Shown piece after piece: positions 1 to 64,000 of a stretch of DNA of 64,000 bases. Each line of letters opens with the position of its first letter. The stretch's first letter is position 1. The notes beneath the pieces were generated by a model. That model was not told the DNA's origin. It saw nothing but the letters and a program-made list of their open reading frames with translations, and did no database searches. Origin of the DNA: Herbiconiux ginsengi (GTDB lineage: Bacteria > Actinomycetota > Actinomycetes > Actinomycetales > Microbacteriaceae); contig NZ_FNPZ01000003.1 of NCBI RefSeq assembly GCF_900107435.1, positions 558,001 through 622,000 of the forward strand, given 5' to 3'. A program made the position numbers and the translations under genes.

Positions 1-302
1 TCGACGTCCGCCAGCAGCAACCGCGGCTCGGTCCAACCGAACCTCTTCTTCGTTCGGGCGCACACGATCTGCCGGCCCATCCAATCGAACGCGACAGCGG
101 ATGCGTGTGGATCGGTGATCGACGGGAACGCCACGCGCACAGACTCGAGGAATTCCGGTCCCGAGGCGGCGTCATGAAACCGCAGCAGGCCTCTGTTGAA
201 TGAGCGTCCGCTGTAGCCGGCTCTTGCGAACTCATCCGTGAAGTAGCGCGGAGTATACGCAGGGCCGCCGTGGCTGATGTCGGCATCGAGGATGAGCTTC
301 AC
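1..302 (-). CDS. Tdi1/DUF1851-like immunity protein, C-terminus beyond window
   Basis: This reading frame starts at a GTG (302) and runs off the left edge, so only the first 100 codons are seen. There is a purine-rich GGGAG about 13 bases upstream, and an in-frame TAG further upstream rules out a longer form. The visible part contains GLLRFHDAASGPEF, then FPSI and AFDWMGRQIV. This resembles the conserved core of the DUF1851/GAD-like domain of Tdi1-type immunity proteins (R-x-H-x-A... then Y/F-D-W-L/M-G-R-Q). In that family the protein neutralises a partner toxin in the cytoplasm. No toxin gene is seen nearby. The call rests on motif memory. Confidence 0.55.
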   Translation of the reverse strand, partial: MKLILDADISHGGPAYTPRYFTDEFARAGYSGRSFNRGLLRFHDAASGPEFLESVRVAFPSITDPHASAVAFDWMGRQIVCARTKKRFGWTEPRLLLADV

Positions 303-352
303 ACGGACATTCTGCTCCCGGCCGGGACCATGCCGACAGCGGCTCTACTTCA

Positions 353-796
353 TCAGCTCAGAGTGAAGAGACCGCTGGTGGGGGAGTACCGCAAGATCGG
401 CGGACCACTTGCCCCTTCGTGAAGGATGATGACGTCTCCACCGAGGGCGTCGCCGAGCCTCTTCATGAGGTCGGCCAGCGCGTCCATCGCCGCCTGGTTG
501 ACGAACTCGCGCAAGTCGATGTCGAAGTACACCACTTCCGGGCCGGGAAAAAAGTTCACCTGTACTCCGACGGCCGGCCAAACCGCGATGCTCTCACCCT
601 CAGGAAGCTCGCGCCACGTCGGCGGGAGGGGTGAAACATGGTCGCGGCGAGTCACCTTCCAGCCGCTCGCGCGAAGCAACGCGAAAACGGCATCCCAATC
701 GTCTTCTGAGGTCCCGAGCACCTCGCCATCGGGAAGGATGCCTGGTTCTTCGCCGAATGCCGCCCGGAATCTCGTGTAGTCAATGCCTGACGTCAT
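353..796 (-). CDS. Hypothetical protein, 147 aa
   Basis: I do not recognise the family. The frame is open to 907, but the protein-like part starts at the ATG at 796 (MTSGIDYTRFRAAFG). It is a soluble alpha/beta protein without signal peptide or membrane segments. It has an acidic first half with several Trp, a middle AVWPAVGVQVNFFPG, and a helical end with FDIDLREFVNQAAM and DALADLMKRLGDALGG. Such small acidic orphan proteins next to known immunity families are often immunity proteins; that role is inferred from context only. It lies head-to-tail with the partial gene on its left, on the same strand, with a 50-bp gap. Confidence 0.55.
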   Translation of the reverse strand: MTSGIDYTRFRAAFGEEPGILPDGEVLGTSEDDWDAVFALLRASGWKVTRRDHVSPLPPTWRELPEGESIAVWPAVGVQVNFFPGPEVVYFDIDLREFVNQAAMDALADLMKRLGDALGGDVIILHEGASGPPILRYSPTSGLFTLS

Positions 797-935
797 ACCC
801 ACATCATTGCGCAGGTGAGGTGGTCTCAGCTGTGCATTCGAAGGTGCGACAGCACGGTGAGGCGAGCCGAAGCGGTGGACGGCCATGACGAACATGGCGG
901 GTTTCACCTCGTGGCGGCCTCGCTAGGCTCTGCGC

Positions 936-1245
936 ATGACCGTGCCGTCCGTTCGCTTCCTCCCGTTTTCGGATGGTCAGGGCGGCATGATCGAAGTATT
1001 CGACGGGGAAGCCGTCTTCGGTTGGCTCTATTACTCGCTCTACGGTGACGGCTCGGCCTGTATCGATACGGTGGAGGTCGTCGTCGTACCGTCGGCAGGG
1101 TTTGGCGAAGAGGATGCTCGAACTCCTGATCGAGCGACACCCAGGGGTCGTAATCTATCGCGCGGCGATTGCGACAGACGCGGGCCAGAAGCTCTTCGAC
1201 TCGCTGGCCGGTGCGCGTCCCGACTTGACGTTCGACTTGCACTGA
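936..1245 (+). pseudogene. Frameshifted GNAT-like N-acetyltransferase
   Basis: Two overlapping plus-strand frames together make one protein. The first (start ATG 936) gives MTVPSVRFLPFSDGQGG followed by the beta-strands FGWLYYSLYGDGS and IDTVEVVVVPS. The second, entered near 1085-1095, gives YRRQGLAKRMLELLIERHP and ends GQKLFDSLAGARPDLTFDLH at 1245. R-R-Q-G-L-A is the acetyl-CoA pyrophosphate loop (Q/R-x-x-G-x-G/A) of the GNAT fold and follows directly on the strand ending VVV. The first frame reads on into Arg-rich nonsense. The break lies in a GTC/GTA repeat tract, so a small indel is likely. It may be a true pseudogene or a sequencing error. Confidence 0.6.
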
Positions 1246-1391
1246 ACGGGACCTTCAGAGCAATCACGCTTCTGGTCCTAATCCCACTTAGCGCGCATCC
1301 GGAGCAGTAGTCGTGGCTCGGGCGTCATCGGGTCGTGCGTCGATGGGCCAACGAGAAGACAGTCGGAGCAGAAACGGGCGTGACCTCGGTG

Positions 1392-1817
1392 CTAGTCGTC
1401 CCGATCGTGTGCGCCGTCGGACTCGAGATAGACGGTGGCATAGACGTCGACGCCGAGCGCGGCGATCGCACGCAAAAGCTCAGCAGGAAGCACGAAGCCA
1501 CCCTGCGTCGAATCGGAATCCGCAGACCACCAGATGGCCACATCGCAGTCCGCCGGAAGATTCTGGATGTTCTCCGCCACGGGACTGATGAGAGATACGA
1601 GCTCCGCTAGCGCAGCCTTGCCGGTTTGGTCCGTTGCGGTGTTCTCAGCCCGCGGTCCATCGATGCTCCAGTGATGATGAGAGCGCGGCTTCCCGAGGCG
1701 GCGTTCTGAACCGGCGTGAGCAACGGTGGTCGGAATAAGACCAAGAATCTCTGAGATTCGCTCCGGAGTGGTCGCGGTGGAGTTCACGGAGAAGGTCGCG
1801 CGTCCCCACTGGATCAT
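1392..1817 (-). CDS. DUF4279 domain protein
   Basis: The 141-residue protein follows the DUF4279 pattern: an N-terminal strand, then TTPERISEILGLIPTTVAHAG (I-x-x-x-L-G-x-x-P-T-x-x-x-x-G), a central HHHWSIDGP, a helix with Leu repeats (ALAELVSLISPVAENIQNL), and a C-terminal strand-helix-strand ending VDVYATVYLES. The biochemical role of the family is unknown; it is frequent among orphan immunity-type genes. The start is the ATG at 1817, 19 bases after the stop of the 53-aa membrane protein, so the two are probably cotranscribed. Confidence 0.65.
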   Translation of the reverse strand: MIQWGRATFSVNSTATTPERISEILGLIPTTVAHAGSERRLGKPRSHHHWSIDGPRAENTATDQTGKAALAELVSLISPVAENIQNLPADCDVAIWWSADSDSTQGGFVLPAELLRAIAALGVDVYATVYLESDGAHDRDD

Positions 1818-1836
1818 GCTGTCGTCGACCGCGGTC

Positions 1837-1998
1837 TCATTTCATCCTGTAGTTCAGGTCCAACCCGTCTTTGCTGGGCTTGGTGTGGTAGTTGATGACA
1901 TGCTTCCAGATGGCTTTCTGAAAGGCGATCATCCCAGCGACCAAGCCGAGCGCGAGCGCGAAGGCGACGACTGACAAGACGATCCCACCGAGGGTCAT
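1837..1998 (-). CDS. Small single-pass membrane protein, 53 aa
   Basis: This short gene starts with ATG at 1998 and ends TGA at 1837. It encodes MTLGGIVLSVVAFALALG..., one membrane-spanning helix over about residues 5-26, then a basic, soluble C-terminal tail with IWKHVINYHTKPSKDG. Positive charges follow the helix, so the tail is probably cytoplasmic. The gene sits 19 bases upstream of the DUF4279 gene on the same strand. No family was recognised; the clear hydrophobic/charged division and tight spacing argue that it is real. Confidence 0.5.
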   Translation of the reverse strand: MTLGGIVLSVVAFALALGLVAGMIAFQKAIWKHVINYHTKPSKDGLDLNYRMK

Positions 1999-2207
1999 GG
2001 GTGGAGTCTATCGCCGGACCCTGTACTTCATGATTAGCGTCGTGAGGAGGTCACGCACATTCCGTTCTTCTCCCTCTCTCGGTCTGGGGAGTTGTATGCC
2101 GCGAGGCAGAATGAGTTGACCCGGACGAACAGCGAATGACCCCCGCACTCGAACCATCGAGTGGGTTCCTGCGCCGGGCCCGGGCACGTTCCGAGGAGAA
2201 TTCGCCC

Positions 2208-2556
2208 ATGACAACTGCCATTGAAGAGCTTCGACGTGAAGTAGCAGCCGCCATCGAGCTTCTAGAGGAGTGTGGACATCCTCAGCCCGCCGACTGGTTC
2301 CGCGAGAAGGATCGAATCTTGGCGGCCCCCCGACGTCGATGGGATACACCTGGCCACCGCGAAGATCCTCGCGGCTTCGGCAGCGGGCATGGGCCGGCCG
2401 CTGGAGGCGATCTATCCGACGCCGCAGTCAGGTATCTCGTTTAGGGAGGCGGAGAGGCGCCGCGATCGAATCATCGACTCGATGTGGCAGATCTCGTTGC
2501 GGATGGCCGCATCCGAAGGATCACATCTCCAACACCCGACCGAACCACGACCCTGA
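2208..2556 (+). pseudogene. Hypothetical helical protein interrupted by a C6-tract frameshift
   Basis: A well-placed start (ATG 2208, GAGGAG about 10 bases upstream) opens MTTAIEELRREVAAAIELLE and continues to FREKDRILAA. At the run of six C around 2325 the frame changes, and the protein continues as DVDGIHLATAKILAASAAG..., RRRDRIIDSMWQISLRMAAS, ending at 2556. Removing one C joins the two halves into a coherent, highly helical protein of about 115 residues. The unshifted frame gives Arg/Gly-rich nonsense. The tract could be a slippage site, an inactivating mutation or a sequencing error. No family was recognised. Confidence 0.55.
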
Positions 2557-2617
2557 CAGCGGGACCACCGGACTGACATTCGCGACCGCACACCTGCCGC
2601 TCCGCTAGATTTCCGAT

Positions 2618-3124
2618 ATGCCGATCTTCCGACGACACTCGAGCTACACCGGCGAGTGGAGCGGCGGCCGTATCCAGCCATCCTCGTTGGCCAGCCAGGC
2701 CGATTCGGAGGTCTGGCTCGCGCTTCCCAACGACAATGAGGGGGAGCAGGTTTGGGAAGCTCTGAACGCTCAAACCATCGATACCGACCTCCTGGAGCTT
2801 CGAGCGGTTCCTGCGCTGGCGTACGGCGTCAGGTTCGGTGATCGAGTGTCCGTGGTTGGCGCGGGCGACAACGCTCTCGTCGTGGACGCCATACGAGAGC
2901 GCAGCAGCTTCGTTACGTTCAGGATCTGGATCGGCGAGGATGTCGCGCCCTCCCTCACATGGAGACCCCTCGCGGAAGCTCTCGCGCAGCTTGGCTGTCT
3001 CGTTGACGTGTATTCGACGAGGTTGATCGCGGTCGCATGCGCTGAACCCGACGTCGGCACGGTTCGCGCAGTTCTTGAAGCACAGGCGGACGCGTCGGGC
3101 CTGGTGTGGGAGCAGAGCGCGTAG
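2618..3124 (+). CDS. DUF4265 domain protein
   Basis: A 168-residue soluble protein that follows the DUF4265 layout. An E-Q-V-W-E-A-L segment (about residues 43-49) is followed by LELRAVPALAYGVRFGDRVSV, in which the small-residue P-A-L-A-Y-G-V and G-D-x-V are typical. A basic stretch (VTFRIWIGE) comes where the family has its S/T-x-R, and the C-terminal strand IAVACAEPDVGTVRAVLEAQ is typical too. The family has no defined activity and is common in immunity-rich loci. The ATG start follows an A/T-rich stretch without a strong ribosome site. It is convergent with the next minus-strand gene. Confidence 0.6.
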   Translation: MPIFRRHSSYTGEWSGGRIQPSSLASQADSEVWLALPNDNEGEQVWEALNAQTIDTDLLELRAVPALAYGVRFGDRVSVVGAGDNALVVDAIRERSSFVTFRIWIGEDVAPSLTWRPLAEALAQLGCLVDVYSTRLIAVACAEPDVGTVRAVLEAQADASGLVWEQSA

Positions 3125-3168
3125 CGACACACAGACCTGCTATTGGTCTCACGCGATCCCTGTGGCAC

Positions 3169-3642
3169 TCACTCAGCCGGCGTCACGACGTCGTGCAGCG
3201 ATACGCCAGATCTGCGGTCACGCCGCGCGAACCGGAACTTGACGTCGGGACTCCATAGCCGACGCTCGCCTCCCGCTACCGAATGCCGGCTAGAGCGCGT
3301 TTCCGCGAGCCACATCGCGCGGAAGTCCCCTTCGCCTGCCTCGAAGCGCACCAAGGCGAGCCCACCCCGGCCCTCAGATGACTCGACTTCGATCCAGCTC
3401 AGCGAATCGTACGTGGGAAGGTCGAAGTCGTACCGCGCAAGGGGTGCTGCTCTCCGATTGGCTGGGTCCAGAAAGATCGGTGACTCGACGAACACGCGAA
3501 AGGCCATGTCGACCAGCCGCTCCCAATCGTCGTGAGTATCCTCGTCACGCCAACTGAGATGCGCTCGTTCGGCAGCCGGAATCAAGGACAGAACCGCGTC
3601 TCGGAACGTCGCGATCAATTCCCCAATTTCGAACGAAATCAT
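3169..3642 (-). CDS. Hypothetical protein, 157 aa
   Basis: No family was recognised. The start chosen is the ATG at 3642 (MISFEIGELIATFRDAVLSL); a GTG six codons upstream (3660) is also possible. The protein begins with an amphipathic helix, has a Trp/Asp-rich segment (SWRDEDTHDDWERLVDMAF), a beta-rich centre (YDFDLPTYDSLSWIEVES, then GGLALVRFEAGEGDFRAMWL) and a basic C-terminus. It is soluble, with no signal peptide. Its length, isolation and surroundings resemble orphan immunity genes, but nothing in the sequence proves this. Confidence 0.55.
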   Translation of the reverse strand: MISFEIGELIATFRDAVLSLIPAAERAHLSWRDEDTHDDWERLVDMAFRVFVESPIFLDPANRRAAPLARYDFDLPTYDSLSWIEVESSEGRGGLALVRFEAGEGDFRAMWLAETRSSRHSVAGGERRLWSPDVKFRFARRDRRSGVSLHDVVTPAE

Positions 3643-3691
3643 TTCCTCAGATGTCCCCACCTGGTGAGTCTAGGCGCCCAAACCGGGCCCA

Positions 3692-3937
3692 CTAGTCTCT
3701 GCCGCGCCGCTCCACATGGACGACTACGATTCCCGCTGCCATCAGCGATGCTCCGAAAGCAGGCAACACTGAACCTATGAATCGCACGATGACCTCGATC
3801 GCCACCAGCGTTCCCTGGCCCGATTGAGTGCTGGCGTTCAACACTGAATATCCGATCGTCGGAATCCCCACCACGAGTGCCGCGGACAGGATGATCATTC
3901 CTGCTCCGAGGATGACCATGCGTCTTCCGATATTCAT
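3692..3937 (-). CDS. Two-helix small membrane protein, 81 aa
   Basis: The ATG at 3937 is preceded at good spacing by GGAAGG, so it is preferred over the GTG four codons upstream. The protein MNIGRRMVILGAGMIILSAA... has two membrane helices (about residues 6-26 and 47-71), an N-terminal basic pair and a C-terminal HVERRGRD tail, which suggests both ends are cytoplasmic. The family is not recognised. It is divergent from the secreted-protein gene at 4064, with a 126-bp intergenic region that presumably holds both promoters. Confidence 0.55.
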   Translation of the reverse strand: MNIGRRMVILGAGMIILSAALVVGIPTIGYSVLNASTQSGQGTLVAIEVIVRFIGSVLPAFGASLMAAGIVVVHVERRGRD

Positions 3938-4063
3938 GATGCCTTCCACTCACTTTGCACAGTTTTCGATGTGGGGCTTGCGTTCCTTCAATACCGCGAG
4001 GATGCTTCACCTCATGCTGAGTGATCCTCAGTAATAGCATATCGATCTGGAAGGCACACACAA

Positions 4064-4693
4064 ATGAAGCGGACTAGAGGAAACACCAACCGCCTGGCAA
4101 TCACAGCAGCCATCATTGGCGCGACAATGATCGCCCTGACGGCGGCGCCTGCAGCATTCGCGAGTCAGAATGACTCGTCGGAAGGTGGACAGTCATCAAC
4201 TGGCACACTCGATCCCCTGACCTATGAAGGCAGTGTGATCGTAGCCACAACAGCCGGCGACGTCCTGACAACAGTGCACGCCGGCGAACTCCCTGAAGTC
4301 GCCGCCAGCATCCGCGCCCGAGTTGCCGCCGGAACATTGGATCCGACTACTGCGGGCGAGGCAGACGGGGTCCAGCCGCTCAAGTCCGGCGGTTGCCACG
4401 ACTGGGCGAACGCTGTGGCTGGAGCGTTCTCCTACGCTGAATCAACCACGGGGTGCGCCGTCATCGGCTATCCGGGTTACAACCGCGTCTACAACTGGTC
4501 GAACAAGTCTGGGGTTCAGCTGTGCGTCCAGGCCAAGAGTTTCAAGAGCCCTGGAGGTATGGCTTGGACCGCGATCGGTTGTCAGGGTGGCAAAGACGTT
4601 TCGGTTTCGTGGGGGAACACGTTCGCCTACACGCAGGTGCGTGGACAATCGCTTTCGTCGGTGACGGGTGCTGCTTACATCTGGTGGGACTGA
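4064..4693 (+). CDS. Secreted four-cysteine protein, 209 aa
   Basis: The ATG at 4064 has GGAAGG 9 bases upstream. The N-terminus is a Sec signal peptide (basic MKRTRGNTNR, hydrophobic AITAAIIGATMIALTAA, probable cleavage after AFA-S near residue 34). The mature part has a Ser/Thr/Gly linker, a helical region (LPEVAASIRARVAAG) and a C-terminal domain with four Cys (C-H-D-W, C-A-V-I, C-V-Q-A, C-Q-G-G), which could form two disulfides, and many aromatic residues, ending YIWWD. I do not recognise the family. An exported effector, bacteriocin-like or surface-binding role is possible but unproven. A strong hairpin follows at 4733. Confidence 0.6.
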   Translation: MKRTRGNTNRLAITAAIIGATMIALTAAPAAFASQNDSSEGGQSSTGTLDPLTYEGSVIVATTAGDVLTTVHAGELPEVAASIRARVAAGTLDPTTAGEADGVQPLKSGGCHDWANAVAGAFSYAESTTGCAVIGYPGYNRVYNWSNKSGVQLCVQAKSFKSPGGMAWTAIGCQGGKDVSVSWGNTFAYTQVRGQSLSSVTGAAYIWWD

Positions 4694-4732
4694 TCATCGA
4701 GGAGTCCGGCCCGCGAGTGACCGTGGCATGAC

Positions 4733-4799
4733 GGGCGGTCGGATGGCTCGGTGGGCCTGTCAAAAGGATGCCCCGACGGCCCGGCCATCCGACCGTCCC
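4733..4799. terminator. Bidirectional hairpin between convergent genes
   Basis: GGTCGGATGGC at 4737-4747 pairs perfectly with GCCATCCGACC at 4784-4794, and flanking GGGC/GTCCC lengthens the stem with one bulge. The hairpin lies in the 278-bp convergent region between the secreted-protein gene (ends 4693) and the minus-strand gene ending at 4972, which is the usual place for a two-way terminator. There is no clear T-run. The rest of this intergenic region holds no gene that I can see. Confidence 0.55.
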
Positions 4800-4971
4800 A
4801 ACGGCCAGCGGAAAGTCGAGCTCTGAGCACTCCCAATGAACGGGGGCGGGCTCCACATCACCAAAGTTCCGTCTTGGTTCCAACTGAAGAGAAGGCGCGC
4901 GTGCGGACCTCGGTGCGGATGTCGCTGGCTCCAGGGAGTCCTGGGTCTCCGTCGAACGCGAGTGGAGACTT

Positions 4972-5331
4972 CTATCGCGGCACAACCTCAGAGGGTGTGG
5001 GCAGTTTCGTGGGCATCTCGTCGGTCATCCAGTAGTACTCGAAGCTGCTGATTCTGCCCTCGGTAAGCCAGACCACAACCCCGCCGGTGCAGGTGTCGCC
5101 CTCGTACACGTCGCGGTCCGTCGGCGCGAGAATTCCGTTGGGCCGAGGGATCAGCGGACGGTCTAAGTCGACCGCGATATCGAAACTCTTCGAGCCGGTG
5201 AACCACCAGCCTTCATGCGTGGCCGTATCGAGCTGGAGTCGCGCTTGCTCTGCCCCTTCCCATTCGCCTTCGAGGAGGGATGCGAGGAGCGCATGCTCCT
5301 CTGAGGTGAGAGGTCGAGATGGTGCCGTCAC
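4972..5331 (-). CDS. Conserved-type hypothetical protein, 119 aa
   Basis: Small acidic soluble protein beginning with a helix (LTSEEHALLASLLEGEWEGAEQARLQLDTA). It continues through strands (SFDIAVDLDRP, VVVWLTEGRISSFEYYWMTDEMP) to LPTPSEVV. The ending pattern, a short strand with a descriptive E-Y-x-W then D-E-M-P-x-x-L-P, is one I associate with small actinobacterial orphan proteins of unknown function. Its ATG overlaps the stop of the gene at 5328 by four bases (ATGA), so the two form a translationally coupled pair. Confidence 0.55.
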   Translation of the reverse strand: MTAPSRPLTSEEHALLASLLEGEWEGAEQARLQLDTATHEGWWFTGSKSFDIAVDLDRPLIPRPNGILAPTDRDVYEGDTCTGGVVVWLTEGRISSFEYYWMTDEMPTKLPTPSEVVPR

Positions 5332-5741
5332 TCGTCGACGTCGACTTCGCTCGGAGCGCCGGCCCTGAAAATCGCAACACCGCCGCCCGGGGTCGCCACT
5401 GCCATCTCGCCGCTCCCACGGGTCAGCGCCCAGGCCTCGAAATTGATGTCCGAAGCAACGTTCACCGTGAAGCCGTTCGAGAATCTCAGTTCGAGCCTTC
5501 CGTCATCGAAGCAGTCGCCGTCGACGTATGCCTGGTGCAGCTCCAGTAGTTCGTCCGCGCGGCTCGGCTGCTCAGGGTCGATCATTCGAGTCTCAGCGTC
5601 GAGGCCGATGAGCTGAAAGGGTGTCTCGATCCGGATTTCGCTGCCCTCGGTCACGATGGTGAACCCGAAATCGAAGCGCAACTGGGTGACGAGTTCGCCG
5701 CGGATAGAAAGGACGACTTCGCCGCTCGTGGGATCGGTCAT
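5328..5741 (-). CDS. DUF6188-like protein, 137 aa
   Basis: Starts with ATG at 5741. The sequence has the beta-strand pattern of DUF6188 proteins: VVLSIRGELVTQLRFDFGFTIV, then EGSEIRIETPFQLIG (dG-x-x-I-x-I-E-x-P-F), a helix containing SRADELLELHQA, then GRLELRFSNGFTVNVASD. This family is uncharacterised and common next to other immunity-like genes. It is the first gene of a two-gene operon with the 119-aa protein (ATGA overlap). No membrane segment or signal is present. Confidence 0.55.
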   Translation of the reverse strand: MTDPTSGEVVLSIRGELVTQLRFDFGFTIVTEGSEIRIETPFQLIGLDAETRMIDPEQPSRADELLELHQAYVDGDCFDDGRLELRFSNGFTVNVASDINFEAWALTRGSGEMAVATPGGGVAIFRAGAPSEVDVDE

Positions 5742-5748
5742 CTGGTCA

Positions 5749-6312
5749 TTATGGCGCTGTCGGGCTGCTCGTCTGGTCTATTGCGCGCCCATCGATTCTC
5801 ACGCTGGGAAGCCAGGTCGAGAGAGAAGCTCCGAGAGTTCGGATGAGTCGGTCGCCCATGACGCACAGGGTGCGCTCCCACGGGTGGCCGAACGTTCCTT
5901 CGCGCAGATCGGTGGTCAGGAATGCGTAGTAGTCGCCGTCCGGAAAGACAGCGGGGTAGTGGCTGAACGGGCTGTCGTACTCGAGGTTGGAGGCTTCATC
6001 CGTCGGAGAGAACGACCATGTCGGGTGCTGCCAGTCGAGAACAACCATCGGCTCGCCGGCGAGCGCCCAGATGAAGCACCGCCGCGCTTCATTGTTGATG
6101 GCGCGCGCGGCTGCGGCTCGCGGTGCTCCGTCGGGAATTGTCGAGAGATCGAAGGTGATTGACGGGGCGGGTTCGTGGATCGCCGGCCACGTCGAGGGAG
6201 ATACGCCCGGCCGGAACCGGTAGAGCTCGTCGAAGGCATTCCAGCTATTCTCGGCAGCGAGATCGTCGAGTTGTCGCCATCCAGCTCGATCCTGACGGCC
6301 GTCATTGCGCAT
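5749..6312 (-). CDS. DUF2716 family protein, 187 aa
   Basis: The protein matches DUF2716 well: W-R-Q-L...W-N-A-F-D-E-L-Y-R-F-R-P-G-V near the N-terminus, then TWPAIHEPAPSITFDLST, then VVLDWQHPTWSFSP, and near the C-terminus PDGDYYAFLTTDLREGTFGH followed by P-W-E-R-T-L-C-V-M-G. The L-D-W-Q-H and G-D-Y-Y-x-F-L...G-T-F-G-H-P-W-E blocks are the family signatures. Function is unknown. The start chosen is the ATG at 6312 (MRNDGRQ); a TTG six codons upstream is less likely. Its stop lies 7 bases from the start of the DUF6188 gene, so all three minus-strand genes here may be one transcript. Confidence 0.75.
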   Translation of the reverse strand: MRNDGRQDRAGWRQLDDLAAENSWNAFDELYRFRPGVSPSTWPAIHEPAPSITFDLSTIPDGAPRAAAARAINNEARRCFIWALAGEPMVVLDWQHPTWSFSPTDEASNLEYDSPFSHYPAVFPDGDYYAFLTTDLREGTFGHPWERTLCVMGDRLIRTLGASLSTWLPSVRIDGRAIDQTSSPTAP

Positions 6313-6451
6313 GACGGAAACGATAGCCAATAGCTAACCTGCGGCGACATCCTCACACAAGAAGGCGACAGTCAAGCGGTTCGCGCTGCGTTCGCTTACA
6401 TATGTCGCGTGGCTGGCAGGATGTGGTTGGTAACTGAATGGGGGAGCGACC

Positions 6452-6907
6452 GTGCTGGCTCGTTACAGCAGCGAAGAAATTCGCCGGGCTTGGGCGGAAC
6501 TCATCGCCGTCCACATCTCGGTCGGATCACCCAGATTCGAGTTCTTCCGCAACGCAATAGCAACGGGCGGTTGGTCGGACGACGGAACGAACGATCCGGT
6601 CTACTGGGATGACTGGATCACCGCTCTGTTCGAAGGCCGTGGCATCCGCTGGGCCGATCGAAAGCCTGACGGTGAAAGGCGATTGGGCATGCAGCGGGTG
6701 ATTCTTGCCACGGGAGAAGTCTCCGAGGTGGAGGTCCGCGAGGGACTGGACACCGAATGGGTGTCAGACCCTCACTCGACCGTTGGCGGGTTGACCGAGG
6801 TCCAGGGTCTCCGTGCTTTGGAGCTGCTTCTCGACGTCGAGTGGGCAGAGGGCCGCACTGATTTGGTCGAGCTCCGTGAGCGGTTGTTGAGGGGAGTGCT
6901 GCGGTGA
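6452..6907 (+). CDS. Hypothetical protein, 151 aa
   Basis: Starts with GTG at 6452, preceded by GGGGGAGCG. The protein is acidic and rich in Trp and Arg. It has an N-terminal helix (SSEEIRRAWAELIAVHIS), a WSDDGTNDPVYWDDWITALF motif, a beta-rich centre (GMQRVILATGEVSEVEVREG) and a C-terminal helical pair (RALELLLDVEWAEGRTDLVE). No family was recognised. The stop overlaps the GTG of the next gene (GTGA at 6904-6907), so the two are coupled and likely act together or share regulation. Confidence 0.55.
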   Translation: MLARYSSEEIRRAWAELIAVHISVGSPRFEFFRNAIATGGWSDDGTNDPVYWDDWITALFEGRGIRWADRKPDGERRLGMQRVILATGEVSEVEVREGLDTEWVSDPHSTVGGLTEVQGLRALELLLDVEWAEGRTDLVELRERLLRGVLR

Positions 6908-7746
6908 TCGTTCGGTGTGATCGCATCGGGTCGAGCGCTTCGCTGACCGTCGGCGTCGAATACCCGGTGATCGAGTCTAATTCCGCACCAGACGGACGGG
7001 GTTGGATTCGCATCATCAACGACGAGGGAGAACCGCCGATATACCCGGCATCGCTGTTCAGCGTGGTCGACGACTCTGCGCCACCGAATTGGATCACGAC
7101 CGTTCGAGGTGATGGAGCGGTGAGCACGGCTCCGGCGTCCTGGGGCGAACCTGGGTTTTGGGAAGCCTTCTTCGACAGCGATCCCGTCGCACTGAATGTC
7201 TACTACGACGAACTCGCCACCATTCTGGAAGGCCATCCCGACTGGTGGGACAAAGCCCAGATCCACCCTGGCGATCGGATCGAGCGCGAATCGATCGAGA
7301 TCGCGATGGATTACGGCCAGTTCACGATCTCGGGTGGGGGAGAGTCCGACCCGGTCGCCCTCGTCGAGGCGGCCATCGCCTCCCCGCCCAGCACTGACGA
7401 CGGGCACACCATCCTCGTTCTGAGTCCGCATCAGAACAACTTCGCGATGCCGATCGACATCGAGCTGTGGAACGGCCGCCCGCGGGACGATCGTCGTGAT
7501 TGGGAACAGGTCTCCGAGCATGCGCTCGCGGTGGACGCCGCAGGAATCCTCATCGCCTCCCCGACGCTCGACGAGCATCGATACGCGCTCGCCGCGGGCG
7601 ACTACCTCGTGGAGATCAGCGGTCGCGGTTTCGTTGCGATCGGCTGGCCCGGCACGACGAACCCCAATGACACGTGGCGGATTCGACTCTGGCCGCGACT
7701 GGGTCAGAGGCTCGGGCCGGCCAAGACCTGGGATGGGCCAAACTGA
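6904..7746 (+). CDS. Hypothetical two-domain protein, 280 aa
   Basis: Second gene of a coupled pair (GTGA overlap). The first about 65 residues look like a small beta-barrel (SLTVGVEYPVIESN, GWIRIINDEGEPPIYPASLF). A helical middle (GFWEAFFDSDPVALNVYYDE) is followed by a beta-rich C-terminal half with MPIDIELWNGRPRDD, LAAGDYLVEISGRGF and WRIRLWPR. It has no signal peptide or membrane span. I do not recognise either domain. Its context among immunity-type families suggests a cytoplasmic protective or regulatory role, but this is inference. Confidence 0.55.
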   Translation: MIVRCDRIGSSASLTVGVEYPVIESNSAPDGRGWIRIINDEGEPPIYPASLFSVVDDSAPPNWITTVRGDGAVSTAPASWGEPGFWEAFFDSDPVALNVYYDELATILEGHPDWWDKAQIHPGDRIERESIEIAMDYGQFTISGGGESDPVALVEAAIASPPSTDDGHTILVLSPHQNNFAMPIDIELWNGRPRDDRRDWEQVSEHALAVDAAGILIASPTLDEHRYALAAGDYLVEISGRGFVAIGWPGTTNPNDTWRIRLWPRLGQRLGPAKTWDGPN

Positions 7747-7842
7747 TTCTCGTCGCCGACGCTATGGTCGCGTTCACGCGGGCCCGGTGAGAGTCGCTTC
7801 CAACCCTTTCGCCTGGAACTCGATAAGGCCGCGGAGTAGCCC

Positions 7843-8214
7843 CTAGCCGACAACCGCCGCGCGCAGTTCGGCGCCCGACGTGACCACCACGAGCCCTGCC
7901 TCTGCGAGTTCGAGGGGGATCGATTCGAGAAGGCGCTGAGAAGGCACACACACAGGTCCACCGACGGGAAGCACCGCCCACTCGCCAGTCGCCGCGACCC
8001 GGTAGATCGCGTCCCACGCCTGGTCACCGTGGATGTGATTGAACATGAGGCTCTCGAGCGGAACGTCATTGACACCGAAGACCGCTGCCGATCCGTCGTC
8101 GGTGAGGATGTTCGCCTGCTGCGCATCGAGCAGGGGAGCCAGTGTGTCCTCCACGAGACCCCGACGATCCAACGGCGCCTCGGAAAAGTCTTGAAGAAAC
8201 ACATCCATGCTCAC
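7843..8214 (-). CDS. Hypothetical protein, 123 aa
   Basis: Begins GTG-AGC-ATG (8214; the ATG at 8208 is an alternative). The protein MSMDVFLQDFSEAPLD... is small, acidic and soluble, with a DDGSAAVFGVNDVPLESLMF strand-turn region, a HIHGDQAWDAIYRVA helix and a VLPVGGPVCVPSQRLL segment. The N-terminal S-x-D-V-F/Y-L-Q-D/N-F start is one I have seen in actinobacterial proteins of unknown function. It stands alone, convergent with the preceding plus-strand gene. Confidence 0.5.
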   Translation of the reverse strand: MSMDVFLQDFSEAPLDRRGLVEDTLAPLLDAQQANILTDDGSAAVFGVNDVPLESLMFNHIHGDQAWDAIYRVAATGEWAVLPVGGPVCVPSQRLLESIPLELAEAGLVVVTSGAELRAAVVG

Positions 8215-8323
8215 GGTGTCCCCATCCTAGAAGAGCGGCGGTCGATGACTTCAAACGACTCATTGAGATGCGCGCCCGTCGTTACCGAGCGGGTCACAAT
8301 CGTAGCTGTGCGTTGTGAGTCTT

Positions 8324-8611
8324 TCAGGCAGTTTCGGGGTCGAGCCACTCCAAGAATCGGGCGTATTCGTCGGGTCCCGAACCGTATTGGTGAACGCGAC
8401 CCGTGACCTTTTCGATGACCAACGGGCAGCGGCCGACGAGCTGATCGCTGACCGACCGCGTTTCGAGCCAGCGTTCAGTCGCGAAGTGCGCGATCCACGC
8501 ACGATCGTGGTCGTCGAGTCTCCAGATGACGACTTTGCCGTTGTCCTCCCGGACTGCCCACCCAGAGACGACCTCATCGGCAATCGCCAACGCCTCTGAT
8601 CTCTCCACCAT
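8324..8611 (-). CDS. YrhB / Imm35-like immunity protein
   Basis: The start is placed at the ATG 8611 (MVERSEALAIADEVVSG), because upstream codons are Arg-rich and unlike the family. The 95-residue protein fits the YrhB/Imm35 layout: an N-terminal helix with E-A-L-x-x-A, a strand with Trp, then LVGRCPLVIEKVTGRVHQYG (the family's L-x-G-x-x-P-x-x-V-x-x-x-T-G-x-V) followed by a short helix EYARFLEWL. Imm35 proteins are predicted immunity factors of polymorphic toxin systems. No toxin is next to it. The 262-bp region to its right holds no convincing gene. Confidence 0.6.
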   Translation of the reverse strand: MVERSEALAIADEVVSGWAVREDNGKVVIWRLDDHDRAWIAHFATERWLETRSVSDQLVGRCPLVIEKVTGRVHQYGSGPDEYARFLEWLDPETA

Positions 8612-8918
8612 GACTTGAGAATAGAGAATAGGGGGACTGCGCCTTCGTGATGACACCTTCCCGTCGGCGATGACTCCTCACAGTACGTCCTGGTTCGTGA
8701 GGGTGGCGACGAGGGCGCAACCTCATGTACTTTCGCAGTGGGACCCTTCCGTCGACTTGTGCGGGCTCGCGATTGCCAGTCAAGGATTAGCTGCCACCGC
8801 TCGGGGTGGAGCGATGCTCGGGGCGGATGTCTCGCGAAGTAAGCGTCTCGCATCCAATGCGATGAAGGAAGCGTCGGTTGCAAACCATGTCGCGCCGACG
8901 ACATTCCTGCCCACGGAA

Positions 8919-9233
8919 CTAACGCATAGCGTAGAACCAGCTGCCCTCGTAATCACGTTCCACGGTTTCTTGGGATTGCACGACGACGCCCAGCTCGTCG
9001 AGTTCTGCGCGCAAGAATCCGGCTGTTCGCAGCGCGCTAATGACGTTGGCCTTCAGTTCCGGAACTTCTCGCAGAGATTGGGCCGTTGAGTCCGATTCCG
9101 TCACCAACCAAACTCCGAGACCCGACAGGGGGAAGGCGGCGACGAAACGTACCTCGATGACTCCGCGAGCCGAGAAAGCGGCTGAGAGTAACGGTTCGGC
9201 GGTTTCCAACAGGTTCCAGCGGGGGTCGTTCAT
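8919..9233 (-). CDS. Conserved-type hypothetical protein, 104 aa
   Basis: The frame is open further upstream, but the coherent protein starts at the ATG 9233 (MNDPRWNLLETAEPLLSAAF). It has a strand with GLGVWLVTESDSTAQSL and a C-terminus SQETVERDYEGSWFYAMR. That ending (S-Q-E-T-V-x-R-D-Y-E-G-S-W-F-Y-A-x-R) is one I associate with a widespread actinobacterial family of unknown function. The protein is soluble with no catalytic motif. It is divergent from the lipoprotein gene at 9375. Confidence 0.6.
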   Translation of the reverse strand: MNDPRWNLLETAEPLLSAAFSARGVIEVRFVAAFPLSGLGVWLVTESDSTAQSLREVPELKANVISALRTAGFLRAELDELGVVVQSQETVERDYEGSWFYAMR

Positions 9234-9374
9234 CTTCAGATAGTTGCACGAAACTGCCCGACGCGGATCGACCAACGGCCACACTGTGCCAGTTGCCGTC
9301 GCGACAACCTTCCTCCACGAGCGCGAGTCCTCACGGTGGCGGTTGTACTCGCTCGGCGCTGACATACTGCCGGT

Positions 9375-10181
9375 ATGAGGATGAGTTCGCGATTTGCAAT
9401 TCGGATCGTGCTCAGCTTGTTCGGTGTGGCAAGCGTCACGGTTCTAGCAGCAGGATGCAGCCTGCTTCCTGCCCCCATGACCCGAAGCGATGTGCTTGGC
9501 GTTTGGGAGGCGCGGGAGGGCCAAAACGTCCTGCAGATCGAACTTTCGGGTGATGGAACGTCGACGGTTTCCGGTCTACCTGCGGCCGTCGTCGCGACTG
9601 ACCGACCAGCGCAACTCAGCTGGGCAGACACGATCGATTCGACCGGCGATTGGTCATTCTGGACGCCCGGCGCCGACATTGACGTGTCGCTGAGCGACAC
9701 GGCGCGAGAGGGAATCTACAGCAGCGTCCGTCTAAACCCTCAGGGCAGCGAACTAGTCCTCTACTACGGCGACATCGACTTCCCGTCGCATCTGACCTTG
9801 ACGCGTGTTGAGGCTCCGTCGACCCCGCCCCCGGAGACCCTTGTTCCTCGGGACCTCGTTGGCTCGTGGGCGTCGAGAAGCGATGGCGATCTCGAACTGC
9901 GCGCCGACGGCACCTTTCAACTGACAGACGTGCCACTGCGACTCCTGGCGGTTGACGACACCGAGATCGTTCGAGACGAAGACATCGATGTTTCCGGACG
10001 CTGGACCATGATCGAGACACCATTGCCGCTCAGTGAAGTGAGCGGTCCAACATTGTCGCTGTCTGACACATTCGGTCACGACCCAAATCTCTTCGATTCT
10101 CTCGGACTGACCTTGCACGAAATGGACGGCGAACTAAGCCTGACGCTCAGCGATGGTAAGGCCAAGTGGAAGTTGCCATAG
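9375..10181 (+). CDS. Lipoprotein with two tandem repeat domains
   Basis: A lipoprotein signal (MRMSSRFAIRIVLSLFGVAS, lipobox L-A-A-G-C with Cys at about residue 28) would anchor this 268-residue protein on the outer face of the membrane. The mature part holds two similar halves. One begins SDVLGVWEAREG and has LQIELSGDGTSTVSGLP. The other begins RDLVGSWASRSDG and has LELRADGTFQLTDVPLRLL. Each is followed by GDWSFW or GRWTM. This is an internal duplication of a small beta-barrel (lipocalin-like in pattern). The role is unknown; an extracytoplasmic sensor or immunity lipoprotein is possible. Confidence 0.65.
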   Translation: MRMSSRFAIRIVLSLFGVASVTVLAAGCSLLPAPMTRSDVLGVWEAREGQNVLQIELSGDGTSTVSGLPAAVVATDRPAQLSWADTIDSTGDWSFWTPGADIDVSLSDTAREGIYSSVRLNPQGSELVLYYGDIDFPSHLTLTRVEAPSTPPPETLVPRDLVGSWASRSDGDLELRADGTFQLTDVPLRLLAVDDTEIVRDEDIDVSGRWTMIETPLPLSEVSGPTLSLSDTFGHDPNLFDSLGLTLHEMDGELSLTLSDGKAKWKLP

Positions 10182-10250
10182 CCGCAGATAGCGCCCTCCA
10201 AGAGATCGGGTCGAGTAACGGGCGCTCAGGGAGAGCAGGAGAATGGAGGC

Positions 10251-10523
10251 ATGATGCCTCCGCCCGCAAATCCTTCTTGGATCGGTTTCACCAAGGAACA
10301 ATACGAAATTCTCGAAACACTGCACTTCATCGGCAATAACGGGTGGGATCGGAATGGGCAGACCGATGAAATGATGCCGAGGCTGCTTGAACGCGCAGTC
10401 GCAGAAAATCTCTCGCTCCCCCGCATCAAGGAAGCGATGTCGGCGGTCGGTCATTCACGGGAGGAACTGCACCAGCTGGACCGGTGGGAGTCCAAGCGCA
10501 CGACCGGGAAGTTCGGACGCTGA
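10251..10523 (+). CDS. Hypothetical helical protein, 90 aa
   Basis: ATG at 10251 follows GGAG-type purine-rich sequence (AGGAGAATGGAGGC). The protein begins MMPPPANPSWIGFTKEQYEI and is mostly helical: EILETLHFIGNNGWD, then LLERAVAENLSLPRIKEAM, then REELHQLDRWESKRTTG. No family was recognised, and there is no signal or membrane helix. It is followed by the largest gene-free stretch of the island. Confidence 0.45.
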   Translation: MMPPPANPSWIGFTKEQYEILETLHFIGNNGWDRNGQTDEMMPRLLERAVAENLSLPRIKEAMSAVGHSREELHQLDRWESKRTTGKFGR

Positions 10524-10985
10524 GGGATCGTCCACCGGTCACATCCGTGGGGTGCACGACCTCGCAGTGATCCACGAGGTGAGCAAGCACGCTCGGCGTA
10601 GCAAGCCGCTCAAGTGCGGCTTATTCCGACAGGCGCTCGTTTGCCTGTGTAGCAGGATGACGAATCACCATGTTGGTGCCCGGTGCGAACTGCCTTACGC
10701 CGTCTGGTCGTCCAGCGGGCGTAAATCACCTACGCGGGGCGCGGGCGTCCCGTTGTTACTGGTATGTCCCAATGTCCCGCCCGATGAAATTGCCCGCTGG
10801 GTGCCTTATCCGCAGTACCGAATGGGCAACTAGGGCGATCACTTCATTGCGAGCCGGCCGGACCGGCGACTTGCGGGGGAGGCTCCGACCGAGACACGTT
10901 TCCGACCCGCCGCGCGAGCGCTGAGCAGACCGAATATACGACTCGAGTGGAAGCCCCCTCCGCATCCCGCGGATGCACGGCGCCT
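10524..10985. other. 462-bp stretch with no gene recognised
   Basis: Neither strand gives a protein-like frame with a good start here. The available frames are rich in Arg, Pro and Cys, as expected for shadows or decayed sequence. A short imperfect hairpin is present around AGCAAGCCGCTCAAGTGCGG. The region lies just downstream of the minus-strand zinc-ribbon gene and may be an old recombination or decay zone inside the island. I see no RNA gene or direct repeats in it. Confidence 0.4.
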
Positions 10986-11144
10986 CTAGTAGAAGTCCGG
11001 CCCGTATGTGTCTTTGAGCCACAGGTGGTCGGCGCAGTCCTCGGAGCAGGCCCGGTGGTTGTAGATCATCTTCCCGCGGGGTACCCGGATGCCGCAGTGT
11101 CGGCAGCGCCGGAGCCGGTTGCTGAACCGCTCGTGCACGTTCAT
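10986..11144 (-). CDS. Zinc-ribbon-like miniprotein, 52 aa
   Basis: Starts with ATG at 11144, overlapping the stop of the ribbon-helix-helix gene by four bases (ATGA), so it is translationally coupled to it. The sequence MNVHERFSNRLRRCRHCGIR contains C-R-H-C, and further on H-R-A-C-S-E-D-C supplies two more Cys, giving a Cys4-type zinc site (C-x2-C...C-x3-C). The ending WLKDTYGPDFY is aromatic. Such proteins resemble the small zinc-binding proteins of phages and plasmids. Nucleic-acid binding or partnership with the coupled regulator is inferred. Confidence 0.55.
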   Translation of the reverse strand: MNVHERFSNRLRRCRHCGIRVPRGKMIYNHRACSEDCADHLWLKDTYGPDFY

Positions 11145-11272
11145 CGTGGCACCGCCCCGACGTATTCGCGCAGGGCCGCGCAGACCACTGCATTGATGTC
11201 CTCGCCTCGTGCCGCGGCAATAAGACGAGCCGTCCGTTCGAGCTGGTCGGGAACCCCGACGATCAGCTCCAT
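11141..11272 (-). CDS. Ribbon-helix-helix regulator, 43 aa
   Basis: Short gene from ATG 11272 to TGA 11141. The product MELIVGVPDQLERTARLIAA then ARGEDINAVVCAALREYVGA has the RHH (CopG/Arc) pattern: one beta-strand (LIVGVP), a helix (QLERTARLIAAARG), a turn and a second helix (INAVVCAALREYV). RHH proteins dimerise through the strand and bind inverted repeats. It is the first gene of a coupled pair with the zinc-ribbon gene. A perfect palindrome lies about 30 bases upstream of its start and could be its operator. Confidence 0.6.
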   Translation of the reverse strand: MELIVGVPDQLERTARLIAAARGEDINAVVCAALREYVGAVPR

Positions 11273-11300
11273 TTTGTTGGCTGCATGGGTCCACTTTAAG

Positions 11301-11316
11301 CAGTGTTCGAACACTG
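11301..11316. promoter_or_regulatory. Perfect 16-bp palindrome, candidate RHH operator
   Basis: CAGTGTTCGAACACTG is identical to its reverse complement. It lies in the 93-bp region between two divergently transcribed RHH genes (starts at 11272 minus and 11366 plus), the expected site for an autoregulatory operator serving one or both. Which regulator binds is not known. Confidence 0.55.
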
Positions 11317-11365
11317 GTCAAGCAAAAACTGATAAAAAATCACGCGCGTCGTGTCACACTAAATT

Positions 11366-11506
11366 GTGCCCAAGACGCCGATTCATGGATTCCGTATCCC
11401 AGCCGACCTCTACGCAGCTGCAGTTGCTAAGGCGGAGAGCGAAGGGCGAACGGTATCGGACGTAGTGCGAGAAGCGCTCATCAACTACGTAGCGTCGAGC
11501 GTCTAG
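11366..11506 (+). CDS. Ribbon-helix-helix protein, 46 aa
   Basis: GTG start at 11366, stop TAG at 11504-11506. The product runs through IHGFRIPADLYAAAVAKAES and EGRTVSDVVREALINYVASS. It has the RHH pattern of strand (HGFRIP), helix (DLYAAAVAKAESEG), the R-T-V-S-D turn and a second helix (VVREALINYV). This matches CopG/Arc-type repressors and antitoxin-like proteins. It is divergent from the other RHH gene, sharing the palindrome at 11301. No toxin follows directly; the next plus-strand gene (HNH-like) starts 112 bp on. No strong ribosome site is seen. Confidence 0.55.
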   Translation: MPKTPIHGFRIPADLYAAAVAKAESEGRTVSDVVREALINYVASSV

Positions 11507-11617
11507 CTCACTCTCGATGCTTCGCCCATGTCAACAGGCAGACCCTATGGCTACAGGTCCTGATTTACAGGTGCCGTAGGTGATGCGAGGGGCGGCGCGC
11601 TATGTGACGATTGACTG

Positions 11618-12460
11618 GTGAAGCGTGCTGACCCTCTGACGGTGCGGCCGACCCGATCTGGCACTGAGTCAACTGGAAAGCGCTGCGCCTTTTGTCGTGT
11701 ACTCATCCCTCGGAGCCAGAGCACGCAGGAGCACATTATTCCTAAGTGGGCGCGGAAACTGCCGACAGTGGAACAAGGCTACGCGGCCCGAGATCCTCGT
11801 ATGCGACGCGAGTCCCTGCCTGGATACATTCCCGTCTTCGGAACGGGTTCGAATATCCGATACAAGTTGCCCACACGTGCTATCGATCATCCGCTCCACG
11901 CGACAACCTCAGTTTGTTTTTCGTGCAACAACGGCTGGATGAGTAGCCTTGAGGAAGCTACCAAGCCTATTCTGGCGCCAATGACGCACATGGGCTTGCC
12001 CGCGCTGCAGCCCTTTGGCAGTTTCACCCTGGCTCGTTGGGCATGCAAGGTCGCTATCGCCCTTCAGAATGAGCGAGTCGATGGCTCATCATTTAGTACC
12101 GAGCAGATTGCTGACGCCACGGAACTGCGCCCTAGTCGAGCGACACGCGTGTACGCCGCGACTCGGTCATCGCCCGACCAAGTGATGCTCGCAAACCGCA
12201 TCTTCTTTTTCGCCAGCGACGTCACCGGTTCCGCACTTAGTCCGCCGCGAGCGCAGTTTGGTAACCACGTAGTCGCACTTGGTAGGGTTGCGCTCCTCAC
12301 TCGCCAGATCAACCCTGCGATTGCAGCGCGCCGATGGAGTAGCTTCTTTCGTGAACCAGGGCCGGGCTGGACTCAGGTCTGGCCGACGCAGACGCTCAGT
12401 GACCGCGTGGAAATTGACGATGCAGCGATCCGGCGGACGATGAACGACCTGGCATCCTAG
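11618..12460 (+). CDS. HNH-like endonuclease domain protein, 280 aa
   Basis: GTG start at 11618. The N-terminal part has a treble-clef zinc pattern: C-A-F-C near residues 23-26, then STQEHIIPKWARKL (E-H-I-x-P-x-W), and about 60 residues later VCFSCNNGWMSSLEE (C-x2-C-N-x-G/T-W-M). This is the layout of HNH nuclease-related domains, in which the His of E-H would be catalytic and the two Cys pairs bind zinc. The C-terminal about 170 residues are mixed and unrecognised. It may be a nuclease effector of the neighbouring HEPN/TIR-like module or an independent mobile-element gene. Family call moderate, function inferred. Confidence 0.6.
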   Translation: MKRADPLTVRPTRSGTESTGKRCAFCRVLIPRSQSTQEHIIPKWARKLPTVEQGYAARDPRMRRESLPGYIPVFGTGSNIRYKLPTRAIDHPLHATTSVCFSCNNGWMSSLEEATKPILAPMTHMGLPALQPFGSFTLARWACKVAIALQNERVDGSSFSTEQIADATELRPSRATRVYAATRSSPDQVMLANRIFFFASDVTGSALSPPRAQFGNHVVALGRVALLTRQINPAIAARRWSSFFREPGPGWTQVWPTQTLSDRVEIDDAAIRRTMNDLAS

Positions 12461-12710
12461 AGTAATCCGGTCGCTCCCAATGTGCGGACGAGTTGGAATC
12501 AAGTCCTGATCGGCGCGCTTTGAGGTGACGAGCGCGACGATGAGCAACGGCTGCTCACGTTCTAGATCCGCGTGGTCCCGTAGTCGGTACGACCTATGGC
12601 AATACCACCGCGTGAGCGCTGCATCTCCCGGGCAAGGAGTCGATACCCGCGCAGGCGCACTTGGCTACTCCTGCCGCCAAAACGAAATGGGTCTGCCGTA
12701 GAGTTTGGGC

Positions 12711-13085
12711 GTGCCGTCGCCTGAATTGCGTCTAGCGGTCAGATCGAAGATCGCGAAGGCGGAGGAATTTTTCATCATGGCAAACTACGCATTCGAATCG
12801 GGAGCATTCGACGCGGCTGTCAGCATGAGCGTATCTGCATCGATCAATGCGTCTGACGCGATTATTCTGAGCCACGGGGGCCTAATTTCGAACGCCGCCG
12901 ATCACAATCGAGCGACTCGCACCCTGGCAGGCCTTGATCGTGCTGCAAGTCGCCAACTCCAGCGCGCGCTCAGCATCAAACATAAGGCTCAATACTCAAT
13001 TCAGCGATGCACACAAGCGGACGCGACCACTGGTCTAGCGTTGGCGGAACGATTACTCGAAAGGAGCCAGTCGCCGCATGACTGA
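12711..13085 (+). CDS. HEPN domain protein
   Basis: The GTG at 12711 is chosen as start (a TTG two codons earlier is possible). The 124-residue all-helical protein has KIAKAEEFFIMANYAFESGA, then a SVSASINASDAIIL helix and a DHNRATRTLAGL helix, ending ALSIKHKAQYSIQ. This is the HEPN four-helix layout. R85-x5-H91 (R-A-L-S-I-K-H) fits the Rx4-6H motif of HEPN ribonucleases. HEPN proteins act as RNases or nucleotide-transfer partners in toxin-antitoxin and abortive-infection systems. Its last eight bases overlap the next gene, implying one coupled unit. Confidence 0.7.
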   Translation: MPSPELRLAVRSKIAKAEEFFIMANYAFESGAFDAAVSMSVSASINASDAIILSHGGLISNAADHNRATRTLAGLDRAASRQLQRALSIKHKAQYSIQRCTQADATTGLALAERLLERSQSPHD

Positions 13086-14238
13086 CCCGATGACCCTGGA
13101 AAGCCGGATTCTTCGCTGCTTCGTGATTGGCCCAATCGGAAGTAAATTCGCACCAATAGGGGACCCAGCGCGGGATATCTACGAGGATGCCCTTGACGTA
13201 TTCGAGAAAGTGGTGCGTCCCGCGTGCGTCGCATTCGGTCTTGATCCGGTGCGAGCAGACCAGATTGCCGCGACCGGCGAGATCACGGAACAAGTATTTC
13301 GGCGGTTGCGCGACGATGAGGTTGTGATTGCTGATCTGAGCGGCGGTAATCCGAACGTCATGTACGAGCTTGGCTTACGACACACCAAGCCGCTACTCAC
13401 AATTCAGATCGGAGAGTACGGCCAACTCCCTTTCGATATTTCAGCAATCCGCACCATCCAATTTTCGCGTTCTGAGCGAGGGCTAATCGATGCGCGAAAG
13501 GAGTTGGAACGCGCGCTCAGTATTGGTTTGGCCGAAGGAAGCGGCGAGGTCTCTGCGACGCGCCTTTGGAACGAACGAAGCGCGGGAGGTGCCAGCTTTC
13601 TAGAGATCGAAGAGCCGCCCACTGCGGAGAGCGAAGCCGAATTGTACGATCCGGAGTTGGAAGGCGACGGATTCATTGAGCGGATCGCAGCATTCGAATT
13701 AGTGGTTCCCTCTGTTGTCGCTACTACAGCGAATATTGGCGAGGTGGTTGAGGGAATGGGGCAGTTGGCCGTGCTGTCGTCGGCAGACATGCAGTCTGCG
13801 AACAACAGCGGGGCGACAGCGCAGCAGCGTCTGGGAGTCATCGCGAAGTTCGCGACAGAACTTCAACCCAAGGCAAATGAACTTGATGGCCTGACGCTCG
13901 AGTTTGAAGAGCAGATGGCGAACGTGGATGCTCAACTGTCCGGAGTTCTTGCGTATCTCGACGAACATCCAGAAATGGTTAATGACGACACCGGAGATTT
14001 CTTCGATAGCATCGGCGGGCTTGCTAGGTCCACGCGAGAAGCGATGGAGAATTTTGGCCAGTTCAAGAGCTCCCTCGACGCGCTTGCCGGGATGAGTAAA
14101 ATGCTGCGAAAGCCCGCCCGAGACGTATCCAACGCGGTGCACCGCATGATCAAGTCAGCTCAGCTTGCCGACAACTGGGAGACAGCGATTGTCGGGATTC
14201 GCCAAAAGTTGCTCGCAAAGCAAAGTGAGGACTTGTGA
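13078..14238 (+). CDS. TIR/nucleoside-deoxyribosyltransferase-like protein with C-terminal helical region
   Basis: ATG at 13078 overlaps the HEPN gene. Residues about 10-150 form a nucleoside 2-deoxyribosyltransferase/TIR-like fold: RCFVIGPIGSKFA, then VVRPACVAFGLDPVRADQI, G-E-I-T-E-Q-V, VVIADLSGGNPNVMYELGLR-H, and PFDISAIRTIQF. The N-P-N-V-x-Y-E-L-G-x-R-H block carries the Glu expected to attack an N-glycosidic bond, so NAD or nucleotide cleavage is the likely chemistry. Residues about 225-386 are long helices without membrane spans, possibly for oligomerisation or sensing. Nucleotide-cleaving TIR-like domains are effectors in several phage-defence systems. The role here is inferred. Confidence 0.65.
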   Translation: MTDPMTLESRILRCFVIGPIGSKFAPIGDPARDIYEDALDVFEKVVRPACVAFGLDPVRADQIAATGEITEQVFRRLRDDEVVIADLSGGNPNVMYELGLRHTKPLLTIQIGEYGQLPFDISAIRTIQFSRSERGLIDARKELERALSIGLAEGSGEVSATRLWNERSAGGASFLEIEEPPTAESEAELYDPELEGDGFIERIAAFELVVPSVVATTANIGEVVEGMGQLAVLSSADMQSANNSGATAQQRLGVIAKFATELQPKANELDGLTLEFEEQMANVDAQLSGVLAYLDEHPEMVNDDTGDFFDSIGGLARSTREAMENFGQFKSSLDALAGMSKMLRKPARDVSNAVHRMIKSAQLADNWETAIVGIRQKLLAKQSEDL

Positions 14239-14331
14239 CGAGAGCTAATAAGGCATGTCTCGCCTAGCCGCACATTGAGATGCGGCGAGGTTCAACCAGG
14301 CGGAGACACCCATCGAGGCGGCCTGGCATAC

Positions 14332-14350
14332 TTAGGTAATGCTTACCTAT
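14332..14350. promoter_or_regulatory. DtxR/IdeR-type iron box upstream of siderophore-interacting protein
   Basis: TTAGGTAATGCTTACCTAT contains a perfect inverted repeat TAGGTAA-TGC-TTACCTA and fits the actinobacterial iron box (consensus TTAGGTTAGGCTAACCTAA). Binding of Fe-loaded DtxR/IdeR would repress the SIP-permease-ATPase operon when iron is plentiful. The ATG at 14339 lies inside the box, which argues that translation starts further downstream. Confidence 0.75.
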
Positions 14351-14368
14351 GCTGCGAGCTCCGAGACC

Positions 14369-15316
14369 GTGCGCGACAAGCGACCCTCGTACCGGCCTTA
14401 CCGCGCCACCGTGGCGCGGATCGTGCAGGTGAGCCCTAGCTTCAAACGGGTCACGTTCACGGGCGAGGAGTTCGCGACGTTCGGCAGCGCCGGACTCGAC
14501 CAGCGCATCAAGGTCGTGCTCCCGCACGCCGACGGCGGGTACGGGGAGTGCGGATGGTTCGATCCCGACGTGCTCGCCGCCGGCACCTGGTATCAGCGGT
14601 GGCGCGAGCTCGACGAGTCCGAGCGCAACCCGTTCCGCACCTACACCGTGCGCGCCATCCGGCAGGCCGAGCGCGAGCTCGACGTCGACTTCGTCGTGCA
14701 CGACGAGGGGCATGACGCGCCCGCGGGTCCCGCCGCTAACTGGCTGGCACGCGCTAAAGAGGGCGACGAGATCGTCATCGTCGGGCCCGACGACCTCAGC
14801 GTCGACTACAGGCTCGGCCTCGACTGGCGACCCGGCGACGCCATCGACTACCTGCTCGCCGGCGACGAGACCGCCGCGCCCGCCATCTGCAGCATCCTCG
14901 AATCGCTGCCCGCCGGCACCCGGGCGCACGCGTTCATCGAAGTGCCGCATCCGGATGACGCCGTCGACATCAGCACGGATGCCGACGTGTCCGTCACGTG
15001 GCTGGGGCGCGCATCCGGGAACCCTGACCTGCAAGACGCCGTGCGCGCGTGGGTCGGAGAACACCGCGACCGCATCGCCCCGGCGCTCGCCGCCGAAGAG
15101 CAGGAGCTCGCCGACATCGACGTCGACGTGGAGATGCTGTGGGATTCGCCGGAGCCCGACGCCGAGCATCCGTCGACCAACTTCTACGCGTGGCTGGCGG
15201 GGGAGTCCGCGTGCATCAAGGCGATGCGGCGGCTGCTCGTCACCGAGGTGGGGGTCGACCGGCACCGCGTGGCCTTCATGGGCTACTGGCGTCGCGGCAA
15301 GGCCGAAGCGCAGTGA
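14369..15316 (+). CDS. Siderophore-interacting protein (FAD-dependent ferric-siderophore reductase)
   Basis: The product is a SIP-family flavoreductase: RPSYRPYRATVARIVQVSPS, then FKRVTFTGEEF (N-terminal FAD domain), RTYTVRAI (R-x-Y-T/S, FAD contact), DFVVHDEGHDAPAGPAANW, then a NAD(P)H-type domain with YLLAGDETAAPAICSILESL and a C-terminal WLAGESACIKAMRRLL, VAFMGYWRRGKAE. These are all typical family blocks. It reduces Fe(III)-siderophores in the cytoplasm to release iron. I place the start at GTG 14369, because the ATG at 14339 falls within the iron box; ten extra residues would be added otherwise. Its stop overlaps the next gene (GTGA). Confidence 0.85.
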   Translation: MRDKRPSYRPYRATVARIVQVSPSFKRVTFTGEEFATFGSAGLDQRIKVVLPHADGGYGECGWFDPDVLAAGTWYQRWRELDESERNPFRTYTVRAIRQAERELDVDFVVHDEGHDAPAGPAANWLARAKEGDEIVIVGPDDLSVDYRLGLDWRPGDAIDYLLAGDETAAPAICSILESLPAGTRAHAFIEVPHPDDAVDISTDADVSVTWLGRASGNPDLQDAVRAWVGEHRDRIAPALAAEEQELADIDVDVEMLWDSPEPDAEHPSTNFYAWLAGESACIKAMRRLLVTEVGVDRHRVAFMGYWRRGKAEAQ

Positions 15317-16389
15317 CGCGCCCCGCGCCGGCGACGGTCGCGGGACCCGCGGGCTCGGCGCCCGCATCCGCACCCGGCCCGGCGCTCGTGCGGCGGCGGC
15401 TCGCGCGCATCCTCGGGCTCGTCGCCCTGCTCGTGGTAGTGCTGCTGGCCGTGGGGGCGAGCCTCTTCCTCGGGTCGCGGGCTATCGACCTGAGCGCCGT
15501 CATCGCCGCCCTCACCGGCCACAGCGCCGACGCCACCGAGCAGATGGTGGTGCTCGACCTGCGCGTGCCCCGCACCGTGATCGGGCTCGTCGCCGGCGCC
15601 TCCCTCGGGCTCGCGGGGGCGCTCATGCAGGGGCTGACGCGGAATCCGCTCGCCGATCCGGGACTGCTCGGCGTCAACGCCGGCGCCTCCCTCGCCGTGG
15701 TGGTGGCCATCGCCGTGTTCGGCGTCGGCGCGCCCAGTGGATACGTGTGGTTCGCATTTCTCGGCGCCGCGCTCGCCGCCGTGATCGTCTACGCCGTCGC
15801 GTCCGGACGCAACGGACCCACCCCGCTCTCCCTCACGCTCGCGGGCGCCGCCGTTACCGCCGTGCTCACGAGCGTCATCACCCTCGTGCTGTTACGCGAC
15901 CTCGACACCCTCGCGCAGTACCGGTTCTGGTCGGTCGGCTCGCTCGTCGCCCGCGATCTCGGCACCGTTCCGCCGCTCCTTCCCTTCCTCGTCGTGGGCG
16001 CGATCCTGGCGCTGCTCCTCGGCCGCAGCCTCAACGGACTCGCCCTCGGCGACGACGTGGCCCGCGGCCTCGGCCAGCGCGTCGGCCTCACCCGCGCGGT
16101 GGCCGGGATCGCCATCATCCTGCTCTGCGGATCGGCCACCTCCCTCGCCGGACCCCTCGTCTTCGTCGGACTCGTCGTCTCCCACGTCGCCCGCCGCATC
16201 GTGGGGCCCGACTACCGGTGGATTCTCGCCTACTCCATCCCGCTCGGCGCCATCCTGCTCGTGCTCGCCGACACTGTGGGGCGGCTCATCGCCCAGCCCG
16301 CCGAACTCGAAGCGGGCATCGTGGTCGCCATCATCGGCGCACCCCTGCTGATCGTGCTCGTGCGCCGCGACCGGGCGGTGATCCGGTGA
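15313..16389 (+). CDS. FecCD-family iron-siderophore permease (first subunit)
   Basis: GTG at 15313 overlaps the SIP stop. The 358-residue protein is a typical FecCD permease with eight to ten membrane helices. It has the family blocks LDLRVPRTVIGLVAGASLGL, GALMQGLTRNPLADPGLLGV-N-A-G-A, W-S-V-G-S-L, GDDVARGLGQRVGLTR, and GPLVFVGLVVSHVARRIVG-P-D-Y-R at the ATPase-coupling loop. It works as a heterodimer with the second permease in an ABC importer. It is coupled at both ends by GTGA overlaps, so the operon keeps subunit stoichiometry. Confidence 0.9.
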   Translation: MTRPAPATVAGPAGSAPASAPGPALVRRRLARILGLVALLVVVLLAVGASLFLGSRAIDLSAVIAALTGHSADATEQMVVLDLRVPRTVIGLVAGASLGLAGALMQGLTRNPLADPGLLGVNAGASLAVVVAIAVFGVGAPSGYVWFAFLGAALAAVIVYAVASGRNGPTPLSLTLAGAAVTAVLTSVITLVLLRDLDTLAQYRFWSVGSLVARDLGTVPPLLPFLVVGAILALLLGRSLNGLALGDDVARGLGQRVGLTRAVAGIAIILLCGSATSLAGPLVFVGLVVSHVARRIVGPDYRWILAYSIPLGAILLVLADTVGRLIAQPAELEAGIVVAIIGAPLLIVLVRRDRAVIR

Positions 16390-17459
16390 CGTCGACACTC
16401 GACTCAGACATCCGGATGCTCGGAGCCGTGCGCTCGGCGACCCGTCGGCGTGTTCTCGTGGTGACCGGCATCCTCGTCGCCGTTCTCGTGGTGCTCGCCA
16501 TTCTGGCGCTCATGCTCGGCAACCGGATCGTGGCGCCCGGCGACGTGCTGGCCGCCGCGTTCGGCCAGGGACCGGGCGGCGACCGCTTCGTCGTGCAAGG
16601 TCTCCGTCTTCCCCGTCTCACCCTCGCACTGCTCATCGGTGCCTGCTTCGGGCTCGTCGGCGCGGTGTTCCAGAGTCTGCTGCGCAACCCGCTCGCGAGC
16701 CCCGACATCATCGGCATCTCGCAAGGAGCCAGTGGCGCGGCCGTCGGCGCCATCCTGCTTCTCGGATGGAGCGGCATCTCCGTCTCGTTCGCCGCTTTCG
16801 GGGGCGCCGTGATCGTCGCGGCGGCGATCACTCTGCTCGCGGGTGGCTTCGGGCCCGTCGGGAGTTCGGGACGATCCGGGGCCGTCGGCTCCCGCTTCGT
16901 GCTCATCGGCATCGCCCTCGCCTTTCTCGCCCAGGCCATCATCGGCTACCTGCTCACCCGCGCCGACGTGCGCGACGCGCAATCCGCCCTGGTGTGGCTC
17001 GTCGGCAGCATCGGCACCGTGCAGCCCGCCGAGCTCGTGGTGACGGCCGTCGGGGCGCTCGTGCTGTCCGTGGCGCTCGCTGTTCTCGCACCGCGGCTCC
17101 GGATGCTCCAACTCGGCGACGAAGCCGCCACCGGACTCGGGGTGCGCGTCACCCGCACCCGGCTGCTCCTCACCCTCGTGGGCGTCGGATTCGCGGCGGT
17201 TGCCACTGCGGCGGCCGGGCCCGTGGCGTTCGTGGCCTTCGTGTCGGCGCCGATCGCGCGGAGGTTGCTCGGGGGGACGGGGCCGGCGCTCGTCACGAGC
17301 GCGCTGGTGGGGGCCGTCGTGGTGACGGGTGCCGACATCGTGGCGCAGCACGCCTTCCCTGGGCTGCAGGTGCCCGTCGGCATCGTGACGGGCATCATCG
17401 GCGCGCCCGTCCTGCTTCTCCTGCTGGCGCGGGGCAACCGAACGAAGGGGGCCGCATGA
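16386..17459 (+). CDS. FecCD-family iron-siderophore permease (second subunit)
   Basis: GTG at 16386 overlaps the stop of the first permease. The 357 residues show the same FecCD architecture: LRLPRLTLALLIGACFGLVG, VFQSLLRNPLASPDIIGIS-Q-G-A-S, W-L-V-G-S-I, LGDEAATGLGVRVTRTRLLL, and AGPVAFVAFVSAPIARRLLG. It forms the membrane channel with its neighbour. A 124-bp Arg/Pro-rich spacer separates it from the ATPase gene, so that gene may have its own ribosome site but the same transcript. Confidence 0.9.
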   Translation: MTSTLDSDIRMLGAVRSATRRRVLVVTGILVAVLVVLAILALMLGNRIVAPGDVLAAAFGQGPGGDRFVVQGLRLPRLTLALLIGACFGLVGAVFQSLLRNPLASPDIIGISQGASGAAVGAILLLGWSGISVSFAAFGGAVIVAAAITLLAGGFGPVGSSGRSGAVGSRFVLIGIALAFLAQAIIGYLLTRADVRDAQSALVWLVGSIGTVQPAELVVTAVGALVLSVALAVLAPRLRMLQLGDEAATGLGVRVTRTRLLLTLVGVGFAAVATAAAGPVAFVAFVSAPIARRLLGGTGPALVTSALVGAVVVTGADIVAQHAFPGLQVPVGIVTGIIGAPVLLLLLARGNRTKGAA

Positions 17460-17583
17460 GCCGTGCGCCGAACCCACCCCCGCTGCCCACGGGACCTGAC
17501 CGAGCGGGCGGTGAGAGGACCAGCGCGACCGCGCGCATCCGGCTCGCCTGCTGCGATGAAATCGACCGAAGGAGAGGGGCTGC

Positions 17584-18384
17584 ATGACCTCGCATGAACT
17601 GCGGGCCGAGGGGCTCGCGCTCGGGTACGAGGGGCGGCGGGTGGTCGAGGGGCTCGACCTCGTGGTGCCGGACGGGCGCGTGACCGTCATCGTCGGGCCG
17701 AACGCGTGTGGCAAGTCGACGTTGCTGCGGGCGCTCGCGCGGTTGATGCGGCCCGAGGAGGGCGTCGCATCCCTCGACGGCACGGATGTGCACAAGTACC
17801 CGAGCAAGCAGCTCGCCACCGTGCTCGGGTTGCTTCCGCAGCAGCCGATCGCTCCCGAGGGCATCACCGTCGCCGATCTCGTGGGGCGCGGGCGCTTCCC
17901 GCGCCAGGGGCTGTTCCGGCAGTGGACGGCGGCCGACGACGAAGCCGTGGCGCATGCGCTCCGCTCGACCGGCACCGACGACCTCGCCGCCCGCCACATC
18001 GAAGAACTCTCGGGCGGACAGCGCCAGCGCGTCTGGATCGCCATGGCCCTCGCTCAGCAGACCGACATCCTGCTGCTCGACGAACCCACCACCTTCCTCG
18101 ACGTCACCCACCAGATCGAGGTGCTCGACCTGCTGCAAGAACTCAACCAGGAGCGCGGCACCACCGTCGTGATGGTGCTGCACGACCTCAACCTCGCCGC
18201 CCGCTACGCCGACCACCTCGTGGTGATGTCGGCGGGGCGGATCGTGGCCGAGGGCGGGCCTCGCGACGTCATCTCGGCGTCGTTGGTCAAGGAGGCGTTC
18301 GGGCTCGAGTCGCTCGTCATCGACGACCCCGTGAGCGGCTCCCCGATGGTGGTGCCGATGGGTCGGTTCCACGGGCGGGGCTGA
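17584..18384 (+). CDS. Iron-siderophore ABC transporter ATP-binding protein
   Basis: ATG at 17584 follows a clear ribosome site (GAAGGAGAGG). The 266-residue ATPase has Walker A GPNACGKST (residues 38-46), Q-loop LLPQQP, the ABC signature LSGGQRQR, Walker B ILLLDEP and the H-loop VMVLHDLNLAARYADHLVVM. Length and the FepC/FecE-type order are normal. It energises the two FecCD permeases. The Cys inside Walker A (N-A-C-G-K) instead of Gly/Ser is a common variant in this family. Confidence 0.92.
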   Translation: MTSHELRAEGLALGYEGRRVVEGLDLVVPDGRVTVIVGPNACGKSTLLRALARLMRPEEGVASLDGTDVHKYPSKQLATVLGLLPQQPIAPEGITVADLVGRGRFPRQGLFRQWTAADDEAVAHALRSTGTDDLAARHIEELSGGQRQRVWIAMALAQQTDILLLDEPTTFLDVTHQIEVLDLLQELNQERGTTVVMVLHDLNLAARYADHLVVMSAGRIVAEGGPRDVISASLVKEAFGLESLVIDDPVSGSPMVVPMGRFHGRG

Positions 18385-18412
18385 AATCGGGGGAGCGGAT
18401 GCGTTAGGGTAG

Positions 18413-18431
18413 TTAGGTAAGGCAATCCTTA
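18413..18431. promoter_or_regulatory. DtxR/IdeR-type iron box upstream of binding protein
   Basis: TTAGGTAAGGCAATCCTTA agrees with the 19-bp iron-box consensus at 15 positions by eye. It lies 50 bp before the binding-lipoprotein gene, so that gene is probably transcribed from its own iron-controlled promoter as well as with the operon. Confidence 0.7.
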
Positions 18432-18481
18432 CTGCGCGACATTCTGTCGCATCCACAGCCCCGACTCGCAGGAGAACATCC

Positions 18482-19504
18482 ATGCCCCGACGCCTGAAGC
18501 TGGCCGCTCTCGTCGCATCCACCGTCGCCACCGCCCTCGTGCTGGCCGGATGCGCCGGAGGCAGCAGCGCCGAATCCACCTCGTCTGCCGAAGCCGACGC
18601 CGGTGGACCCGTCACCATCGAGCACGCCTTCGGCGAGACCACCGTTCCCGCCGACCCGCAGCGCGTCGTGACGCTCGGCTGGGGGAGCACGGATGCCGCG
18701 ATCGCGCTCGGCACGATCCCCGTCGCCATCCCGTTCGACTCTTACGCGGGCAACTCCGACGGCGTGCTGCCGTGGGTGGCCGACGCCCTCGACAAGGCCG
18801 GGGTCGACACCCCGACGGTGCTGCCCGAGTCGCCCGACGAGCCACCCTACGAGGCGATCGCCGCGGCCGACCCCGACGTCATTCTCGCCGTCTACTCGGG
18901 CATCACCGAGGAGCAGTATGAGACGCTGTCGCAGATCGCCCCCACCGTCGCCTACCCCGACCAGGCGTGGAGCACCCCGTGGCGCGACGTCGTGACCACG
19001 GTCGGCAAGGCGCTCGGCAAGTCCGCCGAGGCGGAGACGGTGCTGGCCGACATCGACTCCCAGATCGCTGCCGCGGCGGCTGCGCATCCGGAGTTCAAGG
19101 GCAAGACCATCGCCGCGGTCGTCGACTCGGCGGGCACGTTCTACGTGTACAAGAAGGAAGACCCGCGGGTCGAGTTCCTGCTCGACCTCGGCTTCGTGAA
19201 CGCCCCCTCGGTCGACGAGCTGGCGAACGGCGACTCCACCTTCTACTACACGCTGAGCTACGAGCAGCTCGACAAGCTGAGCTCGGACGTGCTGGTCGAC
19301 TACGCCACCACGCAGGACGAAGCGGATTCGTTCCTGACCGCCCCGCAGACATCCGTCATTCCCGCGGTGGCGTCCGGGCACGTGGCGCAGGTCGTGGGCA
19401 CCTCGAACATCTCGGCGGTCTCCCCGCCCACCGCGCTGTCGCTGCCGTGGGGGCTCGACTCGCTGGTCGACGCGCTGGCGGCGGCCACCGCCGGCACGAA
19501 ATAG
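18482..19504 (+). CDS. Iron-siderophore substrate-binding lipoprotein
   Basis: The 340-residue protein starts with a lipoprotein signal (MPRRLKLAALVASTVATALV, lipobox L-A-G-C, Cys at about 23). It has the class III binding-protein pattern of the FecB/FhuD family: GPVTIEHAFGETTVPADPQR-V-V-T-L-G, PDVILAVYSGITEEQYETLS, IAPTVAYPDQAW, and a C-terminal WGLDSLVDALAAA. It captures ferric siderophores outside the membrane and delivers them to the permeases encoded just upstream. An iron box lies in front of it. Length is normal. Confidence 0.9.
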   Translation: MPRRLKLAALVASTVATALVLAGCAGGSSAESTSSAEADAGGPVTIEHAFGETTVPADPQRVVTLGWGSTDAAIALGTIPVAIPFDSYAGNSDGVLPWVADALDKAGVDTPTVLPESPDEPPYEAIAAADPDVILAVYSGITEEQYETLSQIAPTVAYPDQAWSTPWRDVVTTVGKALGKSAEAETVLADIDSQIAAAAAAHPEFKGKTIAAVVDSAGTFYVYKKEDPRVEFLLDLGFVNAPSVDELANGDSTFYYTLSYEQLDKLSSDVLVDYATTQDEADSFLTAPQTSVIPAVASGHVAQVVGTSNISAVSPPTALSLPWGLDSLVDALAAATAGTK

Positions 19505-19539
19505 GGTCGCCGGCCGACTCGCTCAGCGTTCGCCTTCCG

Positions 19540-19605
19540 TTTCGGGAGGAGGAGAAGGACACCTCAGCCTGAACAGGGCACGGTGATCGTCTCCTCCTCC
19601 CGAAA
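19540..19605. terminator. 16-bp perfect inverted repeat after the iron operon
   Basis: TTTCGGGAGGAGGAGA (19540-19555) is the exact reverse complement of 19590-19605, with a 34-base loop. It lies 36 bp after the binding-protein gene and probably ends the iron operon, although the long loop and lack of a T-run are unusual for a simple terminator. The rest of the 323-bp stretch to 19827 holds no gene that I recognise. Confidence 0.5.
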
Positions 19606-19827
19606 TGCATGTGACCACCGACGTTCGTGAAATCGGGCGCCGACTACCCGCCGCTCAACCTGCCGCCGCGCTACCGCCGGCGGAGACGTGGACAGACTTC
19701 CCATCGCGCTCGTGGCCTCCCGAACCACTAGCCCGCGCTGGGCAACCACGTCACCTGATCGACGACAGGTGTCGATAGAGTGTCCTCCGGACAGCCCGGA
19801 TCTGCGCGGGCGCGAGCAACAGGCGGG

Positions 19828-20907
19828 GTGGCGACGGTGTCGAACGGGGACTACGGATGGGGCGCGTCCGAGCGCAGGCGGGGTCGGGATGACGACCGGT
19901 ACTTCGGCCGGGGGCTGGGCTACTCGCTGCTGGTGGTTCCGATCGCGGTGCCGGTGTGGCTGATCATCTGGCAGTCGGGCTGGATCTCGAGCATCGTCGC
20001 GTTCGGCACGGCCTTCGGGGCTGCCGCACTCTTCCGCTACGGCGCGAAGGGGCACGTGTCGACTCGCGGCGCCGTCGCCATCTCGGTGGTGGCATCGGTC
20101 ACCATCCTCGTCTGCGTGGGCGCCTCGATGCTGTTCGACGCGAGCACGATGTACGCACCCAGTGAGCCGACGTTCGGCGGGCTCTCCGAACCGGGCTTCT
20201 GGAGCTGGCTGACCGACACGTATCTCGCCGACCCGTCGGTGGCCGCGGCCGTGGCCTGGAGCGCCGCGCTCAGTCTCTTCCTCGGCGCGCTCGGAGCGCT
20301 GCCGACCCTGATCGGGTTGTTGCGCGGCCGTACCGCCGGGGGTCGGGTCGCGATGTTCCTCGCGCCGCTGGGAATCGCGGTGACGTCGATCGCCATCCTC
20401 GGGCTGCTCACGGCGAACGGATACGGCGGCGGCATCGGCGCACCTGCGACGGCGCTCGGATCGGGTGGCGGAGCGGCCGGAAACGCGCAGGCCCCGGCAT
20501 CCTTCGAACCCGTCATCGCGGTCGGATCGTGCGTCACGGGCGTCGGCCAGGCCACCGAAGCCGAACAGGAGATGGATCAGCCCGACGTCGTGTCATGCGA
20601 TCAGGCACACGACGCCGAGGTCGTCTACGTGGGCTCGGTCGACGAGGCAGCGGCCGGGCCCGATTATCCGGGCGCCGAGTGGCTGTCGGATGCCGCGGCC
20701 GCGCAGTGCACCCCGGCCGTTTCGGAGTTTCTCGGGGTGCCGTGGGAGCAGTCGGGTTACGGGATGCAGATGGTCTACCCCTCCGACGGCTCGTGGGCCG
20801 CCGGCGATCGCGCGTTGGCGTGCTGGCTGCAGAACCCGGCCGGGCCGACGATGGGCAGCCTGCGCGGCGCGGGCGCGCTGCCGGGCGGCGCGGGCGCCAC
20901 GGCGTAG
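19828..20907 (+). CDS. Membrane protein with septum-formation-like C-terminal domain
   Basis: The start is uncertain: GTG 19828 is chosen, and a GTG at 19780 would add 16 residues. A charged N-terminus (ERRRGRDDDRYFGRG) is followed by a membrane part with about five or six helices (YSLLVVPIAVPVWLIIW, AVAISVVASVTILVCVGASM, AAVAWSAALSLFLGALGALP, VAMFLAPLGIAVTSIAILG). After a Gly/Ala linker comes an extracytoplasmic domain with VGSCVTGVG, DVVSCDQAHDAEVVYVG, YPGAEWLSDAAAAQCTP and DRALACWLQ. This is the Cys/His spacing of septum-formation-type (PF13845-like) domains in actinobacteria. The precise role is unknown. Confidence 0.65.
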   Translation: MATVSNGDYGWGASERRRGRDDDRYFGRGLGYSLLVVPIAVPVWLIIWQSGWISSIVAFGTAFGAAALFRYGAKGHVSTRGAVAISVVASVTILVCVGASMLFDASTMYAPSEPTFGGLSEPGFWSWLTDTYLADPSVAAAVAWSAALSLFLGALGALPTLIGLLRGRTAGGRVAMFLAPLGIAVTSIAILGLLTANGYGGGIGAPATALGSGGGAAGNAQAPASFEPVIAVGSCVTGVGQATEAEQEMDQPDVVSCDQAHDAEVVYVGSVDEAAAGPDYPGAEWLSDAAAAQCTPAVSEFLGVPWEQSGYGMQMVYPSDGSWAAGDRALACWLQNPAGPTMGSLRGAGALPGGAGATA

Positions 20908-20916
20908 GCGCTCGCC

Positions 20917-21540
20917 CTATCGCTCTTGAGGTGCCTCGTGCGTGTCTTGCGCAGTGCGGGCGATGATCGCCGCCTGCGAACGCTGCCCCGCGGTCTTTCG
21001 AACGTGCGACTCGGTCACCTCGAAACCGGCCGACTGCAACTCCTCGCCGAGGGCGTCGACCGACCACAGGTAGGCGGGGGTGACCGCGTGCGCGTATCCC
21101 TCCACCACGGGCCCCTCGAGAAACCCGATCAGCACTTCGCCGCCGGGTCGCAGCACGCGGCGGAACTCGCGTAGCGGCATCCCGATCGTGCTCGGCTCGT
21201 GGTGGATGAGGGAGTACCACGAGAGCACCCCGCCGATCGAACCGCTCTCCGCGTCGAGCGTGTTCAGACTGCCGAGCGTGAACGGTACCCCTGGGTAGGT
21301 GCTGCGGGCGCGAGCGATGAACTCGGGCACTTGGTCGACACCACGGGCATCGAGTCCCCGTTCGGCGAGGTGGTCGGTCCAGTGGCCCGGTCCGCACCCG
21401 GCATCGATCACGGGCCCCTCGAGCGTGTCGGCCCAGGTCGCGATGAGGTGGCGATCCGACGGATGCGCGGCGCCGATCTCGCCGAAGAGCTCGATGTACT
21501 CGGCAGCTCGACGCGAGTAGGCGAGCCCGACGTCGTTCAT
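20917..21540 (-). CDS. Class I SAM-dependent methyltransferase
   Basis: The start is placed at ATG 21540 (MNDVGLAYSRRAAEYIELFG); upstream residues are not protein-like. The 207-residue protein has methyltransferase motif I VIDAGCGPGHWTDHLAERG, motif II ARGVDQVPEFIARAR, the post-motif GVLSWYSLIHHEP and motif III LREFRRVLRPGGEVLIGFLE. The substrate is not indicated; the sequence resembles the small UbiE/Methyltransf_11 proteins frequent in actinobacteria. It is convergent with the membrane protein on its left (9-bp gap). Confidence 0.8.
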   Translation of the reverse strand: MNDVGLAYSRRAAEYIELFGEIGAAHPSDRHLIATWADTLEGPVIDAGCGPGHWTDHLAERGLDARGVDQVPEFIARARSTYPGVPFTLGSLNTLDAESGSIGGVLSWYSLIHHEPSTIGMPLREFRRVLRPGGEVLIGFLEGPVVEGYAHAVTPAYLWSVDALGEELQSAGFEVTESHVRKTAGQRSQAAIIARTAQDTHEAPQER

Positions 21541-21623
21541 GCGCCCACAGTAGTGGAGCCGTGAGGCTGGTGAGCGACCACCGTGCCGCGTGAGCGGTGA
21601 CTGCCGCCCGATACACTCCGAGC

Positions 21624-21878
21624 ATGACGGTGGCGATCTACGCCCGAGCGGCATACGACCCTGCGCTTCTGATCTTCTTCGGCATCCTCCTGGTCGTCGT
21701 CGGGATCGTGATGCTCGTCTTCGCCCGATCCTTAGCGCGGATGCGAGCGCGCGGATGGCCCGGCTCGCGAGAGGCGACAGAGAACGACGTGCGATATGCC
21801 CGCCTGTGGGCGATCGGGATCATGGTCGTCGGAGCGATCTGCCTTGTCATCGCTCTCGTGCGAGGGCTGACGGGATGA
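21624..21878 (+). CDS. Small two-helix membrane protein, 84 aa
   Basis: The start is placed at ATG 21624 (MTVAIYARAAYDPALLIFFG). Two membrane helices (about residues 12-32 and 60-80) flank a basic loop (RSLARMRARGWPGSREATEN). No family was recognised; small proteins of this kind are common in Microbacteriaceae. It is divergent from the methyltransferase gene. Confidence 0.5.
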   Translation: MTVAIYARAAYDPALLIFFGILLVVVGIVMLVFARSLARMRARGWPGSREATENDVRYARLWAIGIMVVGAICLVIALVRGLTG

Positions 21879-22008
21879 CGCCGTACGTCGACTGGACCCG
21901 GGCGCCCGGCGAATTTCCGCCGACCTGTCGAAATGACCCCGGCCCGTTCGTAGCAGGAGTGAAGGCACCCACCGGGGGCGGCCCGCACGACGAACAGGGA
22001 GAACCATC

Positions 22009-22608
22009 ATGAGCACCACATTGACCGTCGACTTCTTCAGCAGCCTGGACGGCTACGGATCGGCGGAAGGCTGGCCCGGATACTGGGGCAAAGAGGGCCC
22101 CGAGATCATCGCAGACCGCGTGCGCACCTTCGAGCAGGAGCAGGTGCTCGTCTTCGGCGCGAACACCTTCCGGGGGTTCAGCAAGTTCGTCAAGATCTTC
22201 GACGAGCCCTACTACGACAGCCTGACCGCCCTGCCGAAGATCGTGTTCTCGAGCACCCTCGAAGAGCCGCTCGAGTGGGAGAACTCCACCGTCATCAACG
22301 AAGACGCCGTCACCGCGATCGAACGACTGAAGCGCACCACGGATGTTCCGATGCGATCGCATGGCAGCATCTCCTTGAACCGCGCCCTGCTGGCCGCCGG
22401 CCTCGTCGACCGGCTCGAGGTCATGGTGTTCCCGGCCGTCACGGGCAAGTCGGGCTACGCCGCTCTCCTGCACGACGGCGCCGAGTTCGACCTCGAGCTC
22501 CTCGAGTCGACCGTGCTCGACGGGCGCACGGTGAAGCTCGTCTACAAGCCGACGCTGCACACCGGCATCCCCGAGGGCGTCGGACCTCAGCCACGGAACG
22601 CGGAATAG
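22009..22608 (+). CDS. Dihydrofolate reductase family (RibD C-terminal-like) protein
   Basis: ATG at 22009 follows a ribosome site (GGGAGAACCATC). The 199-residue protein has the RibD_C/YyaP pattern: TLTVDFFSSLDGYGSAEGWP, VLVFGANTFRGF, LPKIVFSSTLE, DVPMRSHGSISLNRALLAAG, L-V-D-R-L-E-V-M-V-F-P-A-V-T-G-K. These proteins bind NADPH and probably reduce pteridine-like or other small substrates. It precedes the YCII/DGPF gene by 15 bp, and reductases of this family often accompany ECF42-type modules. Confidence 0.8.
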   Translation: MSTTLTVDFFSSLDGYGSAEGWPGYWGKEGPEIIADRVRTFEQEQVLVFGANTFRGFSKFVKIFDEPYYDSLTALPKIVFSSTLEEPLEWENSTVINEDAVTAIERLKRTTDVPMRSHGSISLNRALLAAGLVDRLEVMVFPAVTGKSGYAALLHDGAEFDLELLESTVLDGRTVKLVYKPTLHTGIPEGVGPQPRNAE

Positions 22609-22623
22609 GGGCAGGATCGGATC

Positions 22624-22959
22624 ATGCAGTATCTCGTCAACGTCATCGACGGCCGCAGCAACTCGGGCACAGCCGAGGAGATGGTGGCCATCGACGCCTT
22701 CAACGAAAAGCTCCAGGCCGGCGGACACTGGGTGTTCGCGGCCGGTCTCGCCGATCCCACCGTCTCGACCGTCATCGACGGGCGCGGCGACGAACCGATC
22801 TTCAGCGATGGCCCCTTCGTCGAGACCAAGGAATGGGCCGCCGGGTTCTGGATCATCGAAGCGCCCGACCTCGACGTCGCCCTGAAGCTCATGGCCGAAG
22901 GCTCGAAGGCCTGCAACCGGCGACTCGAGCTGCGGCCCGTCCTCCCGGAGCCCCAATAG
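22624..22959 (+). CDS. YCII-related DGPF-domain protein, ECF42 partner
   Basis: ATG at 22624 after a purine-rich GGGGCAGGATC. The 111-residue protein carries the DGPF signature (I-F-S-D-G-P-F-V-E-T-K-E-W-A-A-G-F-W), preceded by FNEKLQAGGHWVFAAGL and followed by LKLMAEGSKACNRRLELRPV. DGPF/YCII proteins are the conserved partners of ECF42 sigma factors. Its stop (TAG at 22957-22959) overlaps the beginning of the sigma-factor frame. Confidence 0.85.
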   Translation: MQYLVNVIDGRSNSGTAEEMVAIDAFNEKLQAGGHWVFAAGLADPTVSTVIDGRGDEPIFSDGPFVETKEWAAGFWIIEAPDLDVALKLMAEGSKACNRRLELRPVLPEPQ

Positions 22960-24185
22960 ACGCGCAGGATGCTCTGACCCGCGCCCACCGCGAGGAGTGG
23001 GCGCGGGTGGTCGCCACGCTCGCGAAACGGTTCGGCGATCTCGACATCGCCGAAGACGCGGCCGCGGAAGCCTTCGCGACCGCCATCGAGCGGTGGCCGG
23101 TGGACGGCATCCCGCCCAACCCCGGCGCCTGGCTCACCACCACGGCGACCCGCAAGGCGATCGACCGGATGCGCCGCGAGAGCACCCGCGACGCCAAGCA
23201 CAGGGAGGCCGAGCTCGTGTACGGCAGAGTCGACGATTCAGGCGCTGAACCGCTCGGCGCCATCGACGACGACCGGCTGCGGCTGATCTTCATCTGCTGC
23301 CACCCGGCGCTCGCGATGGAGGCGCGCGTCGCGCTGACACTCCGGATGGTGGGTGGACTCAGCGTGCCCGAGATCGCCCGCGCGTTCCTCGTACAGGACA
23401 CCACGATGGGGGCTCGCATCACGCGCGCCAAGGCGAAGATCTCTGCGGCGGGCATCCCGTTCCGGGTGCCGTCGGCCGAGGACCTCCCCGCGCGGTTGAC
23501 CGGGGTGCTGGCGGTGCTGTTCCTCATCTTCAACGAGGGGTATCTGGCATCCGCACCCGACACCGCGCCCGTGCGGGAGGAGCTGACGGGTGAGGCCATC
23601 CGCCTTTCACGGATGCTGCACCAACTGCTCCCCGACGCCGGCGAGGTGACCGGGATGCTCGCCCTGATGCTGCTCATCGATGCGCGCCGTTCGGCCCGGG
23701 TCTCATCGGCGGGCGAGTTGGTGCCCCTGGGCGATCAAGACCGAGGACAGTGGGATGCCGCGCAGATCGCTGAAGGACACGCGCTCGTGCGCTCCCGGCT
23801 GGCTTCGGGCATCGCGCCGGGGCGCTACCAGCTGCTCGCCGCCATCAACGCCGTGCACACCGACGGCGACGCGACCGATTGGGCGCAGGTGGTGGCGCTC
23901 TACGACCAGCTGGTGCGGCTCGACGGTTCGCCGATCGTGCGGCTCAACCGTGCGATCGCTGTGGGGGAGCGCGACGGGCTGGAAGCGGGCCTCGCGCTCG
24001 TCGACGACCTCGAGCCCGAGCTGGCGGGGTATCACGCCTACCATGCCGCACGCGCGGATCTGCTGCGGCGCCTGGGCCGGGTCTCGACAGCGCGCGAGGC
24101 GTACGACACCGCGATCGGCCTGGCCGGCAACGCGGCCGAGATCGCCTTTCTGACGCGGCGGCGTGACGCTGTACGACCGTCGTGA
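22956..24185 (+). CDS. ECF42-type RNA polymerase sigma factor with C-terminal TPR-like extension
   Basis: The protein is an ECF sigma factor: AHREEWARVVATLAKRFGDL (sigma-2), PNPGAWLTTTATRKAIDRMR, then LRLIFICCHPALAMEARVAL, LRMVGGLSVPEIARAFLVQ (sigma-4), followed by about 220 residues of helical repeats (YQLLAAINAVHTDG, LVRLNRAIAVGERDG-type blocks). This long extension defines ECF42. No ATG, GTG or TTG lies at the expected start: the frame is open upstream, and the codon overlapping the DGPF stop is ATA (22956-22958). The first in-frame GTG inside would cut into region 2. The start given is therefore tentative. Confidence 0.8.
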   Translation: MDAQDALTRAHREEWARVVATLAKRFGDLDIAEDAAAEAFATAIERWPVDGIPPNPGAWLTTTATRKAIDRMRRESTRDAKHREAELVYGRVDDSGAEPLGAIDDDRLRLIFICCHPALAMEARVALTLRMVGGLSVPEIARAFLVQDTTMGARITRAKAKISAAGIPFRVPSAEDLPARLTGVLAVLFLIFNEGYLASAPDTAPVREELTGEAIRLSRMLHQLLPDAGEVTGMLALMLLIDARRSARVSSAGELVPLGDQDRGQWDAAQIAEGHALVRSRLASGIAPGRYQLLAAINAVHTDGDATDWAQVVALYDQLVRLDGSPIVRLNRAIAVGERDGLEAGLALVDDLEPELAGYHAYHAARADLLRRLGRVSTAREAYDTAIGLAGNAAEIAFLTRRRDAVRPS

Positions 24186-24288
24186 ACGGGGATGGCGGGG
24201 GAACTGCGGCGGTTGTGCACCGTGCGGGCCGCGTGCTAGCGTACGGGCGATCGTGACCCGTCAGATCTATCGGCAGGAGGTGAGACCC

Positions 24289-24348
24289 ATGAACGCAGTA
24301 TCCGTAACGGGTGCTCCCTCGCAGTGCACGATCGCGCGACTGACGTAG
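24289..24348 (+). CDS. Possible 19-codon upstream ORF before the patatin gene
   Basis: A strong ribosome site (CAGGAGGTGAGACCC) precedes ATG 24289, which opens MNAVSVTGAPSQCTIARLT and stops at TAG 24346-24348. The next start (patatin, 24392) lies 43 bp on. The match to a ribosome site is better than for many real genes here. It could be a leader peptide that controls the downstream gene, or a chance ORF. No repeated residue suggests an amino-acid-specific attenuator. Confidence 0.35.
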   Translation: MNAVSVTGAPSQCTIARLT

Positions 24349-24391
24349 TCGCCACCGGGAGCGCCCTCCTCGCATCGCGAAAGGCACCCCC

Positions 24392-25324
24392 ATGAACACA
24401 CAACCTTCTTCTCTGCACGAAACGTCTCCTTCTGCGCCCTCGCGTGAGCGCGCCCTGGTGCTCGGCGGCGGCAGCTCCGCCGGCAACGCCTGGCTGATCG
24501 GCGTGATCGCCGGGCTCGCCGACTCCGGGCTCGACGTGACCGAAGCCGACCTCATGATCGGCACGTCGGCCGGATCGACCGCCGCCGCTCAGATCACCAG
24601 CGCGAGCCCGGCCCGGCTGTATGCCGACATCCTCTCCACCCCGGTCCCGCAACGGCATGCCCCGGTCGCAACCAACGGCTCCCGCGGGTTCGTCGGCTCA
24701 CCCGACGACCAGTTGCGCCGGATGACCGAGATCATCGCCGCCTCCGCGGACGTCGTCGACATGCGCCGTCGGCAGGGCGCGGCGGCTCTCGCGAAGGACG
24801 TCACGTCGGACGGCTCGGAGCACGGGCGCTGGCGATCGACCGTCGCCGCCCGGTTACCCGGCCAGGACTGGCCCGAACACCGCATCGCGATCACGGCCGT
24901 GGATGCGCACACCGGCGAACCGGTCGTGTTCGACCGTGACAGCGGGGTCGACCTGGCTGATGCGGTGGCCGCCAGTTGCGCCGGCGGCTTCGCCTATCGC
25001 ATCGGCGCCCGCCGATACATCGACGGTGGCTACCGGCGATCCAGTGAGAACGCCGACCTGGCCGCGGGATACCAGCGGGTGCTGGTGCTCTCGCCCCTCG
25101 GCGGGCGCACGCTGCTGCCGCTCGACTGGGGAATGCAGCTGGCCGTGCAGGTCGACGAGTTGAGGGCAGGCGGGAGCAGCGTCGAGACCGTGCTGCCCGA
25201 CGGTGACTCGCTCGCGGCGTTCGGCGGTTCCATGATGAATCTCGCCTCGCGTCCCGCTTCGGCACGAGCCGGTTTCGATCAGGGGCGAGCTCTCGCTGCG
25301 AGGCTCGCCGGGTTCTGGCGCTGA
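24392..25324 (+). CDS. Patatin-like phospholipase
   Basis: ATG at 24392 with GAAAGG upstream. The 310-residue protein has the patatin Ser-Asp dyad: glycine-rich oxyanion loop ALVLGGGSSAGNAWLIG (residues about 21-37), nucleophile elbow G-T-S-A-G in LMIGTSAGSTAAAQ, and the Asp in RRYIDGGYRRSSENADLAAG (D-G-G). It is a predicted serine acyl hydrolase acting on lipids; there is no signal peptide, so it is cytoplasmic or membrane-associated. A short upstream ORF precedes it and a strong terminator follows. Confidence 0.88.
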   Translation: MNTQPSSLHETSPSAPSRERALVLGGGSSAGNAWLIGVIAGLADSGLDVTEADLMIGTSAGSTAAAQITSASPARLYADILSTPVPQRHAPVATNGSRGFVGSPDDQLRRMTEIIAASADVVDMRRRQGAAALAKDVTSDGSEHGRWRSTVAARLPGQDWPEHRIAITAVDAHTGEPVVFDRDSGVDLADAVAASCAGGFAYRIGARRYIDGGYRRSSENADLAAGYQRVLVLSPLGGRTLLPLDWGMQLAVQVDELRAGGSSVETVLPDGDSLAAFGGSMMNLASRPASARAGFDQGRALAARLAGFWR

Positions 25325-25377
25325 GCCCTGTGACGGAGTACCGACGCCTCGGCGTCTGTGCTCCGTCACGCCCTCAG
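25321..25377. terminator. Bidirectional terminator
   Basis: GTGACGGAG (25330-25338) pairs with CTCCGTCAC (25361-25369), with a nested GACGCC/GGCGTC stem and outer CTGAG/CTCAG pairs. It separates the convergent patatin and ClC-type genes and overlaps both stop codons, serving both directions. Confidence 0.75.
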
Positions 25378-26690
25378 GGAGCGGTGGCCGCGACGCCGGA
25401 TCCGGCGAGCGGGATCGGCTTGTCGCCGTCGGGGTGCACGATCATCTCGGGGGCCTTCGTGACGATCAGCCAGGTCGGCAGGATCGCGAGACAGAGCACG
25501 GGCAGGATGATGAGACTGCCGCTGACCGCCGTGGCGATGAAGAGGGCGATCCAGCCGTCGCGGGCGACGGCGAGCACCATGCCGAGCACACCGGCCGACA
25601 CGGCGAGGGCGACCGGGATGCCGGGGACCAGGGCATTGGCCAGCACGCCGACGGCGGCGCCGATGAACACGGACGGGAAGATGCGGCCGCCCCGGAAGCC
25701 GGCGGCCGCAGCGACGGTGAGCGCCACCACCTTGACCAGCACGATCACGATCAACGCCTCGACGGTGTAGTCGGCGCGGTTCGTGGCGAGTTCGGCTGTC
25801 TGCTGCAGTCCCTTGAAGAGGGTGATCGGCCCGCCGATGGCGCCCAGCACACCGAGCACGATGCCGCCGGCCGTGACGTAGAAGACCGGATTGCGCAGCA
25901 GGCGGAAGGCGCCGTGCAGGCGTGGGAACACGGCGGCGGCGCCCACCCCCAGCACGGCGGCGACCGCGGCGATCACAGCCGCGCTCAGCAGGTCGAACGG
26001 CTGCACGGTGTCGTAGGCGGGCAGCGGGAGGGCGAAGGTCGGGTGACCCAGGAAGCGCATCGTGATGGCGCCGGCGCCGGCTGCGACCAGGGGGAGGAAG
26101 AGCTTGTCCCAGAGCGCGCCGCCGCCCGCGATCGAACCGACGACACCGGTGAACACCAGGGCGGCGGCCACCGGGGTGCCGAAGAGGGCGCCGATGGTGG
26201 CGGCGGCGGTGATCATGATCACGAGCGCGGGGGGAATCGCCTTCCAGAGGCGTGCGATGAGGGCGACGAGGAGGCCGGTGTTGATGGCGATGATCGGGTT
26301 CTCGGGGCCGAGGCTCACTCCGCCGGCCAGGCCGACGACCGCCACGAGTGCGAGGGAGGGCAGTGCGCTCAAGGGCAACGGCGGGGCGATGAGCTCCGTC
26401 GTGGCGGAGTCGCGGCCACCGTGACCCGGCACCAGCCACAGGCACAGGCCCACCACCAGCCCGGTGAGCGTGAGGATGCTGAAGATCCACCACCCGTTGT
26501 CGGGGTCGATTCCCGCGGCGTGCGGGAACACATCCCAGATCACCGACTCGAGCTGGTCGGCGACCCACTCGATGCCGAACAGCAGCAAGGCGCTCACGAC
26601 GCCGATGAGGATCGCCGGGATCGACAGCTGGACGAGACGCTTGACGCTCGGTGCAGCCTGCGCGAGCGCTCCGGAGGCGGGGGAGGTCAT
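25374..26690 (-). CDS. ClC-type ion channel/transporter (YfeO-like)
   Basis: The start is placed at ATG 26690 (MTSPASGALAQAAPS) after a GGGGGAGG-type ribosome site. The 438-residue protein has about ten to eleven membrane helices with ClC blocks: GGVSLGPENPIIAINTGLLV (helix N-terminus of the pore), FGTPVAAALVFTGVVGS, and AGFRGGRIFPSVFIGAAVG (G-R-I-F-P, anion-binding loop). In exchangers the first block is G-R-E-G-P with a gating Glu; here the residue at that place is Leu, as in channel-like or YfeO-type members. Chloride or other anion passage is expected; the ion is not shown by the sequence. Confidence 0.8.
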   Translation of the reverse strand: MTSPASGALAQAAPSVKRLVQLSIPAILIGVVSALLLFGIEWVADQLESVIWDVFPHAAGIDPDNGWWIFSILTLTGLVVGLCLWLVPGHGGRDSATTELIAPPLPLSALPSLALVAVVGLAGGVSLGPENPIIAINTGLLVALIARLWKAIPPALVIMITAAATIGALFGTPVAAALVFTGVVGSIAGGGALWDKLFLPLVAAGAGAITMRFLGHPTFALPLPAYDTVQPFDLLSAAVIAAVAAVLGVGAAAVFPRLHGAFRLLRNPVFYVTAGGIVLGVLGAIGGPITLFKGLQQTAELATNRADYTVEALIVIVLVKVVALTVAAAAGFRGGRIFPSVFIGAAVGVLANALVPGIPVALAVSAGVLGMVLAVARDGWIALFIATAVSGSLIILPVLCLAILPTWLIVTKAPEMIVHPDGDKPIPLAGSGVAATAP

Positions 26691-26728
26691 GTGCTCACGA
26701 TATCGCCACGCGGGTGGACCCCGTCGAG

Positions 26729-28060
26729 TCAGAAATCGTCGACGTGCAGGTGGTCGCAGCTGTCCTCGAAATCGATGAAGTTCTGGAAGTTCGGCTCGTC
26801 GCCCGCGGCGTAGCGGCACTGCGACTGGCCCACCCGCGATCCGTTGGGCATCATCGGGTCGAGAACCGCGATCAGGTTGAGCGAGGCGTCGTTGGCGCCC
26901 GTCAGTCGCACGCCACCCACCGAGGTGAAGTCGACCGCGTGGCCGCCGCCCTGCCGATAGTGCGCGGATGCGGTGCCCGCGCCCTCGATCTGGCCGGTGC
27001 AGCGGCGGCTGATGTCGCTGACCCCGGCGCTGCCGAAGGCTCGCACGGCGGCCACCATCGCCTGGAGGATGGTGACGTCGATGCCGCAGTTCGCGACATC
27101 CTGGCCCTGCGCGATCCAGGCGATCTCGAAGATGTGGTCGGGCGTGGAACCCCAGAACTGGCCGGCGGCGACGTAGCCCATGAGCTCCTCGGCGAGGGCC
27201 TGCGCATCGCCGGAGACGGGGCCGACGACCTGACCGCCCTGGTGCGCGGCAGCTGCTGCAGCGGCCGCGGCAGCAGCTGCCGCCGCGGCTCGGGCCGCGA
27301 CACCGGCCTGGTATTGCTGCTCGGTGGTGGCGAGATTCTGCTGCAGGCTCGCGAGCTGTGCATTCATCTCGTCTTTGTGGGCGTAGTTCTCCTGCAGGAT
27401 GGCCACCGCCTCGCGCTGTGCCGCAGCAGCGGCCTCGAGCGCGGCCTGGGCGGCATCGGCGAGTTCGGTGAGTTCCTGCTTAGCCACCTCGGCCTGTTGG
27501 CTGAGCGACGTCGCCGTGTTCGCATCCTGCTCGGCGGCGGTATAGACGGCGCTCACCGACTGGGTGAGCTGACTGGCGGCACTCAGCTGGGCGAGCAGGT
27601 CGTCGACATGGGAGGAGTCGCTCGTGAGAAGCATCGTGGTGAGGTCGGATCCGCCGGAGCGCACGAACTGGGCAGCCATCTGCGCGGCCCGCTTCTTCGA
27701 TTGCTCGGCCTTCGTGGCTGCGGCCGCCGCGGTGGCGGCCAGGGTGTCGGACTTGAGCTGACCGGCGGTGAGGGCCGCGCTCGCCTTGTCGTAGGCGTCG
27801 GAGGTCTCGGCCACTTTGAGCTGGGCGGCGGCGGCTTTCGCCTCGTTGTCGGCGATCACGGTCTGCAGCTTCGTGATCTCGTCTTGCTTCGCGGCCTCGT
27901 TGCCGCGGGCTGCGATCACGTCGTCCCAGCTGGGGTAGTCGTCGGCGTAGGCGGCCGGTGCGCCGGTGATGGCGGCCGCGGCGGTGAGCGCCACGACGAG
28001 GAAGGCGGTGCCGGCGGCACGGATGCGCGTACGGCGGCGGGCGCGGAGTGACGTGTCCAT
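26729..28060 (-). CDS. Secreted coiled-coil protein with M15-like C-terminal domain
   Basis: The ATG at 28060 starts a twin-Arg-rich signal peptide (MDTSLRARRRTRIRAAGTAF, hydrophobic core, cleavage after A-Y-A-D). Residues about 45-280 are Ala-rich coiled coil of the type that fronts NlpC/P60 or septal hydrolase regulators. A poly-Ala stretch leads to the C-terminal domain. That domain ends YRQGGGHAVDFTSVGG...SCDHLHVDDF; the H-x-V-D and H-L-H spacing recalls zinc sites of M15-type peptidases, so a cell-wall hydrolase is possible, but the match is loose. The protein is probably extracellular and works on peptidoglycan or its regulators. Confidence 0.65.
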   Translation of the reverse strand: MDTSLRARRRTRIRAAGTAFLVVALTAAAAITGAPAAYADDYPSWDDVIAARGNEAAKQDEITKLQTVIADNEAKAAAAQLKVAETSDAYDKASAALTAGQLKSDTLAATAAAAATKAEQSKKRAAQMAAQFVRSGGSDLTTMLLTSDSSHVDDLLAQLSAASQLTQSVSAVYTAAEQDANTATSLSQQAEVAKQELTELADAAQAALEAAAAAQREAVAILQENYAHKDEMNAQLASLQQNLATTEQQYQAGVAARAAAAAAAAAAAAAAAHQGGQVVGPVSGDAQALAEELMGYVAAGQFWGSTPDHIFEIAWIAQGQDVANCGIDVTILQAMVAAVRAFGSAGVSDISRRCTGQIEGAGTASAHYRQGGGHAVDFTSVGGVRLTGANDASLNLIAVLDPMMPNGSRVGQSQCRYAAGDEPNFQNFIDFEDSCDHLHVDDF

Positions 28061-28202
28061 GGATCCTCTGAGCTCGGGCACGTCGCGGATCGGCGCCCCA
28101 GGGGAATATTCAACCCCGACCCGGCCCTGCGGCCGGGAGGTGACGACGGCAATTCGCAAATCGTTGACGAGGCACAACGAGGTCGGGCGATAGGGTCGGC
28201 GT

Positions 28203-28724
28203 ATGAGCGGCAGAATCGACGACCAGGGCGGCAGTCCCGGTCGCTACGGCGCATCCGCCACCGTGGAGATCGACCCCCGGTCGGTGGGCCGCGTGGGTGT
28301 GGCGTACAACCCGGTGACCGATGGCGATGCCGATCCGGGCGAGATCGTGTGGACCTGGGTGCCCTACGAGGAGAACGACGGCCGGGGCAAGGATCGCCCG
28401 GTGCTCGTCGTCGCCACCGAGCCCCGGGGCACGGTGCTGGCGATGCAGCTCACCTCGAAGCCGCACGACGACCAATACGACGTGGGCATCGGCAGCGGCG
28501 CCTGGGATTCGGCGGGCCGGCCCAGCTGGGTGCGCCTCGAGCGGGTGTTCCGGTTGCATCAGGATGGCATGCGGCGGGAGGCGGTGGCGCTCGATGCGGC
28601 GCGCTTCGCGCTGGTGGCGGCGGCGCTGCAGAAGCGCTTCGGGTGGCGCGCGGGTGACGCCCCCGCCGTGGCGCGGCGCTCTGGTGTCATGGGCGTGTTC
28701 CGCCGACTTTTCCGGTCACGCTAG
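28203..28724 (+). CDS. PemK/MazF-family protein, solitary
   Basis: The 173-residue protein has a PemK/MazF-like core: GEIVWTWVPYEENDGRGKDR-P-V-L-V-V, then LAMQLTSKPHDD, SWVRLERVFRLHQD and a C-terminal helix. MazF proteins are mRNA endonucleases paired with an antitoxin, but no antitoxin gene adjoins it on either side, and the protein is longer than a classical MazF (about 110 residues). Solitary members of this size are frequent in actinobacteria and may not act as toxins. The N-terminal about 45 residues (with ATVEIDPRSVGRVGVAYNP) are unassigned. Confidence 0.75.
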   Translation: MSGRIDDQGGSPGRYGASATVEIDPRSVGRVGVAYNPVTDGDADPGEIVWTWVPYEENDGRGKDRPVLVVATEPRGTVLAMQLTSKPHDDQYDVGIGSGAWDSAGRPSWVRLERVFRLHQDGMRREAVALDAARFALVAAALQKRFGWRAGDAPAVARRSGVMGVFRRLFRSR

Positions 28725-28759
28725 CGGTGCTAGCTGCCTCGGGCGCCGTGCTTCGCGCG

Positions 28760-28860
28760 GCGTCCTCGGGCGTCGCCGGTCCCTGCCCGGCGCCGCGCGA
28801 CATGTTCCGGTGAGGTCGCTTCGCGGCCTCGCCGTCACCCTGGGTCGTCGATAAGGGCCT
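28760..28860 (-). repeat. Structured repeat element, copy 1 (minus orientation)
   Basis: Read on the minus strand it has GACCCAGGGTGA (28835-28846), a 27-base variable stem-loop (GGCGAGG...CCTCACC type) and GAACATGTCGC (28797-28807), then a second GC-rich stem. It is one of three copies in this window with conserved blocks and different but still pairing stems. It lies in the otherwise gene-free 189 bp between the PemK/MazF gene and the HD-domain gene. Confidence 0.6.
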
Positions 28861-28913
28861 GTTGCGTTCAGTCTCGTTGGAGCAACCTGGGTGGGGACGA
28901 GTCGGAACCCTCG

Positions 28914-29507
28914 TCACTCCAGCGGGTTGGTGTCCAGCCGTCCCGCCACCCCTGACGCGATCGCATCCGCCGCCGAGCTCACCGGCTTGCGGTCGGCCTG
29001 GTCGCGGAAGCACTGCAGGAACTCGTCGCGCAGGGTGAGGCGCGGGTAGCGCTCGAGCACCTCGGTGCGAAGCGTCTCGGGCCAGAGCTCGACGTTGCGG
29101 CCCGAGATGTCGAGCCCGGTGCCGATGCAGAGCAGGTGGCCCTCGGGGTCGACAGCAGGGTCGACCTCGTCCCACATGTGCCGCACGATCACCTCCGCCG
29201 CGCGGGTGCGCCGCTCCCGCGACCAGCCGGCTCCGGCTCCGAACACCCACGCGATGTGGCCGCCGGCGTTTTCGAACGACAGGGTGTGGTTGTCGAACTC
29301 CGGCTCGAGGGCGAGGTCGTGCAGCATCGCCGACACGAACAGCAGCTCCTCGTCGAACGCGAGCCCCGTGAGCCGCCCCTGTGCCGCGCCCCACAGATAT
29401 GACCGCACGCAATGGTTGACGAACGCCTCCGACTGATACTCCTGAGCGACGTCGAGCGCAGCCAGCGAAGCCGGACCGGTAGGCAATGGCAGTTCGTCAA
29501 TGTGCAT
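28914..29507 (-). CDS. HD-domain protein (cyanamide-hydratase-like)
   Basis: The start is placed at ATG 29507 (MHIDELPLPTGPASLAALDV); codons upstream belong to a repeat element. The 197-residue protein has NHCVRSYLWG (first metal His), LLFVSAMLHDLAL (the HD dyad), a central GGHIAW, and VIVRHMWDEVDP (fourth ligand region). This is the HD-hydrolase pattern seen in cyanamide hydratase-like proteins. Hydrolase activity is likely; the substrate is not evident. Confidence 0.75.
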   Translation of the reverse strand: MHIDELPLPTGPASLAALDVAQEYQSEAFVNHCVRSYLWGAAQGRLTGLAFDEELLFVSAMLHDLALEPEFDNHTLSFENAGGHIAWVFGAGAGWSRERRTRAAEVIVRHMWDEVDPAVDPEGHLLCIGTGLDISGRNVELWPETLRTEVLERYPRLTLRDEFLQCFRDQADRKPVSSAADAIASGVAGRLDTNPLE

Positions 29508-29544
29508 ACAAATATTCTCCCGCAAAACCCCCACCGAGACTGCA

Positions 29545-29648
29545 CGTATCGGGCCCTGCTCGATGACCCAGGGTGAGGCCGAGGCCGCGTCAGCGACCTC
29601 AGCCGAACATGTCGCCTCGCGCCGCAGAAGCGGCGGCGCGAGCAATAA
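29545..29648 (+). repeat. Structured repeat element, copy 2
   Basis: GACCCAGGGTGA (29565-29576), a 28-base stem-loop in which GGC-GAGG-CGC faces GCG-CCTC-GCC, then GAACATGTCGC (29605-29615), then a second stem CTCGCGCCGC facing GCGGCGCGAG and the tail GAGCAATAAGGGC. It lies between the HD-domain and SHOCT genes. Its reverse strand would read as a spurious peptide (LLRREATCS), which explains open frames here that I do not call genes. Confidence 0.6.
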
Positions 29649-29679
29649 GGGCTCGCCCAGCCGAAGGCCGGGCGAGCCC
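29649..29679. terminator. Hairpin after the SHOCT-domain gene
   Basis: GGGCTCGCCC (29649-29658) is the exact reverse complement of 29670-29679, with an 11-base loop. It lies downstream of the minus-strand SHOCT gene, overlapping the end of repeat copy 2, and probably terminates that gene. Confidence 0.5.
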
Positions 29680-29746
29680 GAAGGGCGGCGGGGCGGTACC
29701 CCCGTCCGGTCGCCCCCTCAACAAGCGGCACCCCTCCCGGCACCCC

Positions 29747-30043
29747 CTACCGCTGCGGATAGGAGCTGTTCGCCCGCAGCACCTCCAGCCGCGCCCGGTA
29801 CTCCACCTCGTCGATGTCGCCCTGCGCGAAGCGCTCGGCGAGCGTCGACTCGGCGCGGCGGCCGGGCTGGTCCCACCCGCGGGCGGCCCAGGCGTTGCGG
29901 CGCCAGCGGCGGCCGACGGTGGCGAAGAGGATGACGAACAGGGCGATCCAGAACAGCGGGATCAGGAAGAACAGAAAGCCGAAACCGCCCACGAAGGGGC
30001 CGGCATGGGCGGCGACGGATGCGAGCGCGACGGTTGTGAACAC
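29747..30043 (-). CDS. SHOCT-domain membrane protein, 98 aa
   Basis: GTG at 30043 has GAAGGAAA upstream and is preferred to the open Arg-rich codons further up. The protein has an N-terminal hydrophobic part (VALASVAAHAGPFVGGFGF, then LFFLIPLFWIALFVILFATV, a membrane helix), a basic stretch (GRRWRRNAWAARG) and a C-terminal SHOCT module LAERFAQGDIDEVEYRARLE (L-x-x-x-x-x-x-G-x-I-x-x-x-E-Y/F). SHOCT is a short oligomerisation motif. Function is otherwise unknown. It lies next to the two-component genes, on the same strand. Confidence 0.7.
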   Translation of the reverse strand: MFTTVALASVAAHAGPFVGGFGFLFFLIPLFWIALFVILFATVGRRWRRNAWAARGWDQPGRRAESTLAERFAQGDIDEVEYRARLEVLRANSSYPQR

Positions 30044-30180
30044 GATTTCCTTCTCTCTCGGGCTCCGGTGCGGAACCCTCTGTTCACAGCCTCGCCGCAT
30101 CGGCCTTCGGGCGAATCTGCCGACGGGCGGCATTCCCCGTACGCCCGGGGGAGTACGGGGCGCGGAGAGGCCGACGCCGC

Positions 30181-30843
30181 CTACGCCCGTCCGGGTGTCA
30201 CGAGCCCGGTCTCATACGCGATCACGACGAGCTGCACCCGGTCGCGGGCCGCGAGCTTCGACATGATCCGCGAGACGTGGGTCTTCGCGGTGAGCGGGCT
30301 GAGGAAGAGCCGCGCGCCGATCTCCTCGTTCGTGAGCCCGGCGCCCACCAGCGCGAGCACCTCGCGTTCGCGGGCCGTCAAGGCGTCGAGGCGGGATGCA
30401 TCCGGTCGGTCGGTGAGATCGTGCGACACCCGCTCGAGCAGGCGGCGCGTGACGCCCGGGCTGAGCAGCGCGTCGCCGGCTGCGACGACGCGGACGGCCC
30501 GGATGAGCTCGACCGGCTCGGTGTCCTTCACCAGGAACCCGCTCGCACCGGCCCGGATGGCGCGGCCCACGTATTCGTCGAGCTCGAAGGTCGTCACCAC
30601 CACGATGTGCGTCGCGGCGAGCTCGGGGTCGGCGGTGATCTGCTCGGTGGCCCAGAGCCCGTCGCCGTCGGGCATCCGGATGTCCATCAGGATGACGTCG
30701 GGGTGCTGCGTGCGCACCAGCTGGACGGCCTCGGTTCCCGATCCGGCCTCGCCCACCACGTGGAGGTCGGGCTCCGACTCGAGCAGACTGCGGAACCCAC
30801 CGCGGATGAGCTGCTGATCGTCGGCGATGGCGACGCGGATCAC
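30181..30843 (-). CDS. NarL/LuxR-family response regulator
   Basis: The 220-residue protein has a receiver domain (IRVAIADDQQLIRGGFRSLL with the acidic D-D pair, phospho-acceptor Asp in DVILMDIRMPDGDG, VVTTFELDEYV, and Lys in GFLVKDTEP). It also has a LuxR-type helix-turn-helix (ALTAREREVLALVGAGLTNE, EIGARLFLSPLTAKTHV-S-R-I-M-S-K-L). Its ATG overlaps the stop of the sensor kinase gene (ATGA, 30840-30843), so it is the cognate partner. Targets are unknown. Confidence 0.92.
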   Translation of the reverse strand: MIRVAIADDQQLIRGGFRSLLESEPDLHVVGEAGSGTEAVQLVRTQHPDVILMDIRMPDGDGLWATEQITADPELAATHIVVVTTFELDEYVGRAIRAGASGFLVKDTEPVELIRAVRVVAAGDALLSPGVTRRLLERVSHDLTDRPDASRLDALTAREREVLALVGAGLTNEEIGARLFLSPLTAKTHVSRIMSKLAARDRVQLVVIAYETGLVTPGRA

Positions 30844-32537
30844 GGGGCCTCCTCGGGTGGCGTGGCTCCAGCTGTGGGCGGGGTCGGAGGTGTCGGCGCG
30901 GTCGTCGGGGTCGGTGCGATGGGTGGGGTGGGTGCGGTCGGCTCGCTCGGTGGGGTGGGTGCGGTCGGCTCGCTCGGTGGGGTGGGTGCGGTCGGCTCGC
31001 TCGGTGGGGTCGGTGCAGTCGACGCGCTCGGTGCTGCCGGCGCGGTGGAGGTCGTCGGTGCGACGGGCGAGGCCGATGCGCCGGAGGGGGATGGCGGCAC
31101 GGGCGAGAGATCCGGCCGGCGCGGGATGGACGCGGCCACGACGAAGCCCCCGTCGGGTCGGGGCCCGGCGGAGAATTCGCCGCCGAGCAGCTCGGCGCGC
31201 TCGCGCATGCCGAGCAGGCCTCGGCCGAGGCGCACCGGCTCCGCGTCGGGTGCCGCATCGCGCGCCCGCGACGCCCTGGCGGTCTGGTCCGCACGCGTAG
31301 CCGCGCCCGAGCCCGCGACTGTGCCGTCGTCGATCACCGACACCGTGTAGGCCTCCGCGGTCTCCGCGAGCGTGACCGTGGCGCGGGTCGCGTCGGCGTG
31401 GCGGATGACGTTCGTCAGCGACTCCTGCACGATGCGGTAGAGGGCGAGCTGGACCGCCTTCGGAGGTGGGCCGGTGCGGGGCGCGGCGTCAGCGCCTGGC
31501 GCGATGCCGTTCTCGAGCGTGACCGGGAGCCCTTGTGACACGACGGATGCGACGAGCCCCTCCAGCCGCGAGAGGTCGGGTTCGGGAACGAGGGGCGCGG
31601 CGTCTTCTTCCGCACCCGGGGCATCCTGGCCCGCCCGCAGCACGCCGAGAACCGAGCGCACCTCGTCGAGCGCGCTCTTGCTGGCGTCTTTGATGTTCGC
31701 CAGGGCGCTCGCCGCCAGCTCGGGCTGCGTGTCGATGAGGTGGAGTCCGACGCCGGCCTGCACGTTGATCTGGCTGAGCGAGTGGGCCAGCACGTCGTGG
31801 AGTTCCCGCGCGATGCGCACGCGCTCGGCCTGCACCTCGGTGAGCCGGCGCTCCGCGGCGCGGCGGCGGAGTTCGTCGATGCGGGTGCGGCGCGTGCGGA
31901 TGCCTTCGCCGATGCCCAGCAGCAGCACGAGTCCGAGGGTGACGGCCACCACGGCGGCGGGCTGCCAGTCGACGCCGATGAGGATGCCGGCGCCCACCGT
32001 GAGCACCCAGGCCACGCCGAGCGACCACCAGGCCCAGACCCGCGCGCCGCGCACCACCGCGCTGACGACCGCGAAGGCGAGCGCGATGTAGGGAGGAGCG
32101 AACTCGCCGGCCACCAGGAGCGCATAGGCGCCCGCGGCGGCCGAGACCACGGCGACCACCGGGCCCGGGAAGCGGCGCGCGGCGATCAGCGCGAGTGCGC
32201 CGAGCAGAGCCAGACCGACGCGGGCCGCGAGGTGCCACGGTTCGTCGGCGCCGACGGTGACGAGCCGACGGAGGCGCCACGTGAACAGCGCCGCCGGCAC
32301 CTGCACCACGAACGAGATGATGACCGGGAGCCACAGCCGCGCCCAGCGCGAGAACCGGAAGCGCGGCTCGGCGCCGAGGTCGTCCCAGCCGCTCCACCTC
32401 CCGTGCGGGCCCCATCCGGCACCGTCGCCAGCCGACCACCCGCGCCGGCCCGGCCACTCGTGCGGCGCGCGCTCCTCTTGCCCCGCGCGGGCGCTCTCGT
32501 CTCCGCGTTCGTCGTCAGCGCGGCCCGGGTACGGCAT
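30840..32537 (-). CDS. NarL-type sensor histidine kinase with Pro/Thr-rich tail
   Basis: The start is placed at ATG 32537 (MPYPGRADDERGDESARAGQ). The protein has a charged N-terminal region, about five membrane helices, then a HisKA_3 dimerisation domain (ERVRIARELHDVLAHSLSQI, His in E-L-H-D) and a HATPase domain (LALYRIVQESLTNVIRHADA; RGLLGMRERAELLGGEF). After the ATPase domain runs a tail of about 90 residues with three exact nine-residue units (SEPTAPTPP) and further Pro/Thr repeats, which is unusual for this family. It phosphorylates the coupled response regulator. The signal sensed is unknown; it is probably detected in the membrane part. Confidence 0.9.
   Translation of the reverse strand: MPYPGRADDERGDESARAGQEERAPHEWPGRRGWSAGDGAGWGPHGRWSGWDDLGAEPRFRFSRWARLWLPVIISFVVQVPAALFTWRLRRLVTVGADEPWHLAARVGLALLGALALIAARRFPGPVVAVVSAAAGAYALLVAGEFAPPYIALAFAVVSAVVRGARVWAWWSLGVAWVLTVGAGILIGVDWQPAAVVAVTLGLVLLLGIGEGIRTRRTRIDELRRRAAERRLTEVQAERVRIARELHDVLAHSLSQINVQAGVGLHLIDTQPELAASALANIKDASKSALDEVRSVLGVLRAGQDAPGAEEDAAPLVPEPDLSRLEGLVASVVSQGLPVTLENGIAPGADAAPRTGPPPKAVQLALYRIVQESLTNVIRHADATRATVTLAETAEAYTVSVIDDGTVAGSGAATRADQTARASRARDAAPDAEPVRLGRGLLGMRERAELLGGEFSAGPRPDGGFVVAASIPRRPDLSPVPPSPSGASASPVAPTTSTAPAAPSASTAPTPPSEPTAPTPPSEPTAPTPPSEPTAPTPPIAPTPTTAPTPPTPPTAGATPPEEAP
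30934..31014. repeat. 27-bp tandem repeat, three copies, in kinase tail
   Basis: The unit beginning GCGGTCGGCTCGCTCGGTGG recurs at 30934, 30961 and 30988, a 27-bp period encoding nine residues (SEPTAPTPP) on the minus strand. Copy number may vary between strains by slippage without breaking the frame. Confidence 0.8.
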
Positions 32538-32620
32538 GGCTCGATCGTATCCGTGCCCCTCGCGCGCGGCATCCGCCGTACGTCGCGTCCGCTCTACTCT
32601 CGGGGGAGTAGGCGACCCTC

Positions 32621-32681
32621 GTCGACCCGTCACTTTGTGTCGCTCTGGGCGTCTCAAAGCGACCACAAGTGACGGGTCGAC
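32621..32681. repeat. GAYYCGTC hairpin A, downstream of azoreductase gene
   Basis: GTCGACCCGTCACTT (32621-32635) is the exact reverse complement of 32667-32681, and inner bases (GTCGCT/AGCGAC) lengthen the stem. It ends the azoreductase gene (minus strand). Its tip and inner bases match hairpins B and C near 60.5 and 61.6 kb, so it is a repeat as well as a terminator. Confidence 0.65.
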
Positions 32682-32696
32682 GCAGTGTGGGGCTGC

Positions 32697-33350
32697 TCAG
32701 GCGGTCGGGGCGCCCAGCTCGCGGGCGAGCGCGGCGGCGGCTTCGTGGGCCTCGACGAGCTCGCGGCGGCTGCGATCGATCTGGTCGGACAGGGCCGGGA
32801 CCGTCTCGGCGAGCGTGAGGTTCGTGGCGATGACGCTCACCGTCATGCCGAGTGCCGTGCCGAGGATGAGCCGCAGGGCCGGCACCTCGTGATCCCAGCC
32901 GTCGGTCGGCGATCCGGGGTCGTAGGATGCGCCGCGACTGGTGACGATGACGGCCGGTCGCCCCGCGAGCGGCTGGGTGTCGACGTCGAACGGCGCCGTC
33001 ACGGCCGGAACGTGGATGTTGTCGATCCAGGCCTTGAGGCTCGACGGCAGCGAGTAGTTGTAGAGCGGGGCGCCGATGAGCAGGGCGTCGGCCGCGAGCA
33101 GTTCGGCGATGAGCGAGGCCTGCAGCGCCTCGGCGTCGGCCGGCGGCGTCGACCCGGCAGGGCGCAGCCGCGCGGGCCAGTGCAGTGCCGCGTCGGCGAG
33201 GTGCGGCAGCGGGTCGCGGTGCAGGTCACGATGCGTGACGGTGTTGCCGGGTGCCGCGGCCAGCCAGGCTTCGCTGAAGGTGTGCCCGATCGCCCGCGAG
33301 CGGGAGGTCTCGAGGTCGGCGGAGGAGTCCAGGTGCAGCAGATTCGCCAT
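32697..33350 (-). CDS. FMN-dependent NADH-azoreductase-like flavodoxin-fold protein
   Basis: The 217-residue protein fits the AzoR family: an N-terminal strand NLLHLDSSADLETSRSRAIG (phosphate-binding S-S/S-R-S), ADALLIGAPLYNYSLPSSLK-A-W-I-D (FMN-ribityl region, with P-x-Y-N-Y/F-x-x-P), and PLAGRPAVIVTSRGASYDPG (isoalloxazine contact). Such enzymes reduce quinones and azo compounds using NADH. The ATG is at 33350. It is divergent from the membrane protein gene at 33472 and ends at hairpin A. Confidence 0.85.
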   Translation of the reverse strand: MANLLHLDSSADLETSRSRAIGHTFSEAWLAAAPGNTVTHRDLHRDPLPHLADAALHWPARLRPAGSTPPADAEALQASLIAELLAADALLIGAPLYNYSLPSSLKAWIDNIHVPAVTAPFDVDTQPLAGRPAVIVTSRGASYDPGSPTDGWDHEVPALRLILGTALGMTVSVIATNLTLAETVPALSDQIDRSRRELVEAHEAAAALARELGAPTA

Positions 33351-33471
33351 ACAGCCACGCTATACCGCGTGGCCGCGGCGCGTCAGGCGCACTCGTGCGG
33401 TGCATTCGCCTCGAGGCATGGACGAAGTTCTAGATTGTCACCACGGGGACGGGGCGGATCAGGGGGCATCG

Positions 33472-34440
33472 ATGACGAGTGAACACACGAGCGACGCGGG
33501 CAGCGCGGCAGCAGCCGGCAGACCGGCACTGACCTGGCGGTATTCGCTCATCGTGGTCGCTGCTGCGCTCGTCGCGGTGGTGGCCGTGCGCTGGGCGATC
33601 GTGCTGCTCGGAGACGTTCTGCGGCGCCAGGCGGAGGAGGCCTCCCCGAACTCGTGGGCCGGCGTCGGCGTGGCTCTGCTGATGCTCGGCGTCGCTCAGC
33701 TCGCCACCGTGCTCATCTTGGCCCTCGGCGTGCCGATCGCTCTTCTACGGCGATCGGGGAGCCGGCGATTCGTGTGGGCCTTCGAAGCGGTGCTGGTCCT
33801 GTTCGTGCTGATCCTGATCGCCGGATACGGCTTCGCCGCATTCGGCTTCCCGTTCGTCTTCGGGGGAGTCGAACTCGGGTTCTTCGTCTTCTTCGCGCTG
33901 CCACTGCTGTGGGTGGTGCCCGCGTTCGCTGCATCGCTCATCCCGGTCCGGGCAGCCGGCGTCGTGGTCGCCGCGGGACTGGCCGCCTCGCTCGCCTCGT
34001 GGGCCGTCACGGCCATCGCGGGCGGCGCCGAACAGGCCGCCTACAATGCGGCCTACCACGGCCCGGTCTTCGTGCCGGCGGGCGACCCCGACGAGCTCCT
34101 CGACGGCTACGACCTGGGCTGGGTGGAACTGCCCGACGAGTACGGCGGCGGATCGACCCCCTCGATGCAACTCACCTTCTCCAGCGAGAGCGGCACGGGT
34201 GGCGGCTTCTTCGTGGAGTTCTACGACGGTCACGAGCACGACCCCTGCGCGTACGGCTGTGACATCGTCGGCTCGGCACTCGGCGGCGCAGTGACCCACA
34301 ACGAGGCCACGCCGACGTACTACGACGTCACGCTCGACAGCGGCACGGTGCGGGTGTCAGGGCTCTCCGAGGAGCAGGCGTTGACCGTGCTCGGCGGACT
34401 GAGGGAAGCGAGCATCGACGAGTTCGCCGGGCTTCGCTAG
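33472..34440 (+). CDS. Membrane protein with extracytoplasmic C-terminal domain, 322 aa
   Basis: The start is placed at ATG 33472 (MTSEHTSDAGSAAAAGRPAL); an ATG at 33418 would add a further leader. About five membrane helices follow (WRYSLIVVAAALVAVVAVRW; GVALLMLGVAQLATVLILAL; EAVLVLFVLILIAGYGFAAF; LGFFVFFALPLLWVVPAFAA; GVVVAAGLAASLASWAVTAI). Then comes a soluble beta-rich domain (about residues 195-322) with DLGWVELPDEYGGGSTPSMQ and a C-A-Y-G-C motif. The family was not recognised. The Cys pair is consistent with an extracytoplasmic location. Confidence 0.6.
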   Translation: MTSEHTSDAGSAAAAGRPALTWRYSLIVVAAALVAVVAVRWAIVLLGDVLRRQAEEASPNSWAGVGVALLMLGVAQLATVLILALGVPIALLRRSGSRRFVWAFEAVLVLFVLILIAGYGFAAFGFPFVFGGVELGFFVFFALPLLWVVPAFAASLIPVRAAGVVVAAGLAASLASWAVTAIAGGAEQAAYNAAYHGPVFVPAGDPDELLDGYDLGWVELPDEYGGGSTPSMQLTFSSESGTGGGFFVEFYDGHEHDPCAYGCDIVGSALGGAVTHNEATPTYYDVTLDSGTVRVSGLSEEQALTVLGGLREASIDEFAGLR

Positions 34441-34444
34441 GGCC

Positions 34445-34666
34445 TCAGGCCGACAGACGGCCGAGCTGCTCCTCGACCAAGGGCAGCAGCTCTTGGAAGC
34501 GTGAATCCAAGTGCGGTGTCATGTACGCGGCATCTTCCCGCAGATCTTCGATGAGGGCGCGGAGTCGCGCGAGTTCATCGGTGGAGAGGGTGGAGAGCGA
34601 GATGTCCGAGTAGGGGAGCGCAACCGCTACGGCTGCGACCTCATCGGTCCAGGTGATCCGGCCCAC
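34445..34666 (-). CDS. Small hypothetical protein, 73 aa
   Basis: ATG 34666; MGRITWTDEVAAVAVALPYS followed by DISLSTLSTDELARLRALIE and a helical end FQELLPLVEEQLGRLSA. It is soluble, acidic and two-helix in pattern. It lies between the membrane-protein gene (convergent, 4 bp away) and the five-gene operon on the same strand. No family was recognised; it may be a genuine small gene, as its codon pattern is like its neighbours. Confidence 0.5.
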   Translation of the reverse strand: MGRITWTDEVAAVAVALPYSDISLSTLSTDELARLRALIEDLREDAAYMTPHLDSRFQELLPLVEEQLGRLSA

Positions 34667-34777
34667 GATCCTCCATCTGTGCGTCGAGATGCGATGTCAG
34701 GGGGAGCTTATCGTCGCGCGCAACGGTCGCGGTGTCCCCAGTACGGGAGCACCGCGGCGTGTCGCACCGCACACTTT

Positions 34778-36919
34778 TCAGGCGGCGAGGCGGCGGGCGG
34801 CGTCGATGCCCTGGCGGGTGGCGCGCACGGCGTCGACGCGGGAGGCGTCGAGGGCGCCGCCGACGACCTCGTGGCGGATGCCCCGGGCCGCGAGACCGGC
34901 GCTCAGGGGGTCGTGGGAGACCTGCCCGGCGCAGACGATGACGACGTCCGCGGGAACCAGCGACGACGTGCCGTCGGCGAAGATCACCTCGACGCCCTCC
35001 GGCGTGATGCGGCGGTAGTCGAGGTCGGAGACGAACTGCACGCCCGCCTCCCGCAACTCGCCGAGCGCGACCCAGCGCGATGTGAGACCCATGCCGGCGC
35101 CGAACTTGCCGGTGCGGCGCAGTACCGTCACCGAACTGCCGGGCCGCGGGGCGAACGGTGCCGCTCCGGGGCGCTCGCGCACCCGGGTGCGCTGAGGGAG
35201 CGCATCCGACTCCAAGTACGTGCTCGGCGACGCCAGCTGGAACTGCTCTTCGAAAGCCCGGGCCCGAACGGCCGGGTCGTGCGAGAGCACCAGGAACTTC
35301 GCCGTGTCGATGCCGATGCCGCCACCGCCGATGATCGCGACGCGCCCCTCGGGCACCCCGTCGAGGATCGCCCGCTCGTAGGAGAGCACGTGCGGCAGCG
35401 ACGCCCCGGGGATGTCGACCGTGCGCGGCCGCACTCCGGTCGCCACGACCACACCGGCGTATCCGCCTTCCGCCAGTTCGTCGACGGTCACCGGATGCGA
35501 CACCTCCACCCGCGCGCCGAGCTCGGACAGGCGGGCGGAGTAGTGCGCCACGGTCAGTGCGTAATCCTCTTTCGTGGGGATGCGGGCGGCCAGCGTGAAC
35601 TGCCCACCGAGGTGCGCATCCGCTTCGAAGAGGGTGACCCGGTTGCCCCGGGCGGCGAGGTCTTCGGCCGCGATGAGCCCGGCCGGACCTCCTCCCACCA
35701 CCGCGTAGTGCGCGGGGGCGGCGCTCAGCGTGAGCGGATACCGCGTCTCGGTTGCGGCCCGGGGGTTCACCAGGCACGACACCGGCTGCTTCACGAACGA
35801 GCGGTCGAGGCACGCCTGGTTGCAGCCGATGCAGGAGTTCACGGCGTCGAAGTGGCCGTTGCGCGAGCGGTCGACGATCGCGGCGTCGGCGAGGAACGGC
35901 CGCGCCAGCGCGACGGCCGTGATGGCCCCGCGGGCCAGGATGTCCTCCGCGTCGCGCAGGTCGGTGAGCCGGTTGCTCGCGATGACGGGGACGGCCGTGG
36001 GCGCAGTCGGGTCGGACGGCAGGGCGATCGCCCGCGCCACCGCCTCGGCGTAGCGCAGCCACACCCCGTGCGGCACCGCCGCCTGAACCGTCGGCACCTT
36101 CGACTCGTGCCAGCCGATGCCCACGTTGAGCGCATCCGCTCCCGCCCGCACGAGGTCGCGGGCGAGCGCGTCGGTCTCGTCTTGCGTGCTCGACTCCGGC
36201 ACCAGGTCGGCTCCCGACATCCGCACGATCACGGGCACGTCGAAGCCCACGCCCCGACGCACGGCGCGCAGCACCTCCACCGCGAAACGTCGGCGGCGGC
36301 GGGCGTCACCGCCCCACTCGTCGTCGCGCCGGTTCGTGACGGGCGAGCAGAACTGGTTGATCAGGTAGCCCTCCGAGGCCATGATCTCCACGGCGTCGAA
36401 CCCGAGTTCGACGGCGCGTTCGGCCGCGACGCGGAAGTCGTCGATGGTGCGGAGGATGCCCAGTTCGTCGAGTTCCACCGGAACCTGTGCGCCGGCGCTC
36501 CGCCAGGCGAGGGGGGAGGGGGCGACCGGATGCACGGGCCGGCCGTGCGCATCCGTCACCCCGTCGAGCAGGGCGTAGCGCCCCGCGTGGAAGAGCTGGG
36601 CCGCGATGAACCCGCCGGCCTCGTGCACGGCGGCGGCCGCGGCGGCGAAGCGCGCGTCGCTCGCCGGGTCGCCGAGCACGCTGAAGTCGTCGGCCCCGCA
36701 GCCCTCGGCATTCACCGCGAGTCCGCCCGTGATGATGAGCGTCGCTCCGCCCCGGATGCGTTCGGCGTAGTAGGCCGAGAGCGCCGCGCCCCCGTCGTCG
36801 AGCGTTTCGAGGCCCGTGTGCATGCTGCCCGTGATGACACGGTGCGGCAGCTGCAGCGCGCCCAGTCGCCAGGGCGAGAAGGTGCGCTCGAGCGCGGGGG
36901 TGGCGTCGTCGCCGTGCAT
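34778..36919 (-). CDS. 2,4-dienoyl-CoA reductase-like flavoprotein (FMN, Fe4S4, FAD)
   Basis: The 713-residue protein has the FadH architecture. An FMN TIM barrel (residues about 10-340) contains PHRVITGSMHTGLETLDDGG, AAQLFHAGRYALLDGV and MASEGYLINQFCSPVTNRRD. The Cys cluster is SCIGCNQACLD (C-x2-C-x3-C, and a further Cys in VSCLVNPRA). The FAD/NAD(P) domain has VVGGGPAGLIAAEDLAARGN and AIIGGGGIGIDTAKFL. It would reduce a conjugated dienoyl-CoA or similar intermediate. It is the last gene of the operon running from 42196, 72 bp after the SDR gene. In the cyclohexylcarbonyl-CoA pathway a homologous oxidoreductase is known, so reduction of a cyclohexadiene-carbonyl-CoA is the suggested step here (inferred). 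Confidence 0.85.
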   Translation of the reverse strand: MHGDDATPALERTFSPWRLGALQLPHRVITGSMHTGLETLDDGGAALSAYYAERIRGGATLIITGGLAVNAEGCGADDFSVLGDPASDARFAAAAAAVHEAGGFIAAQLFHAGRYALLDGVTDAHGRPVHPVAPSPLAWRSAGAQVPVELDELGILRTIDDFRVAAERAVELGFDAVEIMASEGYLINQFCSPVTNRRDDEWGGDARRRRRFAVEVLRAVRRGVGFDVPVIVRMSGADLVPESSTQDETDALARDLVRAGADALNVGIGWHESKVPTVQAAVPHGVWLRYAEAVARAIALPSDPTAPTAVPVIASNRLTDLRDAEDILARGAITAVALARPFLADAAIVDRSRNGHFDAVNSCIGCNQACLDRSFVKQPVSCLVNPRAATETRYPLTLSAAPAHYAVVGGGPAGLIAAEDLAARGNRVTLFEADAHLGGQFTLAARIPTKEDYALTVAHYSARLSELGARVEVSHPVTVDELAEGGYAGVVVATGVRPRTVDIPGASLPHVLSYERAILDGVPEGRVAIIGGGGIGIDTAKFLVLSHDPAVRARAFEEQFQLASPSTYLESDALPQRTRVRERPGAAPFAPRPGSSVTVLRRTGKFGAGMGLTSRWVALGELREAGVQFVSDLDYRRITPEGVEVIFADGTSSLVPADVVIVCAGQVSHDPLSAGLAARGIRHEVVGGALDASRVDAVRATRQGIDAARRLAA

Positions 36920-36991
36920 CCGGATGCTCCGATGTGTCGAGGGTTGAGGACGAAGGAAGGTGCGGGTACCCGGAAGGCTACCCGCCCGAGG

Positions 36992-37864
36992 CTATTCCCC
37001 CGAATATTCGGCCGGTGTGACGGCGGCCCCCGATGCCCCCTCGCCCAGAACCGCTTCGCGCAGATCACCCGTCGTGTCGGCCCAGAACGGGGGCGCCACG
37101 ATCGTGAGCCCGCCGTCGACCTGCAGCACCTGACCGGTGATGTACCCGGCCTTCGCCGAGAGCAGGAAGTCGGCGGCATCCGCCATGTCGTCGGCCGTGC
37201 CGGGGCGGCCGAGCGGGATCTTCTCGAGCACCGTCTGCATCGGCGCCATGCCCGGCACCTTGTTGTAGAAGTAGTCGAGCGAGTCGGTGTCGATCAATCC
37301 GCCGTTCACCGCGTTCACGGTGATGCCGCGCGGGCCGAACTCGGTGGCCATGAACTTCACGTAGGCCTCGTTCGCCGCCTTCGCGGCACCCAGCGCCGCG
37401 TAGGTCGGGAAGGCTCGCAGCGATCCATAGCTCGTGATGGTGACGATGCGGCCGCCCCGGTCCATGAGCTCGGCGGCACGGATGGCGCCGAGCACGAAGG
37501 AGCGGGTGTTCATGGCGTAGCTGCGGTCGAGGTGGTGCACCTTCAGCTGCGAGACCGGCTTGAACGCGCTCGCCGCGGCATTCGCGACGAAGGCGTCGAG
37601 CCGGCCGTAACGGTGGCGCACCTCGTCGAAGAGGCGGTCGATGTCGTCGGGGTTCTCGATGTCGGCCTGCACGGTGAAGCCCGATCCGCCGGCCGCCACC
37701 ACGTCGGCGAGCGACTCCTCGGCCAGGTCGGCGTTGACCTTGTAGTTCACGACCACCGCGGCGCCCTGGGCGCCGAGCTTCTGCGCCAGCAGGCGGCCGA
37801 TTCCGCGGGAGGCGCCGGTGATGACGACGACGCGGGGGTTCTGGTTCTCGGTGTTCTCGGTCAT
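36992..37864 (-). CDS. SDR enoyl-reductase (FabL/ChcA-like)
   Basis: The ATG is 37864, 2 bp after the acyl-CoA dehydrogenase stop. The 290-residue protein has a Rossmann motif VVVITGASRGIGRLLAQKLG, then ADIENPDDI (Asp contact), VANAAASAFKP (N-A-A). The active site is TYAALGAAKAANEAYVKFMA, with spacing Y-x6-K rather than the usual Y-x3-K. The Y-x6-K spacing is that of enoyl reductases such as FabL and FabI. ChcA, the 1-cyclohexenylcarbonyl-CoA reductase of Streptomyces collinus, is an SDR enoyl reductase too. Its place in this operon suggests the same job; the exact substrate is inferred. Confidence 0.8.
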   Translation of the reverse strand: MTENTENQNPRVVVITGASRGIGRLLAQKLGAQGAAVVVNYKVNADLAEESLADVVAAGGSGFTVQADIENPDDIDRLFDEVRHRYGRLDAFVANAAASAFKPVSQLKVHHLDRSYAMNTRSFVLGAIRAAELMDRGGRIVTITSYGSLRAFPTYAALGAAKAANEAYVKFMATEFGPRGITVNAVNGGLIDTDSLDYFYNKVPGMAPMQTVLEKIPLGRPGTADDMADAADFLLSAKAGYITGQVLQVDGGLTIVAPPFWADTTGDLREAVLGEGASGAAVTPAEYSGE

Positions 37865-37866
37865 GC

Positions 37867-39057
37867 TCAGGCCTCGGCGTTCTCGGTCGTCGGATGGGTG
37901 GCGGCGTAGTCGAGCAGCACGGCCCGCGCCACGACGGTCTTCTGGATCTCGTTGGTGCCCTCTTCGAAGCGCTGGGCGCGCGCATCCCGGTAGACCCGCT
38001 CGATCGGGTTGCGGGCCCAGTAGCCCTGCCCGCCGTGGATCTGCAGCGCCTTGTCGGTGACCCGGGCGAGCATGTCGACGGCCACGATCTTCGAGGCACT
38101 GGAGAGCGGCGCCGCATCCGGGGCGTCGTTCTCGTAGGCGCGCGCGGCTTCCAGCACGAGGGCGCGGGCGGCCGCGATGTCGGCGTAATTCTCGGCGAGG
38201 TAGGTCTGGATGACGGGCCGCTCGGCGAGTTTCTTGCCGAAGGTCTCGCGCTTCAGCGCGTACTCGATCGCCAGCTCCTGCGCTCGTTCTGCGAGCCCCA
38301 CGGCACTCATCGCGACCGAGACGCGGCTGGGCAGCAGGAAGCCGCCGAGCGCGACCTTCAGACCGTCGCCTTCTTCGCCGAGGCGCGCGCTCACCGGCAC
38401 TGGTGTGTCGGTGAAGTGCAGGATGGCGTGGTCGGTGCCGTGCACGCCCATCGTGTGCGAGTCGTCGATGACCTCGGCGCCCGGGAGGCCCGTGTTCGGC
38501 ACGAGCAGGGCGACGGTGCCGTCTTTGCCGATGGTGCCTTCGAGCCGGGCGAAGAGCAGCCAGTAGTCGCACTTGACGCCGAAGGTGATGAGGTGCTTCT
38601 CGCCGTTGAGGTAGTAGGTGTCACCCTCGCGGCGCACGGTGGAGCGCAGGTCGGCCCCGGTTCCGGCGGTGGCCTCGGTGAGCGTGAACGCCACCAGCAC
38701 CTCGCCCGACACGGCCTTCTTCACGAGCTCGCGCTGCTCCGCGTTAGCGAACGGCTCCATGGCGCGCCAGGTGCCGTTGTTGACGTGCACGAGCATCCGG
38801 ATCGACGCGTGCGAGCGCGACACGATCTCGAGCAGCTCGAGGTAGCGGGGGAACGGGATGCCGCGCCCGCCGAGCTCCACGGGGGCGGCGAGGCTGAGGT
38901 AGCCGCGGTCGCGCAGCTCCTCGTAGAGCTCGCGGGGCACGTCGCCCTCCGCCTCGATGCGCTCGGCCCAGATCTCACCCGGGCCGCGCACCCAGGCCTC
39001 GATCTCGGCCTTCAGCTGCTGGAACTCGTTCTCGTCGATGGCGGTGTCGGTGTTCAC
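37867..39057 (-). CDS. Acyl-CoA dehydrogenase
   Basis: ATG 39057 overlaps the ligase stop. The 396-residue flavoprotein has the ACAD pattern: VAFTLTEATAGTGADLRSTV (FAD-binding), GEKHLITFGVKCDYWLLFAR, RETFGKKLAERPVIQTYLAE (R-x-x-F-G-x-x-L/I), and the C-terminal QIHGGQGYWARNPIERVYRD and EGTNEIQKTVVAR, where the Glu of E-G-T-N-E is at the place of a catalytic base in one class. It oxidises an acyl-CoA with FAD. In a CHC-CoA pathway an acyl-CoA dehydrogenase acts on a ring intermediate. Its operon partners suggest that rather than ordinary beta-oxidation. Confidence 0.88.
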   Translation of the reverse strand: MNTDTAIDENEFQQLKAEIEAWVRGPGEIWAERIEAEGDVPRELYEELRDRGYLSLAAPVELGGRGIPFPRYLELLEIVSRSHASIRMLVHVNNGTWRAMEPFANAEQRELVKKAVSGEVLVAFTLTEATAGTGADLRSTVRREGDTYYLNGEKHLITFGVKCDYWLLFARLEGTIGKDGTVALLVPNTGLPGAEVIDDSHTMGVHGTDHAILHFTDTPVPVSARLGEEGDGLKVALGGFLLPSRVSVAMSAVGLAERAQELAIEYALKRETFGKKLAERPVIQTYLAENYADIAAARALVLEAARAYENDAPDAAPLSSASKIVAVDMLARVTDKALQIHGGQGYWARNPIERVYRDARAQRFEEGTNEIQKTVVARAVLLDYAATHPTTENAEA

Positions 39058-40823
39058 GCTTCTGTGCTCTCCAATGCGGTGCTGTCGTTCTCGGCTGCCA
39101 GCAGCGCGGCGACGCGCTCCCGCAGCAGGTTCTTCTGGATCTTGCCGACCGGGTTACGGGGCAGGGCCTCGATGGCCTCGAGCCGCTCCGGCCAGTAGTA
39201 CTTCGACACGCGCGCGGCGGCCAGGAACTCCTGCATCTCGGTGAAGCCGAGCGGTTCCTGCCCGTCGGCGGTCACCACGAACGCGCAGGCGCGCTCGCCG
39301 AGCCGCGGATCGGGCATCGCGACGATCGCGACATCCTTGACCCGCGGATGCGTGAACAGCAGGTTCTCGATCTCCACCACCGGGATCTTCTCGCCGCCGC
39401 GGTTGATGACGTCTTTGACCCGCCCGGTGACGTGCAGGAATCCGTCGGTGTCGACGATGCCGAGATCGCCGGTCTTGTACCAGCCGTCGGGCGTGAACAC
39501 CTCGGCGGTGAGGTCGGGGCGGTCGAGGTAGCCGAGGAAGAGGGTGGGGGAGAGCAGCTCGTAGTTGCCCTCGCGCCCGGCCGGCAACTCGGTGCCCTCG
39601 TCGTCGACGATACGGATGCGGATGCCGTCGAGCGGCCGCCCGTCGGTTCCCCAGGCGGAGCCCGGCGGGTCGCTCGGGGCCGACAGGGTGCCGAGGCAGG
39701 TCTCCGTGGTGCCGAACGCGCCGCAGACCGCGGTGTCGAGCACGCGGGTGGCGCGCTCGGCGAGCTCGCGGGGCACGGCGGCGCCGGTCGCCACGAAGAT
39801 GCGCAGGCTCGACGGTTGCGTCTCACCGCCCTCGACGGCTTCGACCACGTCCATCAGGAACGGGGTGGCCGCCTGAACGAAGCTGGCGTGCGCGCCGCCG
39901 AAGGCCTGCCGGAGGGCGACCTTCGGATCCCAGATCGGCTGCACGACGGATGCGACACCCAGCTGCCAGCTGAGCAGTAGGCCGTAGAGAAAACCGGTCT
40001 GGTGGGCGAGCGGGGAGGGGATGTAGATGCGGTCGTCGGTGGTGAGGCCGAGGTGAGCGACCTCCATGGCGGTGGCGAGATCGAGTGAGCGGTGCGCGTG
40101 CTGCACGCCCTTCGGCTCGCCCGTGGTGCCCGAGGTGAAGAGCAGTTGAGCGACATCCGTCTCGCTGGGCCGTCGCGCCGCGATCGCGGCCGGCTCGGCG
40201 TGCGCGGCAGCGGTGGCGGCGTCGAAGTCGTGCCATTCCCACGCCTGGAGCGTCGGCTCACTCGTCCCGAAGTGGGCAGAACGACCCCTTTCCACCCCAC
40301 TTTGGGACGAGTCGGCGGGAGCGGCGCCCGCGCGGGGCGCGCCCGAGGGGTCGGTGTCGCCGATCACGAGAACGTGCTCGACGAGCAGGGTGCGACCGCT
40401 CGCGGCGGCCTCGCGCACCACGGCGGCGAGCTCCTCGGCGTGGTGGCGCTTGCGGAACGAGCGCGGCAGCACCAGCACGCGTGCCTTCGCCCGGGCCAGC
40501 ACCATCGCCACCTCGCGCTCGCCGAACACGGGCATGATCGGAGCGACCACGGCGCCGATCTGCAACACGCCGAGTGTCACGGTGACGCACTCGGCCCAGT
40601 TGGGCAGCTGGAAGGCGACGGATTCGCCGGGCTGCACGCCCAGATCGAGCAGAACCGCGGAGACGCGGTCGGCCTCGGCCTTGAGCTCCGCCCAGCTCAG
40701 GGTGCGCGGGCGATCGCCGACCTCGATCACGGCCGGCGCATCCGGTTGCTCGCGGGCGAGCACATCGACGGCGGCGGTGACGCCGGGTGCAAAGGCGAAC
40801 GGAGCCGTTCCGGTGCCGCTCAC
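39054..40823 (-). CDS. Acyl-CoA ligase (AMP-forming)
   Basis: GTG 40823 overlaps the EPSP-synthase-like stop (GTGA). The 589-residue enzyme has the adenylation blocks LLFTSGTTGEPKGVQHAHRS (A3, residues about 235-255), GAFGTTETCLGT (A5), GWYKTGDLG (A7) and GRVKDVINRGGEKI (A8), with Lys in NPVGKIQKNLL (A10). It activates a carboxylic acid as its CoA thioester. An insert of about 35 residues (AAPADSSQSGVERGRSAHFG...) sits between about residues 155 and 190 in a loop; the DNA there is a palindromic repeat. The likely substrate is a shikimate-derived ring acid (inferred). Confidence 0.88.
   Translation of the reverse strand: MSGTGTAPFAFAPGVTAAVDVLAREQPDAPAVIEVGDRPRTLSWAELKAEADRVSAVLLDLGVQPGESVAFQLPNWAECVTVTLGVLQIGAVVAPIMPVFGEREVAMVLARAKARVLVLPRSFRKRHHAEELAAVVREAAASGRTLLVEHVLVIGDTDPSGAPRAGAAPADSSQSGVERGRSAHFGTSEPTLQAWEWHDFDAATAAAHAEPAAIAARRPSETDVAQLLFTSGTTGEPKGVQHAHRSLDLATAMEVAHLGLTTDDRIYIPSPLAHQTGFLYGLLLSWQLGVASVVQPIWDPKVALRQAFGGAHASFVQAATPFLMDVVEAVEGGETQPSSLRIFVATGAAVPRELAERATRVLDTAVCGAFGTTETCLGTLSAPSDPPGSAWGTDGRPLDGIRIRIVDDEGTELPAGREGNYELLSPTLFLGYLDRPDLTAEVFTPDGWYKTGDLGIVDTDGFLHVTGRVKDVINRGGEKIPVVEIENLLFTHPRVKDVAIVAMPDPRLGERACAFVVTADGQEPLGFTEMQEFLAAARVSKYYWPERLEAIEALPRNPVGKIQKNLLRERVAALLAAENDSTALESTEA
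40260..40312. repeat. GAYYCGTC hairpin E inside the acyl-CoA ligase coding region
   Basis: ACTCGTCCCGAAGTGGG (40260-40276) pairs with 40296-40312 over 17 bp with one G/T wobble. It belongs to the hairpin family found at gene ends (48.4, 50.0, 60.5 and 61.6 kb), but here it lies in a coding region, keeps the frame and encodes a loop of low conservation. Confidence 0.65.
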
Positions 40824-42196
40824 GAGGCGAGCGCCTGCTCGGAGCGCGACTTCTCGGCGCCCGCGAGCGAGGTGATCGCCATGTCGAGCCCGACGCTCGT
40901 CATCGCTTGGAGGAACGTGGGATAGGAGATGCGGTAGGCGCGCGGATAGGTGAGCCGCGACTCCCCGTCGGCGCGTGTGGCCGCGACGGAGAGCGACATC
41001 AGCACTCGGTGGTCGTTGAACGACGACATCGGGGCCCCGCGCAGCTCGTCGACGCCGGTGATGAGCAGCTCCGATCCGGTGTCGACGAGGTCGCCGCCGA
41101 GCTTGTTGAGCTGCAGCATCGCGTTCACCCGGTCGGACTCCTTGAGCCGGATGTGCGACACGTTGCGGAGCCTCGAGGTGCCGTGCGCGAAGCTCGCCAG
41201 GGCGGCCAGCACGGGCAGCAGATCGGGAATGGGCTGGCAATCGATGTCGAGCGGGTTCAGCTCGATGCCGTCGTGCCGCACGCGCACGAATCCGGTCTCC
41301 TCGTCGTGCTCCATCGGGAGGCCCATCGCGGCGACGAGGTCGAGGAACTCGGCCTCGGGGTGGTCGGTCTCGGCCGAGGTGGTGGCGGTGAGCCCCCGGA
41401 ACAGCACGTCGGAGGGGTGGATCGCGGCGGCCGCGAGCCCGAACGCGGCCGAGCCGATGTCGGGCGGGATCGTGTAGTCGGTCGCGGTGGCCGTCTGGCC
41501 GGCGGGGATCGTGAAGGTGCGCCAGTCGTCGGAGTGCTCGACCACGAGCCCCCAGTGCCGCATCATCCGCACCGTCAACTCGACGTAGGGCCGTTCGTTG
41601 AGCTCGCCGATCACCTCGACGGTCGTCTCCTTCTCGGCGAAGGGGGCGAGCAGGAGCAACCCCGAGAGCCATTGCGACAGCGTGCCCGGGATGGTGACGT
41701 GACCGCCGGCGGGGGCGCCCGGCTGCACCGTGATGGGCGGGCGGTCGTTGTCGGCGGAGTACTTCACGCCGAGCTGCCCGAGCGAGTCGAGCAGCGCCTT
41801 GATGGGGCGGCGGCGGAAGTACTTCATCCCGGTGAGGGTGATGGGCCGGTCGGCGAGCGACGCGAGACCCGTCATGAAGTACAGGGTGGTGCCGGAGGAG
41901 CCGACGTTCAGCACGCCCTGAGCCGAGATCGAGCCGTGGTCCACCACGTCGTTGCGGGTGTGGTAGCGGCCGCCGTGCACCACGTAGGTGTCGCCGTCGA
42001 TGTCGATACGGGTGCCCAGCGCGCGGAGCACGCCCACCGTCCAGACCACCTGCCGGGTCTCGGAGAGGCCGCGCACGACGCTGCGCCCTGGAGCCAGCGA
42101 CGCCAGCACGAGGGCACGATGCGCATGGTATTTGGATACGGGGATGTTCAGCTCACCGCGGATCGGGGTCTCGGAACCGCTTACGAACAACTGCAC
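40820..42196 (-). CDS. EPSP-synthase-like enzyme (AroA-family), first gene of the operon
   Basis: GTG 42196 has an ideal AGGAGG 8 bases upstream and begins VQLFVSGSETPIRGELNIPV. The 458 residues form the two-domain inverse alpha/beta-barrel of the AroA/MurA family: VSKYHAHRALVLASLAPG, GVLRALGTRIDIDGDT, NVGSSGTTLYFMTGLASL (G-N-S-G-T-T-like), SQWLSGLLLLAPFA, DIGSAAFGLAAAAI and RNVSHIRLKESDRVNAMLQL-N-K-L-G. K-E-S-D-R is an AroA signature. It is unlikely to be housekeeping AroA given the CoA-related operon; a diverged paralogue for ring chemistry on shikimate, as reported for AnsJ-type proteins, fits better. Basis: motifs seen, function inferred. Confidence 0.8.
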   Translation of the reverse strand: MQLFVSGSETPIRGELNIPVSKYHAHRALVLASLAPGRSVVRGLSETRQVVWTVGVLRALGTRIDIDGDTYVVHGGRYHTRNDVVDHGSISAQGVLNVGSSGTTLYFMTGLASLADRPITLTGMKYFRRRPIKALLDSLGQLGVKYSADNDRPPITVQPGAPAGGHVTIPGTLSQWLSGLLLLAPFAEKETTVEVIGELNERPYVELTVRMMRHWGLVVEHSDDWRTFTIPAGQTATATDYTIPPDIGSAAFGLAAAAIHPSDVLFRGLTATTSAETDHPEAEFLDLVAAMGLPMEHDEETGFVRVRHDGIELNPLDIDCQPIPDLLPVLAALASFAHGTSRLRNVSHIRLKESDRVNAMLQLNKLGGDLVDTGSELLITGVDELRGAPMSSFNDHRVLMSLSVAATRADGESRLTYPRAYRISYPTFLQAMTSVGLDMAITSLAGAEKSRSEQALAS

Positions 42197-42312
42197 GCCA
42201 GTGCACCTCCTGAAGATGTGTCGCGGGCTCCGGCAAGTGGAGTCGCACAGGCAACGAAAAGGTATCGGGGTCAATCTTGCCACTTCGGATGGGGTGGCGT
42301 TGCCCGATCCGA

Positions 42313-43134
42313 TCAGAGCGTGGTGCGCGTCAGGGGGCGATCGCTGCCGGCGACGCGGATGTCGACCGACTGCAGCTCGCTGGTCGGGATGCTCGTCGAG
42401 GCCGACAGGTTTCCTGCCCTCTCGCCGCCCGCCGACCAGCTGGCGACCGTGGTCTCGGCGCCCTGCGCATCCGTCACCACCAGGTCGTAGGTGATGGTGT
42501 CGGATCCGGGGTACACGGGGCGGTCGGCGCCGTAGGTGCAGCTCCAGTCGAACCGGGTGCCCCAGGTCTTCTCCGTGATGGCGAGTTCGGCGTCGACGAA
42601 TCCGGGCTCGACCTGCGCCATGGCGCGCGCGATGCCGTCGCCGGGTGTGCCCTCGGTGCCTGCACCGTCGGTCGGGACAGCCGTCGGGCTCGCCGTGTCG
42701 ATCGCGAGCGGCGTTTCGGGCGCGCCGGCCGACCCCAGCCCGAATCCGGCGAACAGGCCGGCGACGGCGAGCACCGCGCCGACCCCGGCCACCAGGCCGA
42801 TCGTGCGGCGCCGCGTGCGGGTGCGCCGGCGCCGCACCGAGCGAGCGAGATGCCGCACGAGGTCGGGCTCGGCGGGAGGGAGGGCAGGCGGCGTGGTCGG
42901 CGTGACCGACTCGTCGAGCAGCGCCACGGCTTCGGCGGGGCTCAGCTTGCCCAGGATGCCGGGGAGGCCCGCGAGTTCGGCGACCGCGGCGGTGCAGGCC
43001 GGGCAGGAGGCCAGGTGCCGTTCGAAGGCGCGGCGCTCCTCAGGTCCGAGCATGCCGAAGACGTAGGCGGCATCCCAATCCCGATACGGATCGTGGGCGC
43101 GGTCGGGGTCGAAGGACGCGTTCGGGTCGGTCAT
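42313..43134 (-). CDS. Anti-sigma factor with zinc-binding domain
   Basis: ATG 43134 overlaps the sigma gene stop (ATGA). The 273-residue protein has an N-terminal zinc-binding anti-sigma motif HLASCPACTAAVAELAG (H-x3-C-x2-C), a linker, an Arg-rich stretch (RRRRTRTRRRTIG) leading to one membrane helix (LVAGVGAVLAVAGLFAGFGL), and an extracytoplasmic domain of about 140 residues with IPTSELQSVDIRVAG. This is the RskA/RslA-like layout. It would sequester the ECF sigma factor until a signal outside the membrane is sensed. Confidence 0.85.
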   Translation of the reverse strand: MTDPNASFDPDRAHDPYRDWDAAYVFGMLGPEERRAFERHLASCPACTAAVAELAGLPGILGKLSPAEAVALLDESVTPTTPPALPPAEPDLVRHLARSVRRRRTRTRRRTIGLVAGVGAVLAVAGLFAGFGLGSAGAPETPLAIDTASPTAVPTDGAGTEGTPGDGIARAMAQVEPGFVDAELAITEKTWGTRFDWSCTYGADRPVYPGSDTITYDLVVTDAQGAETTVASWSAGGERAGNLSASTSIPTSELQSVDIRVAGSDRPLTRTTL

Positions 43135-43637
43135 TCGGTCACCCCCCTTTCCTGCAGGGCGAGGCGGAGCGCTCGCAATGCGTAGTGGATGCGGGAGCGC
43201 ACCGTGCCCACCGGCACGTTCTCCCGCTCGGCGATCTCGGCGGCGGATTGGCCGAGGTAGTAGGAGCTCACGATGGCGGTGCGGTGCTCGAGTGACAGCG
43301 ACAGCAGCGCGTCGGAGAGCAGCCATTTGTCGAGCACCGCATCCGTCTCGTCGTGCACGCCACGATCGGGTACCTCGTCGGTCGGGAACTCGTGCGCATG
43401 GCGGGCGCTGCGGCGATCGTCGATCACCAGGTTGCGGGCCACGGTGAAGAGCCAGGAGCGGGCGGCCTCGTCGCTCTGCTCGAGGATGGCCGGCGACCGC
43501 CAGGCGCGCAGCAGCGACTCCTGCACCACGTCTTGCGCGAAATTCTGGTCGTGGGTGAGGCGCACGACGTACCGGAAGAGCGCCGGCCCGTGGGCGTCGT
43601 GGATCGCCCGCAGCAGCTCGGCTTGATCCTCGGACAT
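43131..43637 (-). CDS. ECF sigma factor (SigK/SigL-like)
   Basis: ATG 43637 with GGAGG just upstream. The 168-residue protein has sigma-2 (LFRYVVRLTHDQNFAQDVVQ, ESLLRAWRS) and sigma-4 (LSLEHRTAIVSSYYLGQSAA, EIAERENVPVGTVRSRIHYA). It has the size and order of the SigK/SigL group of actinobacteria, which are paired with zinc anti-sigma factors as here. A TGAAC-N17-CGTT promoter-like match lies just upstream on its own strand, so autoregulation is likely. Confidence 0.9.
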   Translation of the reverse strand: MSEDQAELLRAIHDAHGPALFRYVVRLTHDQNFAQDVVQESLLRAWRSPAILEQSDEAARSWLFTVARNLVIDDRRSARHAHEFPTDEVPDRGVHDETDAVLDKWLLSDALLSLSLEHRTAIVSSYYLGQSAAEIAERENVPVGTVRSRIHYALRALRLALQERGVTE

Positions 43638-43656
43638 CGATACCTCCAACCACCAC

Positions 43657-43682
43657 AACGGGAGGAGGGGCGGTTGCGTTCA
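43657..43682 (-). promoter_or_regulatory. ECF-type promoter of the sigma/anti-sigma operon
   Basis: On the minus strand, TGAAC (43682-43678) is followed after 17 bases by CGTT (43660-43657), 19 bases before the sigma-factor ATG. The motif matches the SigK/SigL-type -35/-10 consensus (TGAAC ... CGT) and its twin on the other strand, implying autoregulation by the sigma factor. Confidence 0.6.
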
Positions 43683-43683
43683 A

Positions 43684-43718
43684 TTGTGGGCCCGATCCGG
43701 TGCAGATCAGGCCCACAA
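43684..43718. promoter_or_regulatory. 14-bp inverted repeat between divergent ECF promoters
   Basis: TTGTGGGCCCGATC (43684-43697) and GATCAGGCCCACAA (43705-43718) form a 14-bp dyad with one mismatch and a 7-base spacer. It lies between the two TGAAC promoters. It could be an operator for another regulator or a transcript-separating hairpin. Confidence 0.45.
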
Positions 43719-43738
43719 CTGGGATCCGGCTGGGAGCC

Positions 43739-43764
43739 TGAACGATTCCGGGTCATGCACCGTC
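43739..43764 (+). promoter_or_regulatory. ECF-type promoter of the COG4315-like lipoprotein gene
   Basis: TGAAC (43739-43743) is followed after 17 bases by CGTC (43761-43764), 38 bases before the ATG at 43803. It has the same spacing and elements as the sigma-operon promoter on the opposite strand, so this lipoprotein is a probable direct target of the sigma factor. Confidence 0.6.
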
Positions 43765-43802
43765 TTCCCCTTCGACAGGCTGAAACCATCGAAGGAGCCA
43801 TC

Positions 43803-44333
43803 ATGAACACTCGAATCACTCTCGCTGCCGCCGCCGCCGCGGTCGCCCTCCTGGCGCTCGCCGGATGCTCGTCCAGCGGATCGTCGGGCAGCTCGGCCGG
43901 CACGTCACCCGACAGTTCGTCCAGCTCGTCGTCGGGCACCTCCTCGGGCACGGCCGAGGTCAGCACCGCGAATTCGTCGCTCGGTGAGATCGTGGTCGAC
44001 GGCACGGGCATGACCGCGTACTACTTCGACAAGGACACCGCCGGCTCGGGCACGAGCGCGTGCACGGGCGACTGCGCGAAGCTGTGGCCGGCCATCGAAT
44101 CGGCGACCACGACCCCCGTCGTCGACGGCGTCAGCGGAACCGTCGCCACCATCGAGGGCGTCGACGGCGGCAACCAGATCACCATCGACGGACGCCCGAT
44201 CTACACCTTCGCGAACGACAAGAAGCCCGGTGACGTGGCCGGACAGGGTGTCGGAGGAATCTGGTTCGCGGTCTCGCCCTCGGGTGAGGAGCTCACCTCG
44301 GCCACTCCCGCGTCATCCGGAGCCGGCTACTAG
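43803..44333 (+). CDS. COG4315-like secreted lipoprotein
   Basis: ATG 43803 with GAAGGAG upstream. A lipoprotein signal (MNTRITLAAAAAAVALLALA, lipobox L-A-G-C) is followed by a Ser/Gly-rich tether (SSSSGTSSGT...). The domain has two copies of the secreted repeat of COG4315: GEIVVDGTGMTAYYFDKDTA, then CTGDCAKLWPAIE (C-T-x-x-C-x-x-x-W-P), and a second unit NQITIDGRPIYTFANDKKPG then GVGGIWFAVSP. The family binds no known ligand; it appears often as a target of SigK/SigL-type sigma factors. Consistent with that, an ECF promoter lies upstream. Confidence 0.85.
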   Translation: MNTRITLAAAAAAVALLALAGCSSSGSSGSSAGTSPDSSSSSSSGTSSGTAEVSTANSSLGEIVVDGTGMTAYYFDKDTAGSGTSACTGDCAKLWPAIESATTTPVVDGVSGTVATIEGVDGGNQITIDGRPIYTFANDKKPGDVAGQGVGGIWFAVSPSGEELTSATPASSGAGY

Positions 44334-44338
44334 GGCCG

Positions 44339-46069
44339 CTACGGGGTCACGAACACCCCCGCGGCCAGGTCGGCGGGCGCTTGGCTCTTCATCAAGAAGT
44401 GCTGCTTCTTGCCCGTGGCCGTGTAGGGCAGTTCATCGACGAAGGCGTAGCGCCGCGGCCGCTTGAAGCGGGCGAGGGCGACGCTGTCCTGGCAGAAGCG
44501 GTCGAGCTCGGTCGCGGCGGCGGCCGGGTCCTCGAGCGAGCCGGGGCGGCGCTGCACGTAGGCCACGACGACCTCGCCCCATTCCGCATCCGGAACCGCC
44601 GTCACGATGCTGTCGGCGACTCCCGGATGCCCGGCCAGCACCTCCTCGATCTGCACCGGATGCACGTTCTCACCGCCCGAGATGATCATGTCGTCCTTGC
44701 GCCCCACGATCGTCACGATCTCGTCGCCGTTCCAGGTGGCGAGGTCGCCGGGGTACACCCAGCCGTCGCGGAACTTCTTCTCCTGCTCCGCGGCGTTGTG
44801 CATGTAGGCGTAGCCGCTCTTCACCGAGCGCATGATCACTTCGCCCACCGTGCTGCCGTCCTGCGGCACGGTGTCGGTCGGATCGGCCATCCGGTCGGGG
44901 TAGACGTTCACCACCACCACGTCGTCGTCGAGACAGGCGCGACCGGATGCGCCCGCCGCGTCGGGCAGGTCGTCGGGGCGCAGGTAGGTGTTCCAGAACG
45001 CCTCCGTGGTGCCGTAGCCGTTCGCGATGCGCGGCGTGATGGTGCGCTGGTAGCGCAGGGCTGCGGCACGCTCGAGCGGCGCGCCCATGGTGACGATGCC
45101 GGAGAGCGAGGAGAGGTCGCGCGGCCGGGCCTCCTGCTCGTCGGCCAGGCGCTCGAGGTTCGTGGGCGCCCCGATCACGTAGGTGAGGCCGTGCCGCTCC
45201 ACGAGGTCGAGCACGAGCCCGGGCTCGAACTGCGGCAGCGTCACCACCTCGGAGCCCACGTAGAAGGCGGTGTTGGGCCCGGCGCAGTAGTTGCCGCCGC
45301 GATGGAACCAGGGCGACATGTTCATGGTCTTGTCGGTGGGCCCGAGCGGGAAGTGCATGATCGCGTCGTGCGCGGTGAGCACCTCGTTGAGGCTGGTCAG
45401 CGGCACTGCCTTCGGCATGCCGGTGGTGCCGGAGGTGTAGAGGCGGGAGGTCTCATCCCACACCGAACCGCCCTCGGGGGCGCGGAAGGTCGGGGCGCCT
45501 TCGACGAGCAGGTCGGCGAACGGGATCGTGCCCGGCACGAGCTCGATCGCGGCGGCCACGGCGGCCCCGTCGCCGACCGCGACGAGCACCTCGGGAACGA
45601 AATCGGTCAGGCCGAGCGCGGTGCGGACATCCGGGGCCGCCGACGCTTCGTAGACGAAGATCCGCGGCTTCGACTCGCCCAGGATGTGCGCCGTCTCGGC
45701 CGGCGCGAGCCGGAAGTTCATCGGCGACGACACCGCCCGCAGCCCCTGGGATGCGACGTACAAGAAGGCGAACTCGGGCCGGTTCATCAGCTGGTAGCCC
45801 ACGATGTCACCCACCCCGATGCCGTGTTCGGCGAGCCCGGCGACGAGCGCTCCGGTGATCTCGCCGAGCTGCCGATAGGTCCAGGACTCGCCCGTGGTCG
45901 AATCGGTGATCGCGGCGCGGTTCGCGTACCGGTGCGTGTTGCGCTCCACCGCCGAGGCGTAGGTGAAATGCTGCTCGAACACCTGGCGCAACGCCGTGGG
46001 GTCGTAGTCGGTGTTGCCGGCCGATGCGGCCGCGGCGGTGGTGTGTGCGGAGGGGGCGCTGATGCTCAT
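44339..46069 (-). CDS. AMP-dependent acyl-CoA synthetase
   Basis: The 576-residue enzyme has the ANL blocks SRLYTSGTTGMPKAVPLTSL (A3), MNMSPWFHRGGNYC, NGYGTTEAFWNTY (A5), GWVYPGDLATW (A7), GRKDDMIISGGENVHPVQIE (A8) and the Lys in YTATGKKQHFL (A10). It resembles fatty-acyl or propionate-type CoA ligases that act on medium- or long-chain acids. ATG at 46069. It is convergent with the lipoprotein gene (6-bp gap). It stands apart from the operon above, so it is probably a separate fatty-acid activating enzyme. Confidence 0.88.
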   Translation of the reverse strand: MSISAPSAHTTAAAASAGNTDYDPTALRQVFEQHFTYASAVERNTHRYANRAAITDSTTGESWTYRQLGEITGALVAGLAEHGIGVGDIVGYQLMNRPEFAFLYVASQGLRAVSSPMNFRLAPAETAHILGESKPRIFVYEASAAPDVRTALGLTDFVPEVLVAVGDGAAVAAAIELVPGTIPFADLLVEGAPTFRAPEGGSVWDETSRLYTSGTTGMPKAVPLTSLNEVLTAHDAIMHFPLGPTDKTMNMSPWFHRGGNYCAGPNTAFYVGSEVVTLPQFEPGLVLDLVERHGLTYVIGAPTNLERLADEQEARPRDLSSLSGIVTMGAPLERAAALRYQRTITPRIANGYGTTEAFWNTYLRPDDLPDAAGASGRACLDDDVVVVNVYPDRMADPTDTVPQDGSTVGEVIMRSVKSGYAYMHNAAEQEKKFRDGWVYPGDLATWNGDEIVTIVGRKDDMIISGGENVHPVQIEEVLAGHPGVADSIVTAVPDAEWGEVVVAYVQRRPGSLEDPAAAATELDRFCQDSVALARFKRPRRYAFVDELPYTATGKKQHFLMKSQAPADLAAGVFVTP

Positions 46070-46168
46070 GAGACCTCGTTCTGTTCGGATTCCAGGTATA
46101 CAGCGCCGAACACCGCGCAGTCATCCCGAACCCTTGCGCCGGCGTCTCCGACGTGCCCAGACTGTCTC

Positions 46169-46546
46169 ATGGCCGACGACGTCACCGCCCCTGTTTCCGC
46201 CTGGATCGACGGCTACCGCCGAGCGTGGGAGTCGAATCATCCGGATGACATCCGGGCCCTCTTCGCCGAAGACGGCGAGTACCGCACCGAGCCCTACGCC
46301 GACCCCTGGACGGGTCACGAGGAGATCGTGGCCGGCTGGCTCGAGGCGCAGGACGACCCGGGCGAGACGACGTTCTCGTGGCATCCGGTCGCCGTCGACG
46401 GCCCCGTCGCGGTCGTGCAGGGCACCACCGTCTACTCCGGCGGGCCGGTCTACAGCAACCTCTGGGTCATCCGCCTCGCCGACGACGGGCGGGCCAGCGA
46501 GTTCACGGAGTGGTGGATGGAGCAGAACATCGACGCCGGGGGCTGA
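46169..46546 (+). CDS. SnoaL/NTF2-like protein, 125 aa
   Basis: ATG 46169. The protein has the cone-shaped NTF2-like pattern: helices WIDGYRRAWESNHPDDIRAL, FAEDGEYRTEPYADPWTGHE, then strands VVQGTTVYSGGPVYSNLWVI and ASEFTEWWMEQN. The conserved residues of the fold are present, but the catalytic set is not defined. It might be an isomerase/hydratase-type or binding protein. It is divergent from the acyl-CoA synthetase gene, about 100 bp apart. Confidence 0.75.
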   Translation: MADDVTAPVSAWIDGYRRAWESNHPDDIRALFAEDGEYRTEPYADPWTGHEEIVAGWLEAQDDPGETTFSWHPVAVDGPVAVVQGTTVYSGGPVYSNLWVIRLADDGRASEFTEWWMEQNIDAGG

Positions 46547-46643
46547 CCGCCGCGAGGTCTGTACCCGCGAGGCGTCGACTGTTAGGGTGAGCGGCACCGA
46601 CGGCGGGGTCGAGCCTGCCGTCCGTGGACCTCAGGGGGACCAG

Positions 46644-48431
46644 ATGGCAACGACGCCAGGGCAGAAGACCGACCGACGCGCTCACGGGCGCTCGCGCATC
46701 CGCACCACCGTCGCCGGGGGAGGCGTGTTCGCCCTCGTGGCCGGCGGCCTCTTCTTCGGCGGCGGCGCCGGTGCCGCCAACGCCGCGCTCCCGCAGGCGC
46801 CGGTGGAGTTCACCGTTCCGGGCAGCGTCGACACCTGGACCGTGCCCGCCGGAGTGACCTCCGTTCAGCTCACCTTGAACGGCGCCTCGGGCGGCCGAGG
46901 CGGCGGCACCAACGGCGGAGCGGCCGGGGTGGGGGCGACCATTTCGGGAACCCTCGCCGTGACGGCGGGCGACGAACTCGAGGTGCACGTCGGCGAAGCA
47001 GGCACCGACGGCTACCGCCTCGAACCCGGCGACGACGGCTACGACGGGCCGAGCGACGGTGACGCCGGTGTCGGCGGCCAGGGCTGGACCGAGGGCGGCG
47101 AGGGCGGCCACGGCTCGTTCCTCGCGCGTTCGGGTGGTGGCGGCGGCGGATCGACGGCCGTGGTGGTGAACGGCGACACGGCGAACGCGATCGTGGCGGC
47201 GGCCGGAGCGGGCGGCGGAGGCCGCGGTGTGGTGGGCTTCTGCTTCGGCGGCGACGCCGGCGATGCCGGCGAAGCCGGTCATGCGCCGCGCGACGACGAC
47301 GCGTTGCCGGCCGACCCCGACTTCGGGTTGCACTGCCTGGCCGAAGGCGCCGGCGGTGTGCTGAACGACTCGGATGACGGCGACGGCACCAACGGCGGCG
47401 ACGTCGACTTCCTCGGCGGTGGAGGCGGCGGCGGTGGCGCCTCGTACTTCGGCGACGGGCTCTCCGGCGGCGAAGGCGGCCACGCCGGCGCGCTGCCGTT
47501 CGTCGACGACAGCGACCCGTCGACCCCCGACGCGGCCGTGGGCTCGCCCGATGAGGGCATCACCTTCGGCCTGGGCGGCGGCGGCGGTGGCGGAGCCGGC
47601 GGCGGATCGTCGACCACCGGCCTCGAAGACACGAGCACCGGACTCGCCGCACTCGGCGACGGATCCGTGACCATCGTCTACAGCATCGAGTACGCCACGG
47701 CGACGTCGATCGCGATCGTCCCGGCCTCGCCGGTGTTCGCCGACGATCTCACCGTGACCGTGACGGTCGAGAACCTCACCACGGCCGACCTGCCCACCGG
47801 CACGGTTTCGCTGATGATCGGAACCGACACCCCGCTGACCGCTCCGGTGGTCGACGGGCAGGCGGTGTTCACGCTCACCGCTCCGTATCCGGCCGGCACC
47901 CACGCGGTCTCGGCGGCGTTCGTCCCCGACGACATCTCGCCCTACGCGCCGTCGTCGAGCGAGACGACGCTCACCATCGCCAAGGCGCCGACCACCACCA
48001 CCCTCGTGGTCGACCCGGCCAGTGTGCGCACCGGATCGTCGGCGCGCCTGACCGCGACGGTCGGATCGGCCACCGACGTCGTGCCCACGGGCACGGTGGC
48101 CTTCTATCGCGGAACCCAGCACCTCGGCGATGCCACGCTCTCGGCGACGGGAACGGCGTCGCTCTCGGTGACCACGACCGGCACGGGAACCGGGCAGATC
48201 ACCGCCCGGTTCCTGGGCGACCCGAACTTCCTCGCCTCGACGAGTGCGCCGGTCGCCCTCACCGTGACTGCGGTTCCCGTCGTGCCGGCGGTGCTGGCGA
48301 ACACCGGGTTCTCGCTGAACGACGTGCTGCCCTGGGCGATCGCGCTCCTCGTGGCGGGCGCTCTCGCCTACGCGATCGGCACGATCCTCCGTGTGCGCTC
48401 CCGCACCCGCTCTCAGGGCCCCAAGGAGTAG
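46644..48431 (+). CDS. Glycine-rich surface protein with Ig-like domains and LAXTG sorting signal
   Basis: The start is placed at ATG 46644 (MATTPGQKTDRRAHGRSRIR), followed by a signal peptide (VFALVAGGLFFGGGAGAANA). The 595-residue protein then has a Gly/Asp-rich region of about 270 residues (many GGGGGG runs, for example LARSGGGGGGSTAVVV). Two bacterial Ig-like (Big_3-type) repeats follow (ATSIAIVPASPVFADDLTVT ... TLTIAKAPTTTTLVVDPASV ...). The C-terminus ends PAVLANTGFSLNDVLPWAIA, a helix and an Arg-rich tail. L-A-N-T-G followed by helix and basic residues fits the LAXTG signal of class E sortases, so the protein is probably attached to the cell wall. Confidence 0.75.
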   Translation: MATTPGQKTDRRAHGRSRIRTTVAGGGVFALVAGGLFFGGGAGAANAALPQAPVEFTVPGSVDTWTVPAGVTSVQLTLNGASGGRGGGTNGGAAGVGATISGTLAVTAGDELEVHVGEAGTDGYRLEPGDDGYDGPSDGDAGVGGQGWTEGGEGGHGSFLARSGGGGGGSTAVVVNGDTANAIVAAAGAGGGGRGVVGFCFGGDAGDAGEAGHAPRDDDALPADPDFGLHCLAEGAGGVLNDSDDGDGTNGGDVDFLGGGGGGGGASYFGDGLSGGEGGHAGALPFVDDSDPSTPDAAVGSPDEGITFGLGGGGGGGAGGGSSTTGLEDTSTGLAALGDGSVTIVYSIEYATATSIAIVPASPVFADDLTVTVTVENLTTADLPTGTVSLMIGTDTPLTAPVVDGQAVFTLTAPYPAGTHAVSAAFVPDDISPYAPSSSETTLTIAKAPTTTTLVVDPASVRTGSSARLTATVGSATDVVPTGTVAFYRGTQHLGDATLSATGTASLSVTTTGTGTGQITARFLGDPNFLASTSAPVALTVTAVPVVPAVLANTGFSLNDVLPWAIALLVAGALAYAIGTILRVRSRTRSQGPKE

Positions 48432-48443
48432 CCCCGCCCGCTC

Positions 48444-48499
48444 CGACTCGTCCCATTTCAGGCAGAAACTCTGATTCTCGCCCGATCTGGGACGAGTCG
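48444..48499. repeat. GAYYCGTC hairpin D, after the wall-protein gene
   Basis: CGACTCGTCCCA (48444-48455) is the exact reverse complement of 48488-48499. It lies just after the wall-protein gene and probably ends it. Its GACTCGTC tip is shared with the other hairpins of this family. Confidence 0.65.
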
Positions 48500-48539
48500 T
48501 AGGCGGAGTGCGTGAGAAGAGGCTCGGTAGTCTGGCGAC

Positions 48540-49991
48540 ATGAGTTCGGGGCCGGTCGACGTCGTCGTGGTGGGCAGCGGGCCGAACGGGCTCGCCGCCG
48601 CCGTCACCATGGCGCGGGCAGGCCTTTCGGTGCGCGTGTTCGAGGCAGCCGGATCGGCGGGCGGTGGCTCCCGGTCCGCCGAGCTCACGCTGCCGGGGCA
48701 CTGGCATGACGTGTGCTCGGCGGTGCATCCGATGGCTCTGGCATCCTCGTTCTTCCGCGAGTTCGGCATCGAGCAGCGCGTGTCTTTCGTCACCCCGGAG
48801 GTCTCCTACGCGCAGGTGCTCGACCACGGCCGCGCCGGAATCGCCTGGCGCGATCTCGACCGCACCGTGGACGGGCTGGGCGTCGACGGTGCGGCCTGGC
48901 GCCGGCTCTTCGGCCCGCTCCTCGAACATCAGGACGCGGTGGTCGAATTCGCGATGTCGCCGATGCTGCGCCTGCCCCGCCGGCCGTTCGCGGCGGTGTC
49001 GATGGTCTCCCGGATGCTCGCCTCGGCTCGAGCGGCCGATGCCGGCTTCGAGACCGACGAGGCGGGCGGGATGCTCGCCGGCGTGAGCGCGCACTCGATC
49101 GGCCCGATCGCGTCGCTCGGCGCGCGCGGGGCCGGAATCCTGCTCGGCATGCTCGCCCATGCACCCGGTGGCTGGCCCATCCCGGTCGGCGGTTCGCAGG
49201 CGATCGTCGACGCACTGGTGGCCGACCTGCGCGCACACGGGGGAGAGGTGGTGACCGAGACGCGCATCCACTCGCTCCGGGAACTGCCCTCGGCGCACGC
49301 CGTGCTGCTCGACGTCACGCCGCGCGCGCTCGACCTCATCGGCGGCGACCTGCTGCCGAGCGGCTACCGCGGCGCGTTGCGGCAGTTCCGCTACGGCAAC
49401 GCGGCCGCGAAGGTCGACTACGTGCTCGACGGACCGGTGCCGTGGGCGAACCCCGACGTCGCCCGCGCCGGAACGGTGCACCTCGGCGGCGCCGCGGCCG
49501 AGGTCGACGCGGCCGAACGCGAACTGGCGCGGGGAGCGCATCCGAAACGCCCCTACGTGCTGGTCTCGCAGCCGAGCGGGTTCGATCCCGGCCGGGCGCC
49601 CGAAGGGCGCACGATCGTCTGGGCCTACACGCACGTGCCCCGCGCATCCGGCCGCGACATGACGGACGCCGTCACCGCCCGCATCGAGCAGTACGCACCG
49701 GGCTTCCGCGACCGGGTGGTGGCCTCGGCCGCGATCCCGGCCTCGGCGCTGCAGCTCTACAACGCCAACTACGTCGACGGCGACATCGCGAGCGGCGCCG
49801 CCACGGTGGGCCAGTTGCTCGCCCGGCCCGTGCTCTCGGGCACTCCGTGGCGCACGCCGCTCGACGGCGTCTACCTCTGCTCGGCCAGCACCGCGCCGGG
49901 CCCCGGGGTGCACGGCATGGCCGGCTGGCACGCCGCCCGCACCGCGCTCCGCGACGTCTTCGGCACGGAGCCCCCGTCCCTGGCCCCCTGA
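48540..49991 (+). CDS. FAD-dependent oxidoreductase (phytoene-desaturase/carotenoid-isomerase type)
   Basis: The 483-residue protein begins with an FAD-binding motif VDVVVVGSGPNGLAAAVTMA-R-A-G (G-S-G-P-N-G), then R-V-F-E-A and GSAGGGSRSAELTLPGHWHD. A C-terminal block with GVYLCSASTAPGPGVHGMAG-W-H-A-A is typical of crtI-like FAD enzymes. These desaturate or isomerise polyenes, but the substrate here is unknown. Length is normal. A 31-bp hairpin follows at its end. Confidence 0.85.
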   Translation: MSSGPVDVVVVGSGPNGLAAAVTMARAGLSVRVFEAAGSAGGGSRSAELTLPGHWHDVCSAVHPMALASSFFREFGIEQRVSFVTPEVSYAQVLDHGRAGIAWRDLDRTVDGLGVDGAAWRRLFGPLLEHQDAVVEFAMSPMLRLPRRPFAAVSMVSRMLASARAADAGFETDEAGGMLAGVSAHSIGPIASLGARGAGILLGMLAHAPGGWPIPVGGSQAIVDALVADLRAHGGEVVTETRIHSLRELPSAHAVLLDVTPRALDLIGGDLLPSGYRGALRQFRYGNAAAKVDYVLDGPVPWANPDVARAGTVHLGGAAAEVDAAERELARGAHPKRPYVLVSQPSGFDPGRAPEGRTIVWAYTHVPRASGRDMTDAVTARIEQYAPGFRDRVVASAAIPASALQLYNANYVDGDIASGAATVGQLLARPVLSGTPWRTPLDGVYLCSASTAPGPGVHGMAGWHAARTALRDVFGTEPPSLAP

Positions 49992-50067
49992 CCCCTCCTC
50001 GCGACCCGTCGATTTTGGCCCTAAAACGCGCCGGGAAGGGCCAAAATCGACGGTTCGCGAGGAGGGG
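49992..50067. terminator. 31-bp hairpin, bidirectional terminator F
   Basis: Bases 49992-50022 and 50037-50067 form a 31-bp stem with one mismatch and a 14-base loop. It separates the convergent oxidoreductase and MBL genes and contains GACCCGTC at its tip, linking it to the palindromic hairpin family. Confidence 0.8.
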
Positions 50068-50095
50068 ACGGGGAGGAGCGCCCTAGGAGTTATTC

Positions 50096-50734
50096 CTAGA
50101 GGTCGAGCGTGTCGCCCGGCTGCAGGGCGAAGTACTCGCCGCCACCCTGCGCCGTCGCCCAGCCGAGACGGTCGTTCGAGAGGTTCTTGCCGGCCACCGA
50201 GAGCACCATCTCATGGGTCGGGAAGGCGCGCTTGGGTTTGACTTCGAGCACGTAGTCCATCGCTTCGCCGACCTTCATCCACGGGGCACCCGCCGGCACC
50301 GCCAGCATGTCGACGTCGACGCCCTCGGGCACGGCGAAGGAGTCGCCGGGGTAGTAGAGCACGTCGTTGATGAGCACGCCCACGTTGTCGATCAGCGGGA
50401 TCGAGGAGTGGATGAGGGCGTGCACGCCGCCGAAGAACCGCAGCGTGAACGGCCCCACCTCCACGGTGTCGCCCGGGTCGACGCGAGTGATCGCGAAGTC
50501 GGAGGCGGCCTCGACGACACCCTGCGGTCCGTAGATCACGGCGTTCGGCGAGGCCTCGAGGATGCGGTTCAGCTGGTCGGGCGTCCAGTGGTCGGCGTGC
50601 TGGTGCGTGATCACGACGGCGACGGTCTCCGAGGCTTCGGTGATCGGGGTCGTGAACGATCCCGGGTCGACGAAGAGCTTCTTGCCCGATTGCTCGAGGA
50701 GGAGGGCCGCGTGTTCGAATTTCGTGAGTCTCAT
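50096..50734 (-). CDS. Metallo-beta-lactamase-fold hydrolase (UlaG-like)
   Basis: ATG 50734. The 212-residue protein has the MBL motif VVITHQHADHWTPDQLNRIL (H-x-H-x-D-H), then FTLRFFGGVHALI (the third His), PGDSFAVP with the bridging Asp, and AFPTHEMVLSVAG (His ligand). A hydrolase of small substrates in the UlaG-like subgroup is expected. It is divergent from the lipid kinase gene, with 58 bp between the starts. Confidence 0.85.
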   Translation of the reverse strand: MRLTKFEHAALLLEQSGKKLFVDPGSFTTPITEASETVAVVITHQHADHWTPDQLNRILEASPNAVIYGPQGVVEAASDFAITRVDPGDTVEVGPFTLRFFGGVHALIHSSIPLIDNVGVLINDVLYYPGDSFAVPEGVDVDMLAVPAGAPWMKVGEAMDYVLEVKPKRAFPTHEMVLSVAGKNLSNDRLGWATAQGGGEYFALQPGDTLDL

Positions 50735-50792
50735 GTCTTCAGACTCAACACCAGCGCATCCGGTTGTGCAACGTAGTGAATAATCGGTCGGT

Positions 50793-51710
50793 ATGGTCTC
50801 CCCTGCGAAGCGGATCGTCGTCGCGATCAACCCGAACGCCTCCTTCGGCAAGACCCGGCGGGTGGGCCCGGCCGCCGTCGCCGCGGTGAAACAGCGCGGG
50901 CACGAGGTCGTGCCGCTGAGCGCCCCTGATTTCGACGGACTCGTGCGGGTGGCCCGGGAGGCGCTCACCACGCCGACCGACGCCCTGGTCGTGGTCGGGG
51001 GCGACGGCATGGTCAATCTCGGGGTGAACCTGGTGGCCGGCACGGGCATCCCGCTCGGCATCGTGCCGGCCGGCACCGGCAACGACTTCGCGGCCGGCGT
51101 CGGCATCCCCACCGGAGATCCGGATGCCGCCATCGCGGCTCTCTGCGCGGCTCTCGACCGCGAGCCCCGCGTCATCGACGCCGCCCGCGTGACCGGGGTC
51201 GAAGGGGAGGGCGACGCGCCTCACCGCTGGTTCGCGGGCGTGCTCTCGGCCGGCTTCGACGCCCGGGTGAACGAGCGGGCGAACGGCATGCGCTTCCCCA
51301 AGGGCGCGTCACGCTATGTCTTCGCTCTCGTCGCCGAACTCGTCACACTGCGCTCCCGGCCCTACGAGCTGACCGTCGACGGGGTGCGTCACGAGGTGGA
51401 CTCGTGCCTGCTCTCGGTGGCCAACAACACCACGATCGGCGGCGGGATGCGGGTGGCCCCCGACGCCCTGCTCGACGACGGGCTGCTCGACGTGTTCATC
51501 GTGAAGCCGGTGTCGCGGTTGCGGTTCATCCGGCTGTTCCCCAAGGTGTTCTCAGGCACCCACTCCCAGCTCGAGATCGTGGAGTTCCTGCGCGGGCGCA
51601 CCGTGACGGTGTCGTCGCCCGGCATCGTGGGCTACGCCGACGGGGAGCGGTTCGGGCCGCTCCCGCTGACGGTGGAACTGGTGCCCGGGGCGCTCTCCGT
51701 GCTCGTCTGA
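50793..51710 (+). CDS. Diacylglycerol/lipid kinase family protein
   Basis: The 305-residue protein has the DAGK-catalytic pattern: KRIVVAINPNASFGKTRRVG (N-P-x-S-G-x-like), ALVVVGGDGMVNLGVNLVAG (G-G-D-G), PLGIVPAGTGNDFAAGVGIP (G-T-G-N-D). The C-terminal half has NTTIGGGMRVAPDALLDDGL (G-G-G-x-x-x-x-P-x-A) and LLDVFIVKPVSRLRF. It is an ATP-dependent lipid kinase (diacylglycerol or related). ATG 50793. The tRNA-Glu gene follows. Confidence 0.9.
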   Translation: MVSPAKRIVVAINPNASFGKTRRVGPAAVAAVKQRGHEVVPLSAPDFDGLVRVAREALTTPTDALVVVGGDGMVNLGVNLVAGTGIPLGIVPAGTGNDFAAGVGIPTGDPDAAIAALCAALDREPRVIDAARVTGVEGEGDAPHRWFAGVLSAGFDARVNERANGMRFPKGASRYVFALVAELVTLRSRPYELTVDGVRHEVDSCLLSVANNTTIGGGMRVAPDALLDDGLLDVFIVKPVSRLRFIRLFPKVFSGTHSQLEIVEFLRGRTVTVSSPGIVGYADGERFGPLPLTVELVPGALSVLV

Positions 51711-51796
51711 GCGACGGGTGGTGCCCGGCTCCCGCACCGACGCGCCGGTTTTGAGAAGGCCTCCGGTGTGTGGCATACTCGATGAGTTGTCTGAAC

Positions 51797-51869
51797 GGCC
51801 CCATCGTTTAGCGGCCTAGGACGTCGCCCTCTCACGGCGGTAACGCGGGTTCGAATCCCGCTGGGGTCA
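51797..51869 (+). tRNA. tRNA-Glu (CTC)
   Basis: The 73-nt sequence folds into a cloverleaf. The acceptor GGCCCCA pairs with TGGGGTC (with a G-T pair), the anticodon loop is C-T-C-T-C-A-C (anticodon CTC), and the T-arm GCGGGTTCGAATCCCGC is typical. The discriminator is A and CCA is not encoded. The gene sits between the lipid kinase and a membrane-protein gene, with a strong terminator following. Confidence 0.97.
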
Positions 51870-51876
51870 CAACATG

Positions 51877-51905
51877 CGAAACCCCCGGGAAACCGGGGGT
51901 TTTCG
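51877..51905 (+). terminator. Rho-independent terminator of tRNA-Glu
   Basis: CCCCCGG-GAAA-CCGGGGG followed by TTTT, with outer GCGAAA/TTTCG pairs, is a classic intrinsic terminator directly after the tRNA. Confidence 0.9.
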
Positions 51906-51917
51906 TGTATCTGCTGC

Positions 51918-52067
51918 CGTCGAGTACGGCCCGCGGCTTTCGCCAAGGCTTCCGGTCACCGAATCGCCAAAAACGGTCGGTATGGGGCGTGTCGTTGCGG
52001 CGTGTTTTGGCGTCTCATCGCCTTAGAGGTGGGAACTCCAGGTGCAGGCCGCGGGCCGTACTCGACG
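51918..52067. repeat. 20-bp perfect inverted repeat flanking 110 bp
   Basis: CGTCGAGTACGGCCCGCGGC (51918-51937) is the exact reverse complement of 52048-52067. The right arm (GCCGCGGGCCGTACTCGAC) resembles the sequence in front of repeat copy 3 at 56606 (GCCGCGGGCCGCGCTCGACG). The element therefore shares its end with the structured-repeat family but lacks the GACCCAGGGTGA block. It overlaps the N-terminus of the next open frame. Confidence 0.6.
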
Positions 52068-52292
52068 AGCGCCTGGCCGCTCGCCTTTCTCGCGGCCGCC
52101 GGATTCGGCTGGATCGACGTCACGACGGGTCTCGTCTTCGCGATCGGCACCATGGCCCTCGGCCTCGCGGTGATCGCCTTCGCGGCCGTGGCACGCGCCG
52201 GACTGCCGTGGTGGGCGAAGCTCGCGGTGTTCGTGGGCGAGTTGTTGTTCGCAGCGGTCGTGATCGTGGTTAAGCTGCTGGCACACGGCTGA
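52002..52292 (+). CDS. Small membrane protein, 96 aa (start uncertain)
   Basis: GTG 52002 gives MFWRLIALEVGTPGAGRGPY and then two membrane helices (AWPLAFLAAAGFGWIDVTTG-type start, LVFAIGTMALGLAVIAFAAV, and KLAVFVGELLFAAVVIVVKL). The first about 20 residues overlap the inverted repeat, so a later GTG (52029, MGTPGAGRGPYSTSAWP) may be the real start. No family was recognised; small two- or three-helix proteins of this type are frequent in actinobacteria. Confidence 0.5.
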   Translation: MFWRLIALEVGTPGAGRGPYSTSAWPLAFLAAAGFGWIDVTTGLVFAIGTMALGLAVIAFAAVARAGLPWWAKLAVFVGELLFAAVVIVVKLLAHG

Positions 52293-52328
52293 TCCACCGA
52301 TCGCCGTCGGCCGACCCGGGAGGACACC

Positions 52329-52532
52329 ATGACCGACAAGAACGAACCCGACCTCAGTGACATCGAATACCCCGACGGCGCCGGCTACCCCGACGGTCAG
52401 GGCGTGGTGGGCAACGGGCCCACGACGGATGCGGCGCCGTCGGGCGTCGACGAGACCCTCGCCGACGAGCCGGAAGACCCCGATCAGGAGATCGACACCG
52501 ACGAGCAGACGCTCGAAGAGAACGACGGCTGA
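52329..52532 (+). CDS. Small acidic protein, 67 aa
   Basis: ATG 52329 follows GGGAGGACACC, a good ribosome site. The protein is strongly acidic (MTDKNEPDLSDIEYPDGAGY then PDGQGVVGNGPTTDAAPSGV, ending DEQTLEENDG), has no signal or membrane segment and is probably unstructured. No family was recognised. It is in line with the membrane protein gene 36 bp upstream. Confidence 0.6.
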   Translation: MTDKNEPDLSDIEYPDGAGYPDGQGVVGNGPTTDAAPSGVDETLADEPEDPDQEIDTDEQTLEENDG

Positions 52533-52706
52533 GGCTCTTCAGAGGGTCTTCGTAGCGCCTTCCCAGGCCATTCACCGCGATCGTTAACACAGAGCAATCG
52601 GGTGTTTCCTCATCCGCCGTCTACCTCTTCTTCAGCCGGTGGGCGTGCATCCGTCATCCGGCGACCCGATCGTTTCCCCGGTAATCAATCCATCGGGGGT
52701 AACGGC

Positions 52707-53255
52707 ATGTCGGAGACGTCACGCGTCGTCTTCTCGTCGTTCCGTGCGGGCGGCGATCCGATGCTCGACTCGTGGAACCGCTTCCGTCAGGTCGTGGCGC
52801 CCGTGTCGTCGGCAGGCTCGCCCGAACGGGCGGGCTCGCGCCCGGGGGTGGCCTCGACGATCGCGTCAGGAGCCGCCGAACGAACCGGCATCTGGCGCAT
52901 CCTCGCCACCAACAACCGGGAATTGTGCCGCTCGGCCCACGTCTATCCGAGTTTTTCGAGCGCCCGTGCGCACGTCTTGCAGCTGCGCGACCGCATCGAC
53001 GAACTGGTGGTGACGCCCGTCATCGGTCCGCGCCCCGGCAGCCGCGGCTGGTACATGACCCTCAACGGTGTCGTCGTGGTGACCTGCGGCCGGTGGTACG
53101 GCGCGGCGGCCTCGAGTGCGGAAGCGGCATCCGCCAGCCTCGAGGAGCTCGCTCGCGCCGCGATCTCGGAGGCCGCTCGCGACGTCACGGCGCCCGGCCG
53201 CCGCGCCCCCGGCCGTCCGGCCCCGCGCACCGCCACCGATCGTCCGGCGTGGTGA
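52707..53255 (+). CDS. Hypothetical protein with YegP-like pattern, 182 aa
   Basis: The start is placed at ATG 52707 (MSETSRVVFSSFRAGGDPML). The central part TGIWRILATNNRELCRSAHV-Y-P-S-F, followed by ARAHVLQLRDRIDEL and SRGWYMTLNGVVVVTCGRWY, resembles DUF1508/YegP (W-R-L-x-A-x-N-G/N-x...Y-x-S), but the match is partial. The ends are Pro/Arg-rich and probably unordered. It is convergent with the FBP-domain gene (stop codons 1 bp apart). Confidence 0.5.
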   Translation: MSETSRVVFSSFRAGGDPMLDSWNRFRQVVAPVSSAGSPERAGSRPGVASTIASGAAERTGIWRILATNNRELCRSAHVYPSFSSARAHVLQLRDRIDELVVTPVIGPRPGSRGWYMTLNGVVVVTCGRWYGAAASSAEAASASLEELARAAISEAARDVTAPGRRAPGRPAPRTATDRPAW

Positions 53256-53256
53256 C

Positions 53257-53751
53257 TCAGCCCGCGCGGAGCACGTCGTCGGTGAAGGAGTTCAGGCGGG
53301 AACTCAATCCCTCGGCGCGGGAGGCGATCACGTCGGCCGGGTCGGGCTGCATGTCGGACTTCGGTGGCACGATGCGGATGAGCATCGAGCAGGTCAGGTC
53401 GGAGCAGATGTAGGTGCCGATGGTGCTGCCGTCGATGCCCGCCTGCCCCGCGCGGGGTGCCGTGAACAGGGTGACCTGGCCACCCGGCAGGGGAGTGCGG
53501 CAGAGCGAGCACATCGCCGAGATGCCCGGCCGCATCCGTGAGCCCGCTGCCTTCAGCAGGATGCCGACGGGCCGGTCGTCGCGCCAGTAGACGATGTAGC
53601 CGCGGTGGATGGCGTGGGCGTCGCGCCAGCCGAGGAACTCCCTGTCCTCCCACACGATCTCGTGGAGGCCGGGCAACGTCATGCGGGCGATCTCGTGCGC
53701 GCTCGTGTTGGTGAAGGAGGCGCGGATCTCCGACTCGGTGAGTGGCAGCAT
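53257..53751 (-). CDS. FBP-domain zinc protein (FusB-like)
   Basis: The start is placed at ATG 53751 (MLPLTESEIRASFTNTSAHE). The 164-residue protein has an FBP domain pattern: PGLHEIVWEDREFLGWRDAH, R-G-Y-I-V-Y-W, G-I-L-L-K-A, and a Cys4 zinc finger C-S-L-C ... Y-I-C-S-D-L-T-C. This matches FusB/FBP proteins that bind elongation factor G; in actinobacteria many are uncharacterised. No resistance role is shown by the sequence. Confidence 0.8.
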   Translation of the reverse strand: MLPLTESEIRASFTNTSAHEIARMTLPGLHEIVWEDREFLGWRDAHAIHRGYIVYWRDDRPVGILLKAAGSRMRPGISAMCSLCRTPLPGGQVTLFTAPRAGQAGIDGSTIGTYICSDLTCSMLIRIVPPKSDMQPDPADVIASRAEGLSSRLNSFTDDVLRAG

Positions 53752-53904
53752 CGATTCGAGCTTAATCGCTCGCCCGGCCACCGCAAGCGCTGCAGGGCTC
53801 GGTGGAACGGCGGGATGATCAGGTACAACCCGGAGGACGCGGCCGCACTGCGTGTCGTCGGTGCCGTGCCCCAGCCACGCGGGCTCCCGCCGCGCCGCGC
53901 GCGC

Positions 53905-55710
53905 TCAGGGTTCGAGCAGAGGCGTGTGGGTGACCCCGATCGACACGGTGGCGATCGCATCCGCCGCCCGCACCAGCGCGAGGTGCGAGAAGGCCTGCGG
54001 GAAGTTGCCCACCATCCGCTTGCCGGCCACGTCGTACTCCTCGGAGAGCAGGCCCACGTCGTTCGCCAGTGCGACGAGCCGGTCCATCAGCTCGCGGGCG
54101 TCGTCGAGGCGCCCCGAGTGGGCGTATTGCTGCACCAGCCAGAACGAGCAGGCGAGGAACGGATGCTCCCCGCCTTCGAGCCCGTCGACCCCCGATTCCG
54201 TGCGGTAGCGCAGCAGCAGGCCGTCGTGCAGCAGGTCTTCTTCGATCGCGGCGACCGTGCCGAGCATCCGCGGGTCGGTCGCGCTCACGAACCCCACCTG
54301 CGAGAGCAGCAGCAGCGAGGCGTCGACCTCGGTCGAGCCGTAGTGCTGCACGAAGGTGTTGCGCACCGGGTCGTAGCCGTGCTCCTCGACCTCGGCGCGG
54401 ATCGTGTCGCGCAGCTGTTCCCACCGGTCGGCGTCGCCCGGGAGGCCGTACACCCGCACGGCTTCGACCCCGCACGCGAACGCCGCCCAGATCATCACCC
54501 GGGAGTGCGTGAAGGGCACCTGCGGACCGCGGATCTCCCAGATGCCGTTGTCGGGGCGCATCCAGTTCTCCTCCAGGAATCCGAGCAGCGCGCGCTGCAG
54601 GGGCCAGGAGAACTCGTCTTCGTCGACCCCGATCCGCCGCGCCTCGCGCAACGCCACCATGAGCTCACCGAAGATGTCGCCCTGATATTGGCCGGATGCG
54701 CCGTTCCCGACGCGCACGGGTGACGCGCCGAGGTATCCGGGCAGGCTCTCGATCACGTACTCGGGCAGGTGCCGCTCGCCGGAGAGCCCGTACATGATCT
54801 GGATGTCGGCAGGGTCGCCCGCGATGGCGCGCAGCAGCCAGCGCCGCCAGTGCCCGGCCTCGGACTCGTAGCCGTGCAGCATCAGCGCGGCCAGGGTGAG
54901 CGAGGCGTCGCGGAGCCAGGTGTAGCGGTAGTCCCAGTTGCGCGCCCCGCCGAACTGCTCCGGCAGGCTCGTGGTGGCCGCCGCGACGATGCCGCCGGTG
55001 TCTTCGTGGGTGAGGGCCCGGAGCACGAGGAGCGAGCGGCGCACCTCGGCCTGATAGGGCTCGGGCAACTCGGTCGACGCCGCCCAGTCGCGCCACCACG
55101 CCGCGGTGTGCTCGAGGCGCTCGTCGACGTCCATCGGCTCGGGCGGCGTGCGGTGCGACGGGAACCAGGTCATCACGATGTCGGTCTGCTCGCCCTCGGC
55201 GAGGGTGAAGACCGATTCGTGGAAGTGATTGGTGGCCTGCAGCTTGGGGCCGCGCACGACAACGGCATCGGGGCCCGCCACGCCGACCACGGCGTTGTGC
55301 CCGTGTTCGGGCGCCTGGCGCATCCAGGGGAGGGCATCGGCGTAGCCGAAGCGGATGGCGAGCTCCTGGCGCATCTCGACCGTTCCGCTGACGCAGCGCA
55401 CCCGTCGCACCAGGTCGGCGCGGCGGTCGCCGTGCGGCATGGCGTCGATCACCTCGGCCACCCCGGTCGAGGTCTCCCACCGGGTGATGAGGATGAAGGT
55501 GTCGTCGAGATAGCTGCGCGTCGACGTGGCTGCCGGGTCGGTGGGGGCCACCAACCAGCGCCCGTGCTCCTCCGTGCCGAGGAGCGCCCCGAAGGTCGAG
55601 GCGGAGTCGAAGCGGGGGAGGCAGAGCCAGTCGATGCTCCCGTTGCGGCCGACCAGCGCGGCCGTGTGGCAGTCACCGATGATGGCGTAATCCTCGATCG
55701 GAAGTGGCAT
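53905..55710 (-). CDS. Glycoside hydrolase family 15 protein (trehalase-like)
   Basis: ATG 55710 (MPLPIEDYAIIGDCHTAALV). The 601-residue protein matches GH15 actinobacterial trehalases: RNGSIDWLCLPRFDSASTFG, NWDYRYTWLRDASLTLAALM (catalytic-region W-D-Y-R-Y-x-W-x-R-D-A), HLPEYVIESLPGYLGASPVR, GDIFGELMVALREA, QYAHSGRLDDARELMDRLVA and LLSEEYDVAGKRMVGNFPQA-F-S-H. It hydrolyses an alpha-glucoside, likely trehalose. No signal peptide is seen, so it is cytoplasmic. It is divergent from the M23 gene. Confidence 0.9.
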   Translation of the reverse strand: MPLPIEDYAIIGDCHTAALVGRNGSIDWLCLPRFDSASTFGALLGTEEHGRWLVAPTDPAATSTRSYLDDTFILITRWETSTGVAEVIDAMPHGDRRADLVRRVRCVSGTVEMRQELAIRFGYADALPWMRQAPEHGHNAVVGVAGPDAVVVRGPKLQATNHFHESVFTLAEGEQTDIVMTWFPSHRTPPEPMDVDERLEHTAAWWRDWAASTELPEPYQAEVRRSLLVLRALTHEDTGGIVAAATTSLPEQFGGARNWDYRYTWLRDASLTLAALMLHGYESEAGHWRRWLLRAIAGDPADIQIMYGLSGERHLPEYVIESLPGYLGASPVRVGNGASGQYQGDIFGELMVALREARRIGVDEDEFSWPLQRALLGFLEENWMRPDNGIWEIRGPQVPFTHSRVMIWAAFACGVEAVRVYGLPGDADRWEQLRDTIRAEVEEHGYDPVRNTFVQHYGSTEVDASLLLLSQVGFVSATDPRMLGTVAAIEEDLLHDGLLLRYRTESGVDGLEGGEHPFLACSFWLVQQYAHSGRLDDARELMDRLVALANDVGLLSEEYDVAGKRMVGNFPQAFSHLALVRAADAIATVSIGVTHTPLLEP

Positions 55711-55811
55711 GATCCGATTCTGTCCCTTCTCGCCGGGAGCGTCGTGCACGACGCGACGATGAGCGCTGTCCGTGGTGCCTCCGGTTGTGTTGTGCGGGTC
55801 CGGCCTGTTGA

Positions 55812-56546
55812 ATGGGGCGGATGAAGTACCAAGGCCCACTGCTCGGCGTCGTCGCCATGACGTTCGTGTTCGGTGTCGCCGTCGCCACATCGGTGCCCGC
55901 GGCCTCGTTGACGACCCCGGATTCCTTCGACAACGTGCAGATCGATGCTGCGGTCGGGGGAGAGCAGTCGTTCTCGGCCCTCGAAGGGGAAGGCCCGGCC
56001 GTCTCGCGCGACGGCTTCGTCATCCACACGCCCACCCCCACTCCCACGCCGAAACCCGTGGCGTCGTCGGGCGGCTCGAGCGAGGGCGGCTACGGCGGGG
56101 CACAGTGCCAGGCCGGCGCCGACGCGGTCGGCGAATCCGCCGCGTTCTCGCCGGTCTACCCCGACGGCTACCGGATGTCCGACGGCTTCGGCCCGCGCGC
56201 CGAGGGCTTCCACAAGGGCGTGGACATGCTGAACGGCCCCGGTGTCCCGGTGCACGCCATCGCCGACGGCGTCGTGATCGCGGCATCCGGCAACGGCGGA
56301 ACGGGCGGCGTCTACACCTCGATCGCCCACAAAGTGGGCGGGCAGGCCGTCTGCAGCATGTACATGCACTTCCTCGACGGATCGCTGACCGTCGGCGTGG
56401 GCTCGATCGTCACTGCCGGGCAGGTGATCGGCCTCACGGGCCGCACCGGCAACGCCACCACCGAGCACACCCACTTCGAGATGTACGGCGCCGACGGCGT
56501 GCGCTACGACCCGATGCCGTTCCTGAGCGAGCACGGGATCGGGTAA
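55812..56546 (+). CDS. M23-family metallopeptidase, membrane-anchored
   Basis: ATG 55812 (an ATG at 55821 is also possible). The 244-residue protein has an N-terminal membrane helix (PLLGVVAMTFVFGVAVATSV), a Pro/Thr linker (HTPTPTPTPKPVASSGGSSE) and a C-terminal lysostaphin-type domain: DGFGPRAEGFHKGVDMLNGP (G-x-x-x-H-x-G-x-D), VPVHAIADGVVIAASGNGGT, and TEHTHFEMYGADG (H-x-H, T-H-F-E). This is a zinc endopeptidase or its regulator acting on peptidoglycan outside the membrane. Both zinc His regions are intact. Confidence 0.9.
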   Translation: MGRMKYQGPLLGVVAMTFVFGVAVATSVPAASLTTPDSFDNVQIDAAVGGEQSFSALEGEGPAVSRDGFVIHTPTPTPTPKPVASSGGSSEGGYGGAQCQAGADAVGESAAFSPVYPDGYRMSDGFGPRAEGFHKGVDMLNGPGVPVHAIADGVVIAASGNGGTGGVYTSIAHKVGGQAVCSMYMHFLDGSLTVGVGSIVTAGQVIGLTGRTGNATTEHTHFEMYGADGVRYDPMPFLSEHGIG

Positions 56547-56604
56547 CGCGCGAGACCCGTCCCGCGCATCGTGCCCTTCCCAAGGCGTCTGGGACGAGAT
56601 AGCA

Positions 56605-56740
56605 AGCCGCGGGCCGCGCTCGACGACCCAGGGTGAGCGCGTGGCCGGAGGGTCCGACCGGAGGCCGGGCCCTCCGACCGCGCGCGAACATGTCGCCTCG
56701 CGCCGCAGTAGCGGCGGCGCGAGCAATGAGGGCCTGACCG
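56605..56740 (+). repeat. Structured repeat element, copy 3
   Basis: GACCCAGGGTGA (56625-56636), a 49-base stem-loop (GCGCG...CGCGC with inner GGAGGG/CCCTCC), GAACATGTCGC (56686-56696), then a stem CTCGCGCCGC facing GCGGCGCGAG and the tail GAGCAATGAGGGC. It lies in the 328-bp stretch between the M23 gene and the DUF4097 gene, which otherwise holds only a degenerate hairpin near 56550 and the promoter at 56798. Confidence 0.6.
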
Positions 56741-56797
56741 GCCGGAGGCCGGCCGGGCGCGGGAAGGTGGCGAGGCGGTACACGATCGAGATATAGC

Positions 56798-56854
56798 TTG
56801 ACACCTAGCCAAACGCGATATAACGTGTCTTCATCATCAACGCGATATATCGCG
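56798..56854 (+). promoter_or_regulatory. Promoter with repeated ACGCGATATA operator
   Basis: TTGACA (56798-56803) with TATAAC 15 bases later is a plausible sigma-70-type promoter. ACGCGATATA occurs twice, at 56813-56822 (overlapping the -10) and 56840-56849. The second copy extends to the perfect palindrome CGCGATATATCGCG (56841-56854). The PadR regulator encoded downstream is the likely binder. Confidence 0.55.
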
Positions 56855-56874
56855 ACGCAGGTTTGGAGAACATC

Positions 56875-57753
56875 GTGGTACTGGAGAAGTGGATCGTCGA
56901 CGGGCCGAAGGTCATCGACATCGAGTTGGTGCGGTCGCTCAAGGTCGGCCTCATCGGCGGGCAGATCGACATCATCGGGCACGACGAGCCGGGCGCCCGC
57001 ATCGAGGTGCACTCGGTCACCGGCAAAGACCTCAAGATCTCGATCGACGGCGACAGCCTCGAGATCGACCACCCGCAACTGCGGTGGGACAACTTCATCG
57101 AGGTCTTCAAGTCGTGGCGCGGCAACGCCCGGGCCGACATCAGCCTCATGGTGCCGCGCGACGTGGCGCTGAAGTTCGGCGTCATCTCCGCCTCGGCTCT
57201 CATCTCGGGCCTGACGACGGATGCGCGCATCAGCACGGTCACCGGCGAGGTCGTCGTCGACTCGGTCACCGGCGATCTCGACATCAACACCGTCAGCGGC
57301 GAGGTGTCGATCCGCGACCACACGGGTCTGGTGAACGCCCACACCGTCTCGGGCGACATCACGGCCTCCGGCGCCATCCGCCGTTTCTCCTCCGACGGCG
57401 TCTCGGGCGAGGTCTTCGTCGACACCACCGGAACCCCTGACGAGATCCAGAACAACACCGTCTCGGGCGACCTCACCGTGCGCTTCGACAACGACGTGGC
57501 CGCACGATACAACGTCAACTCGGTGTCGGGCACCCTGCAGCTGGGGGCCAGCACCATCAAGGGACTGCGCGGCGGCGGCTACAACGGCCACACCGGCGCC
57601 CTCGACGGGCAATGGACCGAGTTCCGCGCGAACTCGGTGTCGGGGAACATCACCGTCGTCTTCCGTGACGAGACGGCCACGCCCGCGACCGACCCTCAAG
57701 CCGGCGCGGGAGCCACCGCCACGAGCACCTCCGCCGAGGAGGCGTCGGCATGA
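56875..57753 (+). CDS. DUF4097-family protein
   Basis: The start is placed at GTG 56875 (VVLEKWIVDGPKVIDIELVR) with GGAG 8 bases upstream; a TTG at 56863 is possible. The 292-residue protein is a repetitive beta-helix typical of DUF4097: VTGEVVVDSVTGDLDINTVS, GEVSIRDHTGLVNAHTVSGD, VSGEVFVDTTGTPDEIQNNT, SVSGTLQLGASTIKG. The repeats average about 20 residues with V-S/T-G at turns. The family is surface- or envelope-related and is often paired with PadR regulators. Its stop overlaps the PadR start (ATGA). Confidence 0.85.
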   Translation: MVLEKWIVDGPKVIDIELVRSLKVGLIGGQIDIIGHDEPGARIEVHSVTGKDLKISIDGDSLEIDHPQLRWDNFIEVFKSWRGNARADISLMVPRDVALKFGVISASALISGLTTDARISTVTGEVVVDSVTGDLDINTVSGEVSIRDHTGLVNAHTVSGDITASGAIRRFSSDGVSGEVFVDTTGTPDEIQNNTVSGDLTVRFDNDVAARYNVNSVSGTLQLGASTIKGLRGGGYNGHTGALDGQWTEFRANSVSGNITVVFRDETATPATDPQAGAGATATSTSAEEASA

Positions 57754-58460
57754 CCCCCGTGTTCGGTCACGGCCACCTGCGCCTCTACCTGCTGAGCCTC
57801 CTCGACGAATCGCCGAAGCACGGCTACGAGCTCATCCAGGCGCTCAGCGACCGCTTCGGCGGCACCTACAGCCCGAGCGCCGGCACGATCTACCCGCGCC
57901 TCGCGAAGCTCGAGGAAGAGGGTCTGGTCACGAAGACCGCCGACGGCCGCAAGACCGTCTACGCGATCACGGATGCCGGCCGTGCTGAACTCGACGCCCG
58001 CCGGGGCGAACTCGACGACATCGAGGCGGAGCTCTCCGACTCGGTGCGGCGGCTCGCCGACGAGGTGCGGTCGGGGGTCGACCAGGCCATGAAGAGTCTC
58101 AAGGCCGACCTCGCTTCGGCAGCTCGCGAGGCGCGCACGAGCGCCAAGTCAGGAGCCTCCGGTGGCGTTGGCGGTCCGTCGGGCTCAGCCGGCTCGCCCA
58201 CCTCGGGCGCGGGCTGGACCATGTCGGGCGGTTCGGTGAACGGAGCGTCCGATGCCCGTGCCTCCCGTGCCGATTCGGCCGAAGCGCTCCGCGACGCCGA
58301 CGCGGCGATCACCGATTTCCGGCAGCGACTGCGCCTGGATCTCCGCAAGGCGGCCACCCGCGAGGGCATCTCGCCCGAGCTCGTGACCCGGCTGAAGCAG
58401 CGCCTCAACGACGTCACCGCCGAGGTGCGCGACGAGCTCGCCCGCGCCTCGGCCCGCTGA
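57750..58460 (+). CDS. PadR-family transcriptional regulator
   Basis: ATG 57750. The N-terminal winged helix-turn-helix is PadR type: LRLYLLSLLDESPKHGYELI, SDRFGGTYSPSAGTIYPRLA-K-L-E-E-E-G-L-V, and ADGRKTVYAITDAGRAELDA. A helical region with a Gly/Ser-rich linker follows, then a C-terminal helix ALRDADAAITDFRQRLRLDL, longer than in small PadR proteins. It probably regulates the DUF4097-PadR operon via the ACGCGATATA sites upstream. Confidence 0.9.
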   Translation: MTPVFGHGHLRLYLLSLLDESPKHGYELIQALSDRFGGTYSPSAGTIYPRLAKLEEEGLVTKTADGRKTVYAITDAGRAELDARRGELDDIEAELSDSVRRLADEVRSGVDQAMKSLKADLASAAREARTSAKSGASGGVGGPSGSAGSPTSGAGWTMSGGSVNGASDARASRADSAEALRDADAAITDFRQRLRLDLRKAATREGISPELVTRLKQRLNDVTAEVRDELARASAR

Positions 58461-58513
58461 CCCACCCGTCGCGGAGGGGTCGCCGGCCGGGCGGCTGCCG
58501 GCCGTCGAGCGGC

Positions 58514-59308
58514 TCAGGCCTCGATGAACTTGCCGTCGACGAGGTACCCGCGAACGGCGGTCACCGGCACCGGCGCCTCGCCGGATGCGGAGCCCACCAG
58601 CTGGGGCTGACGGTCGCGCGGGGCGACGGCAGGCCCAGCGGGGAGCGGTGCTGTGGGTTCGGTGTAGTCGGTGCGCCCGCGGTTCTTCGGGCCCGAGACG
58701 GGCTTGTGCGACATCCGGTCGATCCAGGCCAGCGCCAGCGCCGACACCACGAAGGAGAGGTGGATGACGACCTGCCAGAACACGCCGGCCTCGGTGTAGG
58801 TCTCGCCGGTCTCCGACTCCTGGTGCTCCGACCCGATGTCGCCCACCTCGATGAAGGTGCGCAGCAGGTGGATCGACGAGATCGAGATGATCGAGACCGC
58901 CAGTTTCACCTTCAGCAGGTTGGTGTTGACGTGCGAGAGCCATTCCGGTTCATCCGGATGCCCGGTCACCTTGATCTTCGACACGAACGTCTCGTACCCG
59001 CCGATGATCACCATGATCAGCAGGTTCGCGATCATCACCACGTCGATGAGGCCGAGCACGGCGAGCATGATCTTCGTCTCGTCGATCTCGGTCATACCGG
59101 TCGCGACGTCTTCGACGATGTGCGCGAGGTCGACCATGAACACGATCACGTAGACCAGCTGGGCCACGATCAGGCCGAAATACAGCGGCGCCTGCAGCCA
59201 GCGGCTGGCGAAGATGAAGTAGCCGAGCGCGGTGGATGTCGCGGAGGTGCGATAGGTGCGCGGGGGCTGATCGGCGGTCGGGCGGTCGGGGCTCTCGTCC
59301 TGGCTCAC
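58514..59308 (-). CDS. YqhA-like membrane protein (UPF0114/TIGR00645-type)
   Basis: ATG 59308. The 264-residue protein has about four membrane helices with YqhA blocks: FASRWLQAPLYFGLIVAQLV, VLGLIDVVMIANLLIMVIIG, GYETFVSKIKV, WLSHVNTNLLKVKLAVSIIS-I-S-S-I-H-L-L and VVIHLSFVVSALALAWIDRM. The C-terminus of about 70 residues is Pro-rich and unordered. The function of the family is unknown. It is divergent from the TerC gene. Confidence 0.8.
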   Translation of the reverse strand: MSQDESPDRPTADQPPRTYRTSATSTALGYFIFASRWLQAPLYFGLIVAQLVYVIVFMVDLAHIVEDVATGMTEIDETKIMLAVLGLIDVVMIANLLIMVIIGGYETFVSKIKVTGHPDEPEWLSHVNTNLLKVKLAVSIISISSIHLLRTFIEVGDIGSEHQESETGETYTEAGVFWQVVIHLSFVVSALALAWIDRMSHKPVSGPKNRGRTDYTEPTAPLPAGPAVAPRDRQPQLVGSASGEAPVPVTAVRGYLVDGKFIEA

Positions 59309-59344
59309 GAGGGGAATTCTACCGAGGCGCTCCCTGTAGTATTG

Positions 59345-59465
59345 CCGTGAGAAGGGGAGTATCCCACCTCGCCGTTGTCGTCATCACGGTATCCGTCGTC
59401 GGGTGCCCGGGAGCGGTGGCGCGGAGGCCGGTTCACCGGTGCCGCGCGGGAGAGACTTTCGGCAG
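59345..59465 (+). ncRNA. yybP-ykoY-type manganese riboswitch
   Basis: The leader of the terC gene has the conserved blocks of the yybP-ykoY class: AAGGGGAGTA (59352-59361), and near the 3' side CGGGAGAGACTTTC (about 59447-59460), separated by GC-rich stems. CTTTCGG at 59456-59462 is the exact complement of CCGAAAG at 59488-59494, which is the ribosome-binding region before the TTG start. This suggests a switch between an Mn-bound form and one that hides the ribosome site. TerC-type Mn exporters are common targets of this class. Confidence 0.8.
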
Positions 59466-59501
59466 TTCGTGCTGCCTGAAACTCTGACCGAAAGGTTCCC
59501 C

Positions 59502-60485
59502 TTGCACCTCGAGCTCCCTTTGGCCTTCGAGATCACCTCCTTGGTGGTTCTCGTGCTCATCCTGGCCGCCGACCTCATCATCGCGTTCAAGCGTCCGCAC
59601 GTTCCCTCGTTCAAAGAGGCGACGCTCTGGGTCGTCTTCTACGTCGTGCTGGCGCTGATCTTCGCGTTGCTCATGCTGGTGTTCGCCGACGCGGAGCACG
59701 CGGGCCAGTTCCTGGCCGGGTGGCTCACGGAATACAGCTTGTCGATCGACAACCTGTTCGTGTTCGTGATCATCATGGCGCGCTTCAACGTGCCGCGGAA
59801 ATACCAGCAGGAGGCGCTGATGGTGGGCATCATCATCGCGCTCGTGCTGCGCGGCATCTTCATCCTCATCGGCGCGCAGCTGATCGAGAGCCTCAGCTGG
59901 ATCTTCTACATCTTCGGCGCGTTCCTGCTCTACACGGCTTGGAAGCAGGCCTTCGGCAGTCAGGACGAGGGCGACGGCGAGAACGGCCTGGTGCGGATGC
60001 TGCGCAAGCGCATCGACATCTCGCCCGACTTCGACGGTGCGAAGGTGCGAACCACGTTCAACGGCAAGAAGATGTTCACGCCGATGCTCATCGTGTTCCT
60101 GGCGCTCGGCTCCACCGACCTGCTGTTCGCGCTCGACTCGATCCCGGCCATCTTCGGCATCACGCAGTCGCCGTTCATCGTGTTCACGGCGAACGTGTTC
60201 GCGTTGATGGGTCTGCGGCAGCTCTACTTCCTGCTCGGCGGGCTGCTCGAGAAGCTGGTCTATCTGCACTACGGCATCGCGTTCATCCTGGCGTTCATCG
60301 GCGTGAAGCTGGTGTTCCACGCGCTGCACGAGAACGAGGTGTTCTTCATCAACGGCGGTCACCCGATCGAGTGGATCCCCGACATCGACACCTGGACCAG
60401 CCTCGCGGTCATCATCCTCTCCATGGCGGTGGCCACGATCGCCTCCCTCATCAAGATGCGCCGCACCCCCACCCCCGCGGCCTGA
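59502..60485 (+). CDS. TerC-family membrane protein, Mn-linked
   Basis: The start is placed at TTG 59502 (LHLELPLAFEITSLVVLVLI), the usual family N-terminus with GAAAGG just upstream. The 327-residue protein has about seven to eight membrane helices and TerC signatures: LAADLIIAFKRPHVPSFKEA, WLTEYSLSIDNLFVFVIIMA (S-I-D-N-L-F-V), ALGSTDLLFALDSIPAIFGI (T-D-L-x-F-A-x-D-S-I-P). The conserved Asp residues in those helices are intact. TerC proteins export or handle Mn(II) at the membrane; the riboswitch upstream supports a manganese role here. Confidence 0.88.
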   Translation: MHLELPLAFEITSLVVLVLILAADLIIAFKRPHVPSFKEATLWVVFYVVLALIFALLMLVFADAEHAGQFLAGWLTEYSLSIDNLFVFVIIMARFNVPRKYQQEALMVGIIIALVLRGIFILIGAQLIESLSWIFYIFGAFLLYTAWKQAFGSQDEGDGENGLVRMLRKRIDISPDFDGAKVRTTFNGKKMFTPMLIVFLALGSTDLLFALDSIPAIFGITQSPFIVFTANVFALMGLRQLYFLLGGLLEKLVYLHYGIAFILAFIGVKLVFHALHENEVFFINGGHPIEWIPDIDTWTSLAVIILSMAVATIASLIKMRRTPTPAA

Positions 60486-60505
60486 CCCCCCCCCACCCCT
60501 CCTGC

Positions 60506-60562
60506 CGATCCGTCACTTATGGTCGCTTTGAGCCCGTCATACCGACCACAAGTGACGGATCG
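60506..60562. repeat. GAYYCGTC hairpin B, after terC
   Basis: CGATCCGTCACTT (60506-60518) is the exact reverse complement of 60550-60562. The inner part (GGTCGCTTTGAGC...CGACCAC) is close to hairpins A and C. It is a likely terminator for the TerC gene. Confidence 0.65.
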
Positions 60563-60641
60563 AGGTGGGGATAACTCGGGGGTGGCGCGTGGAGCTGTGG
60601 AATAGGGACGTGGGTGGCGGGTGGTCGGGGAGCATGGGGGC

Positions 60642-61565
60642 ATGCGAACGCCATCTCCATTGCCCGACCCGCTGAGTGCGAGGGCGTTCGGCGTGAGGGA
60701 AGCACGCGCACAGGGCGTTTCGCCCAGACGGATGCGCGCACGCGACCTCGCAGCTCCGTTCCGCGGTGCGCGGGTCGCGAACTCCTCCGCTGTGACGCAC
60801 GCGCAGCGATGCCGCGCCTTCCGTGCCGTCATGTCCGCCGACCACTGCTTCAGCCACGTCACGGCCGCGGTGATCTGGGGGTGTCCTCTCCCCGTCGGCA
60901 TGGATGACGGCCCCGTGCACGTAGCGAGCCGGGCCGGTGCATCCCGAGTGCGGATGCGCGGGGTCGTCGGGCACGAGCTCAGCGGCGCACATGTGCGGGT
61001 GGTGCGACGCGAGGGCATGTTGGTCACCGATCCCGTCACGACCTGGTTGCAGTTGGCCGGCGTCCTCGATCATCGATGGCTGGTTGCGGTCGGGGATCAC
61101 TTCATCCTCGATCCCATCGTGCAGGTTCTCGACGATCCCCGCCCCTACGTCGGCGTCGACGAGTTCGCGCGGCGCGTCGGAGAGTTCGCCGGCCGCCACG
61201 GTCGGTTCGCGCGCGCCGCGCTCGAAAGGGTGCGGCCGAGGGTGGAGTCGCCGCGGGAGACGTTCCTGCGGTTGGAACTCGTCGATGCCGGTTTGCCGGA
61301 GCCGCTGACGAACCATCCGATCTACGACTCGTTCGGGCGCAGGATCGCCATCGGGGATCTGGTCTACCCGAACGAGAAGGTGCTGGTCGAGTACGACGGC
61401 CAGCAGCATCGAACCGACTCGCGGCAATACCAGCGCGACATCGAGCGCCACGACGATCTGCTCGCCGATCGCTGGACGCACATCCGCATCGGCAAAGACT
61501 CCGCGCCCAGGGTCGCCGTGCCGCGCACGCGCGCTGCTCTCCGCGCCGCCGGCCTCGAGGTCTGA
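60642..61565 (+). CDS. Endonuclease-domain (DUF559-like) protein
   Basis: The start is placed at ATG 60642 (MRTPSPLPDPLSARAFGVRE). The first about 200 residues resemble the AbiEi-like winged-helix half seen in related actinobacterial proteins (HVTAAVIWGCPLPVGMDDGP, VVRREGMLVTDPVTTWLQLA). The C-terminal part has the nuclease-fold motif VYPNEKVLVEYDGQQHRTDS, R-D-I-E-R-H-D-D-L-L, typical of the DUF559/Vsr-like superfamily (E-x-D-G-x-x-H). Function is unknown; such proteins occur solitarily in many actinobacteria. It is flanked by hairpins B and C. Confidence 0.75.
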   Translation: MRTPSPLPDPLSARAFGVREARAQGVSPRRMRARDLAAPFRGARVANSSAVTHAQRCRAFRAVMSADHCFSHVTAAVIWGCPLPVGMDDGPVHVASRAGASRVRMRGVVGHELSGAHVRVVRREGMLVTDPVTTWLQLAGVLDHRWLVAVGDHFILDPIVQVLDDPRPYVGVDEFARRVGEFAGRHGRFARAALERVRPRVESPRETFLRLELVDAGLPEPLTNHPIYDSFGRRIAIGDLVYPNEKVLVEYDGQQHRTDSRQYQRDIERHDDLLADRWTHIRIGKDSAPRVAVPRTRAALRAAGLEV

Positions 61566-61586
61566 TGCCCCCACAACGCTGCGGGC

Positions 61587-61647
61587 ATCGATCCGTCACT
61601 TGAGGTCGCTATGGCGGTGTTATTCCGACCAGAAGTGACGGATCGAT
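61587..61647. repeat. GAYYCGTC hairpin C, after the endonuclease gene
   Basis: ATCGATCCGTCACTT (61587-61601) is the exact reverse complement of 61633-61647. It closely matches hairpin B (60506) including inner bases, so the two may have arisen by copying. It ends the endonuclease gene. Confidence 0.65.
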
Positions 61648-61739
61648 GGGGTGATGGAGTGGTCGAGTGATGGAGAGCGGCGGTGGGAGGGGCGCGGCGG
61701 GTTGGGGGTGGGGAGCAGGGGCGGTGGTACGATCGGGAG

Positions 61740-61806
61740 GTGCTGTTCGGTCGGCTTCTCCTTCGTTGCCGCGACGAGTCCTAGTTCCAGGCCTCCCTCG
61801 TCGCGG
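61740..61806 (+). promoter_or_regulatory. Possible leucine leader and hairpin before leuC
   Basis: A short frame (GTG 61740 to TAG 61784) reads VLFGRLLLRCRDES, with three Leu codons in a row (CTT CTC CTT). It runs into a 10-bp hairpin (CCGCGACGAG, 61769-61778, with 61797-61806), which follows the Leu codons closely. This resembles translation-coupled attenuation. The ribosome site GGGAG abuts the GTG, so initiation would be weak; treat the leader as tentative. Confidence 0.35.
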
Positions 61807-61853
61807 AGTTTGTCGATGGCTGACCCCCTACTCTTCGAAGGACACGCGATTCC

Positions 61854-63599
61854 ATGAGCACCCCATCGTCTTCGGCACCCGGCGCGGGCTCCGAAGTACC
61901 CAACGAATCCTCTGACAACGCCCCCGAGGGCGTCGACACCGCGGCGGCGGACTCCGCCTCGCTCGACACCGTCGCGATCGACACCGTCGCGATCGACATC
62001 CGCGAGCTGCTGAGGGCGGATGCCGAAGCGGCCGCCGCCGAGGCCGAGTTCGCCGACACCGACCTCGACGCCACGGATGCCGCCGCAGCGGAGGCGGCCG
62101 ACGCCACGCCCGCCGCGGACCCGGCACCCGCCTTCGACGCGCAGGACACGGGCGCCGGTGCCGGACGCCCGCGCACACTCGCCGAGAAGGTGTGGGACGA
62201 CCACCTCGTCGTGAAGGGCGAGAACGGCAGCCCCGACCTGCTCTACATCGACCTGCACCTGGTGCACGAGGTCACGAGCCCCCAGGCCTTCGACGGCCTG
62301 CGCGCGGAGGGCCGCCCGGTGCGACGCCTCGACCTCACCATCGCGACCGAAGACCACAACACCCCCACCCTGGCCATCGACAAGCCGATCGCCGACCTCA
62401 CCAGCCGCACCCAGATCGACACCCTCCGCGCCAACGCGAAGGAGTTCGGCGTGCGGCTGCACTCCCTGGGCGACCTGGAGCAGGGCATCGTGCACGTCGT
62501 CGGCCCGCAGCTCGGCCTCACGATGCCCGGCATCACGGTGGTCTGCGGCGATTCGCACACCAGCACGCACGGCGCGTTCGGCGCCATGGCCTTCGGCATC
62601 GGCACGAGCGAGGTCGAGCACGTGCTCGCCACCCAGACCCTGCCGCTCAAGCCCTTCAAGACCATGGCCATCACGGTCGAGGGCACCCTGCGCCCCGGAG
62701 TCACCGCGAAAGACATCATCCTCGCCGTGATCGCCAAGATCGGCACCGGCGGCGGGCAGGGCTACGTGCTCGAATACCGCGGCAGCGCCATCCGTCAGCT
62801 CTCCGTGGAGGGCCGGATGACCATCTGCAACATGTCGATCGAGGCCGGCGCCCGCGCGGGCATGGTGGCCCCCGACGACATCACGTTCGACTACCTGAAG
62901 GGCCGCCCGCACGCGCCAGCCGGGCAGGACTGGGACGACGCGGTCGCCTACTGGCGCACCCTGCAGACCGACGACGACGCGGTGTTCGACGCCGAGGTCT
63001 TCCTCGACGCCGACACCCTGGAGCCCTTCGTCACCTGGGGCACCAACCCGGGGCAGGGCGTGTCGCTGAGCGAGAGCGTGCCCGATCCGTCGACCATCAT
63101 CGACCCCAACGAGCGCGCGAGCGCCGAGCGGGCCCTGGAGTACATGGACCTCGAGGCCGGCACGCCGCTCAAGGAGATCAAGGTCGACGCCGTCTTCATG
63201 GGCTCGTGCACGAACAGCCGCATCGAAGACCTGCGTGCCTTCGCGAGCGTCATCAAGGGTCAGAAGAAGGCCGACGGCGTGCGCGTCATGGTGGTGCCCG
63301 GCAGCGCACGCGTGCGCATCGAGGCCGAGGCCGAGGGCATCGACAAGATCGTCGAGGAGTTCGGCGCCGAATGGCGCTTCGCGGGCTGCTCGATGTGTCT
63401 CGGCATGAATCCCGACCAGCTCGCGCCGGGGGAGCGCTGCGCCAGCACCTCCAACCGCAACTTCGAGGGCCGTCAGGGCAAGGGCGGCCGCACCCACCTG
63501 GTGTCGCCGCTGGTGGCCGCAGCGACCGCCATCCGGGGCACGCTCTCGAGCGTCTCCGACCTCAACGAAGACGCCAAGCGCGAGACTGTAGGAGCCTGA
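61854..63599 (+). CDS. leuC: 3-isopropylmalate dehydratase large subunit with acidic N-terminal extension
   Basis: The enzyme isomerises 2-isopropylmalate to 3-isopropylmalate in leucine synthesis, with LeuD. ATG 61854 follows GAAGGA. The first about 104 residues are an acidic, Ala/Asp-rich, probably unordered extension with a [12 protein letters not shown] repeat; then the normal LeuC begins ([15 protein letters not shown]). LeuC marks: [42 protein letters not shown], and [10 protein letters not shown] (Fe-S cluster Cys in G-S-C-T-N-S and C-x2-C). No other in-frame start fits before the LeuC body. leuD follows 2 bp on. Confidence 0.95.
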
Positions 63600-63601
63600 C
63601 C

Positions 63602-64000
63602 ATGGAGAAGATCAGCACTCTGACCGGCGTCGCCGTGCCGCTGAAGCGCGGGAACGTCGACACCGACCAGATCATCCCGGCCGTCTACCTCAAGCGCGTG
63701 ACGAAGACGGGCTTCGAAGACGCCCTGTTCGCCGCCTGGCGCGGCGACCCCGAGTTCGTGCTCAACCAGGAGCCGTACAAGAACGGAAAGGTGCTCATCG
63801 CCGGGCCCGATTTCGGCACCGGATCGAGCCGCGAGCACGCCGTCTGGGCGCTCCGCGACTACGGCTTCACGGCCGTACTGAGCGCGCGTTTCGGCGACAT
63901 CTTCCGGGGCAACTCGGGCAAGCAGGGTCTGCTCACGGGACAGGTCGACGAGGCCGACATCGAGAGGCTCTGGGCCGCCATCGAGGCGCAGCCGGGCATC
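63602..64000 (+). CDS. leuD: 3-isopropylmalate dehydratase small subunit, partial
   Basis: ATG 63602, two bases after the leuC stop. The visible 133 codons show the LeuD pattern: [46 protein letters not shown] (G-T-G-S-S-R-E-H, substrate loop) and [20 protein letters not shown]. It is the small subunit of the LeuCD enzyme, in an operon with leuC. The gene continues past the right edge of the window. Confidence 0.95.

Follow-up and report, generated by a model that had tools for sequence, protein, structure and literature searches.

A five-gene chromosomal operon of Herbiconiux ginsengi that probably makes cyclohexanecarboxyl-CoA for the priming of omega-cyclohexyl fatty acids

Omega-cyclohexyl fatty acids have long been used as a chemotaxonomic marker, and within the genus Curtobacterium cyclohexyl fatty acids are a mark of C. 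pusillum. The Streptomyces genes for biosynthesis of cyclohexanecarboxyl-CoA (CHC-CoA), from clusters of the ansatrienin/phoslactomycin type, were reportedly described by Cropp et al. in 2000, a study cited in PMC9795900 and PMC4581413; we take ansJ-M and chcA to be the CHC-CoA genes of those clusters, and to comprise the same five enzyme classes as the locus described here. In S. collinus, the pathway further requires ChcB, an enoyl-CoA isomerase. On the lipid side, the nearest known counterparts are C. pusillum and Alicyclobacillus/Sulfobacillus, whose omega-cyclohexyl fatty acids correspond to the predicted product of our locus; a passage of PMC3035248 gives about 51% omega-cyclohexyl C17 for A. 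acidocaldarius. For the species C. pusillum a cyclohexyl fatty acid is reported in an excerpt of PMC3426160, and the genus description of Herbiconiux, as excerpted from PMC10011130, states that 'Cyclohexyl-C17:0 may be present'.

The window, as we call the whole 64,000-nucleotide stretch of DNA that was analysed from H. ginsengi, a bacterium of soil and plants, carries five neighbouring minus-strand genes at 34778-42196, and their coordinates as read from the sequence, together with Pfam, agree with the enzyme classes named in the original prediction. An EPSP synthase (EPSPS)-like protein (42196-40820; GTG start, 458 aa; Pfam EPSP_synthase) comes first, and its gene shares a GTGA overlap with that of an acyl-CoA ligase (40823-39054; 589 aa; AMP-binding). 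The ligase gene in turn overlaps that of an acyl-CoA dehydrogenase family protein (39057-37867; 396 aa; Acyl-CoA_dh); this second overlap had been given as ATGA but is likewise GTGA, while the other junctions stand as predicted, with a 2-bp gap before a short-chain dehydrogenase/reductase (SDR), the proposed ChcA-like enoyl reductase (37864-36992; 290 aa; adh_short_C2), and a 72-bp gap before a FadH/OYE-type flavoprotein (36919-34778; 713 aa; Oxidored_FMN and Pyr_redox_2). All five classes of the ans/chc-type gene list thus occur together. The pathway had been said to look complete, which goes too far in view of the isomerase ChcB: no crotonase (PF00378) was found in the operon, and eight PF00378 matches lie elsewhere in the genome. 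Homologous sets lie beside modular polyketide synthase (PKS) genes in two Streptomyces genomes, and each of the 18 Streptomyces rows that were read has the EPSPS-like and ligase parts in a single frame. In the window, by contrast, these are separate genes, no PKS adjoins them, and sigma/anti-sigma genes lie upstream.

The arrangement is not due to chance, as the same order and strand recur among relatives. The scan of named genomes took in the best 80 of the 170 relatives that were confirmed, which makes the taxonomic spread given here a minimum; among these best 80, all five genes occur in the same order and on the same strand at 68 loci, and the remaining 12 consist of five cut by contig ends, five without the flavoprotein in place and two without both SDR and flavoprotein. 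None of the 80 loci comes from a record named S. collinus. The five genes also recur in 13 of 15 genus and family stretches, several of which come from the same genomes as the named loci. All five window genes are under purifying selection, with dN/dS values of 0.06-0.15 against the nearest relative. The surroundings had been described as a core-like region, and this is borne out only in part: ten of 16 Herbiconiux genomes hold all five genes, two hold the first three only, and in three, at 98-99% completeness, the set is missing; in the last, a fragmented assembly (G007), the set is visible only through a 95% identical dehydrogenase. The two partial genomes, H. oxytropis and the metagenome-assembled genome (MAG) nzgw90, keep the EPSPS-like, ligase and dehydrogenase genes intact, and this three-gene version is under purifying selection as well (dN/dS between the two of 0.19, 0.23 and 0.035, respectively); no close SDR or flavoprotein was found in either assembly. 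Further afield, five Micrococcaceae genomes have a flavoprotein homologue on another contig, and nine of 14 Streptomyces stretches hold all five genes. The full set is present in C. pusillum ATCC 19096 and at two further C. pusillum loci, at loci of C. luteum and C. flaccumfaciens, and in H. daphne (L035/L096).

The first gene could be taken for a spare AroA serving chorismate synthesis, and automatic annotation may well name it aroA: NCBI's AroA model, TIGR01356, accepts this first enzyme of the set (316.9 bits, cut-off 287.25). We regard the chance of this as close to negligible. A separate AroA in the same genome scores 365.5 bits on TIGR01356, so that the EPSPS-like copy is not the sole one, and a second, AroA-like match is present in each of the 16 genomes with a close relative. 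In the tree, the 96 operon rows form a clade apart from the 14 AroA rows, and the grouping with housekeeping AroA that would have told against the original prediction was not observed. A first tree took in the ligase columns of fused proteins as well as a MurA row on a long branch; the second used the EPSPS part only and left out MurA together with nine rows of genomes seen twice, and the partial G163 copy and G065 (identical with L128) were not added. One row read in a wrong frame (L033) was left out of both trees and of the residue counts. A plasmid search with the EPSPS-like protein returned 82 records, all below 60% identity; the 20 matches listed, at 28-33% identity and mostly annotated aroA, are uninformative on the operon clade.

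The residues in question also differ from AroA. Three AroA serines (S23, S169 and S197, E. coli numbering), which we take to be those that bind shikimate-3-phosphate, are serine in 14 of 14 AroA rows; in the operon rows the first position is Tyr (95/95 rows covering it), the second Leu and the third Glu (96/96 each), and the two latter replacements in every row further argue against a spare AroA. Seven residues of the PEP site are retained. In an alignment to solved EPSPS the SSQ loop is shorter by one residue, and the position of K411 is occupied by I423 of the window protein with R422 adjacent, so K411 was not counted as kept. Judging by these alignments, the predicted PEP site persists and the shikimate-phosphate side has been remodelled; the protein thus resembles AroA as a member of the same family with seven PEP-site residues in common, and differs from it by the remodelled side, the separate clade and its coexistence with true AroA. 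The EPSPS-like protein and the ligase are fused in one frame in 75 of the 96 rows, which suggests that the two act together, and they are separate genes in all 12 Herbiconiux genomes read.

One possible, if rather doubtful, extension of these observations is that the EPSPS-like enzyme binds PEP and acts on unphosphorylated shikimate or shikimoyl-CoA, with an enolpyruvyl group on a ring hydroxyl serving as the leaving group, and that, as a second variant, three-gene genomes of the H. oxytropis type form some other ring acyl-CoA that retains unsaturation. We know of no described phosphate-free deoxygenation by way of an enolpyruvyl leaving group.

The signatures of the other enzymes are likewise conserved. 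The EGTNE motif of the dehydrogenase, which presumably holds the catalytic Glu, is present at all 93 loci with a match; the Y-x6-K enoyl-reductase signature of the SDR, which among solved structures is closest to the enoyl-ACP reductase 3oic, at 86 of 86; and the Fe-S-type cysteine motif of the flavoprotein at 80 of 81. The best NCBIfam model for the ligase is that of cyclohexanecarboxylate-CoA ligase (TIGR03208), and the models matched by the dehydrogenase include some for cyclohexanecarboxyl-CoA dehydrogenase. These matches could speak for an operon that breaks down cyclohexanecarboxylate or shikimate, akin to the bad-ali degradation system (PMC9795900), with which the locus has the ligase and acyl-CoA dehydrogenase classes in common. 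Yet the scores fall far under the cut-offs, both for the AliA- and AliB-type equivalogs (425.9 vs 792.3 bits for TIGR03208, and 116.8 vs 575.35) and for a further one of these models (170.4 vs 650). The missing crotonase again sets the operon apart from bad-ali, the EPSPS-like gene and the two reductases speak for a reductive pathway, and in other genomes the set has condensing enzymes as neighbours; we therefore think a catabolic role very unlikely. That CHC-CoA serves to start polyketides, its role in the antibiotic clusters, appears highly improbable for H. ginsengi, even though no more than about 130 bases separate the set from modular PKS ORFs in two of 14 Streptomyces stretches (G433 with all five genes, G426 with four and no flavoprotein in the stretch), PKS-type ketosynthase (KS) motifs occur somewhere in seven of the 14, and a DTACSS-type KS lies near the set at two of the best 80 named loci. 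A further KS match, SAACSS at L113, was rejected as spurious. The original prediction had noted the absence of a polyketide synthase near the operon, and the genome extends this: its single PF02801 match is of the FabF type and sits beside FabH, which leaves no sign of a type I/II PKS, though it does not bear on type III. Among the best 80 of 170, none of the Microbacteriaceae loci showed a DTACSS-type KS motif in the flanking sequence covered, which was at most 9 kb. That first scan with DTACSS-type motifs missed FabF-type condensing enzymes (KAS). A FabF-type KAS was located next to the set at 14 of these best 80 named loci by comparing conserved flanks, by tblastn with four KAS queries and, for five of these loci, by Pfam, and one adjoins it in three of the 14 Streptomyces stretches; no condensing enzyme lies beside the window operon itself.

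With a single FabF-type match in the genome and no hint of a type I/II PKS, priming of fatty acids is the likeliest use, and the FabF-type neighbours and the presence of all five genes in C. pusillum lend this reading further support. We thus consider it probable that this chromosomal operon leads to CHC-CoA, which primes FabH/FabF synthesis of omega-cyclohexyl fatty acids, where we infer the reactions, their order and the product. The ligase would convert shikimate or an early derivative to its CoA thioester. Removal of the ring hydroxyls would fall to the EPSPS-like protein together with the acyl-CoA dehydrogenase-type flavoprotein, and the ring double bonds that result would be reduced by the SDR and the FadH-type flavoprotein. 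Saturated CHC-CoA would then prime ordinary FabH/FabF synthesis, giving omega-cyclohexyl fatty acids such as 11-cyclohexylundecanoate. The tie between set and CHC-CoA is one of association, through PKS neighbours, FabF-type KAS neighbours and C. pusillum. Against it stand the lack of ChcB in the operon, the three Herbiconiux genomes without the set, and the incomplete sets of the five Micrococcaceae, the two Herbiconiux and five of the 14 Streptomyces stretches. Carriage of the set may not in every case mean that the acids are made, since loci of C. luteum and C. flaccumfaciens hold the full set, whereas within that genus the acids are a mark of C. pusillum. H. daphne, too, has the full set and, in the excerpt of PMC10011130, no cyclohexyl acid among its listed major fatty acids. 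This last point, and the three intact, constrained genes that H. oxytropis and nzgw90 keep with no close SDR or flavoprotein, would fit an operon that makes another shikimate-derived acyl-CoA, for instance a cyclohexenyl or aromatic one, with CHC-CoA formed in some lineages only. We find this unlikely for the window, which has both reductases, each strongly constrained (dN/dS 0.06 and 0.08).

Related genes are known from antibiotic pathways. The new elements are the details of fusion and splitting, the active-site pattern and the three-gene version in Herbiconiux. If CHC-CoA is indeed the product, the set could serve as a small five-gene module for its production in laboratory hosts, and it predicts candidate makers of omega-cyclohexyl lipids, including Frondihabitans, Subtercola, Luteimicrobium and Eremiobacterota MAGs.

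With regard to regulation, a scan of 34500-44400 found no sigma-70 promoter and three terminator-like sites, where 2.0 were expected. Directly upstream of the set, on the minus strand, lie a gene for a zf-HC2 anti-sigma-like protein (42313-43158) and, upstream of it on the same strand, one for an ECF-like sigma factor that has no Sigma70 regions other than 2 and 4 (43131-43658), both of which are possible regulators. The zf-HC2 gene is found upstream of the set in all 11 Herbiconiux stretches and in none of four from other genera.

The operon lies on the minus strand at 34778-42196 and consists of genes for an EPSP-synthase-like (EPSPS-like) protein (42196-40820), an acyl-CoA ligase (40823-39054), an acyl-CoA dehydrogenase (39057-37867), an SDR (37864-36992) and a FadH/OYE-type flavoprotein (36919-34778), all read from the sequence and each of the expected Pfam/NCBIfam class. 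The GTGA overlap of the EPSPS-like and ligase genes and the intergenic gaps of 2 and 72 bp are as originally predicted, whereas the ATGA overlap claimed for the ligase/dehydrogenase junction reads GTGA; both overlaps of the operon are thus GTGA. A named-genome scan gave 170 confirmed relatives, and among the best 80 of these, 68 loci have all five genes in the same order and on the same strand. The five-gene operon itself holds in coordinates, families and conservation. Of the other loci, 5/80 are cut by contig ends, 5/80 (Micrococcaceae) have no flavoprotein in place, and 2/80 (Herbiconiux) lack SDR and flavoprotein; each of the five Micrococcaceae genomes carries a flavoprotein homologue, 42-44% identical, on another contig. 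The Y-x6-K motif of the SDR is present in 86/86 loci with an SDR match, the EGTNE motif of the dehydrogenase in 93/93 and the flavoprotein cysteine motif in 80/81; the EGTNE glutamate is taken as the catalytic residue and the cysteines as an Fe-S-type motif. The top NCBIfam model for the SDR is the enoyl-ACP reductase FabL (223.5 bits, under the cut-off of 328), and among solved structures the nearest to it is the enoyl-ACP reductase 3oic.

Gene content, fusion, residue pattern and neighbours are direct observations; the reading of the set as an operon for cyclohexanecarboxyl-CoA (CHC-CoA), a predicted product, is well supported. The ligase would convert shikimate to a CoA thioester, the EPSPS-like and dehydrogenase-type proteins would take off ring hydroxyls, the SDR and flavoprotein would reduce double bonds, and CHC-CoA would then prime FabH. 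In-vitro CHC-CoA biosynthesis has reportedly been described with a shikimoyl-CoA synthetase and a FAD-dependent dehydratase. The Streptomyces collinus pathway also requires the isomerase ChcB; eight crotonase-family matches are found outside the operon in the H. ginsengi genome.

The original prediction had asked whether the EPSPS-like protein groups with housekeeping AroA or is the sole copy, and it does neither: it belongs to a separate clade, and AroA is encoded elsewhere in the genome, on contig C3. The genome has three PF00275 matches, namely the C3 gene, a true AroA (TIGR01356 score 365.5), the EPSPS-like gene and, shortly beyond the edge of the window, a gene scoring above the cut-off of the MurA model (405.3 vs 392.7). 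A close relative of the EPSPS-like protein (at least 58%) occurs in 16 of 61 genomes (60 relatives and H. ginsengi itself), and all 16 have a second match, 30-34% identical. In the tree, 96 operon homologues and 14 AroA proteins lie on opposite sides of one branch; a tree on the EPSPS part alone splits 99 from 14 with 100% SH-aLRT support. Since the EPSPS-like protein also passes TIGR01356 (316.9 vs 287.25), automatic annotation may name its gene aroA.

Active-site positions were taken from an alignment to solved EPSPS and counted over the 96 operon and 14 AroA proteins, using E. coli numbering and the PEP-site and shikimate-phosphate-side roles that we take these residues to have. The PEP-site residues K22, G96, R124, D313, E341, R344 and R386 are retained in all operon proteins covering them (95/95 or 96/96); at the K411 position there is an Ile next to a conserved Arg, and we therefore do not count K411 as retained. 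On the shikimate-phosphate side the residues have changed: S23 is Tyr (95/95), R100 is Tyr (96/96), the first Ser of SSQ is Leu (96/96, in a loop one residue shorter in the alignment) and S197 is Glu (96/96), while all 14 AroA proteins retain S, R, S and S. This pattern suggests a substrate without a 3-phosphate, with putative use of PEP.

In the common form of the set, the EPSPS-like protein and ligase are fused in a single ORF of 962-1105 codons (75/96, the two shortest being cut by contig ends), and the split in the window is the main departure from it. The 21 split cases comprise 19 from Herbiconiux, representing 12 genomes of which 7 were seen twice, plus one each from Frondihabitans sucicola and a MAG; in the latter two the search returned the ligase part in two pieces, perhaps because it is broken or misread. 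The EPSPS-like genes of the 12 Herbiconiux genomes read all terminate in GTGA (10) or ATGA (2), giving a possible start codon that overlaps the stop. The 12 Herbiconiux proteins form one clade (98% SH-aLRT) and other lineages have fused proteins; a single fission in Herbiconiux is the simplest reading. This lineage-specific fission and the clear active-site signature allow the role of this enzyme to be tested.

Herbiconiux also provides natural variants. H. oxytropis (genome G003; loci L041/L052) and the MAG nzgw90 (G008; L042/L054), with assemblies 98% and 92% complete, carry only the EPSPS-like, ligase and dehydrogenase genes; the best matches in these assemblies to the SDR and flavoprotein reach at most 113 and 111 bits, against self-scores of 627 and 1561 bits. 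The three genes left are free of stops and give dN/dS values of 0.19, 0.23 and 0.035 between the two genomes, so they are still under purifying selection. Predominant acids of the H. oxytropis type strain are anteiso-C15:0, anteiso-C17:0 and iso-C16:0, according to the available part of the description (PMC10011130). The set is absent from three Herbiconiux genomes (G001, G009, G013).

Eremiobacterota MAGs also carry the set (loci L104, L107, L110, L112, L116-L118 and L121). The eight Eremiobacterota EPSPS-like proteins form one clade amid actinobacterial ones in the tree, which suggests that the set may have moved between phyla. With four queries, a FabF-type condensing enzyme was found adjoining the set in 14 of the best 80 loci (confirmed by Pfam in five), from Streptosporangiaceae, Streptomyces, Actinomycetota MAGs and Eremiobacterota, and in none of the Microbacteriaceae loci. 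In Streptomyces, 12/392 genomes have the EPSPS-like gene at E 1e-60 or better, and we analysed 14 stretches (up to 40 kb), one per copy: 13 copies came from this search, and the other was the second S. sulphureus copy. Nine contain all five genes, two (G257, G426) lack the flavoprotein, two (G435b, G066b) have the EPSPS-ligase part only, and one (G163) has a partial EPSPS part only. Two-module type I PKS proteins, recognised by Pfam, are encoded no more than ~130 bases from the set in G433 and G426 (ORFs of 3362 and 3354 codons); a PKS-type KS motif occurs in 7/14 stretches, and a FabF-type KAS sharing 69-85% identity with the S. iconiensis enzyme adjoins the set in 3/14. Related sets are thus found in polyketide contexts and, it appears, in fatty-acid contexts too. 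Two genomes, S. sulphureus (L109/G066) and G435, each hold two EPSPS-ligase fusion copies: one belongs to a complete set accompanied by a FabF-type KAS, and the other has none of the remaining genes in its 40-kb stretch and a PKS-type KS motif ~11 kb off.

PF02801 matches the H. ginsengi genome (99.85% complete) only once, adjoining a FabH, and hence this search gives no sign of a type I/II PKS; fatty acid priming remains as the likeliest use of the set in this genome. Cyclohexyl acids are typical of Curtobacterium pusillum, and the full five-gene set occurs in its strain ATCC 19096 and at two further loci of the species; the presence of the set in other members of the genus counts against a match between set and product. 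In the passages available, a review names C. pusillum as having cyclohexyl fatty acid (PMC3426160), Alicyclobacillus acidocaldarius is given ~51% omega-cyclohexyl C17 (PMC3035248, which cites a 1972 title by De Rosa tying omega-cyclohexyl acids to shikimate), and a Sulfobacillus genome paper says that omega-alicyclic fatty acid genes were identified (PMC4378227). A Herbiconiux description, as far as its accessible text goes, states that cyclohexyl-C17:0 may be present (PMC10011130). Counting against the product, H. daphne (L096) has the full five-gene set, and the same text lists anteiso-C15:0, C17:1, anteiso-C17:0 and C18:1 as its major acids, with 25% C17:1w9c and no cyclohexyl acid reported there (PMC10011130). 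H. daphne may not have used the set in the conditions of that study, or else a peak of cyclohexyl-C17:0 may have been mis-assigned.

Directly upstream of the operon, also on the minus strand, lie a zf-HC2 anti-sigma-like gene (42313-43158) and a sigma factor with regions 2 and 4 (43131-43658). The anti-sigma region is kept in 11/11 fetched Herbiconiux stretches and in 0/4 from other genera, and the operon may therefore be under stress control in Herbiconiux. Further upstream is a second, AMP-binding acyl-CoA ligase (44339-46069, minus strand), with a close homologue in 10/11 fetched Herbiconiux stretches; in G001, G009 and G013 only distant homologues were found, ~31% identical at the best E-value. 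Downstream of the operon is a histidine kinase gene (HisKA_3, HATPase_c; 30840-32666, minus strand), and the adjoining ORF at 32697-33350 on the same strand could encode its response regulator.
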